DNA from: Bacteroidota bacterium
GTDB lineage: Bacteria > Bacteroidota > Bacteroidia > Bacteroidales > PUMT01
DNA: 40,952 nucleotides
Reading direction: 5' to 3'
Assembly: GCA_003554865.1 (NCBI GenBank)
Contig: PWHJ01000011.1
Span: 1-40,952 of the forward strand
In this document: positions 1 to 40,952 of the stretch, piece by piece
Position numbering within the stretch: the stretch's first letter is position 1
Layout: every line of letters starts with the position of its first letter
Translations under genes and position numbers: made by a program
Notes under the pieces: model-generated
The model's database searches: none
What the model was told of the DNA's origin: nothing
The model's input: only the letters and a program-made list of their open reading frames with translations

Positions 1-484
1 TCGCCAATGTCACCTTCAGTAGCCACTATTGTCATATCGAACGACTGCGCCCCGTCAGTTGATGTAAGGCTTGAGACCTCCATTGCTGTTAGGGTTCCCC
101 CGTCACATATTACCTGGTTGTTGTTAGATATCGCCGCCCTGGGTGTGGGCTCTATTGTTACCGTTGCCACCACCTCTTGACCGTCCGCGCAGCCTGCGAG
201 TTTTGGAATTACCCTGTACTCGATTGTTATTGCATCATCGGTATTGTTCTGAAGTGTTCCATCTATTGTGTAGGAGTAATCCTCATCTATCACCTCATCA
301 AGAGCCGATCCCGTTGCAGTGAGATCGCCAATGTCACCTTCAGTAGCCACTATTGTCATATCGAAAGACTGCGCCCCGTCAGTTGATGTAAGGCTTGAGA
401 CCTCCATTGCTGTGAGGGTCCCTCCGTCACATATTACCTGGTTGTCGTTAGATATTGCCGCCCTGGGTGTGGGCTCAACAATTG
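1..484 (-). repeat. 324-bp coding repeat at the left edge (1.5 units visible)
   Basis: The stretch 1-154 recurs at 325-478 with six base differences, an offset of 324 bp or 108 residues. Five of the six changes are synonymous in the minus-strand frame; the sixth is Asn/Asp. The repeat includes the AGCADGQEV-type and VICDGGTLTAMEVSSL segments of an Ig-like domain. The array continues beyond the window, so the copy number is unknown. Confidence 0.9.
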
Positions 485-3400
485 CTGTAATTTCAGTAGC
501 ATCACCAGGGCAGGCGGTTTCACCCGGACCGGTAGGATATATGCTGTATATTACCGTAACGATTTCATTTTCTTCATGTTCCAGATTTTGTTCTATCCTG
601 GTGCCTATACCATCAGACCTTGACCCGTCTTCGGGAGCCTTACCTGTTGTCCATGAAACCGAAGGATCAAACGATACAGTCCACTCAAAATCCGTTTCTG
701 CCACATCGGAGTCTAGTTCGATATCGGTAGTGCCGTCGTTACAAATTACCGGAGCATGATTGACAGTCTCGACCGCCGATGGTATTGGATCAATATTAAT
801 AGTGTAAGTCCCGGGCAGTCCGGCCTCAGGCACCTCATTCTCACACCAGTCCTCGATCCCTGTTGTTACAATATTATAAGTACCCGCATCCAGGGTGCCA
901 AGTGAATGTTGCGTGCCGCTCTCATAATCAAGTATGGGAGCCTGCTGAACGCTGTTTATTTCGTACTCTATTGTGAAGTTGGGAGCACCACCATCGATAA
1001 CAATTACGATAAAACTTTCCGTGCCTTCACAGGCATCCCCGCTTCCGTCAATAGTGGCAGATTCAGGCTCGCTGCCTACAATAATTTCAATGGGATCACC
1101 ATAAACTTCAACTTCGCAGCCGTTTACATCTTCAACATAAGTAATCGTAAATTCAGTATCATCATCCAATTCGTCGGTAACGATCCAGTCGCCGCTTTCA
1201 TAGTCATTTATGGTATGAGTATTACCGTTGGCTGTATAGGTAACTGTATAGGGAGAAACACCCCCTGTCAGGTCAAACCTGATGGTTGCAGGATGGTTAA
1301 GGCAGATACTGGTTGCTTCAGCCTCTATTTCGGCCAGTTCAAATATCGGATTGACATTTACCGTAACCGTGTTCAGTGTGCGTTCACACAGGGTTGCATG
1401 GTTTTCATCCACTGCCACGGCATAAAAGTCCGTCGTTACAGTAAGAGGTCCCGTGTTAACGGAAACATCCGTACCATTGCCAATTACATTTCCAACTTCA
1501 GAATCATCACTTGCCAGGTAAACATAATACCTGACACCAGACTGGGACGAAGGTATAACAATATCCGTTGTTGTATTATAACAGATCAGACCATCCTCCG
1601 GTGCAATGGTTATATCATCAGGCAGCGGGTTAACCGATAACGTCATATCGTCCGAGTCCTCCGCCCCTCCGCAGGCATTTTCACCCTGAATGGTCATCCT
1701 GAGTACAACGTTGCTACCCGCATCGGTTGCTGCCGGTGTATATGTTGGTGAGAGGGTTGCTTCATTTTCAAGACTGCCGTTACCCGATACTATTGTCCAT
1801 AATATTGAAGATTCATTTTGTGCCGTTGCCCCGCCGATGGTGTAGGGGCTGTCCTCGCAAGTTGAATCATCATCACCCGCGAATGCAACGGGAAGCGGGT
1901 CTACCGTCAGAGTCATCTCGTCCGAGTCCTCCTCCCCTCCGCAAGCATTTTCCCCCTGGATAGTCATGCTGAGCACAACGTCACTTCCAGCATCCGCTGC
2001 TGCCGGGGTGTATGTGGGTGCGAGGGTTGTTTCATTTTCAAGAGTGCCGTCACCCGATACTATTGACCATAATATTGAAGAGGCATTCTGTGCCGTTGCC
2101 CCGCTGATTGTGTAGGGGCTGTCCTCGCAAGTTGAATCATCATCACCTGCGAATGCAGCGGGAAGCGGGTCGACCGTCAGTATCATATCGTCTGAGTCCT
2201 CCGCCCCTCCGCAGGCATTTTCACCCTGGATTGTCATCCTGAGCACAACGTCACTACCCGCATCAGTTGCTGCCGGTGTGTATGTGGGTGCGAGGGTTGT
2301 TTCATCTTCAAGCGTGCCGTTACCCGATACTATTGACCATAATATTGAAGAGGCATTCTGTGCCGTTGCCCCGCTGATGGTGTAGGGGTTGTCCTCACAT
2401 GTTGAATCATCTCCACCAGCGAATGCAACGGGAAGCGGGTCCACCGTCAGAATCATCTCGTCCGAGTCCTCCGCTCCTCCGCATGCGTTTTCACCCTGAA
2501 TGGTCATCCTGAGTACAACGTTGCTACCCGCATCGGTTGCTGCCGGTGTATATGTTGGTGAGAGGGTTGCTTCATTTTCAAGCGTGCCGTTACCCGATAC
2601 TATTGACCATAATATTGAAGAGGCATTCTGTGCCGTTGCCCCGCTGATTGTGTAGGGGCTGTCCTCGCAAGTTGAATCATCTCCACCAGCGAATGCAACA
2701 GGAAGCGGGTCTACCGTAAGAGTCATCTCGTCCGAGTCCTCCTCCCCTCCGCAAGCGTTTTCACCCTGGATAGTCATCCTGAGCACAACGTCGTTACCTG
2801 CGTCGGCTTCTGCCGGTGTGTATGTAGGTGTCAGGGTTGTTTCATTTTCAAGAGAACCACTACCAGTCTCGACAGTCCATAAGATAGAAGATTCGAATTG
2901 AGCAGAGGCCCCGCTAATTGTGTATGGGCTGTCCTCGCAAGTTGAATCATCATCACCCGCGAATGCAACGGGAAGCGGGTCTACCGTTATAGTCATCTCG
3001 TCCCAGTCCTCAGACCCGGCGCAAGCAGCTTCACCCTGTATTGTCATTCTCAGGGTTACAACATTCCCTGCATCATCAGCGTCCGGCGAGTATGTGGGCT
3101 CCAGGGTTGTTTCCCCTGTTAATGAACCCTCTCCATCTTCGACAGTCCAGATTATAGATGAGTAATGCTCGGCTGAAGCATCATTGACCGTATAATCGCT
3201 GTCCTCACATATTGTTGCATTGGATCCAGCATTTGCAACCGGCAGCGGTTCAACAGTTATCGTTATAGTATTGCTTATATCTTCGCAATAGTATGATGTT
3301 ACAGACTCACCCGAGGTAACAATACGCCTGTACTGTCTTGTACCGGTCAGGGCCTCCGGCTGATAATTCTGGCTCGTTGCACCCCCAATATCTGACCAGT

Positions 3401-5177
3401 CCCCCGAAGTACCCGCCCTGCTCTGCCACTGGAAGTTGTATGAGTCATCACCCCCGGTAGGCATTAAACCGGTGAGTTCATCAGGAGTGCTTTCCGCACA
3501 AATTGTCTGATCTTCAGAAATAATGTTGTCTTCAATTGGGGGCAGAATTGTCAGGGTAACCTCCTCGGCAGGGCCAATACAGCCGGGAGCCGGTTGCTCT
3601 TCCCTTACCCAGAAAGTATATATTCCTGGCTCAACTTTATCGTGCACAAGCTCGTCACCCTCATGCAGATGAATGGTCAGATCCTCATCCTCATACCAGT
3701 TAAGTTCTCCAGAAGATCCAGGATCTTCCTTTTCAGCAGTCAGGGAAGGCTGTCCGTTCTCATCATAACAGTAAACCGGACTATCCGCTATCGGAAGACC
3801 AGGAGCATCAACAAGTTCGATGTAGGAAGTTTCGGTAATAACTCTTTCATTTGCAATAACGGGATTGGTATGCCACTGATTGCAAGGCCCCCAGTATCTC
3901 ATTGTTACCTCGAATTGCATTTCCGCTTCGTCATTAAAATCCCCGTCATGAAAAACCGGATAAGAATAGGCAGTTGGGTAATTGGTATCTTCATCACCAG
4001 GTAAAGGATCTTCATCATACTCTATTACAGGGCCAAGGAATGTTTCGCCACCAATCAGATTACCCTCAGCATCAGTCACCTGTGTATCGGGCTCCCCATC
4101 ACCGTCAGTATCAAGCCATACATTGGGTATCCTCTCTCCTCCATAAACATTCGTGCCATATTCAAACTGCACCCACCTTTTCCCCACATTGGGTCTCTCG
4201 GGCTCTTCTCCATAATCACAGTTAAATATTGTAACATCATTGAACGAATGTCCTACAATATCCTCCCCCACACAATATTCATTCAGTGTGCTACCGACTT
4301 CCGGATATATAAGCAATTCTCCAGGCCAATCATCATCTGTTCTGTGGGAAGCCAGGGTTGTTGATGTAGGAACTGCTCCTGAATTACATATTAAGCTAGA
4401 CTGTGTTGGTAAAATTAACCTTGGGTGGCCTACAGGGGAATACGAACAAACATCCTCATCATCCGGATATTCAAAAACAGAGGTTTTCCTTTGAAACCTT
4501 CCCGAACCGGGATAAGTTTCATCCATTACTCCATAAAAAATTAAATCATCAGGATCATTCCAATGTACTTGAAGCCTTCCCCCTCCCGGATCAAAGTGAA
4601 CACTGTTCCTGGCAGCTGGTTTAAAATTCCAGTGATATTCTATACTAACTGAGACAGGGGCACATGTACCTGAAGAACTTATATCAATCCCCTTGTCTCC
4701 TGTAATATCGTCGCATGAAAGTATCCTGTTATTTACAGCCTCCTCCTCATCTATACTTGAGACAAATTCGTCTGAACTATTTCTCAAATCTCCGCACCCT
4801 GCATCGTAGGATATTCTTACTGACTCCCTGTCATCAAAAGAAACCGAGATCGGATCTAAGTTTCCATCATACAATTCAAGTAAAACGGTATTATCTATAG
4901 GTGTTGCAAAAGAGGGAGTGTAAGTTTCAGAGCCGATAAATATAGTCCAACATGAAGGGTCTGAGCCGCCTATGACATCCTGATCAAAATGCAAAACAAA
5001 CTCATTTTGATCGTCATTTGTAAATGTTATAGGGTACTCGTTATTATCTTCATCAACCGGGATTAATTGTGGTGCCTGCCCAAAGACAGACATAATGCCG
5101 GAAACGAAAAAAAGAAGCAGAAACAACAGTATTGCACCTGTTCTTTTGCCCCTGTATGGTTTAGGAGTAAAATCCAT
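1..5177 (-). CDS. Giant secreted Ig/PKD-like repeat protein (3' end outside window)
   Basis: The minus frame starting at ATG 5177 stays open to the left edge, giving 1725 visible residues; an in-frame TAG lies 9 nt upstream, so this is the first possible start. Residues 1-33 form a signal peptide: basic start, hydrophobic stretch, and a cleavage-like VFG/QAP site. A roughly 400-residue N-terminal region follows, rich in Cys and Asp/Gly, with a calcium-loop-like DTDGDGEPDTQ stretch. Ig-like modules come next, each starting near a Cys and ending in a TVxPLP-type linker. They include six 90-residue tandem units at 3240-1621 and 108-residue units at the left edge. No enzyme domain is visible. By analogy with the other giant protein in this window I infer a T9SS-exported adhesin, but the C-terminal sorting domain lies outside. 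The partner gene, if any, is also outside. Long plus-strand open frames here are antisense shadows. Confidence 0.88.
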   Translation of the reverse strand, partial: MDFTPKPYRGKRTGAILLFLLLFFVSGIMSVFGQAPQLIPVDEDNNEYPITFTNDDQNEFVLHFDQDVIGGSDPSCWTIFIGSETYTPSFATPIDNTVLLELYDGNLDPISVSFDDRESVRISYDAGCGDLRNSSDEFVSSIDEEEAVNNRILSCDDITGDKGIDISSSGTCAPVSVSIEYHWNFKPAARNSVHFDPGGGRLQVHWNDPDDLIFYGVMDETYPGSGRFQRKTSVFEYPDDEDVCSYSPVGHPRLILPTQSSLICNSGAVPTSTTLASHRTDDDWPGELLIYPEVGSTLNEYCVGEDIVGHSFNDVTIFNCDYGEEPERPNVGKRWVQFEYGTNVYGGERIPNVWLDTDGDGEPDTQVTDAEGNLIGGETFLGPVIEYDEDPLPGDEDTNYPTAYSYPVFHDGDFNDEAEMQFEVTMRYWGPCNQWHTNPVIANERVITETSYIELVDAPGLPIADSPVYCYDENGQPSLTAEKEDPGSSGELNWYEDEDLTIHLHEGDELVHDKVEPGIYTFWVREEQPAPGCIGPAEEVTLTILPPIEDNIISEDQTICAESTPDELTGLMPTGGDDSYNFQWQSRAGTSGDWSDIGGATSQNYQPEALTGTRQYRRIVTSGESVTSYYCEDISNTITITVEPLPVANAGSNATICEDSDYTVNDASAEHYSSIIWTVEDGEGSLTGETTLEPTYSPDADDAGNVVTLRMTIQGEAACAGSEDWDEMTITVDPLPVAFAGDDDSTCEDSPYTISGASAQFESSILWTVETGSGSLENETTLTPTYTPAEADAGNDVVLRMTIQGENACGGEEDSDEMTLTVDPLPVAFAGGDDSTCEDSPYTISGATAQNASSILWSIVSGNGTLENEATLSPTYTPAATDAGSNVVLRMTIQGENACGGAEDSDEMILTVDPLPVAFAGGDDSTCEDNPYTISGATAQNASSILWSIVSGNGTLEDETTLAPTYTPAATDAGSDVVLRMTIQGENACGGAEDSDDMILTVDPLPAAFAGDDDSTCEDSPYTISGATAQNASSILWSIVSGDGTLENETTLAPTYTPAAADAGSDVVLSMTIQGENACGGEEDSDEMTLTVDPLPVAFAGDDDSTCEDSPYTIGGATAQNESSILWTIVSGNGSLENEATLSPTYTPAATDAGSNVVLRMTIQGENACGGAEDSDDMTLSVNPLPDDITIAPEDGLICYNTTTDIVIPSSQSGVRYYVYLASDDSEVGNVIGNGTDVSVNTGPLTVTTDFYAVAVDENHATLCERTLNTVTVNVNPIFELAEIEAEATSICLNHPATIRFDLTGGVSPYTVTYTANGNTHTINDYESGDWIVTDELDDDTEFTITYVEDVNGCEVEVYGDPIEIIVGSEPESATIDGSGDACEGTESFIVIVIDGGAPNFTIEYEINSVQQAPILDYESGTQHSLGTLDAGTYNIVTTGIEDWCENEVPEAGLPGTYTINIDPIPSAVETVNHAPVICNDGTTDIELDSDVAETDFEWTVSFDPSVSWTTGKAPEDGSRSDGIGTRIEQNLEHEENEIVTVIYSIYPTGPGETACPGDATEITAIVEPTPRAAISNDNQVICDGGTLTAMEVSSLTSTDGAQSFDMTIVATEGDIGDLTATGSALDEVIDEDYSYTIDGTLQNNTDDAITIEYRVIPKLAGCADGQEVVATVTIEPTPRAAISNNNQVICDGGTLTAMEVSSLTSTDGAQSFDMTIVATEGDIG
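1621..3240 (-). repeat. Six tandem 270-bp coding repeats
   Basis: Units start at 1621, 1891, 2161, 2431, 2701 and 2971, all exactly 270 bp and in frame (90 residues each). Each encodes a module with a CED-type Cys near its start, SSILW, a long TxxPTYTP segment, MTIQGExAC, and a DPLP linker. The four central units are about nine-tenths identical by eye; the outer ones are more diverged. Identical blocks are shared between non-neighbouring units, which suggests recombination among them. The regular codon-phased period fits a bacterial Ig-like adhesin array. Confidence 0.93.
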
Positions 5178-5508
5178 AATCAACTAGTTAGGTTCCTTAT
5201 ATATAAGGCCGGAGTATCCCTTGATATGCCGGCTGCGCGCTCATTATTCCAGGTCAACTTGTCAGGGTATACGGAAAATTTGTCTTTACGGTTTGTCCGT
5301 TAATCAAGAAATATGGCACTTTGGTAAAAAACCGTATGTCAGGTTAGTATTTTCCCCCATCACTTTATACCTGAAAAATTATTGCGGGGTTTCAAAAAAA
5401 TCCTGTAAATCATTGACGATCATCCAGATTTATAACTACAGAAGGAAATCTGCCAAAAATCATCCCTTTAACTGATAAAGGTCATTGAATCATAGGCTGG
5501 TAATTACT
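5178..5508. other. Divergent intergenic region between giant gene and dehydrogenase
   Basis: No credible coding frame is visible here; the short open frames have no family resemblance. The region holds the 5' leader of the leftward giant gene, including a 14-bp palindrome described separately, and leads into the rightward promoter at 5485-5516. I found no clear TAnnTTTG element for the leftward gene. Confidence 0.6.
5195..5208. promoter_or_regulatory. 14-bp perfect palindrome upstream of giant gene
   Basis: CCTTATATATAAGG is its own reverse complement and ends 18 nt upstream of the leftward ATG at 5177. It could be an operator or a leader element. No regulator is known and the AT-rich core could arise by chance. 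Confidence 0.35.
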
Positions 5509-5516
5509 TAATTTTG
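5485..5516 (+). promoter_or_regulatory. Bacteroidetes-type promoter for the dehydrogenase
   Basis: A -7 element TAATTTTG lies at 5509-5516, matching the Bacteroidetes TAnnTTTG consensus. A TTG at 5485-5487, 21 nt upstream, can serve as the -33 element. The predicted transcript starts about 35 nt before the ATG at 5558. Confidence 0.5.
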
Positions 5517-5557
5517 GGTTAAACAACGAGCAGTGAAACTCGTATAACAGACTGATT

Positions 5558-8500
5558 ATGTACAAGATAAACAAGCATCCCATTCTTGAGATCCCGAAAA
5601 AGGAGAAGGTTAAATTCCTTTTTGAGGGGAAAGAGGTGGCCGGCGAGAAGGGATTTACCATTTCTGCAGCTCTGCACCAGGCAGGTTATCCGGTTCACAG
5701 CCACAGCCTGCGCAACAGGAACCGCAGCCTTGAGTGCGGCATAGGCAAGTGCGGTGCATGCGAAATGCTTGTTGACGGGGAAGTGAGAAGGATATGCATC
5801 ACTCCTGTTGACAATGTAAGATCTGTAAATGAGATTCCTAAAGATTATAGGCCGTATCGTACCGAATATGTTAAAAACACTCCCTACAGGGTTTTTAAAA
5901 CTCAGGTTGCAATAATCGGTGCCGGACCGGCAGGGTTGGCTGTGCGAAGCGAACTGAACGCTCACGGTATAGATAACGTGGTGATTGACAACAATGCAGA
6001 GACAGGCGGACAATTTATTATGCAAACCCACCAGTTCTTCTTTTTTGAAAAGGAACAAAAGTTCGGGGGAATGAGGGGGTTTGATATTGCCAAAACTCTT
6101 GCGGGGGATGATCACAGCGGCATTTTCCTGAACTCGACCGTTTGGGATATTCTCGAGGGAAAAAGGCTGGCGGTCAAAAATATAAAAACAGAGGAGATCT
6201 ACTACGTGGATGCCGGGCAGCTTGTTGTGACAACAGGTGCGGTACCTTTTATGCCGCCTTTTGAAAACGACGATCTTCCGGGTGTTTACACGGCAGCTGT
6301 GGTTCAGAAGATGATGAACATAGAATTTACCCTTCTGGGGAAAAACGTGTTAACCGTTGGGGCAGGCAACATAGGGTACCTTACTTCCTACCAGCTCATG
6401 CAGGCCGGCGCGAGTGTGAAGGCCATTATCGAGGCTCTGCCGCATGAAGGTGGATTTCCCGTGCAGGCGAACAGGGTAAAGAGGCTCGGGGTGCCTGTTT
6501 TGCTTTCACATATGCTGCTGAAAGCTGTCCCAAACAAAAACAATGACGGTATAACGGGTGCTGTTGTGGCGCAGTGCGAAAATTTCAAACCCATCCCGGG
6601 AACGGAAAGGATACTGGAGGGGATAGATGCAATAAATATCTGCACCGGACTGGTGCCGGATGATGCCCTGATGATAAAAGGGAAGGAGATTTTTGGCCGT
6701 ATGTGCTACGGCGGCGGAGACGCAATCCGTATCGGCGAGGGTACTAGCGCAGTATTGCGTGGCAAGCAGATAGCATATGAAATTATGGAAGATCTGGGGG
6801 AAAAATATGACTATACCCATTACCTTGAAATATCGAAAGAGTATATTGACTCCCAGCAGGAACCGGTACAGGTTTTGGACAAGCCGCTAACGCCGGATGA
6901 AAAGAGGGCTTATGACAGGCCGTTCGTTATAATCGACTGCCTACATGGCTTTGCATGCAATCCCTGCCAGTTTGCATGCCCTTTCGGTGCAATTGTTAAA
7001 TCATCGACCTCGACTTACCCCACAAACGACTTTGAAAAATGCACCGGCTGCCTTAAATGTATACACCAGTGTCCCGGTCTGGCCATTTTTGGGTACAACC
7101 TGAAAAAGGACTGGCTATTTATGCCGATAGAGTATCACGTGGAAGAAAACAGTGAAGTTTACCTTGTTGACAACAACGGTGAGAAGCTTGGCGAAGGTGT
7201 TATAGAGAAAGTGCTTGAGAAGAAAAACAAAACTAACGTTGCGCGCATAAAATCAACAAACCTGAAGGGAATGGAGCTCACCGATGTAAGAGGCTTCATA
7301 ACAGCGGAGAACTATCCTGAACCTCTTAAGTTGAGCAAAACCAAAAAGGAGATCAAATCTGAAAGATATATTTGCCATTGCGATGACGTAACCCTGGAGG
7401 AGATACTGGAAGCAATAGGTGACCGCAGCTTTATTTCGGTAGATGAGGTAAAACACACATCCAGGCTGGGAATGGGGTCATGTCGCGGCAAACGCTGCAT
7501 TAAAAGGCTTAAGCAAACTCTCTCAAGTCACGGCATATCGGTTGTGGGAGAAGCCACCCCCAGGGGGCCTATGGCAAACCAGGTGGCAATGGGTGAGCTC
7601 TACCCCAGCAGGGTTCACGATAAAATTGTCACCTCAGTAAGAAACAAGAAGCCGCGTAAAGTGAAAGCCGATGCAGTAGTTGCAGGAGGAGGCATTGCCG
7701 GAAGCGCTCTTTTCAGGTATCTTGCCGAAGCCGGCATGAATCCTGTGCTTATAAACTATGACAGAGGCTCTTCATGGAGAAATATCGCAGGAGGCAGACC
7801 GACATTCAGTATCCCCGAGCTTGCAGATATTGCAACCAATAACCATCGCTTATTTGAAGAGCTGCAAAAAATGCAGAACATCGATTTCAAGCCAACCAGG
7901 TATGTTACCTTCGCACACGATGAAGAGACATACCGGACTCTTGAGAAGTCGATGGAGTGGTCGAACGCGGAAATGGTCGAACCGAAAGATTTCAAGGAAA
8001 AGATATCCCCTTCGTTCAACGACGAACTGAAAACATACCTGGGAGCTCTTATAGCAAAGGATTGCTGGCAGGCAACTCCGGGAAAGGTGATTGACCTTTT
8101 AAGGAAAACAGCTATAAGAAAAGGAGGCGAGGTTTCGGAAGACTGCAGGCTGGTAGATCTCGACAAAAGGGGCGATACATACACCGCGCTTGTAAAAGAC
8201 CACAACAGCGAATACATAGAGTATGAGACCGATATATTCATTAATTCCCTGGGGCCTGAAGCTGCTGATTTTGCCAGGAAGGCAGGCATTGAAACAGGGC
8301 TCTTCCCCGTAAGGCACCAGGCATTTATAACCAGGAGGCTCCCTATGATGGGCCTGAACGGCACCCAGCTGCCCATGCTGATCGACAGGCGCAACTACAA
8401 GGGCTTTATTGCAGTCTACGGCCAGCAGCTTGCCGAAACCGGACAAGTAATCGGTTGTGCATCACCGGCTGTCGACCCTGAGGAAACGTGGAAGAACCTT

Positions 8501-8791
8501 AAGGTAAACACGAGGGAGTTTTATGAAATAGTGACTGAAATTTTCGTTAACTGGCTTCCCGAACTCTCGTCGGTGGGCTTCCAGGCAGTATGGTCAGGTC
8601 ATTATGTGGAACCGCGAATGATAATTGACCCGGACAAAGGCCTCTTCATGGGCTTGCGGGGACAGGGGTTCATGCTGGCCCAGTATCTTGCAAAGTTGTA
8701 CGTTGACAAGCTCACAGGTAAAAGCGTACCGGATTATTTTGAAAGATTGTCCCTTGAAGGCGACGGGCTCCCGGAAAAAGCTTTCAAATAA
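5558..8791 (+). CDS. Multi-domain FAD/iron-sulfur dehydrogenase (sarcosine oxidase/PDH/Hcn-like fusion)
   Basis: This 1077-residue protein strings together parts that are separate subunits in related enzymes. A plant-type 2Fe-2S domain has C60, C65, C68 and C80. A first nucleotide/FAD-binding module has GAGPAG at 121-126 and GAGNIG at 268-273. A two-cluster ferredoxin insert has C467/C470/C474 and C495/C498/C501/C505, with C461 nearby. A BFD-like 2Fe-2S site has C606, C608, C642 and C647. A C-terminal DAO-type FAD domain starts at GGGIAG (710-715). The same set of parts is known in archaeal proline dehydrogenase complexes, HcnABC and sarcosine/opine oxidases, where a DAO subunit oxidises a C-N bond and electrons pass through FeS centres. 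Substrate and acceptor cannot be read from sequence; an amino or imino acid is likely. It appears monocistronic and soluble, with no signal peptide. Confidence 0.85.
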   Translation: MYKINKHPILEIPKKEKVKFLFEGKEVAGEKGFTISAALHQAGYPVHSHSLRNRNRSLECGIGKCGACEMLVDGEVRRICITPVDNVRSVNEIPKDYRPYRTEYVKNTPYRVFKTQVAIIGAGPAGLAVRSELNAHGIDNVVIDNNAETGGQFIMQTHQFFFFEKEQKFGGMRGFDIAKTLAGDDHSGIFLNSTVWDILEGKRLAVKNIKTEEIYYVDAGQLVVTTGAVPFMPPFENDDLPGVYTAAVVQKMMNIEFTLLGKNVLTVGAGNIGYLTSYQLMQAGASVKAIIEALPHEGGFPVQANRVKRLGVPVLLSHMLLKAVPNKNNDGITGAVVAQCENFKPIPGTERILEGIDAINICTGLVPDDALMIKGKEIFGRMCYGGGDAIRIGEGTSAVLRGKQIAYEIMEDLGEKYDYTHYLEISKEYIDSQQEPVQVLDKPLTPDEKRAYDRPFVIIDCLHGFACNPCQFACPFGAIVKSSTSTYPTNDFEKCTGCLKCIHQCPGLAIFGYNLKKDWLFMPIEYHVEENSEVYLVDNNGEKLGEGVIEKVLEKKNKTNVARIKSTNLKGMELTDVRGFITAENYPEPLKLSKTKKEIKSERYICHCDDVTLEEILEAIGDRSFISVDEVKHTSRLGMGSCRGKRCIKRLKQTLSSHGISVVGEATPRGPMANQVAMGELYPSRVHDKIVTSVRNKKPRKVKADAVVAGGGIAGSALFRYLAEAGMNPVLINYDRGSSWRNIAGGRPTFSIPELADIATNNHRLFEELQKMQNIDFKPTRYVTFAHDEETYRTLEKSMEWSNAEMVEPKDFKEKISPSFNDELKTYLGALIAKDCWQATPGKVIDLLRKTAIRKGGEVSEDCRLVDLDKRGDTYTALVKDHNSEYIEYETDIFINSLGPEAADFARKAGIETGLFPVRHQAFITRRLPMMGLNGTQLPMLIDRRNYKGFIAVYGQQLAETGQVIGCASPAVDPEETWKNLKVNTREFYEIVTEIFVNWLPELSSVGFQAVWSGHYVEPRMIIDPDKGLFMGLRGQGFMLAQYLAKLYVDKLTGKSVPDYFERLSLEGDGLPEKAFK

Positions 8792-8824
8792 ACTTTTTTA
8801 CTCCGCCAGGGCAAATCCGCTCTA

Positions 8825-8842
8825 CCGGTTGATTCCAACCGG
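8825..8842 (+). terminator. Hairpin after dehydrogenase, possible terminator
   Basis: A perfect 6-bp stem CCGGTT/AACCGG with loop GATTCC lies 34 nt after the stop. There is no following T-run, so it is a weak terminator candidate at best. Confidence 0.3.
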
Positions 8843-8884
8843 GAAAATTCATCCTTATCTGTCTTATTAGCGGTTAAAATATTG

Positions 8885-8892
8885 TAATTTTG
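8885..8892 (+). promoter_or_regulatory. -7 promoter element TAATTTTG
   Basis: An exact TAnnTTTG match lies 40 nt before the ATG at 8932. It overlaps the alternative TTG start at 8890, which would place that codon upstream of transcription and so supports the ATG. No good -33 TTTG is seen. Confidence 0.45.
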
Positions 8893-8931
8893 CGGGATAA
8901 CCCGGCTTTATTGTATTTACCACTTGTGCCA

Positions 8932-9768
8932 ATGGATTTTACACCTGAAACATATAAAAGACTTTTAGAAGCACTGAAGGAAAAAGACTACGAGTTCAAA
9001 ACATTCGGAGAGTTCATGGACTCTCCGGGTCAAAGGAGTGTCGTATTGCGTCACGATGTGGACAAGCTGCCTGAAAATGCACTGCAAACAGCCGCAATAG
9101 AAAAGGAAGCAGGCATTAAGGGGACTTATTATTTCCGCACTGTCAAAGGTGCCTGGCAACCCGAAATTGCACGGAAGATTAGTCAAATGGGACATGAAAC
9201 GGGTTATCACTACGAAACGATCGAAACAGCTTTCAGGAAAATAAGCGGCAGGTTCCCGCTTTGTTTAAAAATTACAGGTAAAGGCAGATACAGCAAGGAG
9301 GAGCTTATCGATGCCGCATACGGGGAATTCAGAAAAAACCTTAAAAAAATGAGAGAGCATGTGCCGGTAACAACCGCAGCAATGCACGGCAGTCCGCTCT
9401 CCCCCTTCAACAATCTTCTTTTGTGGGAAAAATACGACTACCGTGAGCTTGGCATCACCGGGGAGCCCTATATGGACGTCGACTACTCAAAGGTCCTCTA
9501 CCTCACTGATACGGGACGAAGATGGAACAACACGGGTTTAAGCATCCGTGACAAGGTGAACCATGGGTACTATAAAGAGCTGATAAAAACTTTGCGTACA
9601 ACTCATCACCTGATAAGGGCAATAAAAGAAAACCGCCTTCCCGGGCTGGTCATAATAAATATACATCCGCAGCGGTGGACAAGCAATGTACTACCCTGGG
9701 TCAGGGAGCTGATATGGCAGAATACTAAAAACCTTGTGAAAAAAATGATCGTACTACGCTCCCGCTGA
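8932..9768 (+). CDS. NodB-like polysaccharide deacetylase family protein
   Basis: The protein has 278 residues from ATG 8932; an upstream in-frame TTG at 8890 is rejected because it sits in the promoter element. An RHDVD motif (residues 40-44) and GHETGYHYE (87-95) match the metal-binding Asp/His layout of the NodB/polysaccharide-deacetylase fold. Later conserved-looking pieces are AAMHGSP and NIHPQRW, which could supply further active-site His residues. Such proteins remove acyl groups from sugar polymers, but many bacterial members of this outlier type have no known substrate. No signal peptide is seen, so it may act in the cytoplasm, perhaps on a cell-surface sugar precursor. It is followed at once by a transporter relic and faces hldD. 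Confidence 0.7.
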   Translation: MDFTPETYKRLLEALKEKDYEFKTFGEFMDSPGQRSVVLRHDVDKLPENALQTAAIEKEAGIKGTYYFRTVKGAWQPEIARKISQMGHETGYHYETIETAFRKISGRFPLCLKITGKGRYSKEELIDAAYGEFRKNLKKMREHVPVTTAAMHGSPLSPFNNLLLWEKYDYRELGITGEPYMDVDYSKVLYLTDTGRRWNNTGLSIRDKVNHGYYKELIKTLRTTHHLIRAIKENRLPGLVIINIHPQRWTSNVLPWVRELIWQNTKNLVKKMIVLRSR

Positions 9769-9777
9769 CAAAAATTT

Positions 9778-9906
9778 ATCTGCTGGGGCTTCGGTTTCCT
9801 GAGGATGGAAACCAGCGGCTTTGTGGCACAGGCGTACGGGAAAAGGGATTTCAGGGAAAGTATGCTGACTCTCTCACGTGCCGCCCCCGACTACAACAGG
9901 CCTTAA
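9778..9906 (+). pseudogene. Relic of a MATE-family efflux transporter
   Basis: One frame reads CWGFGFLRMETSGFVAQAYG, then KRDFRE, then LSRA and a TAA at 9904-9906. The FGFLRMGTxGxxAQAxG block followed by a short acidic/basic segment and LxRA is a hallmark of the N-terminal third of DinF/NorM-type MATE transporters. Only about 40 of the usual 440-460 residues remain, with no start codon and no further transporter sequence on either side. It begins 10 nt after the deacetylase stop. I infer a remnant of a deleted gene. A nearby intact copy is not visible in the window. Confidence 0.7.
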
Positions 9907-9965
9907 CAAAGTGCTGCGGCCGGAAAAATAAGGTTTAATCCTTAACAGCCGGAGGGATATTTTCT

Positions 9966-10931
9966 TTAAAAATAGCTCTCCTTTGAAAGGTATTGTTTCA
10001 CGTATTTTTCCACTCCTTCCTCCAATGGTGTAAAGGGTTTGGTGTAACCTGCCGCCCGGAGCTTGCCGGTGTCGGCGCGGGTAAAGTACTGGTACTTGTC
10101 GCGTATATCTTCGGGTATGTCAATATATTCAATACAAGGCTCTTTCCCGGCTGCCCGGAATACACTTTTTGCAAGGTCATTGAATGTACGGGCTTCACCG
10201 GTGCCTACATTGTAAATTCCCGGCTTTTCCCTCTTGGTCATCATATAATATATTATATCTGTAACGTCGCCAACATAAACGAAGTCGCGCCTCTGCTCCC
10301 CGTCAGGGTAACCGGGCCGGTGAGAGCGGAAAAGCTTCATCCTGCCTGTGGCCATTATACTTTTGTAGGCATGAAAAACCACCGAGGCCATCCTGTTTTT
10401 GTGATACTCGTTGGGCCCGTAAACATTGAAGAATTTTAACCCTGCCCAGAACCATGGCTTGTTTTCCTGATCCAAAACCCATTTGTCAAATTCATTCTTA
10501 GAGCGGCCGTAAAGGTTCATCGGATTAAGCTCACCAACAATATCCTCATTGTCACTGTAGCCCATATCGCCTTTCCCGTACGTGGCGGCAGAAGAGGCAT
10601 ATATGAAGGGAAGGCCGTAATTGCAGCATACAGTCCACAGCTTTTTGGAATAATCCAGATTGAGGCGGTTCAGTATAGTTTCATCATTTTCGGCTGTATC
10701 TGTACGTGCACCGAGGTGAACAACAAACTGAACCAACCGGTGATTGGACTCAAGCCACTCCGGAAATTCATCACGGTGAACCTTGAGGGTGAATTTTTTG
10801 CCCGAGTAATTATCTTTTTTACCCGGAGATGAAAAATCATCAACAAGCACTATATCACTGAACCCTTCTTCATTTAGCCTGCCGGTCATATTGCTTCCAA
10901 TAAAACCGGCTGCACCTGTTATAACTATCAT
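9966..10931 (-). CDS. hldD: ADP-L-glycero-D-manno-heptose 6-epimerase
   Basis: This 321-residue short-chain epimerase has the Rossmann TGAAGFIG at residues 5-12, a VDDFSS stretch after strand two as in HldD, a YASSAATYG active-site segment, and the catalytic Y141-x3-K145 pair. KFFNVYGPNEYHK and RRDFVYVGDV are typical HldD blocks, and the length matches the family. It converts ADP-D-glycero- to ADP-L-glycero-D-manno-heptose for the LPS inner core, in the cytoplasm. The start is ATG 10931. It diverges from folE and converges with the deacetylase-family gene and MATE relic. Other heptose genes are not in the window. Confidence 0.93.
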   Translation of the reverse strand: MIVITGAAGFIGSNMTGRLNEEGFSDIVLVDDFSSPGKKDNYSGKKFTLKVHRDEFPEWLESNHRLVQFVVHLGARTDTAENDETILNRLNLDYSKKLWTVCCNYGLPFIYASSAATYGKGDMGYSDNEDIVGELNPMNLYGRSKNEFDKWVLDQENKPWFWAGLKFFNVYGPNEYHKNRMASVVFHAYKSIMATGRMKLFRSHRPGYPDGEQRRDFVYVGDVTDIIYYMMTKREKPGIYNVGTGEARTFNDLAKSVFRAAGKEPCIEYIDIPEDIRDKYQYFTRADTGKLRAAGYTKPFTPLEEGVEKYVKQYLSKESYF

Positions 10932-11010
10932 ATTGTGGTTTTATAGATGAGCGCTAATTTACAAAAAACATTGCCGGGAAATAAAATGTTATTTATTTTG
11001 CCGGATTTAG

Positions 11011-11018
11011 TAATTTTG
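11011..11018 (+). promoter_or_regulatory. -7 promoter element of folE
   Basis: TAATTTTG matches TAnnTTTG and lies 79 nt before the folE ATG, within the hldD/folE divergent region. The -33 part is not clear. Confidence 0.4.
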
Positions 11019-11097
11019 CCCTGCCGGTTAAATCTGTTCTGCTTCACGCTAATAGATTGCCGGGTCTGTCAAACTTTTTAATAATTTTTACCATATT

Positions 11098-11760
11098 ATG
11101 GGAAATAAGAAAAAATCAAAACTTGAGGTAAAAAATAACGGTGTTTCCACTAAAGAGGATTTCGGCTACTCCAAACTGGAGCAGTACCACCAGGAAACGA
11201 CCGAGAAGCTTGAACATCACTACAGGGAGATACTCAAGCTGCTGGGAGAGGATGTCAAGCGGGAAGGTCTTCAGGAAACACCGGTCAGGATCGCAAAAGC
11301 CATGCAATTTTTGACCCACGGGTATGATTTTGATCCGCGAAATATAATACGGGCTTCCAAGTTCAGGGAAGATTACCAGCAGATGGTACTTGTAAAGGAT
11401 ATAGAGATCTATTCCCTTTGCGAACACCATATGATACCTTTCTACGGAAAGGCGCATGTGGGGTATATACCTGACAAATATATAACGGGTTTGAGCAAAA
11501 TTGCCAGAGTAGTTGATGCCTACTCAAGAAGGCTGCAGGTGCAGGAGCGTATGACCACGGAGATCCGTGACTGCATTCAGGATACGCTTGACCCTATAGG
11601 GGTTGCGGTGGTTATTGAAGCCCACCACATGTGTATGCAAATGCGCGGTATACAGAAACAAAATTCGGTAACCACAACCTCGGCATTTACCGGTGCGTTT
11701 ATGAAGACCGAAAAGACCAGGGAGGAGTTTATACACCTGATCGGGACAAAGCTGCATTAA
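11098..11760 (+). CDS. folE: GTP cyclohydrolase I
   Basis: This 220-residue enzyme opens GTP to 7,8-dihydroneopterin triphosphate, the first step to folate and pterin cofactors. The zinc ligands are visible as C108 and H111 in [18 protein letters not shown] and C179 in [29 protein letters not shown] and the [12 protein letters not shown] tail are family signatures. A Lys-rich 25-residue N-terminal extension precedes the conserved helix, as in many members. ATG 11098 is the first start in frame. It is a stand-alone gene between the hldD divergence and fabD, with a 181-nt gap before fabD. Confidence 0.96.
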
Positions 11761-11782
11761 ACAAAGCTCTTTTACCACCGGT

Positions 11783-11799
11783 AAAACCTGCCGGTTTTT
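11783..11799 (+). terminator. Weak hairpin with T-run after folE
   Basis: AAAACC, loop TGCC, GGTTTT forms a 6-bp stem running into a T-run 23 nt after the folE stop. An alternative ACCGG/CCGGT pairing overlaps it. The stem is short, so the call is tentative. Confidence 0.35.
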
Positions 11800-11941
11800 C
11801 AGGTAAATTTTTGAAATATCAAAATAAACAAATAATTTGCAGCTTCTAATTACTGCATAATGATATGCCTTAAGCCGGCGCTGAAGTTTTTAATTTTAAC
11901 CGGCCTGAACTCAATAAAATATTAATTTCAATTCCAGTACA

Positions 11942-12826
11942 ATGAAAGCTTATGTTTTCCCCGGACAGGGGGCACAATTTCCGGGAATGGGAAAAGAGCT
12001 GTACGAAAATTTTTCCCTGGCCAAAGAGATGTTCAACCTGGCTGACGAAATACTGGGTTTCCGCATAACACAGCTCATGTTTAACGGAAGCGAAGAAGAC
12101 CTCAGACAAACCGGGGTAACCCAGCCTTCCATCTTCCTTCACTCTGTGATCCTGTCGAAAGTTATAGGTGATAAGTTTAACCCTCAAATGGTGGCCGGCC
12201 ATTCCCTGGGCGAATTTTCCTCGCTGGTTGCATCCGGTGCGCTCTCTTTTGAAGACGGACTGCGCCTTGTGCATGCACGGGCACAGGCAATGCAGAAGGC
12301 ATGCGAGGCTCAGCCTTCAACTATGGCTGCGGTAATCGGACTGGAAGATCATATTGTGGAGAATGTTTGCACTCAGCTGGAAGAAGTGGTTGTACCTGCA
12401 AATTACAATGCTCCCGGTCAAATAGTAATTTCCGGCTCAATGGAAGGGATCGAAGCGGCAACTGAAAAATTCAGGGAGCTGGGCGCGAAAAAAGTTATGA
12501 AGCTCAGAGTGGGAGGAGCATTCCACTCTCCACTTATGGAGCCGGCCAAAATAGAACTTGGCAAAGCAATTAAAAACACTACCTTCAGCAGTCCGGTATG
12601 TCCGGTTTACCAAAACGTTTCGGCAAAGCCTGTAACTGATCCTGAAAAAATAAAAGAAAATCTTGTGGCACAGCTCACCTCTCCGGTAAAATGGACACAA
12701 ACTGTTGAAAATATGCTTCACCACGGGGCATCTTCCTTTATTGAAGTTGGACCGGGCAACGTTTTGCAGGGACTGATTAAAAAAGTTGACAGAAAGGTGC
12801 CCACTGAAAGTGCATCAGCAGGATAA
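11942..12826 (+). CDS. fabD: Malonyl-CoA:ACP transacylase
   Basis: This 294-residue acyltransferase starts with the classic FPGQGAQFPGMG. It carries the nucleophile S88 in GHSLGEF and the catalytic H195 in GGAFHSPLM, with VGPGNVLQGL near the end. It loads malonyl groups onto acyl carrier protein for fatty-acid elongation in the cytoplasm. The length is close to that of E. coli FabD (309 residues). No other fab genes adjoin it here; it converges with the large minus-strand gene ending at 12990. No TAnnTTTG element is obvious in the 181-nt upstream gap. Confidence 0.95.
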   Translation: MKAYVFPGQGAQFPGMGKELYENFSLAKEMFNLADEILGFRITQLMFNGSEEDLRQTGVTQPSIFLHSVILSKVIGDKFNPQMVAGHSLGEFSSLVASGALSFEDGLRLVHARAQAMQKACEAQPSTMAAVIGLEDHIVENVCTQLEEVVVPANYNAPGQIVISGSMEGIEAATEKFRELGAKKVMKLRVGGAFHSPLMEPAKIELGKAIKNTTFSSPVCPVYQNVSAKPVTDPEKIKENLVAQLTSPVKWTQTVENMLHHGASSFIEVGPGNVLQGLIKKVDRKVPTESASAG

Positions 12827-12928
12827 GCTGACAATGGATTTAATTTTAAAAGTTAAGGCGCATTGGCTTCGCCGGTCTCAGGCAATAAGTAGGCCTCAAT
12901 TGAGCTAAAACTGAACTTTTGTCTGCCC

Positions 12929-12951
12929 GGGCAAGCCGGTAGCCTTTGCCC
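12929..12951. terminator. Hairpin between convergent genes
   Basis: GGGCAA (12929-12934) and TTGCCC (12946-12951) form a perfect 6-bp stem with an 11-nt loop, between the fabD stop and the stop of the opposing gene. Neither side has a strong T-run, so a terminator role is only a guess. Confidence 0.3.
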
Positions 12952-12989
12952 TCAGTGCCCAACTTCGTTTAGCGCAGCGGTGGCCTCAA

Positions 12990-15900
12990 CTACAAGGTGA
13001 AATCGTCATGTTTTCCGGGTTGATCACGCTTTACGGCATTGGGCTTAAAAATAACCCCTTTGTTGTTTTTCCCGTCAATCTGAATCTCCAGCGGATCCTT
13101 AAACCGTACATGGCGCACATGCTTGTCCTCGTAGTAAGTCTCCTGATTTTTGAGAAAATCAAGATCGTAATACCCGTCATCTAAATAGGGGTTGATGGTG
13201 AAATATCCAACCCTGAAAGATGTAAGATTCTGGAAAAAATGGGTGCCCTGACTGGGGTCAATCCTGTAATTTTCCAGCCCGGATTCAACTATCACCCTTG
13301 CCATAGATATCTGTCCCCACTTTATGGGTATACCCAGCCACGGATCTCTGGACCCCCATCTTCCGGGTCCGACCAGCACGTAATTCCTCCCCTCTTTGAC
13401 GAAACGATCATTGATCCTTTCTATCTCGCCGGCTATTTTATTGTTTTCCGATGGACTGAAATCGTCGGGCTTAACATATACTATGTCGCGTATATTGTTA
13501 ATTACACCGTTACCCAAAGCCTGATCGGAATAAATAATTGTATTGCCCAGTTCGATATTTCCCAGATCCAGGTCAACTTTCTGATCAGTCTGTACAATCG
13601 GTCTTATCTGCAAAAAATAGAACCTTTTGGGCTCACCCTTCGGCACATCCAGATTTACTGCAAATTCTATTTCAATGGGGTTGTTCATTTCACGCTGCCC
13701 TATTTCAAGAAGGGTCTGCAGCACTTCAGAAAGGGGAAAAGTATTGTGATTTAATATGTTCGAAAAGGTCACAATTTTTTTCCCCGGCCAGTCAACACCG
13801 TCGCGTATCATATTGTACTCAAAATCGTATGTTGAAGCAACATGCCTGAACGGAGGCTCATTAACGGCTTCACGGACATTGCGTTTCAAAATGTTCACAT
13901 CATCGTCAACCGATGGCACAAAACTCTCCACGTCAAGGTCAAGTGCATAGTATTTTTTCTGCGACTGGCGCAAAGCATCCTCAGGCGTTGAATGCTGAAG
14001 GAGCTTTTTGGGATATTTAGGGGAAAACCTCAGAGAGATACCCCCGTCTACAATAAGCTTACCCAGTCCGAAAGCTACATTTGCAATACCATCCTGGGGC
14101 TTTTCAGGGGCAATGGGATAAAAATTTATAGAGCGTGCCACACCCGACAGTGTCGGATAATACTTGCCGTTATTTGCCGACCCGCAAACCTCCTGCAATA
14201 CGATCCCCATCTTTTCCTCGTCGATAACATTGGATGTTGCAGTCATGTAAGCCTTACTTGTTTTAAAATAAACCGATGCGTAAACACACTTTATGGCATC
14301 GGTAAGCATCTTGATCATCAAGGTGCTGTCATCCACACGGGGTATCATATAGGTTGAGTAAATACCTGCAAAAGGCTGATAATGACTGTCTTCAAGGCGA
14401 CTTGATGAGCGTATAGCAACCGGCCTTTTCAGAACCGATATAAAAGCGTAAAGATCCTGATGGATCCGTCCGGGCAAACTTGCCCTGACAAATTCATCGA
14501 GTATCTTCTCATCGCTGGCATCTGACAATCCCACCCTGTAGAGGTCATTGTTCTCCATGAACTCATCAAATATGTCGGTTGACAAAACAACCGTACGGGG
14601 GATAGTTACCAGAACACCCGGGAACTTGTTGTAAATACTGTTCTTTTTAAGTATTGAATTAATAAATGCGAGACCGCGTGCCTTTCCCCCGATCGAACCG
14701 TCACCTATGCGCGAAAAAATCAGGTACTCGTCATATGTGTTTTTATCGAATTTTGCTATTACCCCCCTTCCTTTGTTTGAGCGGAAATTGGAAATGGCCG
14801 AAAAAAGGTATTGGCGAACCTCATCAAGAGATTCGAAATCCTCCAGACGCAAAAACTTGAACAATTGAGCAATCGGAAACAACGCCCTTGCATTGAGCCA
14901 CTTTGAAAAGTGATTCCTTCCGGCATGATAAGCAAGCGTGTCATCTGAAATGTTCAAAATAGCCTGCTGAAGGGTCTGCAGATCATTTGCCCTGCATACT
15001 TCCTTGAGAGTATATGGGTCGCGGAAAACAAACTCACCGAAAGAGAACTCCCTAATTATGAAGTTCCTCAACTCAATGGAAAGTGTTTTGGAGTATTTGT
15101 GTATAAACCCCGCCCCGAATTCATCGGCAACCTGTTCATATTCATTGTTGGATGACTGCAACAGGAAAGGCATATAGGGATCGTCATTCTTAACCTTCTG
15201 ACACAGCTTGACACCCGCCTGAGGATCGAGCTTTTTGTTTCTTTTGTAACTGATATCGGATATAACCCCGAGCAGGTTATATTTGTATTTTTCATATAAA
15301 GCAGCGGCATCTTCATAATTTGTGGCCAGCAGGATCTTCGGACGTCCTCTCATCCTGAGCATCTTCTGGTGCTCATTTAAGGCCTCCCTCATAAATTCGC
15401 GCGACTGCTTGAGGATTATCTTGTAAATGTTGGGCAGATAACTTGAAATATAACGGATCGAGTCTTCAACAAGAATTATGGTCTGAACCCCCACCGATTC
15501 CACATCATGATCCACGTTCATCCTGTCTTCTATAAGCTTTATTATGGCAAGCAATATGTCGGCATTGCCAAGCCAGCAAAAGACATAATCAATGGCGCTT
15601 GTATCCTCCCTCTTGATCTTCATTGATATTTCCCTGGAAAAATAAGTAAGCACAACAATGGGGATACCGGGATATTTTTCCTTCATCTCTCTTGCAAGCG
15701 AAAAGGTGTCAATATTCCCTACGCTGAGCATCAGTATTATCAGATCAATATTGTCATTTTCAAGCTTTCTGAAGGACTCCTCAGAACTGTTAGCTTTTAT
15801 AAAAATGGGGGGGTAGCGCAAATTAAGAGAAACATATTCATTGAATATCTGCTCGTCTATACGACCGTCCTCTTCAAGCATGAATGCATCATAATTGCTG

Positions 15901-16004
15901 CATACAAGCAGCACCTTATGGATACGCTTCTGCATCAACAGGTTGAAGGATGTATCATGAAACTCAAAAACGTCGATATCTTTCAATTGTTTAACTTCTT
16001 CCAT
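12990..16004 (-). CDS. Receiver-like / PEP-synthase ATP-binding domain protein (paralog 1)
   Basis: The protein has 1004 residues from ATG 16004. About residues 25-170 form a Rossmann-like domain (KVLLVCSNYDAF, IDLIILML, IPIVVLTYFS) resembling a degenerate response-regulator receiver. A second receiver-like domain follows to about 335, with ILVEDS, an insertion, RPKILLATNYEDA, VISDIS and a conserved Lys in FIHKYS. A PPDK_N-type ATP-binding domain spans about 430-800: GGKARGLAF (~438), VAIRSSSRLEDS (~526), EIEFAVN (~774) and FLQIRP (~795), so the usual Lys, Arg, Glu and Gln are present. The phospho-His swivel and PEP/pyruvate barrel of true PEP synthase are absent. The C-terminal 200 residues carry GPGRWGSRDPWLGIP (~877-891) and GTHFFQNLTS. 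I infer an ATP-dependent signalling or regulatory protein of unknown function. It is a tandem paralog of the next gene, 185 nt away. Confidence 0.75.
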   Translation of the reverse strand: MEEVKQLKDIDVFEFHDTSFNLLMQKRIHKVLLVCSNYDAFMLEEDGRIDEQIFNEYVSLNLRYPPIFIKANSSEESFRKLENDNIDLIILMLSVGNIDTFSLAREMKEKYPGIPIVVLTYFSREISMKIKREDTSAIDYVFCWLGNADILLAIIKLIEDRMNVDHDVESVGVQTIILVEDSIRYISSYLPNIYKIILKQSREFMREALNEHQKMLRMRGRPKILLATNYEDAAALYEKYKYNLLGVISDISYKRNKKLDPQAGVKLCQKVKNDDPYMPFLLQSSNNEYEQVADEFGAGFIHKYSKTLSIELRNFIIREFSFGEFVFRDPYTLKEVCRANDLQTLQQAILNISDDTLAYHAGRNHFSKWLNARALFPIAQLFKFLRLEDFESLDEVRQYLFSAISNFRSNKGRGVIAKFDKNTYDEYLIFSRIGDGSIGGKARGLAFINSILKKNSIYNKFPGVLVTIPRTVVLSTDIFDEFMENNDLYRVGLSDASDEKILDEFVRASLPGRIHQDLYAFISVLKRPVAIRSSSRLEDSHYQPFAGIYSTYMIPRVDDSTLMIKMLTDAIKCVYASVYFKTSKAYMTATSNVIDEEKMGIVLQEVCGSANNGKYYPTLSGVARSINFYPIAPEKPQDGIANVAFGLGKLIVDGGISLRFSPKYPKKLLQHSTPEDALRQSQKKYYALDLDVESFVPSVDDDVNILKRNVREAVNEPPFRHVASTYDFEYNMIRDGVDWPGKKIVTFSNILNHNTFPLSEVLQTLLEIGQREMNNPIEIEFAVNLDVPKGEPKRFYFLQIRPIVQTDQKVDLDLGNIELGNTIIYSDQALGNGVINNIRDIVYVKPDDFSPSENNKIAGEIERINDRFVKEGRNYVLVGPGRWGSRDPWLGIPIKWGQISMARVIVESGLENYRIDPSQGTHFFQNLTSFRVGYFTINPYLDDGYYDLDFLKNQETYYEDKHVRHVRFKDPLEIQIDGKNNKGVIFKPNAVKRDQPGKHDDFTL

Positions 16005-16189
16005 AACATTTAAAAATTATCTGTATAATTACCCAATCATCCCGCAAAGGACAAAATAATCATTATAAATATGCAGGGTCAGAGGATTAAAAAAACTGAA
16101 TTTATTTAACTTTAACATGAATTTAGCTTAACCTTAATTTAATATTATGTAAATTGCTGACTATTCTTAACGCGAATGCTTCAAAAAAA

Positions 16190-19100
16190 TCACATATTGT
16201 TTTGGGCTAATATTACAGCCATGCCTTTTTTCCCGTCCATGAGTATTTCAACAGGCTGTTTGAACCTAATGTGTTTTATATATTCGGTTTCAACTAACGT
16301 TTCCTGTTTTTTAAACGCGTCAAACCTGACAAAATCGCCGGGTGAGGTGTGGTTGACCGAAAGGTAGCCGACATTCATCGATGTCACGTTGTGAAAAAAG
16401 TGAGAGCCAAGCGATGCGTCCAAAGGAAAATCATCCATGCTCATTTCGACAATAACCTTTGCATTTGATATTTGAGGCCAAACAACCGGGATACCGATGA
16501 ACCTGTCTCTTGTCCCCCACCTGCCGGGCCCGATAAGCACATATTTACGATTTTCCTTCAGCATTTTAGAATTTCGCTCCTCTATCTGCGAGGCAATTTC
16601 AAGGGTTTTATGCTTATCGAAGCTCTCGGGTTTAACGAAAATAACATCCTTTATGTTGTCGATCCTGCCGTTTCCCATGCTTTTGCTGCTGCGAAGCAAA
16701 ATATTGTCACTTTCAAGCTTCCCGGTGTCAATACTGTAGTCGCTTTCACCCCCGACAAGGGGTTTAATCTGCAGAAGGTAAAACGAGGGTAACTTGTTTC
16801 TGTCACGCTTCAAATCGACCGCAAACTCTATTTCCACATCACTTCCAAGTGCCTCCTTTACCACATCCAGAATAATATTGAGTGTTTGGGGCAAAGGGAC
16901 ATAATCATATTTAAGAATATTGGCAAAGTTTACTATACGAAGCCCCCGGTCATCCAGGCCATGAATTATGCGCTCATTTTCAATGTCATACACCGAAGCA
17001 CAATGTTTTAGTGTTCCGTCCTTTTCAGCTTCAGATACATCGCATCTTATCAGCCCGGCATCTTCACCCTCAAGCAGATTGACCTTCTTTTTCTCCATAT
17101 TTACCGCATAAAACTGAACCTGTGAATTTTTATACTGGTCTTTGGGTGTGCTTATATCCAGTTTGGGATGGGCAGGTGAAAAACGGTATGCTTTTTCGCC
17201 TTCAACAACATACTGACCCAGTCCGACCGCCATCACAGCATAACCTTCATCCGGTTTCATGTGCGAGACAGGATAAAAATTCCGGGATTGTGCCGTACCG
17301 CTGATATGCGGATAAAACCGGCCGTCAAACCTGTTGCCGGCAACCTCCTGTAATACGATTGCCATTTTTTCCTCTTCTATCTTATAATTGATGGCCTCAA
17401 AATATGTTCGGGCACTGTCAGAAAAGATTGAAGCATAAACCAGTTTGATAGCATCTGTAAGTTGCTTAAACCTCTCGTCAAAAGAGGAATGGTTGTTTGG
17501 CAAGAGATATGTTTCAAATATCCCCGAGAAAGGATGCATCAAAGAATCTTCAAGCAGGCTTGAAGATCGCACGGCAATGGGCGCGGTGATCTTTTTAAGA
17601 TATACTTTAAGTCTTTTTACCAGGTTGTAGCTTAGCTCGCTTTGCAGAAAAAGTTTTTTAACATCCTCATAATCGAGTCCGTTATACACTTTGTCATGCA
17701 GCTTGTTCTTCTCCAGAAATATGTCAAATTCGTCAGTTCCAATTATTACTGTACGCGGGGTCCTGATCTCCAATCCGTCTACCTGCTCGGAAAAACGGAA
17801 ATTATATATCAAATTGTTGATAAAGGCAAGTCCCCTGCCCTTTCCTCCAAGTGAGCCGGATGCAAAACTTACAATATTTGACTCCTCCAGTATTGCACTC
17901 TCCTCAAAATTGACAATCTTGCCCATATCCTGTTCCTTACGGTGCTTCCTGATAATATCTATCAGGAACTGGCGCATTTCTTCGGGGTTTTTGAAATCCG
18001 ATACCCGCAAAGGGTTGATTATTTTTGCGATCTTTACCTCACCCCTTGCCATAAGCCAAAGGGAAAAATGGTTCTTTACCCCGTGATAAACAAGAGACTC
18101 TTCAGGGACAGTTTTAAGGTATGACTCAAACTCCCTCATTGACTTGGCAACAGCTATCTGTCTCCCTTGGTTGTCACGGTAGATGAAATGGCCGAAACCA
18201 AGATAGTAATTTATAAAGCTTTTAAGATCCTGCAAAAGTGTCTCGGAATTCTTGTTTATAAAAATCGACTTCAGCTGATGGGCAATCTTTGAGTTTTCCG
18301 GCTCGGAAGACTGAAGAACCGTGGGGAGGTTATCTATCTGTGACTTAACATAACTCAGCAGCTCTACGCCTGCATTCGGATCGGGCTTGCCATCCCTTGG
18401 GAACCTTACATCTGAAATAACACACAGCATGTATTCCTGATACCTGTTGAAAATATTAATGGCGCTTTCGAAATCGGTTGCCAGCAGTATCTTGGGTCGT
18501 CCTCTGAGTTTGAGTACCTTATAGAGCTCATCGGTATTCACATCTTCAATAAGATGCTTGGTCTGCTCCAGAACTATCGAGTAAACCATTGGCAAATAGC
18601 GGGAGTAATATTTGGGTGCATCCTCAACAAGGAGAATAATCTTTGTAAAACCCTTGGCAGTATCATTTTCCACATTAACCTTATCCTCCAGCATTTTTAC
18701 CATTGCAAAAAATATCTTGGAATCGCCGTTCCAGACAAAAACATTGTCAATATTGTCAAGCTTCCTTTTGTCCCTGTTAAAAATTTCCATGTCATTGTTA
18801 TTGTTCAGCAACAAAAAGACAGGTATGTAGGGATACTCGCTTTTGATCTTTTCGCTCAGAAGAATCGGGGTTTTCTTATCAACCCCCATCATAACAATAA
18901 CCAGGTCATAATGCTTGGAATGAAGTTCGCTGAAAGCTTCTTCAATTGTTGAAACACCTGTAACGCGCGGCAGGGAAGTGAGGTTCAGCTCATGATACTG
19001 TCCCAGCATATGATCCGAAAACCTTCCGTCCTTTTCAATGCTGTAGGCATCGTAAAGTGTTGCAACCAAAAGTATTTCCTTCACCTTGAATGGCATCAGG

Positions 19101-19660
19101 TCGTGGAAAAGATTTCTTTCCGCATTGTGGCGGTTAAGGAATTTTTGAAGCAGCTGACGGCTGCTGAGCGACTTTGTGCTTGCCTGTTCAACCGTTGACT
19201 GGCGATCCTTCTCCATTTTTGTTTTCATCATGATCGAGGATGCCTTTTGACTGTTAATATAGCCTGTAATAAGATTGGCTATATTGTCAATCAGCTCCCG
19301 TTCCTCTTTAAGAAAGGGACCCTCATCCATTTCCGTAAACTCACGTGTATAGTAGACTTCAATGATGCCGCGGCTGTTATCAATTGTCTCGAAAATCTGA
19401 CTCTGCCTCCACGATGTTTCCCTGAAGCCCGGACTTTTATATTCCTTGCCCTCAAAAATAATACGGGATACTGCAAATTCCGGATATTGCCATGCATCGG
19501 GAAGTATGAGTGCAATCTGGTGAAGGGTCTCCTCAACAGATTTCTGCTGCTTCAAAATATCGGTTGTCTTGTTTATACAGGCAAGCTCTTTTCTGCGCTC
19601 CTTGCGTTCCTTGAGCAGTTCCTGCAAACTGCTTTTATCTGTTTTATTTTCCATAAACAT
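16190..19660 (-). CDS. GAF / receiver-like / PEP-synthase ATP-binding domain protein (paralog 2)
   Basis: The protein has 1156 residues from ATG 19660 (a second ATG at 19654 is equally possible). It begins with a coiled segment and a GAF-like domain at about 25-150 (LPDAWQYPEFAVSRIIFEG, GIIEVYYTREF, DEGPFLKEERELI), as found in sensor kinases, but no kinase follows. Two receiver-like domains come next, the second with ILLVEDAPKYYSRYLP, RPKILLATDFESA, VISDVRFPRDG and FINKNS. The PPDK_N-type domain has GGKGRGLAF (~603), IAVRSSSLLEDS (~692), EIEFAVD and LLQIKP, and the C-terminal domain has GPGRWGTRDRFIGIP (~1041-1055) and GSHFFHNVTS. It lacks the phospho-His and PEP-binding domains. The order matches paralog 1 plus an added GAF sensor, which points to gene duplication with sensory divergence. 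It diverges from the universal-stress gene at 19840. Confidence 0.75.
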   Translation of the reverse strand: MFMENKTDKSSLQELLKERKERRKELACINKTTDILKQQKSVEETLHQIALILPDAWQYPEFAVSRIIFEGKEYKSPGFRETSWRQSQIFETIDNSRGIIEVYYTREFTEMDEGPFLKEERELIDNIANLITGYINSQKASSIMMKTKMEKDRQSTVEQASTKSLSSRQLLQKFLNRHNAERNLFHDLMPFKVKEILLVATLYDAYSIEKDGRFSDHMLGQYHELNLTSLPRVTGVSTIEEAFSELHSKHYDLVIVMMGVDKKTPILLSEKIKSEYPYIPVFLLLNNNNDMEIFNRDKRKLDNIDNVFVWNGDSKIFFAMVKMLEDKVNVENDTAKGFTKIILLVEDAPKYYSRYLPMVYSIVLEQTKHLIEDVNTDELYKVLKLRGRPKILLATDFESAINIFNRYQEYMLCVISDVRFPRDGKPDPNAGVELLSYVKSQIDNLPTVLQSSEPENSKIAHQLKSIFINKNSETLLQDLKSFINYYLGFGHFIYRDNQGRQIAVAKSMREFESYLKTVPEESLVYHGVKNHFSLWLMARGEVKIAKIINPLRVSDFKNPEEMRQFLIDIIRKHRKEQDMGKIVNFEESAILEESNIVSFASGSLGGKGRGLAFINNLIYNFRFSEQVDGLEIRTPRTVIIGTDEFDIFLEKNKLHDKVYNGLDYEDVKKLFLQSELSYNLVKRLKVYLKKITAPIAVRSSSLLEDSLMHPFSGIFETYLLPNNHSSFDERFKQLTDAIKLVYASIFSDSARTYFEAINYKIEEEKMAIVLQEVAGNRFDGRFYPHISGTAQSRNFYPVSHMKPDEGYAVMAVGLGQYVVEGEKAYRFSPAHPKLDISTPKDQYKNSQVQFYAVNMEKKKVNLLEGEDAGLIRCDVSEAEKDGTLKHCASVYDIENERIIHGLDDRGLRIVNFANILKYDYVPLPQTLNIILDVVKEALGSDVEIEFAVDLKRDRNKLPSFYLLQIKPLVGGESDYSIDTGKLESDNILLRSSKSMGNGRIDNIKDVIFVKPESFDKHKTLEIASQIEERNSKMLKENRKYVLIGPGRWGTRDRFIGIPVVWPQISNAKVIVEMSMDDFPLDASLGSHFFHNVTSMNVGYLSVNHTSPGDFVRFDAFKKQETLVETEYIKHIRFKQPVEILMDGKKGMAVILAQNNM

Positions 19661-19839
19661 TACATATTAACAATTTGCTCCCATACCGAGGGTGCAATAT
19701 TTCTAAAAAGTACTTATTATTGTCAAAAAAACAAAACAGTTAATCAACAGAAAATTATTTTTTTGCATCATGAGGCTATTTTTCTTAACTTTTGTAGCCA
19801 TAACTTAAGATCAAAGAACAATAAATTTTAAAAAATACA
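19661..19839. promoter_or_regulatory. Divergent control region
   Basis: This AT-rich stretch separates the two divergent genes. TTAACTTTTG at 19785-19794 resembles TAnnTTTG with one extra base and sits about 46 nt before the rightward ATG. I found no exact leftward element. Confidence 0.3.
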
Positions 19840-20964
19840 ATGGATAAAAAAGTTGTAACTCTTACCACAAACACCTATTCCAGGGCATATATGCTCAAGG
19901 GCCGCCTTGAATCCGAAGGCATTGAGTGCTTTTTAACAAACGTAAATCTGATACAACCTAATGTATCATATGGTGTTAAAGTAAGGATTTTTGAGGAAGA
20001 CCTCCCTAAAGCCTCAGAAATACTTGAGGAAATCGAGAAAGAATACGGCAGTGAAGATATTGACAGCAGCAAGGACATATATAAGGTGGAGAGGATACTT
20101 GTGCCGGTTGACTTTTCAGATTATTCAATGAATGCTTGTGTTTTTTCGCTGCACCTGGCATTCGTTCTGAAAGCAAATATAAAGCTTTTCCACGCCTTCT
20201 TCAATCCAATGATGGATGCTATGACTTTCCCCGATGCATTCACATACCAGTCAAACATGGCCGAAGTTTACCAGGAGCTGGAAAAAAAAGCTAAGGCCGA
20301 TATGGCTACTTTTGTGAAAAAGCTAAAAAAATATGCAAAAGAACAAAATCTGGGAGATATAAGCATTACCAAATCGCTGGTGGCAGGTCAGCCATACGAT
20401 GAAATAATATCAATGATAAAATCTTACAAGCCCGGGGTTGTAATCCTTGGAACAAGGGGAGAAGGAAAGAAGCCTGACGAGATGATCGGGGGTGTTACGT
20501 CAAAAATTCTTGAAAGCCCCGTTATTGATATTCCCATACTGGTGGTTCCACAAACTGCAAAAATCAACAGGATTGGACATGTAAACATTTTGTATGCAAC
20601 CAACTTTGACAAGACAGACTATGAAGCGATCCGCAAGCTGATGGCGGTTGTCTCAAATCTTGAAGTCAGTATCTATTGTGTTCATTTCAGCACAGATGAG
20701 AAAAACATATCATTGAACAAGGCGAACATGGAGGAGCTCAGAAATTATTTCAGGCAGGCATATAAACAATATACCGTGGAATGTTCAATTATTGAAAGCA
20801 ATGATGTTATACCTGCAATGGAAAATTTCATCAGGGAAAAAGAGATTGACATTATCTCCATCACTCACAAAAAACGAAATATGCTTTACCGTCTTTTCAA
20901 CCCCGGTATTGCTAAAAAACTGCTCTTTAGAACAGACAAGCCTGTCCTGATTTTCCACAGTTGA
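19840..20964 (+). CDS. DUF2007 plus tandem universal stress protein domains
   Basis: The protein has 374 residues. Residues 1-70 match the DUF2007/putative signal-transducing domain (VVTLTTNTYSRAYMLKGRLE, then GVKVRIFEEDLPKA), a small ferredoxin-like fold. Two Usp domains follow, about 83-235 and 245-373. The first keeps a nucleotide-loop-like pattern, GTRG then nine residues then GGVTSKIL, so it may bind ATP. The second (ISITHKK... PVLIFHS) lacks the Gly-rich loop and is probably structural. It is cytoplasmic, with no membrane segment. It is divergently placed, 179 nt from the GAF/PPDK_N gene, so a shared control region is plausible. It could be a stress or energy-state sensor; its partner is unknown. 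Confidence 0.85.
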   Translation: MDKKVVTLTTNTYSRAYMLKGRLESEGIECFLTNVNLIQPNVSYGVKVRIFEEDLPKASEILEEIEKEYGSEDIDSSKDIYKVERILVPVDFSDYSMNACVFSLHLAFVLKANIKLFHAFFNPMMDAMTFPDAFTYQSNMAEVYQELEKKAKADMATFVKKLKKYAKEQNLGDISITKSLVAGQPYDEIISMIKSYKPGVVILGTRGEGKKPDEMIGGVTSKILESPVIDIPILVVPQTAKINRIGHVNILYATNFDKTDYEAIRKLMAVVSNLEVSIYCVHFSTDEKNISLNKANMEELRNYFRQAYKQYTVECSIIESNDVIPAMENFIREKEIDIISITHKKRNMLYRLFNPGIAKKLLFRTDKPVLIFHS

Positions 20965-21100
20965 TTTTTTTGGGCTAACTTAATAATTGTTTTAACTGTT
21001 GATTCGTTTACTTATGTAGCTAAATATCTGAAAAATTTTTGGCAAAGTTTTTGTGTTGACAATAATAGGGGACATATCAAAAACTGCCTCTTTAAAAAAT

Positions 21101-21130
21101 TTTGAAACTAGACACTATTTTTTATATTTG
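21101..21130 (+). promoter_or_regulatory. Bacteroidetes-type promoter of the TPR gene
   Basis: TTTG at 21101-21104 and TATATTTG at 21123-21130 match the -33 TTTG and -7 TAnnTTTG consensus, with 18 nt between them. The leader to ATG 21257 would be about 120 nt. The rest of the 292-nt gap (20965-21256) shows no gene. Confidence 0.6.
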
Positions 21131-21256
21131 CCTTTATGTCTCAGCAACTTTATTTTCAAGTTTCAGCTTTGCAAAAAGGGGAATACGAAACAACCAGAGA
21201 TTAAAAGCGCTTAACAACCAATTATAAATCACTTGTATAAACTTAAATTTGTTCTC

Positions 21257-22234
21257 ATGAAAATAGAACTAACCAAAAAGCTGACAGGAATACTGGCACT
21301 CTTTCTGGCAATCAATTTATGTGCTTTCGGGCAAACCCGAGAAGAAGCTGTTGAAACCTACAACTCTGCTCTTGACTTAATAGATGATGATATTAAGGCT
21401 GCCATTGAGAAAATGGAAAAAGCACTTGAAATGGCTGAGGAACTTGGCCAGGAAGGAATGGAGGTAAAGGAAATGGTAGAAGTACAGCTTCCCGGCTTAT
21501 ATTATGATATGTCAATTGATATGTACCGGGGAGATGACATGGACGGTGCAATTGAAGGATTTGAAAGAGCCATTGAGCTTGCCGAGGAGTACGGTGACCC
21601 TGACACCAAAAAAGAGTCTGAAAACGTTCTTCACCAGCTATACTTCAGAAAGGGGAATAATCTGTTCAGGGAGGAACAAAATGAAGAAGCGCTCGATTAC
21701 TTTGACAGGTCCCTTGAGATTAATCCTGAATTTGCAAGGGCACACCTTGGTAAAGGGCTTGTTTTCCGAAGGCTGCAAGACACGGATAACTTCCGTGAGG
21801 CAATAAACTCGGCAATCGAATACGGAAATCAGGCAGGGGATCAGGATCTTGTAAGCACGGCTAACAGAACAGCCAGGGATTACTTTGTAGCTCACGGAGC
21901 AAGAGCCAGAAGTGACGACAACTTTGATCGTGCACTCTCCTTGTTGGAAGAATCAGTGGAATATGATTCAAATTTCCCGGAAGCTTACCATCTGATGGCA
22001 TCCATTCACAATGAACAGGAGAACTGGACTCAGGCGGTTGAAAACGCTGAAAGGGCAATTGAAGCCTCAGATGAGAGTGCAGAAGAAAAAGCAAGATACT
22101 ATTTTGAACTAGGAAAGGCATATATGGAGCTTGGAAATGAGTCTGCCGCATGCAGTGCATTTGAAAATGCAGCTTACGGGGATTATGAAGAATCGGCAAA
22201 CTATCATATTGATCATGTGCTGAATTGTCCGTAA
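21257..22234 (+). CDS. Exported TPR-repeat protein
   Basis: The protein has 325 residues from ATG 21257; the upstream TTG at 21233 would add eight residues ahead of a normal signal peptide and is rejected. MKIELTKKLTGILALFLAIN and a cleavage-like AFG/QT make a signal peptide, so the product goes to the periplasm or beyond. The mature part is a helical repeat with TPR signatures: YFRKGNNLFREEQNEEALDY, then a SLEINPEFARAHLGKG unit, NFPEAYHLMASIHNEQENW, and YYFELGKAYMELGNESAACSAF. At least five TPR-like hairpins can be counted. It is very acidic (Glu/Asp-rich). TPRs bind partner proteins; which partner is unknown. Its promoter and terminator make it a single-gene unit. Confidence 0.88.
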   Translation: MKIELTKKLTGILALFLAINLCAFGQTREEAVETYNSALDLIDDDIKAAIEKMEKALEMAEELGQEGMEVKEMVEVQLPGLYYDMSIDMYRGDDMDGAIEGFERAIELAEEYGDPDTKKESENVLHQLYFRKGNNLFREEQNEEALDYFDRSLEINPEFARAHLGKGLVFRRLQDTDNFREAINSAIEYGNQAGDQDLVSTANRTARDYFVAHGARARSDDNFDRALSLLEESVEYDSNFPEAYHLMASIHNEQENWTQAVENAERAIEASDESAEEKARYYFELGKAYMELGNESAACSAFENAAYGDYEESANYHIDHVLNCP

Positions 22235-22253
22235 TGACCAATCAGCTTTTTTT

Positions 22254-22294
22254 AAAAAAAAAGGGCTGTCTCAAAATGGAGATGGCCCTTTTTT
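22254..22294. terminator. Strong bidirectional intrinsic terminator
   Basis: A 12-bp stem (22261-22272 with 22279-22290, two G-T wobbles, loop AAAATG) is flanked by an A-run on the left and a T-run on the right. It lies between two convergent stops at 22234 and 22323 and can serve both strands. Confidence 0.85.
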
Positions 22295-22322
22295 CATACT
22301 CTCCGCCAAAGGCTACGGGATA

Positions 22323-23060
22323 TTATAATTTGGTCTTTTGAAATTTTTTCACTACACCTCCAAACCCCCCGGCTCCAGGAATACCCTCTTCAAAAGCTGT
22401 ACCTACTACTGCAACATCAGCTCCTGATGAAAAAACACTTTCCAGGGTGTTCATATCCTTTATCCCTCCTCCAACTATAAGTGGGATACTGATATTTTCC
22501 TTAACCTCCTTTATCATCTTCACGGGTACCGGCTCATTAGCGCCACTACCAGCTTCCATGTATATAACTCTCAATCCCAGCATTTCACCGGCAACCGCCG
22601 TTGCGACTGCCAACTCAGGTTTAGCGGACGGTATCGGTCTTGTATTGCTCATATATTCAACAGCCGTCGGTTTGCCATCGCCCACAAGCATATAACCTGT
22701 GGGAATTATCTCAAGTCCGCTTTCCTTTAACATCATTGCACTTACCACGTGATTGCCTATCAAAAATTCAGGATTCCTTCCCGAGATGAGACTTAACAAA
22801 AGTACAGCATCGGCATTTGATGCCAGTTGAAGAGGACTGCCGGGAAAAGGTACTACAGGCAGGGATATTCTGCTTTTAAGCATTTCAACAACAGGCCCGA
22901 CAGAAGATTTTACCAGACTGCCGCCGACAAAGATCATTGATATACCGGATTGTTCGACAGCCGAACACAAACCGGAAAGCCTGCCGCTGTCAAACTTGCA
23001 GGGATCAACAAGTATAACCAGCTTCTTGCCGTTATCTTCCAAAATTGAGCGGTATACCAT
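22323..23060 (-). CDS. Geranylgeranylglyceryl phosphate synthase family protein
   Basis: The protein has 245 residues from ATG 23060. A longer frame to 23123 would overlap the upstream gene, whose TAA ends 8 nt before this ATG, so the shorter form is chosen. It has the TIM-barrel family blocks VDPCKFD, GGSLV, VPFPGSPLQLASNADAVLLL, GNHV, PTGYMLV, YMEAGSGA and IVGGGI. The family joins a prenyl diphosphate to sn-glycerol-1-phosphate, making the ether bond typical of archaeal lipids; members also occur in Bacteroidetes and, as PcrB, in Bacilli. Prenyl length cannot be read here. It is the last gene of the leftward run, translationally close to the phosphopantetheinyl transferase, and ends at the bidirectional terminator. 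Confidence 0.9.
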   Translation of the reverse strand: MVYRSILEDNGKKLVILVDPCKFDSGRLSGLCSAVEQSGISMIFVGGSLVKSSVGPVVEMLKSRISLPVVPFPGSPLQLASNADAVLLLSLISGRNPEFLIGNHVVSAMMLKESGLEIIPTGYMLVGDGKPTAVEYMSNTRPIPSAKPELAVATAVAGEMLGLRVIYMEAGSGANEPVPVKMIKEVKENISIPLIVGGGIKDMNTLESVFSSGADVAVVGTAFEEGIPGAGGFGGVVKKFQKTKL

Positions 23061-23068
23061 AAATTTAT

Positions 23069-23701
23069 TTATTTGCAGCACCAAACTATAAAATAATTGC
23101 CATACCTGAAATATTCCAAACAAAACTCTTCATTATTCTGGTTTTTACAAACCCTCCCGGTTAACTTACCCTCGTCGCCGGGCTCAAAAGGGTCTATGTA
23201 AATATGTTTACGTAAACTTATATCCTGTTTGTCACATATTTTAAATATTGCCTCCTTTGCACACCAGTAAAGGTAGATATGGTAATCCTCTCCGCTTAGG
23301 CGGGCCTCCTGCTTCTCCTTTTGATTGAGAAATTTATTGGCAAGAGGGCCGATTTCGTTTGAAATATACTCAAGATCTACACCAACCCTGCACTGTTTGC
23401 TCAACAGTATAGATGTCAGCTTATGTGAATGTGAAATACTTATGTTATACTTACGGTCATTTAAAAAAGGCTTGCGTTTTCCGTTGTAAAATATTTTCAC
23501 ATCCGGACCTGTCATTTCATAAAGTAATCTTCTTACGGTCAGCCACTCCAGCTTTCTGTCATAATTCCTGAAACTGTTAAGGGTATCTATCTCTTCCTTG
23601 CTGAGATTCAATCCGGAATAAAGTGTAAAAAAATCCTCTTCAGTTTCCCACAATCCCAGCAAACAGTTGGAATTAACATACTCTTTAAAAAGAAGACCCA
23701 T
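23069..23701 (-). CDS. 4'-phosphopantetheinyl transferase (Sfp/AcpT superfamily)
   Basis: The protein has 210 residues from ATG 23701. It carries the two magnesium/CoA-binding motifs of the family: GVDLE at 107-111 (D109, E111) and WCAKEAIFK at 146-154 (E150). NISISHSH at about 86-93 is the usual ISHS block. It transfers phosphopantetheine from CoA to a Ser of a carrier protein, making holo-ACP or holo-PKS/NRPS carriers. The length fits the Sfp-like branch, although sequence outside the motifs is quite divergent. It lies between gldD (172-nt gap) and the GGGP-synthase gene (8-nt gap), so it is probably co-transcribed with the latter. Confidence 0.88.
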   Translation of the reverse strand: MGLLFKEYVNSNCLLGLWETEEDFFTLYSGLNLSKEEIDTLNSFRNYDRKLEWLTVRRLLYEMTGPDVKIFYNGKRKPFLNDRKYNISISHSHKLTSILLSKQCRVGVDLEYISNEIGPLANKFLNQKEKQEARLSGEDYHIYLYWCAKEAIFKICDKQDISLRKHIYIDPFEPGDEGKLTGRVCKNQNNEEFCLEYFRYGNYFIVWCCK

Positions 23702-23733
23702 GATTTATGAACTTTTTTCTTATAAGCGACAGG

Positions 23734-23741
23734 CAAATTTA
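23734..23741 (-). promoter_or_regulatory. -7 element for the PPTase gene
   Basis: On the minus strand this reads TAAATTTG, an exact TAnnTTTG match, 32 nt upstream of the ATG at 23701. No clear -33 TTTG is seen. Confidence 0.4.
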
Positions 23742-23763
23742 TAACGGTAATTATTTTCATGAA

Positions 23764-23803
23764 CCCCCATCAGCGGACAAAATAAAATGGACAAACATGG
23801 GGG
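23764..23803. repeat. Inverted repeat CCCCCAT/ATGGGGG
   Basis: Seven-base arms at 23764-23770 and 23797-23803 enclose 26 nt of AT-rich sequence in the gldD/PPTase gap. It could be a weak terminator for gldD or an operator for the next gene. Confidence 0.35.
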
Positions 23804-23873
23804 CATTCAGAAAAAAATGTATTTAATTGGCATACTGCAATAAATCATTGAATACCAACTTGATTTACCTGGT

Positions 23874-24479
23874 TCAATCGTATTCGAATGAAATTGTTTC
23901 CATCAAGTTTACAATATCTTCCCTGAAATAATCAATCACAGGTGCCAGGGAATCTTTATTAGGCTGCACATTAAAGTATAGTGCGCCCCTTAAAAAATGA
24001 TCGGTGCTGTCGGTGACAAAAAACTGAACGGATGATGCAACCTCACCCTTTATATCATAAAGAACACCATACACATTTTTGTCGTGATCGAAAAACATTG
24101 ACTCATCTATGGCTTCTGCTTTTACAGTATGCTTATATGCCATCTTTCTTGCATCTTCTATGAAAACATTAATATCTCCCTCTACCTCCTTGTAGCTCAG
24201 ATGAAGTCTTCCCTTATACCCGGGAAAATCTATATTGAGCCAGCAAGGCTCTGCACTTTCACCCGTCTCGTAAGAAATGGTGGCAAATGAAGGGTATTCA
24301 AATATAAAAGGGCAATCGTTTTCATAAACGGTATAATCGCGATCCGGAAAATCGATACGGAAGTACCCCTCGGGTTTGGGGGAATAATCGGCTCCGCATG
24401 AAGCCAAAAAAACAAACAGAGGTAAATAAAACAAAAATTTACCTTTTTTTAAAAAAATGAAAACCTCCGGCAACCTCAT
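23874..24479 (-). CDS. gldD: Gliding motility lipoprotein GldD
   Basis: The protein has 201 residues from ATG 24479; an in-frame TTG at 24491 would add only four. The N-terminus is basic then hydrophobic and ends in a lipobox (LASC, C28), so it is a lipoprotein. YSPKPEGYFRIDFPDRDYTVY and CPFIFEYPSFA are GldD hallmarks, and the length is typical. GldD is required for gliding in Flavobacterium and is widely conserved with the type IX secretion machinery. It follows gldE by 54 nt and is likely in the ssb-gldE-gldD unit. Confidence 0.93.
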   Translation of the reverse strand: MRLPEVFIFLKKGKFLFYLPLFVFLASCGADYSPKPEGYFRIDFPDRDYTVYENDCPFIFEYPSFATISYETGESAEPCWLNIDFPGYKGRLHLSYKEVEGDINVFIEDARKMAYKHTVKAEAIDESMFFDHDKNVYGVLYDIKGEVASSVQFFVTDSTDHFLRGALYFNVQPNKDSLAPVIDYFREDIVNLMETISFEYD

Positions 24480-24533
24480 AATAAACAGCAAGGTTAAGTT
24501 TAAAATTAAAATAACGCAAAGTTAAAAAGTAAA

Positions 24534-25886
24534 TTATATTTGCTCGTCCTGAGATCCCGATTGCGGGTCTATCCGCACCTTTATCTGCTTAATGCGCCTG
24601 CTGTCGGAAGATTCAATCCGAAACTCAAAATTTTTGAATGTAATTTTTTCATTCTTTTCCGGTATCTCTCCCTTTAGCTCCAGTATAAACCCTGCAAGGG
24701 TGTCTGCATCACCCCTGACTTCCTCAAACTCATCCCCTTTCAGATCTAATATTTTATAAAAATCGTTAAGGGGAGTTTTCCCTTCAAATATATAATTTCT
24801 ATCATCCAACTTCGAAAAATAGAGTTCTTCTTCATAATCGAACTCATCACTTATCTCCCCTACTATTTCCTCAAGTATGTCTTCCATGGTCACAATCCCC
24901 GTTGTTCCGCCATATTCGTCAACAACAACTGCCAAATGTATTTTGTTGACCTGAAACTCTTTCAAAAGATCGTTAATTCTTTTCGTCTCCGGCACAAAGT
25001 AAGGAGGCCTTACAAGCGTTTGCCAGTTAAATTCCTTACCCTTGTGATGGTGTGGCAAAAGATCCTTTACATACAACAACCCTTTAACATTGTCAAAGGT
25101 TTCCTCAAACACCGGTATCCTGGAATACCCGGATTCTATAACCCTGTCAACAACCTCGTCCATCTTCAAAGATGTATCTATTGCCTCAACATCTATACGT
25201 GGCTTCATAACCTCGGTTACATATTTGTTGCCGAAATCAACAATTCCTTTCAGCATATCCTTGTTTTCAGAAAGCGATGAAGAGGTCAGATCAAGAGCAT
25301 GGGAAAGATCGGTTATAGAAATATTCTCCTTTTTGGCTGCAGACAGTTTGCTGTATGCCTTATCTGTAGAGGCTACCAGCAGTCTGCCAACCGGTCTGAA
25401 CACTTTCTCCAAAACAGTAAGAGGCAACGACATCAGTTTTGAAAATGCCAGAGGATACTCGTTAGCATAGAGTTTCGGCAGAATCTCACCGAAAAGTAAA
25501 AGCATAAAGGTTATGGCCACAGCCTGGATCAGAAAACCAATAACGGGTGCATCGGTAAAATCGACAAGTGAATTGACAATTACAGTTGACAAAATAACTA
25601 TTGCCACATTGACAAAATTGTTTGCAATCAGTATAGTTGCAAGCAAATGTTCCGGTTTGTCGTGAAGCTTGAGAACACGAACCCCAGCCCGGGATTTCTT
25701 TTTTGAGAGATTCTCAAAATCGGAAGGTGAAAGTGAGAAATACGCCACTTCCGAACCCGATATAAGAGCCGAGCAAAACAGAAGTATGACCAGTATTAGT
25801 ATCCCCAATGCAGCAGCTACAGTAAAGGGATAAAACGACACACTTAACTCACCAAAAAAAGCCAGTAACTCCTCGCCGTCTTCCAA
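24534..25886 (-). CDS. gldE: Gliding motility-associated protein GldE (CorC/CNNM family)
   Basis: The protein has 450 residues. A CNNM/DUF21 membrane domain (segments near residues 18-42, 80-110 and 115-140) is followed by a CBS pair (VMKPRIDVEAID, YSRIPVFEETFDNVKGLLYVKDL, VVDEYGGTTGIVTMEDILEEIVGEI) and a C-terminal CorC_HlyC domain. This is the HlyC/CorC family; the placement between ssb and gldD identifies it as GldE. The only start the frame allows is TTG 25886: TAA lies 9 nt upstream and no Met occurs before the first membrane segment. That TTG also lies inside TAAATTTG, which resembles a -7 element. It sits 41 nt after ssb. Confidence 0.92.
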   Translation of the reverse strand: MEDGEELLAFFGELSVSFYPFTVAAALGILILVILLFCSALISGSEVAYFSLSPSDFENLSKKKSRAGVRVLKLHDKPEHLLATILIANNFVNVAIVILSTVIVNSLVDFTDAPVIGFLIQAVAITFMLLLFGEILPKLYANEYPLAFSKLMSLPLTVLEKVFRPVGRLLVASTDKAYSKLSAAKKENISITDLSHALDLTSSSLSENKDMLKGIVDFGNKYVTEVMKPRIDVEAIDTSLKMDEVVDRVIESGYSRIPVFEETFDNVKGLLYVKDLLPHHHKGKEFNWQTLVRPPYFVPETKRINDLLKEFQVNKIHLAVVVDEYGGTTGIVTMEDILEEIVGEISDEFDYEEELYFSKLDDRNYIFEGKTPLNDFYKILDLKGDEFEEVRGDADTLAGFILELKGEIPEKNEKITFKNFEFRIESSDSRRIKQIKVRIDPQSGSQDEQI

Positions 25887-25927
25887 ATTTACTTATATAA
25901 TTTTAACACAAAATTAAATAAAAAAAA

Positions 25928-26341
25928 CTAAAACGGAAGATCATCCTGCTCCTGCCCTGACAAATCAGGTTCCTGCTGGTTCTCTGAAGATGGCTGAGAT
26001 GAATAATCCTCGTCCGTTTTCTTTCCGAGCATTCTCATAATATCGGCATGTATTTCAGTTGTGTAGCGCTTAACTCCCTCCTTGTCATTCCATGAACGGG
26101 TCCTTAAGCGCCCTTCAACATATAACAACTGCCCCTTTTTGACATATTTTTCGGCTACTTCAGCCAACCCCCGCCAGAGTACAACCCTGTGCCACTCGGT
26201 CTGGGTTACTTTTTCACCGTTTTTATCTTTATAGGTTTCACTGGTAGCCAGGTTGAAATTGGCAACCGTAGCACCTCCCTCGAGATGCCTTACATCAGGG
26301 TCGTGCCCTGTGTTTCCGACTAAAATGACTTTGTTTACCAT
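25928..26341 (-). CDS. ssb: Single-stranded DNA-binding protein
   Basis: The protein has 137 residues: an OB-fold domain (VNKVILVGNTGHDPDVR, then TEWHRVVLW, YVEGRLRTRSW and TTEIHADIMRML), a Gln/Ser-rich linker, and the conserved acidic tip DDLPF at 133-137 that binds partner proteins. It coats single-stranded DNA in replication and repair. It is the first gene of the leftward ssb-gldE-gldD run, an order common in Bacteroidetes. The start is ATG 26341. Confidence 0.96.
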   Translation of the reverse strand: MVNKVILVGNTGHDPDVRHLEGGATVANFNLATSETYKDKNGEKVTQTEWHRVVLWRGLAEVAEKYVKKGQLLYVEGRLRTRSWNDKEGVKRYTTEIHADIMRMLGKKTDEDYSSQPSSENQQEPDLSGQEQDDLPF

Positions 26342-26375
26342 AACAGAATTTTTGGTTTGCTAATATAAATATAAT

Positions 26376-26383
26376 CAAAAATA
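26376..26383 (-). promoter_or_regulatory. -7 element for ssb
   Basis: The minus strand reads TATTTTTG, an exact TAnnTTTG match, 34 nt upstream of the ssb ATG. No -33 TTTG at the expected distance is evident. Confidence 0.4.
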
Positions 26384-26524
26384 ATTCAATATCAAATACT
26401 ATAGTCGGGAAAATTGGGGAATAATAGTATATAGTTCCCGCATTTATAACCAAAATTGAAATTTCCCGTATATCCATTAAAAAATCTGATACTTTGGGAT
26501 AATTTACTTATTAAGGGTCATTAA

Positions 26525-29500
26525 ATGAACAATTCAAAAAAAAAACTATATATCGGTTTTATTCTCCGGATATATAAAAACACACTTCATATAACTTCCG
26601 GAAAAGCTCTGTTAAGGCTGCTACTGACCTTGCTTTTGCCACTCTTTTTTACGACAGTTACCCTTAAAGCCCAGGACGAGGGAACATATAAATTTTCCAA
26701 AAATAGTGTTATAGTTGAAACAAGTAAAGCAAACCAGGGAGAAGGCCAACCGGAGTTCATGGAAAGCCCGTCAGCGAACAATACCGGCGAAGAACCCGAG
26801 CCCGACCGGACTGATATAATTTGTGCCAATGAAGTTTACGTTGAGGCGACCGGTGTTTCACAGGCAGGTAAATGGAAACTTGTCGAAGGTTCGGGAGAAT
26901 TTAGTCCCGATGACAGGCGCGAAACAACAATATCAGGTATAAAAGATAGTTATAACCTATACAAATATGAAGCTTCCAATGCGACCTTCATTTACGAAGT
27001 CTATTACCAGGAGATTTTTGATTACACTTTAGACGGTCCCTCAACCTACTGTGAAGGAGAAACCGGTGTAACACTCACCCTTTCGGGATCCCAGGAAGGG
27101 GTTGACTACACTCTTTACATGGACGGAAATGATATTATTACTAAACAAGGAACGGGCGACCCTATTGAGTTTTACGAATTATACGAAGGAACCTACCATG
27201 TGGAAGGGGTAGCAACTTTTGATTCCGATTGCCCTGTAATGGTGACCGATGAAATTACAGTGAGCGAAGTCTCCAATCCCCAGATATTTGACCTGAGCAC
27301 TCCCGACAACCAGTATTGTGAAGGCTCCGGGGCCGAGCTTATACTCTCGGGTTCCCAGTCAGGGGGAAACTACATTTATCAGCTTACCTGCAGTGACTCA
27401 GGACCGGCCGGCTCTCCCAGAACCGGCACCGGGGATGAAATAGTATGGACAGACATACAGGAGGGAAGCTATTATGTGACGGCAATCAATACAGACGGGG
27501 GGTGCGAGAGCATCATGAACAACACGGTATATATCGAAGAGCTGGCTGCACCGGAACCCTTTAACCTCTCTCCCTCATCAGCAGCATACTGTGCTGATGA
27601 AGAAGGGGTGACGCTTACCCTTTCATCCTCGGAAGAAAACACTCAATACCAGCTTGAACGATACGGTGTTGAAGAAGGCCCGAACGTGGAGGGTGACGGA
27701 AGTCAGCTCACGTGGCCCGACAAGGGCAACGGGACCTACACCGTTACGGCAACCGGCGAAAACGGCTGCACCTCGGGTATGGGGAATTCTTCAACCATAA
27801 CCCGGATATCCCTGCCGCAGGTTTTTGAGCTGACATCCTCTGCCGATTACTATTGCGAAGGGGCCCCCGGTGTTACACTTACCCTTTCGGAATCGGAAAC
27901 GGGAGTTAGTTACAGGCTAATAAGAAACGGGAGTCCGGTTGGAAGCAAAGCGGGGACCGGCTCACCCATAACATGGTCGGTAACAGAGGGAGAATATCTC
28001 GTGGAGGCTGTAACTGACGACCCGGAAGCTTGCTCGCGTCTTATGACAGGTAACCCTGAAATTGAAATGATACCCTCTCCCCCGGCATCGGCCGGAGCGG
28101 ATGCTGAAATCTGCGAAGGGGAGACCACCGGGCTAAACGCAACCGGCGGGGTTTCATATGAATGGGAACCGGGGGAAGGACTCAGCGAAACAACAATAGC
28201 CAATCCGCAGGCATCACCCCTGGCAACTACAGAATATACCGTAACGGTAACCGATATATACGGATGTACGGCTTCAGATGAGGTCACTGTAACGGTCAAC
28301 AGCCTGCCGGATGCCGACGCGGGCACCGATAAAGAGATATGCCGGGGCGGTCAGGTGCAGCTCAATGCAACCGGGGGCAGCAGCTACCAGTGGTCTCCTT
28401 CATCTTCTCTGAACGATCCGGAAATTCACAACCCTGTTGCCACACCATCTTCTACAACGGAATATACCGTTGCCGTTACCAACGATGCCGGGTGCATGTC
28501 AACCGACAATGTTACTGTAACTGTAAATCCCCTGCCATCGGTAAATGCCGGCGCAAACGCCTCCTTGTGCGAGGGAGAAAGTGCGGAAATAACTGTATCG
28601 GGAACCGCCGACCAGTACAGCTGGAGTACAGGTGAAACTGGCGAAAGTATTACGGTTACCCCCACCTCAAAAACCAGCTACAGCGTTACGGGCACTTATA
28701 CTGAAACGGGCTGCCAGGCATCCGATCAGATGGAAGTGGAAGTAAACCCTTTGCCTGTGGAATTTGCAGTTACAGGCGGAGGGGAGTTCTGTGAAGGAAG
28801 CGGCGGAGTGGAAACGGGACTTAGCGGGTCCTCTGAAGATGTAAACTATGAGCTCTTCAGGGACGGCAGCTCAGTAATGTCAAAAAACGGCACCGGGGAA
28901 GCCATATCTTTCGGAATGCATAATGCTGCGGGCATTTACACGGTATATGCAACGAATATGAACACTCTTTGCTCAGCCGGCATGCCAGGGGAAGCTATAG
29001 TGGAGGAGATACGCCTGCCCGGTCCGGCACAGTCAATTACAGGCAATAAAACAACTTGCCCCGAAACAACCGTTACTTACAGCACAGCTGAAATAAACCG
29101 TGCCGATCATTACGAGTGGACCCTTCCCCCGGGTGCATCTTTAATGGAAGGAGGCGGAACAAATGAGATAACGGTTTTCTTCCCCTCCGGGGCACAATCA
29201 GGAACACTTAGTGTAAAAGGTGTTAACGAATGCGGCGAAGGAACGGCCGCCTCGTCAGAAATAACAGTGAGCCCGCTGCCGGGTCCTGCCGGAGAGATAA
29301 CCGGTGAATCGGAGTTGTGTGAGAATACAATGAATATCGTTTATAATATTGAGCCGGTGGAGAACGCCTCCTCTTACCTCTGGGAAGTGCCTGCCGGTGC
29401 GGAAATTTACAGCGGACAAGGCACGCCGGAGATAATCGTTGATTTTCCCAAAGGAAGCAGCCCGGGTTATATAACCGTAACCCCGCTCAACAGTTGCGGT

Positions 29501-32500
29501 ACAGGGGAATCGCACTCCCTTAGTGTGACTGTCACCCCTTTGCCCCACCTGCAACTGAATCCTGTTGATGAGGATATCGACTGTTCAGGAAGCACTGTAA
29601 CCCTTTCCGCCTACTCCAATGACGATGTAGAGTGGTGGTGGACCGCCCATGAGGGGGGACAGATTGCGGGCAGTCAGGATGAAAGCACCACCGGGGCCGA
29701 AAAAGCGGGAACTTACAGAGTAACGGCCACGGCCGAAGGATGTTCATCATCCGGGGAGCTGACAGTTGTAAAGGATGATGCTGCACCCGAAAATGTATCG
29801 ATAACACTTCCCGACCCGTCAATAATTACATGTTCAAATGATGAGCTGACACTTGAAGCCTCAACCACCAGCACTTTTCCGGTGAGTTATCAATGGACGG
29901 CAAGTGCCGGCGGTCATATCGTCTCGGGACAAAACACCTCCTCACCCGTTATAGGCAGCGGAGGAAACTACCAGGTAACGGTAAAAAACCTTGAGACCAG
30001 CTGCACAACGGTTAAATCAGTTACAATAGAGGAAGACACTGAAAATCCCCATATATCTGTAGTAACTCCGGCAGAAGAGAAAATTTCCTGTATAAACGAA
30101 AGTGTTCAGCTTTCAGGCTCATCTAACACTTCAGGGGTTATGTATGAGTGGACCGGCCCGGGTAACATCTCAGATCCGCATTCGCAGAATCCTGTTGTTG
30201 ACGCAGCAGGAACCTACACGTTGACGGTCACCGCCCCAAACGGATGCTACTCAACTGCAAATGTGCAGGTTCAGACCGACTATGAGGAACCCCATGTATG
30301 GGTTGATACCAACCCCGGAACCCTCAACTGCCAGGAAACAACGGTTAAACTAAACGGCTCTTCCTCGACCGAAGGAGCCACGTTGCTTTGGACCGGACCG
30401 GGAGTTGTTTCGGGTGAGACGGGTGAAACACCTACAGTTAACGAACCCGGCGATTATACCCTCACGGCAACACATCCTGTCAGCGGCTGCACGGCTGAGG
30501 CAACCGTAACAGTGATCGAGGATATACAGTCTCCTTCAGTTGACTTTCCCCTGGCCCCGTCAGATATAACCTGCAGCAATCCCACGGTCAACATAGAAAG
30601 TGAAACGTCGGCCGAAAATGCAGTATACCAGTGGTCAACAGCCGACGGGGAAATATCCTCGGGTGAAGAGCTTCCGACGGTTACCGTTGAGGCAGGGGGA
30701 ACATACACTCTAACTGTAACCGATGCCGACAATCACTGCTCTGCCTCAGAAAGCATTGAAGTGGGCGAAAATCTCACCGAACCCGGTGTAACAATCGAGC
30801 CTCCGGCTACTGTAACATGCAACGATCCCTCCATAGAGCTGTCAGGCTCATCACCAACTGAACCAGTTAATGTTCAATGGGAAACTGCTGACGGGCACAT
30901 ACAATCAGGCTCAACTACCTTCACTCCTGCTGTAACAAGCGGGGGCACTTACAATGTAGCGGTTACCGACCCCTCCAACGGCTGCGTTTCACAAGCATCT
31001 GTATCTGTGGAAGAAGACAAAAGCACACCTTACATCACCATAAACAGTAATCCTGATCCGCTTAACTGCAGGGACACCGAGGTCACGCTCAACGGATACG
31101 CGGCAGATGCATCACTGCTGTGGACAGGTCCGGATGAAGCTGTAATAAAAGATGAGACGACCTCAACACCTACGGTTGACACTCCCGGAACTTACACTCT
31201 GGAGGCTACAGGCGATAACGGCTGCACATCTGCAAAGGATGTGGAGGTGGAACAGGAGACAGATGTACCGGAAGATGTTGAAATACTTGAATTTGAACAA
31301 TTAAGCTGCGGCAACAGTGCCACATCGCTAAAGGCCGTCTCCTCCACAACAGGCACCACATATACCTGGGAAGCTTCAGGCGGGGGCAACATAGTTTCCG
31401 ATCCGGAAAACGATGAAATAACAGTTGATGCACCGGGCACCTATACTGTAAAAGCAGCCCACCCCGATACATGGTGTACCGAAAGTGTAAGCATAACGGT
31501 TGAATACCTTGATGATTCGCCGGTCATTACATTTCCTGCAGAAATGCCTTCCACAATAACCTGCTCCAACCCGGAGGTAACACTTCAGTCATCAGTAGAG
31601 CCCGAAGATGCTATATTACAGTGGGAAGGACCGGGTACTATCGAGGATGCAAACAGCACTTCACCCACGGTTTCGGTAGCCGGGGAATACACGCTTATTG
31701 CAACCCATCCGGAAACCGGGTGCATCACTTCCAAAACAACTGAGGTCAAAAGCGACCTCTCTGCGCCCGATGTAGAATTTAACGATCCGGGCACAGTAAC
31801 ATGCTCCACACCCGAGATTACAATTACCGCAACCTCATCAGCCTCGCAGGTTACCCCTTACTGGTCAACCAACGACGGCTCTGTAAAGGGAAGCACCGGA
31901 AATATGTCGGTTACCGTTACAAGCGAAGGCACATACACTCTGAGTCTGATTGATGAAGGAAACGGATGCGAAACGGTGGAAAGCATATTTGTCCATGAAG
32001 ACAAAGAAGCCCCGGAGGTATATGTTGACTCATCCCCGCCGGATATTACCTGCAGCAGCGGCACAGTGGAACTCTACGGCACAAGTCCGTCAACCGGCGC
32101 AACTTACCACTGGGAAGGGCCCGGAAACATTCAGGATGAAACCACCCAAACGCCCACAGTTGATCTTGCAGGTGATTACACGCTAACTGTAACCGGCGGC
32201 TCCAACGGATGCTCTGCAGAAGCCATTGTAACGGTAGGGGAAAACAAATCCGACCCACAAACCCCTCAGATCGTAACACCCGGACAACTCTCGTGCAACA
32301 CCGAATGGGTGGAGCTTACCGTATCCCCCTACATTGAAGGTGTTGATTACCTGTGGACAACCACGGGAGAGGGAACCATAATAAACGCAGACACAGATGC
32401 TGCTACGGTCAACGAACCGGGAGAATACACGGTAACGGTAACAGACAGGGAAAACGGCTGCACCAGTTACAGTAGTGTAAATGTTACAATGAACGACCAG

Positions 32501-35500
32501 GTAACTGATGTGGAAATAACAGACGGCCCGTTTGAGCTGACATGCGAGACGGAATCGCTTACACTTACCGGAAGCAGCAGCGAAGGAGTTGACCCCGAAT
32601 GGACAACCGAAGGAGGTCACATTCTGGAGGGTAAAAACTCGTTCGAGGCTCTTATTAATGCCCCCGGCGAATATACACTTACAGTTCACCACCCGGAAAG
32701 CGGTTGTCCGTCAGCGGCAACGGTAACTGTCAGCCAAACCGAAGATGTGCCGCTTATAGATATTGACACCCACCCCGATAAGCTAACCTGCGGCGTATCG
32801 GAGGTGACCCTCCACGGGAGTCCAGCAGACCCGTCACACGATTTTGAATGGTCAACAACAAACGGAAATATTGTTGCAGATGAGCAGACCCATTCACCTA
32901 TAGTTGATAAAGCGGGCACATATGTTATAACTGTTACCGATCCCGCCACAGGATGCCGGAACAGTGCATCGGTGACGGTGGAGGAAGACATGGAGCCCTC
33001 GGAGTTTTTCATCTCAACACCCGAAAAGATAAGTTGCGACAATCAGGAGGTTCAACTGAAGGCGACTTCCATGGTCAGCGATGTAAACTACTTGTGGACA
33101 ACCGACGGCGAGGGCACCATAAGGGAAGGCGACGAGAATGAAAAAGATCCGGTGGTACTTTCACCCGGAACATACAGCCTCACTGTGACCAGAAATTCCA
33201 ACCAATGCAGCTCAACCAAAGAGGTAGTGGTTGAAGAAGACACAGACCCCCCACATGTTTCGGTTGACAAATCGCCCGATCCTCTCACCTGCGACAGGCA
33301 GGAGGTGGTTCTTTCGGGAAGCTCTCTTACTGAAGATGCATTGTTCGAGTGGAGTTCCGAAGAGGGTTACCCGGTGTCGAACCCCACTTCCAGACATCCG
33401 AGAGTTAGCGAACCCGGAGTGTACCTTCTCACTGTAACCGATCCCGACAACGGCTGTGAATCGCATGCTGAGGTTACAGTTGTAAGAGATACCGAAGACC
33501 CCCATATATGGATAACCCCGGATCCGGAAATTCTTACATGCAACAATACCTCTGTAAGACTTGAAGGAAGCTCAAATACCGATAATGTAAGCTATTACTG
33601 GACGGGACCGGAAGGTATTGAAAACCCCGGCAACAGGATAATATATGTTGAAACACCCGGCAGATACTATCTCAGGGTCACTTCAAACGACACAGGATGC
33701 TCATCTGAATTACATGTTGACGTGGAAGAAGACCGGAAACAACCTGCGGCGCCTTCAGTGGAGGAAACTTACAGCTGCTACGGCGAAGATCCTGAAACAC
33801 TAACCGCCTCTGGCGACAATATCAGGTGGTACACCAACAGCAATCTGGAGGCTGAATACCTTGTTCATCAGGGAAACAACTACACGCCGACGGAGACAGA
33901 AACCGGGAGTTATTATTATTATGTAACAACTACCGGTTCAAACGGTTGTGAAAGTCCCTACACTCAGGCAGAATACACAGTTCGGGAATTGCCTTCCCCG
34001 CCGGCAGGCAGCGATGAGGAAATTTGTGAAGGAAGCGCCAATCCTCAACTTCATGCCCACGGCACCTCGGTCAGATGGTACAATAATCCCGGTGAAGAGG
34101 AGCTGGCTTCTGGAACATACTATACACCCGATGAATCGGTAAACGAACCGGGCAATTACACTTATTACATAACCCAAACCGACAGCTACGGTTGTGAAAG
34201 CGAACCGGATGAGGTCAATTTTACCATAAGGCCCGAACCCTCGGCACCGCTCATCACACCCGCCTCCCAGCAGATCTGCAGAAATGAGCCTGCTCAGGCA
34301 TTTGCTGCAGAGGGGGAAAATATAAAATGGTACGGCTCTCTTTCAGCCTCAACCCCCTTGTACTCGGGTAATGAGTATATTCCCGGGGAAACCAGGCCGG
34401 GCAGCTACAGCTACTACGCTTCACAGACCAGCATATACGGATGCGAAAGTGAAAAAAGCACCGCCGAATTAAATGTCAATGATGTTCCGCAAAAATATGA
34501 TGTTACAGGAGGAGGGGTATTCTGTGAAGAAAGCGGTGGAGTTGAAGTGAGACTTGAAAATTCAGACACGGGAGTTGAATATACCCTTTGGCTTGACAAA
34601 TCGACGGTCAAGGCCGGTGAAACAGGCACCGGGGAGTCTGTCAGCTTCGGACCTGTCAGCTCATCCGGGTCCTACACTGTTACAGCCACCGGCGAAGAGG
34701 GGTGCACCTCTGAAATGAACGGAGCGGTAACGGTTAAAATGAATGAACTTCCCGGCAAACCCGGATCAATATCGGGAGAAACTCAGGTTTGCCAGGGAAG
34801 TGAAGGGGTGGTTTATGAAATTCCGGAGGTTGAAGGGGCAACATCATATATATGGAGCATACCTGAAGGAGCGGTGATCTCATCTGGTGCCAACACCCGC
34901 ACAATATATGTTGATTACTCATCTTCGGCTCAAAGCGGAGCAATTAGCGTAAAAGCCGTTAATTCATGCGGAGAGGGACCGGTTTCAGACGACCTGCTGG
35001 CAGAGGTAAGCCTTTTGCCTTCCGATGCAGGCAACATTGAGGCAACTGCCTCCAACACCAATGTATGCAGAGGCGATACTGCGGTTTATGAAGTCGGTGA
35101 AATTGAAAATGCAACCTCCTACCAGTGGCAGTTGCCTTCAGGGGCAAGCATATTGCAGGGTGAGGGGTCCAGAACGGTAAAAGTAATTTTCGCTCCGGAT
35201 GCTGCAACCGGCGACCAGGCAGTAAGGGTCAGAGGCCTGAATGAATGCGGAGAGGGAGCATATTCACCTCCCTTCACGGTTACGGTAGATGCCCCCCCAT
35301 CAATAAATGCGGGTCCCGACCAGGACATCTGCGACGAGGAAACGGCACTTGGCGGAAGCCAGATTCCCGAAGGTGCGGCAGGACACTGGGAAACGATACA
35401 GGGGTATGCAATTTTCTCGGAAAACGATATCCATAACCCTGAACTTACCGATATTGCAATGGGGGAGAATATATTTGTATACACCATTAACGAAAATGCG

Positions 35501-38500
35501 TGTACTGTTACCGACAGTGTGAAAGTCAACAATAACAGGCTGCTGGTGGATGCCGGCAATGACCAGGTTATATGTTCACAAGAGATTACACTCTCAGGCA
35601 CCCCCCTGCCCGAAGGAACAACGGGTTTGTGGAGTACAGGCGAAGGCTCGGCATCTTTTGAGTCAGCAAACTCTCATGAGACAAAAGCTTTCAATTTCGG
35701 TGAAGGGGACAACAAACTTTACTGGAGTATCACAAAAAACGGTTGTGAATCAAAAGACTCCATCATTATAACAAACAACCGCCCGGCCTCTGCAAATGCC
35801 GGTCCGGACATAAGCACCTGCAACAGCGAAGCCCGGATGGAAGCAACAGCTCCCGAAAAAGGAGAGGGCGAATGGTCAATCATCAGCGGCGGCGGCACTT
35901 TCGATAACAAAAATGACCCCGAAACACGGATTTATGGTCTGGATAAAGGACAAAACAAGATGGCGTGGACTGTAAACAATTTCTCGTGCACACTTTCAGA
36001 TACCGTAATTGTTAACAATCTTGAAATGGATCTCAGCGCTGGAGATGACCAGACACTCTGCGAAACACGAACCGATCTTGAAGCGGATCCCCCGCCTTCC
36101 GGAGCTACCGGAGAATGGTCGGTACACAGGGGCTCGGCAATGTTCATGGATAAAAATGCTTACGACACGAGGGTGTCTGGGATCTCAAAGGGGGAAAACA
36201 TTATAGTCTGGTCTGTAACCACCGAGGGGTGCACCTTCAGGGACACATTGCTTCTTGTGAACAATATGCCAACAACAGCCATTGGAGGTCCGGATCAGGA
36301 AATAACTGTAAGTGAAACACAAATGGAAGCCAACGAGCCTCTGGTAGGAACGGGAAAGTGGTCTGTAGTTAGCGGCGGGGGAGATTTTGATGACGAAGAG
36401 CTAAGCACCGCCTATGTAACCGATATTATACCGGGAAGCAATGTTTTCAGGTGGACTATCACTCATGAAGGCTGTAAATCCACGAGTGATGTAACCATCG
36501 ACAACGGAAGCATTGAATCGGTGTATGCAGGTGAAGACCAGACTCTTTGCGATAACGAGACACAACTGGATGCCACGGAACCTCCCTTCGGGTTCGGTGC
36601 ATGGTCTGTTCAGCAGGGCTCGGCACAGTTTGAAGACAATCAGTCTCCCGATACCAGGGTGTACAATCTGGCCCCGGGAGAAAACATATTGAGATGGAGC
36701 GTTTCTGTGGGATCAACCGAATATTACGATACTTTAATAATAATAAACAATACCCCAACTGAATCCAATCCCGGAGCCGACCGGGCAATTTGCTCAGATT
36801 CATTCACGATGGCGGCAAACGAATCTCTCAGAGGTACGGGAAGATGGACACTGGAAGGAGGATCGGCTGAAATTGAAAACGAGCAACTCCACAATACTCC
36901 TGTTGAAAACCTTGAAAAAGGAAATAATATTTTCAGGTGGACCATCACTAATGAGAACTGCATATCTTCAGATGTAGTAGTAATCTCCAATGACATACCC
37001 ACCGAAGCGGATGCAGGACCCGACCAGGAAACCTGTTCGGGTAGTGCACAGCTTTACCCCAACACACCTACCATAGGTGAGGCCGAATGGAGTGTGGTAA
37101 GCGGCTCGGGATTGTTCGAGAATGATTCGGTTCACAGTCTGGCCAACGGGGAGAACCGGCTGCGTTATACCATTCGCAACAACCAGTGCACCTTGTCGGA
37201 TGAGACGGTAATAACAAACAACAAACCTACAGAGGCAGACGCCGGATTCAATGTAAGTGTATGCACAGACCACGTTGAATTGTCGGCCAACGAACCAAAC
37301 ACAAATATCGGAGAAACGGGGGAATGGACCGTTATAAACGGCTCGGGCACATTCGACGATCCCGCATCCCATAATACCATTGTAACAGACCTGGCTCCGG
37401 GTAAAAACGTTTTCAGGTGGACCGTATATAACGAAGGCTGTACAAGTTATGATGAAATAGAGGTGAGCTACGACTATATAGGGGCTGACGCGGGACGTGA
37501 TATTGTAACATGCGAATCGGAAGTGGTGCTCAATGCAAACAATCCGGGTAACGGCAAAGGGCAGTGGAGCGTGGTCGGAGGGTCCGGATCGGCAAGGTTT
37601 GAAGACCCCAACAGCGCGAACACAAGGGTAAGCGGACTGGAAAAAGGCAACAACATCCTGCGCTGGACAATTAGTAATAACAGTTGCGTATCATATGATG
37701 AGATAAATATAGCAAACAACAGTCCCAGCGACGCTTATGCAGGCTCAGACAGAGAAATATGCGAAGATGAGATAAATCTTTCCGCACAAAATCCTCTTAT
37801 AGGTACCGGTGAATGGTCGGTTATCAACGGATCGGGCAATTTTGAAAATGAAAACTCACCAAATTCCCACGTGCAGAATATCGACCCGGGAGCTAATACT
37901 TACAGGTGGACTGTAACAAATGAAGGCTGTACCAGCACGGATGAAGTTGTAATAAGCAACAACGACCCCGTTGACACATATGCCGGAGAAGACATGGTCC
38001 TTTGCCAGGATTCGGCCAGGTTAACCGCAAACCTGCCCCAGATGGGCGAAGGTGTATGGAGTATAGTAAAGGGTGCCGGCAGAATAGAGGACGTCTATTC
38101 AAATGAGACAAATATTAAAGATTTGGCACCGGATGAAAATATTTTGAGATGGACGGTAACCAAGGGGCAGTGTTCTGATCACAGTGAAGTCAAACTTGTT
38201 AACAACAAGCCGACACGGGCCTCGGCAGGCGCCGACAGGGTTATATGCGAAGACGATATAGTGCTGGACGGTAATGTGCCCCTGCAGGGAAGCGGGAAAT
38301 GGAACGTGATAAGCGGCTCGGGTGACTTTACAGATGAAGAGCTTCATAACACAGAAGTGGAGAATCTCTCAAGAGGTGAAAATATTTTGAGGTGGACTAT
38401 AACTAAAGAGAACTGCACCTCCAGCGACGATGTTATTGTGCGCAACGATATGCCAACCGTTCCCGATGCCGGCAGTGACATAAGTGTATGCGACAATACA

Positions 38501-39742
38501 GCAAGGCTGAATGCCAACAATCCGGTTTACGGCACTGGTGAATGGAGCGTGCTGAGCGGAGTGGGTTCTTTTGAAGATGAAACTATGTACAATACAACTG
38601 TAAGTGATATCGGACAGGGTACCAATGTTCTCAGATGGGAAATTACACACAATAACTGTTCCCTCTCAGATGATGTGGAGGTGACAAATAATACCACTGA
38701 TGTATATGCCGGTCCTGACCAGGTAGTTTACGAGGAGAGGGCCCAGCTTTCCGGCAATACACCCCGGCGCGGGGAGGGAATATGGTCTTTGCAGGCAGGG
38801 GAGGGTGAGATAGATGATACCGGTTCGCCGGATACATGGGTTACGGGGCTTTCTGAAGGGGCTAACACTTTCAGGTGGTCAGTTGACATAGAGGGGTGCA
38901 TTTCTTCTGATGAAGTACAGATAAGCTATTACAGGGAGCCAAGCGCATCTTTCACTGTAAGCCGTGATGAAGGTTGCCCGCCTTTTGATGTGCGCTTCAC
39001 CAAAACTTCGGCCGACAGCAACCCTTTTACGTGGGAATTCGGAGACGGGGAAGTTTCAGAAGAGGAAAACCCGGTTTACACCTATGAAGAACCCGGAAGC
39101 TATACCGCGCGACTTAAGGTTACCGGTCCCGACGGAAGGGAGGTCACAAACGCACGTACGATAACGGTTCATGAACCGCCTGAGGCAATATTTGACCTTA
39201 CCCCAACCGAAATTTTCATCCCCGATGATGAACTGGTCTGCTACAACTATTCAACCAATGCAACAGATTATCTCTGGGATTTTGGAGACGGGCACACATC
39301 GGAGGAATTCAGTCCATCGCACCGATATGACAGGGAAGGGAAATTTCAGGTGAGCCTCAAGGTCTGGTCGGACGAAAATTGTGTTGATTCACTTACATAT
39401 ACCGACTCCATATCGGTTACACAAAAAACCAGAATGAGGTTCCCTTCGGCATTCAGGCCAAATCCTCACGGACCGGGTGACGGAAGGTATGACCCCTCTG
39501 ACCTGAACAACGAGGTGTTTTACCCCATAGTGCTTAACGGGGAAATAGAAGACTTCAAAATGGAGGTATACAACCGCTGGGGAGTGCTCATATTCAAGAC
39601 AAATGACCTTGAGATAGGATGGGACGGCTACCACAAAGGTGACCTGGCCCCGGAAGAAGTCTATATTTACAGGGTTAGCGGAGTTTTTAACAATGGTGAA
39701 AAATTCAATTACACAGGAGATTTTCTCCTGTTGCACAAATAA
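26525..39742 (+). CDS. Giant T9SS cargo adhesin with type B sorting domain
   Basis: The protein has 4405 residues. Residues 1-50 are a long signal peptide ending near LKAQ. Then come four CHU-like YCEG modules (nt ~27030-28080), three PKD/Ig-like AGA-CEG modules (~28085-28755), a GGEFCEGSGG module plus two PKD_6-like modules (~28765-29540), 17 SC/TC modules (~29545-33738), three WY modules (~33760-34476), a second GGxFCEE plus two PKD_6 block (~34495-35290), 15 AGPDQ modules (~35297-38935), and two true PKD domains with WEFGDG and WDFGDG. The last ~106 residues (FPSAFRPN, YNRWGVLIF, GWDGYHKG, YIYRVSG) are a CHU_C-type B sorting domain, so the chain is expected to be secreted by T9SS and kept at the surface. 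Most repeats carry two Cys that could pair. No enzyme domain is seen. The next gene is its probable PorP/SprF partner, 129 nt away. Confidence 0.95.
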   Translation: MNNSKKKLYIGFILRIYKNTLHITSGKALLRLLLTLLLPLFFTTVTLKAQDEGTYKFSKNSVIVETSKANQGEGQPEFMESPSANNTGEEPEPDRTDIICANEVYVEATGVSQAGKWKLVEGSGEFSPDDRRETTISGIKDSYNLYKYEASNATFIYEVYYQEIFDYTLDGPSTYCEGETGVTLTLSGSQEGVDYTLYMDGNDIITKQGTGDPIEFYELYEGTYHVEGVATFDSDCPVMVTDEITVSEVSNPQIFDLSTPDNQYCEGSGAELILSGSQSGGNYIYQLTCSDSGPAGSPRTGTGDEIVWTDIQEGSYYVTAINTDGGCESIMNNTVYIEELAAPEPFNLSPSSAAYCADEEGVTLTLSSSEENTQYQLERYGVEEGPNVEGDGSQLTWPDKGNGTYTVTATGENGCTSGMGNSSTITRISLPQVFELTSSADYYCEGAPGVTLTLSESETGVSYRLIRNGSPVGSKAGTGSPITWSVTEGEYLVEAVTDDPEACSRLMTGNPEIEMIPSPPASAGADAEICEGETTGLNATGGVSYEWEPGEGLSETTIANPQASPLATTEYTVTVTDIYGCTASDEVTVTVNSLPDADAGTDKEICRGGQVQLNATGGSSYQWSPSSSLNDPEIHNPVATPSSTTEYTVAVTNDAGCMSTDNVTVTVNPLPSVNAGANASLCEGESAEITVSGTADQYSWSTGETGESITVTPTSKTSYSVTGTYTETGCQASDQMEVEVNPLPVEFAVTGGGEFCEGSGGVETGLSGSSEDVNYELFRDGSSVMSKNGTGEAISFGMHNAAGIYTVYATNMNTLCSAGMPGEAIVEEIRLPGPAQSITGNKTTCPETTVTYSTAEINRADHYEWTLPPGASLMEGGGTNEITVFFPSGAQSGTLSVKGVNECGEGTAASSEITVSPLPGPAGEITGESELCENTMNIVYNIEPVENASSYLWEVPAGAEIYSGQGTPEIIVDFPKGSSPGYITVTPLNSCGTGESHSLSVTVTPLPHLQLNPVDEDIDCSGSTVTLSAYSNDDVEWWWTAHEGGQIAGSQDESTTGAEKAGTYRVTATAEGCSSSGELTVVKDDAAPENVSITLPDPSIITCSNDELTLEASTTSTFPVSYQWTASAGGHIVSGQNTSSPVIGSGGNYQVTVKNLETSCTTVKSVTIEEDTENPHISVVTPAEEKISCINESVQLSGSSNTSGVMYEWTGPGNISDPHSQNPVVDAAGTYTLTVTAPNGCYSTANVQVQTDYEEPHVWVDTNPGTLNCQETTVKLNGSSSTEGATLLWTGPGVVSGETGETPTVNEPGDYTLTATHPVSGCTAEATVTVIEDIQSPSVDFPLAPSDITCSNPTVNIESETSAENAVYQWSTADGEISSGEELPTVTVEAGGTYTLTVTDADNHCSASESIEVGENLTEPGVTIEPPATVTCNDPSIELSGSSPTEPVNVQWETADGHIQSGSTTFTPAVTSGGTYNVAVTDPSNGCVSQASVSVEEDKSTPYITINSNPDPLNCRDTEVTLNGYAADASLLWTGPDEAVIKDETTSTPTVDTPGTYTLEATGDNGCTSAKDVEVEQETDVPEDVEILEFEQLSCGNSATSLKAVSSTTGTTYTWEASGGGNIVSDPENDEITVDAPGTYTVKAAHPDTWCTESVSITVEYLDDSPVITFPAEMPSTITCSNPEVTLQSSVEPEDAILQWEGPGTIEDANSTSPTVSVAGEYTLIATHPETGCITSKTTEVKSDLSAPDVEFNDPGTVTCSTPEITITATSSASQVTPYWSTNDGSVKGSTGNMSVTVTSEGTYTLSLIDEGNGCETVESIFVHEDKEAPEVYVDSSPPDITCSSGTVELYGTSPSTGATYHWEGPGNIQDETTQTPTVDLAGDYTLTVTGGSNGCSAEAIVTVGENKSDPQTPQIVTPGQLSCNTEWVELTVSPYIEGVDYLWTTTGEGTIINADTDAATVNEPGEYTVTVTDRENGCTSYSSVNVTMNDQVTDVEITDGPFELTCETESLTLTGSSSEGVDPEWTTEGGHILEGKNSFEALINAPGEYTLTVHHPESGCPSAATVTVSQTEDVPLIDIDTHPDKLTCGVSEVTLHGSPADPSHDFEWSTTNGNIVADEQTHSPIVDKAGTYVITVTDPATGCRNSASVTVEEDMEPSEFFISTPEKISCDNQEVQLKATSMVSDVNYLWTTDGEGTIREGDENEKDPVVLSPGTYSLTVTRNSNQCSSTKEVVVEEDTDPPHVSVDKSPDPLTCDRQEVVLSGSSLTEDALFEWSSEEGYPVSNPTSRHPRVSEPGVYLLTVTDPDNGCESHAEVTVVRDTEDPHIWITPDPEILTCNNTSVRLEGSSNTDNVSYYWTGPEGIENPGNRIIYVETPGRYYLRVTSNDTGCSSELHVDVEEDRKQPAAPSVEETYSCYGEDPETLTASGDNIRWYTNSNLEAEYLVHQGNNYTPTETETGSYYYYVTTTGSNGCESPYTQAEYTVRELPSPPAGSDEEICEGSANPQLHAHGTSVRWYNNPGEEELASGTYYTPDESVNEPGNYTYYITQTDSYGCESEPDEVNFTIRPEPSAPLITPASQQICRNEPAQAFAAEGENIKWYGSLSASTPLYSGNEYIPGETRPGSYSYYASQTSIYGCESEKSTAELNVNDVPQKYDVTGGGVFCEESGGVEVRLENSDTGVEYTLWLDKSTVKAGETGTGESVSFGPVSSSGSYTVTATGEEGCTSEMNGAVTVKMNELPGKPGSISGETQVCQGSEGVVYEIPEVEGATSYIWSIPEGAVISSGANTRTIYVDYSSSAQSGAISVKAVNSCGEGPVSDDLLAEVSLLPSDAGNIEATASNTNVCRGDTAVYEVGEIENATSYQWQLPSGASILQGEGSRTVKVIFAPDAATGDQAVRVRGLNECGEGAYSPPFTVTVDAPPSINAGPDQDICDEETALGGSQIPEGAAGHWETIQGYAIFSENDIHNPELTDIAMGENIFVYTINENACTVTDSVKVNNNRLLVDAGNDQVICSQEITLSGTPLPEGTTGLWSTGEGSASFESANSHETKAFNFGEGDNKLYWSITKNGCESKDSIIITNNRPASANAGPDISTCNSEARMEATAPEKGEGEWSIISGGGTFDNKNDPETRIYGLDKGQNKMAWTVNNFSCTLSDTVIVNNLEMDLSAGDDQTLCETRTDLEADPPPSGATGEWSVHRGSAMFMDKNAYDTRVSGISKGENIIVWSVTTEGCTFRDTLLLVNNMPTTAIGGPDQEITVSETQMEANEPLVGTGKWSVVSGGGDFDDEELSTAYVTDIIPGSNVFRWTITHEGCKSTSDVTIDNGSIESVYAGEDQTLCDNETQLDATEPPFGFGAWSVQQGSAQFEDNQSPDTRVYNLAPGENILRWSVSVGSTEYYDTLIIINNTPTESNPGADRAICSDSFTMAANESLRGTGRWTLEGGSAEIENEQLHNTPVENLEKGNNIFRWTITNENCISSDVVVISNDIPTEADAGPDQETCSGSAQLYPNTPTIGEAEWSVVSGSGLFENDSVHSLANGENRLRYTIRNNQCTLSDETVITNNKPTEADAGFNVSVCTDHVELSANEPNTNIGETGEWTVINGSGTFDDPASHNTIVTDLAPGKNVFRWTVYNEGCTSYDEIEVSYDYIGADAGRDIVTCESEVVLNANNPGNGKGQWSVVGGSGSARFEDPNSANTRVSGLEKGNNILRWTISNNSCVSYDEINIANNSPSDAYAGSDREICEDEINLSAQNPLIGTGEWSVINGSGNFENENSPNSHVQNIDPGANTYRWTVTNEGCTSTDEVVISNNDPVDTYAGEDMVLCQDSARLTANLPQMGEGVWSIVKGAGRIEDVYSNETNIKDLAPDENILRWTVTKGQCSDHSEVKLVNNKPTRASAGADRVICEDDIVLDGNVPLQGSGKWNVISGSGDFTDEELHNTEVENLSRGENILRWTITKENCTSSDDVIVRNDMPTVPDAGSDISVCDNTARLNANNPVYGTGEWSVLSGVGSFEDETMYNTTVSDIGQGTNVLRWEITHNNCSLSDDVEVTNNTTDVYAGPDQVVYEERAQLSGNTPRRGEGIWSLQAGEGEIDDTGSPDTWVTGLSEGANTFRWSVDIEGCISSDEVQISYYREPSASFTVSRDEGCPPFDVRFTKTSADSNPFTWEFGDGEVSEEENPVYTYEEPGSYTARLKVTGPDGREVTNARTITVHEPPEAIFDLTPTEIFIPDDELVCYNYSTNATDYLWDFGDGHTSEEFSPSHRYDREGKFQVSLKVWSDENCVDSLTYTDSISVTQKTRMRFPSAFRPNPHGPGDGRYDPSDLNNEVFYPIVLNGEIEDFKMEVYNRWGVLIFKTNDLEIGWDGYHKGDLAPEEVYIYRVSGVFNNGEKFNYTGDFLLLHK
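29545..33738 (+). repeat. Seventeen SC/TC Ig-like modules in the giant adhesin
   Basis: The average period is about 247 bp (82 residues). Each unit reads roughly PxxLTCxxxxVxLxGSS, then WTGPG or WTTxxG, then TPTVxxPGTYTLTVTxxxNGCxS, and VxVEEDxxxP as linker. The two Cys per unit are nearly invariant. Units are well diverged at DNA level, unlike the 270-bp array at the left edge. Confidence 0.9.
35297..38935 (+). repeat. Fifteen AGPDQ modules in the giant adhesin
   Basis: The average period is about 243 bp (81 residues). Each unit reads roughly DAGPDQxICxxxxxLxAxxP, then GTGEWSVxxGSGxF, TxVxxLxxGxNxxRWTxxNxxCxSxDxVxIxNN. Units 5 (from ~36280) and 15 (from ~38695) lack the first Cys and unit 6 (from ~36515) lacks the second. 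Confidence 0.9.
39422..39739 (+). other. Type B T9SS C-terminal sorting domain (CHU_C-like)
   Basis: This segment encodes the last ~106 residues of the giant protein. FPSAFRPN, EVYNRWGVLIF, GWDGYHKGDLAPEEVYIY and the final GDFLLLHK follow the gliding-motility-associated C-terminal domain pattern. Confidence 0.93.
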
Positions 39743-39871
39743 AAAAATACCTGGCCCGGCCAGAGTATACAAGAAATAAAAAAAGTGCAGGACTATGAAA
39801 ACAGAAAAAGTGAATTAAGTTAAATATCAAATACAACTATAAGATATATAAACTGCTAACTATTTATACAA

Positions 39872-40873
39872 ATGAGAGTGATGAGAACAATAAGTTTACT
39901 GCTTATATTAATTTTTTTTACTGATACCGGAGCAAAAGCACATGACCCCCAATTTTCACAGTTCTACTCAGCTCCTCTTTATCTGGGCCCCTCAATGGCT
40001 GGTTCAGCAAACAATGGAAGGCTCATAATGAACTACAGGGATCAATGGCCAAACCTTTCGGGACGCTTCCTTACATATGCAGTCTCCTACGACCAGTTTA
40101 TAGAGAGTATAAACAGCGGTGCGGGGGTGATGATAATTCACGACGATGCCGGCGGGGGAAAGCTTTCCACCACCAGGGCAGGACTGAATTACTCATACAG
40201 GATAAAGGCCTCCAGAAACCTTTTCATTCAACCTGGGTTGCAAATGTATTACTATCAGCGTAAAATTGATTTCGATAATCTCATATTTTCGGATCAGTAC
40301 TTTGGGGAAATTATACTTCCGGGAAGCAGGGAAACTCCACCGGATATGCAAAAGGGCCACGTTGACTTCTCCTCTTCGCTGCTGGTTTTCTCAGACCGTT
40401 TCTGGGCAGGAGTAACCCTTGATCATCTCATGAGGATGAACAGCACTGTTTCAGAAGATCTAAACTATCTTCCCCTGAAATTCTCATTGTTCGGGGGGGT
40501 TAAATTTGAGCTTTACGAAAACATCCTGAGCAGAGAGGAGCAAAATATTACACTGGCATACAACTACAAAAAACAAACCGATGTTTCTCAGCTCGATCTG
40601 GGCGCATACTATTTCAGGGAGCCTTTCAGGGTTGGGGCTTGGTACAGGGGTATACCTGTTATATCTGAGTCAACACACAATGATGCATTTATAGTTTTTG
40701 CAGGCCTTAATTATAACCAGTTCTCCTTCAGCTACAGTTATGATGTTACGGTCTCAAACCTTATAACCGCCACGGGAGGCGCTCATGAAATTGTTTTAAT
40801 GTACACATTCAATACATCAAATATAGGAGGCTTAAGAAACAGAGTAGGTGCGGTTCCCTGCCCCAAGTTTTAG
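39872..40873 (+). CDS. PorP/SprF family type IX secretion membrane protein
   Basis: The protein has 333 residues (ATG 39872; a second Met at 39881 is possible). The signal peptide ends near AKA/HDP. The mature start DPQFSQFYSAPLYLGPSMAG is the hallmark of the PorP/SprF family, and the remainder is beta-rich with alternating aromatics, as in an outer-membrane barrel. In Flavobacterium SprF is needed for SprB adhesin secretion, and porP/sprF-like genes usually sit next to their type B cargo; here the gene directly follows the giant adhesin, 129 nt apart with no terminator or promoter found between, so co-transcription is likely. Gene symbol withheld because many paralogs exist. Confidence 0.93.
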   Translation: MRVMRTISLLLILIFFTDTGAKAHDPQFSQFYSAPLYLGPSMAGSANNGRLIMNYRDQWPNLSGRFLTYAVSYDQFIESINSGAGVMIIHDDAGGGKLSTTRAGLNYSYRIKASRNLFIQPGLQMYYYQRKIDFDNLIFSDQYFGEIILPGSRETPPDMQKGHVDFSSSLLVFSDRFWAGVTLDHLMRMNSTVSEDLNYLPLKFSLFGGVKFELYENILSREEQNITLAYNYKKQTDVSQLDLGAYYFREPFRVGAWYRGIPVISESTHNDAFIVFAGLNYNQFSFSYSYDVTVSNLITATGGAHEIVLMYTFNTSNIGGLRNRVGAVPCPKF

Positions 40874-40915
40874 CTTATTTTTACAGTAAACAGTATTTAT
40901 CTAAAATACATTGTT

Positions 40916-40940
40916 TTGCAAAAAAATGTTATTTTTGCAA
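40916..40940 (+). promoter_or_regulatory. Inverted repeat overlapping a -7 element
   Basis: TTGCAAAAA (40916-40924) and TTTTTGCAA (40932-40940) are perfect inverted arms around a 7-nt spacer. TATTTTTG at 40930-40937 fits TAnnTTTG. It could be a promoter with operator for a gene past the edge, or a weak terminator of the PorP gene. Confidence 0.4.
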
Positions 40941-40952
40941 GTATTTATTAAA

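What the first reader, a model, noticed from the sequence alone, without database searches (positions are those of the whole stretch)
12990..19660. Tandem receiver-like proteins with an orphan PEP-synthase ATP-binding domain
Two adjacent same-strand paralogs combine degenerate receiver-like domains with a PPDK_N-type ATP-binding domain. The ATP-site residues look kept (GGK, RSSS-EDS, EIEFAV, LQI-R/K-P). The phospho-His swivel and PEP/pyruvate barrel, which PEP synthase needs for its reaction, are missing. One paralog has an added GAF sensor. A sensing front end on an orphan dikinase ATP domain suggests ATP-dependent signalling rather than gluconeogenesis. This is the best candidate here for an undescribed system.
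Basis: partly seen in the sequence, partly recalled or inferred. Interest (0 to 1): 0.7.

Follow-up and report, generated by a model that had tools for sequence, protein, structure and literature searches.

The report
Receiver-linked dikinases paired with glutamate dehydrogenase
Two side-by-side genes encode ATP-using phosphate-transfer proteins with signal-receiver front ends; relatives are found in most Bacteroidales, including every complete Bacteroides genome checked, and very often sit beside the gene for glutamate dehydrogenase, so they probably control this key nitrogen enzyme by a mechanism nobody has worked out.

Summary
The two tandem paralogs are real: P1, 12990-16004 (-), 1004 aa; P2, 16190-19660 (-), 1156 aa. 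Three points change. (1) The phospho-His domain is probably present. The C-terminal ~170 residues have no Pfam family but fold confidently (pLDDT 88), resemble the swivel domains of rifampin phosphotransferase, PPDK and PEP synthase, and carry an invariant His (P1 H922, P2 H1087) at the matching helix start. (2) Only the first receiver is degenerate; the second keeps the full E/D-D-S-K site. (3) Relatives are strongly linked to glutamate dehydrogenase (GDH): 68 of 84 family genes across the phylum lie within 6 kb of a GDH gene. P1 pairs with one GDH clade and P2 with the other. In Bacteroides, P1 can lie just downstream of the NADP-type gdhA, where a trans-acting gene affecting GDH activity was reported in 1996. 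Best explanation: a receiver-gated dikinase-type phosphotransferase that sets GDH activity. The link to GDH is shown; phosphotransfer and GDH as target are inferred. A GDH Tyr/Phe position that tracks the family is a lead, not proof. This genome's own GDH genes lie elsewhere.

The parts
12990..16004 (-). P1 gene, 1004 aa: REC1(degenerate)-REC2(intact)-DUF5752-like-PPDK_N-swivel-like C-terminal domain
15510..15923 (-). P1 receiver 1 (aa 28-165), degenerate: M92 at the Asp position, invariant W144 at the Lys position
   Evidence: Pfam Response_reg 7.7e-10; conservation; model
15039..15488 (-). P1 receiver 2 (aa 173-322), complete site E180/D181, D250, S284, K303
14769..15035 (-). P1 DUF5752-like helical segment (aa 324-412)
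   Evidence: weak PF19027 match in P1, over cut-off in P2; helices in model
13593..14723 (-). P1 PPDK_N ATP-grasp domain (aa 428-804): K441, R532, E778/E780, Q799, R801
   Evidence: PF01326 2.5e-37
13035..13547 (-). P1 divergent phospho-His-swivel-like domain (aa 820-990): GPGRWG 879-884, SxG[ST]HFF 918-924
   Evidence: no Pfam family
13239..13241 (-). P1 His922 codon, invariant, proposed phospho-carrier
   Evidence: 90/90; position
16190..19660 (-). P2 gene, 1156 aa: extra N-terminal sensor-like region, then the same architecture
19166..19660 (-).
   Evidence: alignment A5; GAF not confirmed
18668..19084 (-). P2 receiver 1 (aa 193-331), degenerate (M257, W310)
18194..18646 (-). P2 receiver 2 (aa 339-489), complete site E346/D347, D417, S451, K470
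16754..17881 (-). P2 PPDK_N domain (aa 594-969): K607, R698, E943/E945, Q964, K966
   Evidence: PF01326 2.3e-38
16196..16708 (-). P2 divergent swivel-like domain with His1087 (codon 16400-16402)

Best explanation
P1 and P2 are regulatory dikinase-type phosphotransferases that control glutamate dehydrogenase at the 2-oxoglutarate/ammonia junction. ATP binds the PPDK_N domain and its beta-phosphate is passed to the invariant His (P1 H922, P2 H1087) on a divergent swivel domain, as in PEP synthase, PPDK and rifampin phosphotransferase. The enzyme lacks the substrate domain of those relatives and instead delivers the phosphate to a protein partner, most likely its paired GDH, changing GDH activity. 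The intact second receiver, gated by an upstream histidine kinase, and in P2 the N-terminal sensor-like region set when this happens. Each paralog serves its own GDH isoform. Shown here: architecture, conservation, GDH linkage and isoform pairing. Supported by model: the swivel fold. Inferred: phospho-His formation, GDH as acceptor, receiver gating, and the sign of the effect (activation preferred because of the reported trans-acting requirement downstream of gdhA).
For: GDH linkage: 68/84 family genes, in 40/49 genomes across the phylum, lie within 6 kb of a GDH gene, against roughly 1% by simple arithmetic. In Bacteroidales 23/73 P1 and 23/38 P2 genes do so, and in Bacteroides 42/75. In unbiased neighbour clustering GDH is first (32/79 loci); the next family has 10/79, the beta subunit of a 2-oxoacid:ferredoxin oxidoreductase. 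Pairing: in the GDH tree the five labelled P2-divergent GDHs lie in one clade, and nearly all P1-adjacent GDHs of the Bacteroidia lie in the other. Relatives without any receiver (580-aa core; ~1060-aa core plus nucleotidyltransferase) also lie beside GDH, and a Ca. Delongbacteria locus has family-family-GDH-family in a row, so the PPDK_N-swivel core carries the association. Swivel: C-terminal model pLDDT 87.9; best structural rows are RPH 756-866 (Z 7.0), pyruvate kinase C-terminal domain (Z 7.0), PPDK and enzyme I; RPH's swivel is residues 767-865 with His825 (PMC4844700). The full model superposes P1 428-988 on PEP synthase 8-467 (Z 25.4, 359 residues) and 412-986 on PPDK 7-505. [quoted passage not shown] In 11 of 75 Bacteroides genomes P1 lies convergent, within 6 kb, just 3' of the 444-aa GDH, which passes NCBI's NADP-specific GDH model. 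GDH position 362: in a fresh sample 31/43 genomes with the family had a Tyr-type GDH, against 0/25 robustly lacking it.
Against: In the window's own genome the two GDH genes are on another contig (G000:C174), not beside P1/P2. Many Bacteroidia without the family still have GDH, so it is accessory. HHalign finds no sequence similarity between the C-terminal domain and true swivel domains, Foldseek alone gave no significant match, and Z of about 7 alone can be a common arrangement. The Tyr/Phe signal is weaker after correction for relatedness (7 against 1 independent pairs, p=0.07) and was first picked from a scan of all columns. GDH with Phe is also common in genomes with the family. Identity of the 1996 trans-acting gene with P1 was not checked in B. 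thetaiotaomicron itself.
Confidence: 0.5

Rival explanations
1. Internal phosphorelay: ATP phosphorylates the swivel His, which phosphorylates Asp250 of the protein's own intact receiver; the phosphorylated protein then acts on GDH by binding, without covalent modification of GDH.
For: Receiver 2 is complete and invariant, and a His-to-Asp transfer within one chain needs no outside acceptor.
Against: Relatives without receivers keep the PPDK_N-swivel core and the GDH linkage.
Confidence: 0.18
2. Small-molecule dikinase like rifampin phosphotransferase or HpeHI, phosphorylating a metabolite of the glutamate/2-oxoglutarate node.
For: ATP domain closest in structure to rifampin phosphotransferase (Z 26); such dikinases are widespread (PMC12167813); some relatives follow a 2-oxoacid:ferredoxin oxidoreductase operon.
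Against: No domain corresponding to the RIF-binding or pyruvate-binding domain lies between or after the ATP and swivel domains; the 580-aa relatives have only the two core domains.
Confidence: 0.18
3. One reading: an orphan ATP-binding domain without a phospho-carrier, acting as an ATP or energy-charge sensor driven by the receivers.
For: No PF00391 match and no HHalign similarity to swivel domains.
Against: Swivel-like fold in the expected place with an invariant His; the catalytic ATP-site residues needed for phosphotransfer are kept.
Confidence: 0.1
4. A true PEP synthase or PPDK with a hidden barrel.
For: Annotation models of PEP synthase give partial hits.
Against: Those hits cover only the ATP domain and score far below the cut-offs; no barrel residues remain after the C-terminal domain; a full PPDK exists elsewhere in the genome.
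Confidence: 0.02

Closest known systems
Rifampin phosphotransferase RPH-Lm (PDB 5HV1, 5FBS, 5FBT, 5FBU; PMC4844700)
   Same: PPDK-type ATP-grasp domain; C-terminal swivel fold; Lys and Arg of the ATP site; a His at the start of the swivel helix
   Different: RPH has a ~430-residue rifampin-binding domain between the two and no receivers; its swivel belongs to the canonical type with the GGxT[SC]HAA motif, here it is SxG[ST]HFF
PEP synthase and pyruvate phosphate dikinase
   Same: Order ATP-grasp then swivel; one superposition covers both domains
   Different: No PEP/pyruvate barrel here; receivers at the N terminus; swivel unrecognisable by sequence
HpeHI/PpsAB two-component dikinases (PMC12167813)
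   Same: Show that the ATP-grasp domain and the swivel can serve non-pyruvate acceptors
   Different: Two subunits and a phenol-binding domain; no receivers; no reported link to GDH
[quoted passage not shown] PMC4395418 aspartate-less receivers with PPDK effectors)
   Same: Almost certainly the same protein family
   Different: The passages read list the architecture only; they do not mention the intact second receiver, the swivel-like domain or GDH
Trans-acting gene(s) downstream of gdhA in Bacteroides thetaiotaomicron (Baggio and Morrison 1996, cited in PMC4539542)
   Same: Position next to gdhA and effect on GDH activity; P1 is found there in related Bacteroides
   Different: Identity with P1 not verified; paper not held here
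GlnE/GlnD-type control of nitrogen enzymes (from general knowledge)
   Same: Idea of a dedicated modifying enzyme for a nitrogen enzyme; some relatives here carry a nucleotidyltransferase domain
   Different: Different enzyme core and different putative target

Membership tests
PPDK_N (PF01326) ATP-grasp proteins | Match above Pfam gathering score | tested here: met
   129 and 133 bits against a cut-off of 27
PPDK_N (PF01326) ATP-grasp proteins | ATP-site residues Lys, Arg, Glu/Glu, Gln kept | tested here: met
   K441, R532, E780, Q799 invariant in A3; own PPDK shows the matching GGK, VRS, DLE and LLQTR motifs
PEP synthase / PPDK | PEP-utilizers mobile domain PF00391 by sequence | tested here: not met
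   No match in P1, P2 or 61 C-terminal domains
PEP synthase / PPDK | Swivel domain by fold | tested here: inconclusive
   Z 5.6-7.0 alone, and joint superposition with PEP synthase at Z 25.4 over 428-988; no sequence similarity
PEP synthase / PPDK | PEP/pyruvate barrel PF02896 | tested here: not met
   No match; protein ends after the C-terminal domain
PEP synthase / PPDK | Catalytic His phosphorylated by ATP | not testable with these tools
   Invariant H922 is a candidate only
Response regulators | Receiver with Asp phosphoacceptor, acidic pair, Ser/Thr and Lys | tested here: met
   Receiver 2: E180, D250, S284, K303 90/90, D181 86/90. Receiver 1 fails.
Response regulators | Phosphorylated by a cognate histidine kinase | not testable with these tools
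   No histidine kinase gene identified as a partner
Small-molecule dikinases (RPH, HpeHI) | Separate substrate-binding domain | tested here: inconclusive
   No extra domain between PPDK_N and the swivel-like domain; the N-terminal DUF5752-like segment is of unknown function
GAF-domain sensors (P2 N terminus) | GAF HMM or structural match | tested here: inconclusive
   2/14 homologs at E 0.18 at best; no convincing PDB match

The most novel reading that the evidence does not exclude
A PEP-synthase-derived, receiver-gated protein kinase that phosphorylates glutamate dehydrogenase, possibly on the Tyr that replaces Phe just before the PGKAANAGG motif, forming a new class of post-translational control of nitrogen metabolism in most Bacteroidales.
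Probability: 0.15. Interest if true: 0.92.

Novelty: new variant of a known kind. Interest (0 to 1): 0.7.

Why it matters
The C-terminal module is in 275 of 325 Bacteroidales genomes, and P1 is in all 48 complete Bacteroides genomes checked, yet the proteins are easily misread as PEP synthase. A dedicated switch for glutamate dehydrogenase would explain how these abundant gut bacteria set ammonia assimilation, would add a new use of the swivelling dikinase machine (acting on a protein), and offers a concrete candidate for the trans-acting gene downstream of gdhA reported in 1996. Each step can be tested with a few point mutants.

Tried and rejected
PEP synthase function: rejected (no barrel; separate PPDK). 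Sequence-based proof of the swivel: tried with Pfam, HHalign and column-shuffled controls, no signal. Foldseek alone: no significant match for the C-terminal domain in PDB or viral models. GAF in P2: not confirmed. A GDH residue that cleanly separates genomes with and without the family: none found; the best column is Tyr/Phe 362, retested on fresh genomes: still associated, but the relatedness-corrected test gives p=0.07. One of the discordant 'lacking' genomes (G048) has genus-mates with the family, so it may be an assembly gap. Genes immediately beside P1/P2 in the window (FabD, FolE, USP) as functional partners: FabD and FolE recur in 9/79 loci, probably lineage synteny. Reading the 1996 paper: not held; no held paper was found that describes the mechanism.

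Full report
What is there. The window holds two same-strand ORFs, P1 (12990-16004, 1004 aa) and P2 (16190-19660, 1156 aa). Pfam finds PPDK_N in both far above its cut-off, Response_reg in P1 (sub-threshold in P2), and DUF5752 in P2 (weak in P1); it finds no PF00391 and no PF02896. In close relatives P2 and P1 are usually tandem with gaps of a few bases up to about 70 (13 of 16 loci that hold P2), so they probably form an operon.

Receivers. Across 90 family members receiver 1 has lost the Asp (mostly Met) and the Lys (always Trp), but receiver 2 keeps E180, D250, S284 and K303 without exception and D181 in 86 of 90. The AlphaFold model of P1 (pLDDT 85.4) places these at the usual strand ends, and receiver 2 superposes on solved receivers at Z up to 14.9.

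ATP domain. K441, R532, E778/E780, Q799 and R801 (Lys in P2) match the ATP-site residues of PPDK, as seen against the complete PPDK of the same genome. In RPH, Lys22 and Arg117 are implicated in the first phosphotransfer (PMC4844700); that K441 and R532 are their counterparts is read from the motifs.

The C-terminal domain. Residues ~815-990 match no Pfam family, and HHalign sees no similarity to real swivel domains. Yet the region holds some of the most conserved motifs of the protein: GPGRWG at 879-884 and SxG[ST]HFF at 918-924, with His922 invariant in 90/90. AlphaFold on 61 sequences gives pLDDT 87.9. Foldseek alone is not significant, but the structural second look ranks RPH residues 756-866, the pyruvate kinase C-terminal domain, PPDK and enzyme I at or near the top (Z 5.6-7.0); RPH's swivel domain is residues 767-865 with catalytic His825. 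In the full-length model P1 428-988 superposes on PEP synthase 8-467 (Z 25.4, 359 residues) and P1 412-986 on PPDK 7-505, so both domains match in order. His922 sits at the start of the helix that follows a strand and loop, where swivel domains carry their His. I take this as a divergent phospho-His swivel; residue-level equivalence was not measured.

A wider family. In other classes of the phylum the same PPDK_N-swivel core occurs as a 580-aa protein without any receiver, and as a ~1060-aa protein with a P2-like N-terminal region and a C-terminal nucleotidyltransferase domain. A Ca. Delongbacteria locus has an NTase-type member, a P1-like member, GDH and another P1-like member in a row.

Link to glutamate dehydrogenase. 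Across the phylum 68 of 84 family genes, in 40 of 49 genomes, lie within 6 kb of a GDH gene, where about 1% would be expected by simple arithmetic. In Bacteroidales it is 23/73 for P1 and 23/38 for P2, and in Bacteroides 42/75. Clustering all neighbours in 79 loci without a prior guess puts GDH first with 32 loci; the next is the beta subunit of a 2-oxoacid:ferredoxin oxidoreductase with 10. A GDH tree has two main clades: GDHs divergent from P2 lie in one, and nearly all GDHs next to P1 in the Bacteroidia lie in the other; three convergent GDHs of the Bacteroides type and two Lutibacter GDHs near P1 belong to the first clade. In the window's own genome both GDH isoforms exist but lie together on another contig, so the link here rests on relatives.

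A possible target site. A scan of all GDH columns for a difference between genomes with and without the family gave one standout, position 362 (B. pyogenes numbering), Tyr or Phe just before PGKAANAGG. In the alpha clade 28 of 29 GDHs from genomes with the family have Tyr and 13 of 14 from genomes without it have Phe; in the beta clade it is 21 Tyr to 17 others against 1 Tyr to 8 Phe. On fresh genomes 31 of 43 with the family had a Tyr-type GDH and none of 25 robustly lacking it did. Phylogenetically independent pairs run 7 to 1 in the expected direction, p=0.07. This is a lead only.

Earlier knowledge. [quoted passage not shown] The title of Baggio and Morrison 1996, seen in the reference list of PMC4539542, says that B. 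[quoted passage not shown] the paper itself is not held. From memory, its abstract describes a ~3-kb downstream segment that restores GDH activity in E. coli, and the P1 coding region is 3.0 kb. In 11 of 75 Bacteroides genomes P1 lies convergent and within 6 kb, just downstream of the 444-aa GDH, and the B. pyogenes copy of that GDH passes NCBI's NADP-specific model. I consider P1 the likely gene but did not verify it in B. thetaiotaomicron.

Mechanism. Most likely ATP phosphorylates His922 and the swivel hands the phosphate to a protein partner at the GDH node, with receiver 2 and the P2 N-terminal region as gates. Association with GDH is well shown. The swivel is likely. Phosphotransfer to GDH is inferred and competes with an internal His-to-Asp relay and with a small-molecule dikinase. 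Distribution: the module is in 275 of 325 Bacteroidales genomes and all 48 complete Bacteroides genomes tested, while genomes lacking it usually keep a GDH, so it is an accessory controller, not an obligate part of GDH.

Noticed in passing
L160:2308-5487, L163:2846-6022, L168:2343-5081, L129:75-3149: Relatives fuse the PPDK_N-swivel core to an intact-looking nucleotidyltransferase (GS...DxD), usually next to GDH; suggests nucleotide transfer may be part of some versions.
   Followed up: partly
L056, L061, L077, L091, L096 upstream of P2 or P1: Genes for a 2-oxoacid:ferredoxin oxidoreductase directly precede P2-P1 (or P1) on the same strand in several Bacteroidales, another enzyme of the 2-oxoacid node.
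   Followed up: partly
GDH position 362 (L099:12011-13342 numbering): Tyr/Phe alternation before PGKA[AV]NAGG that tracks presence of the family.
   Followed up: yes
window 19840-20964 (+): DUF2007 followed by universal-stress-protein domains in one protein, divergent from P2.
   Followed up: no
window 26525-39742 (+): A 4405-aa ORF of many similar immunoglobulin-like repeats with a PKD-like region and a gliding-type C terminus, judged by eye; probably a giant secreted adhesin.
   Followed up: no
window 22323-23123 (-): ORF resembling geranylgeranylglyceryl/heptaprenylglyceryl phosphate synthase, judged by eye.
   Followed up: no
window 11098-12826 (+): FolE and FabD genes beside P1; the same neighbours recur in 9 of 79 loci, likely lineage synteny.
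   Followed up: partly
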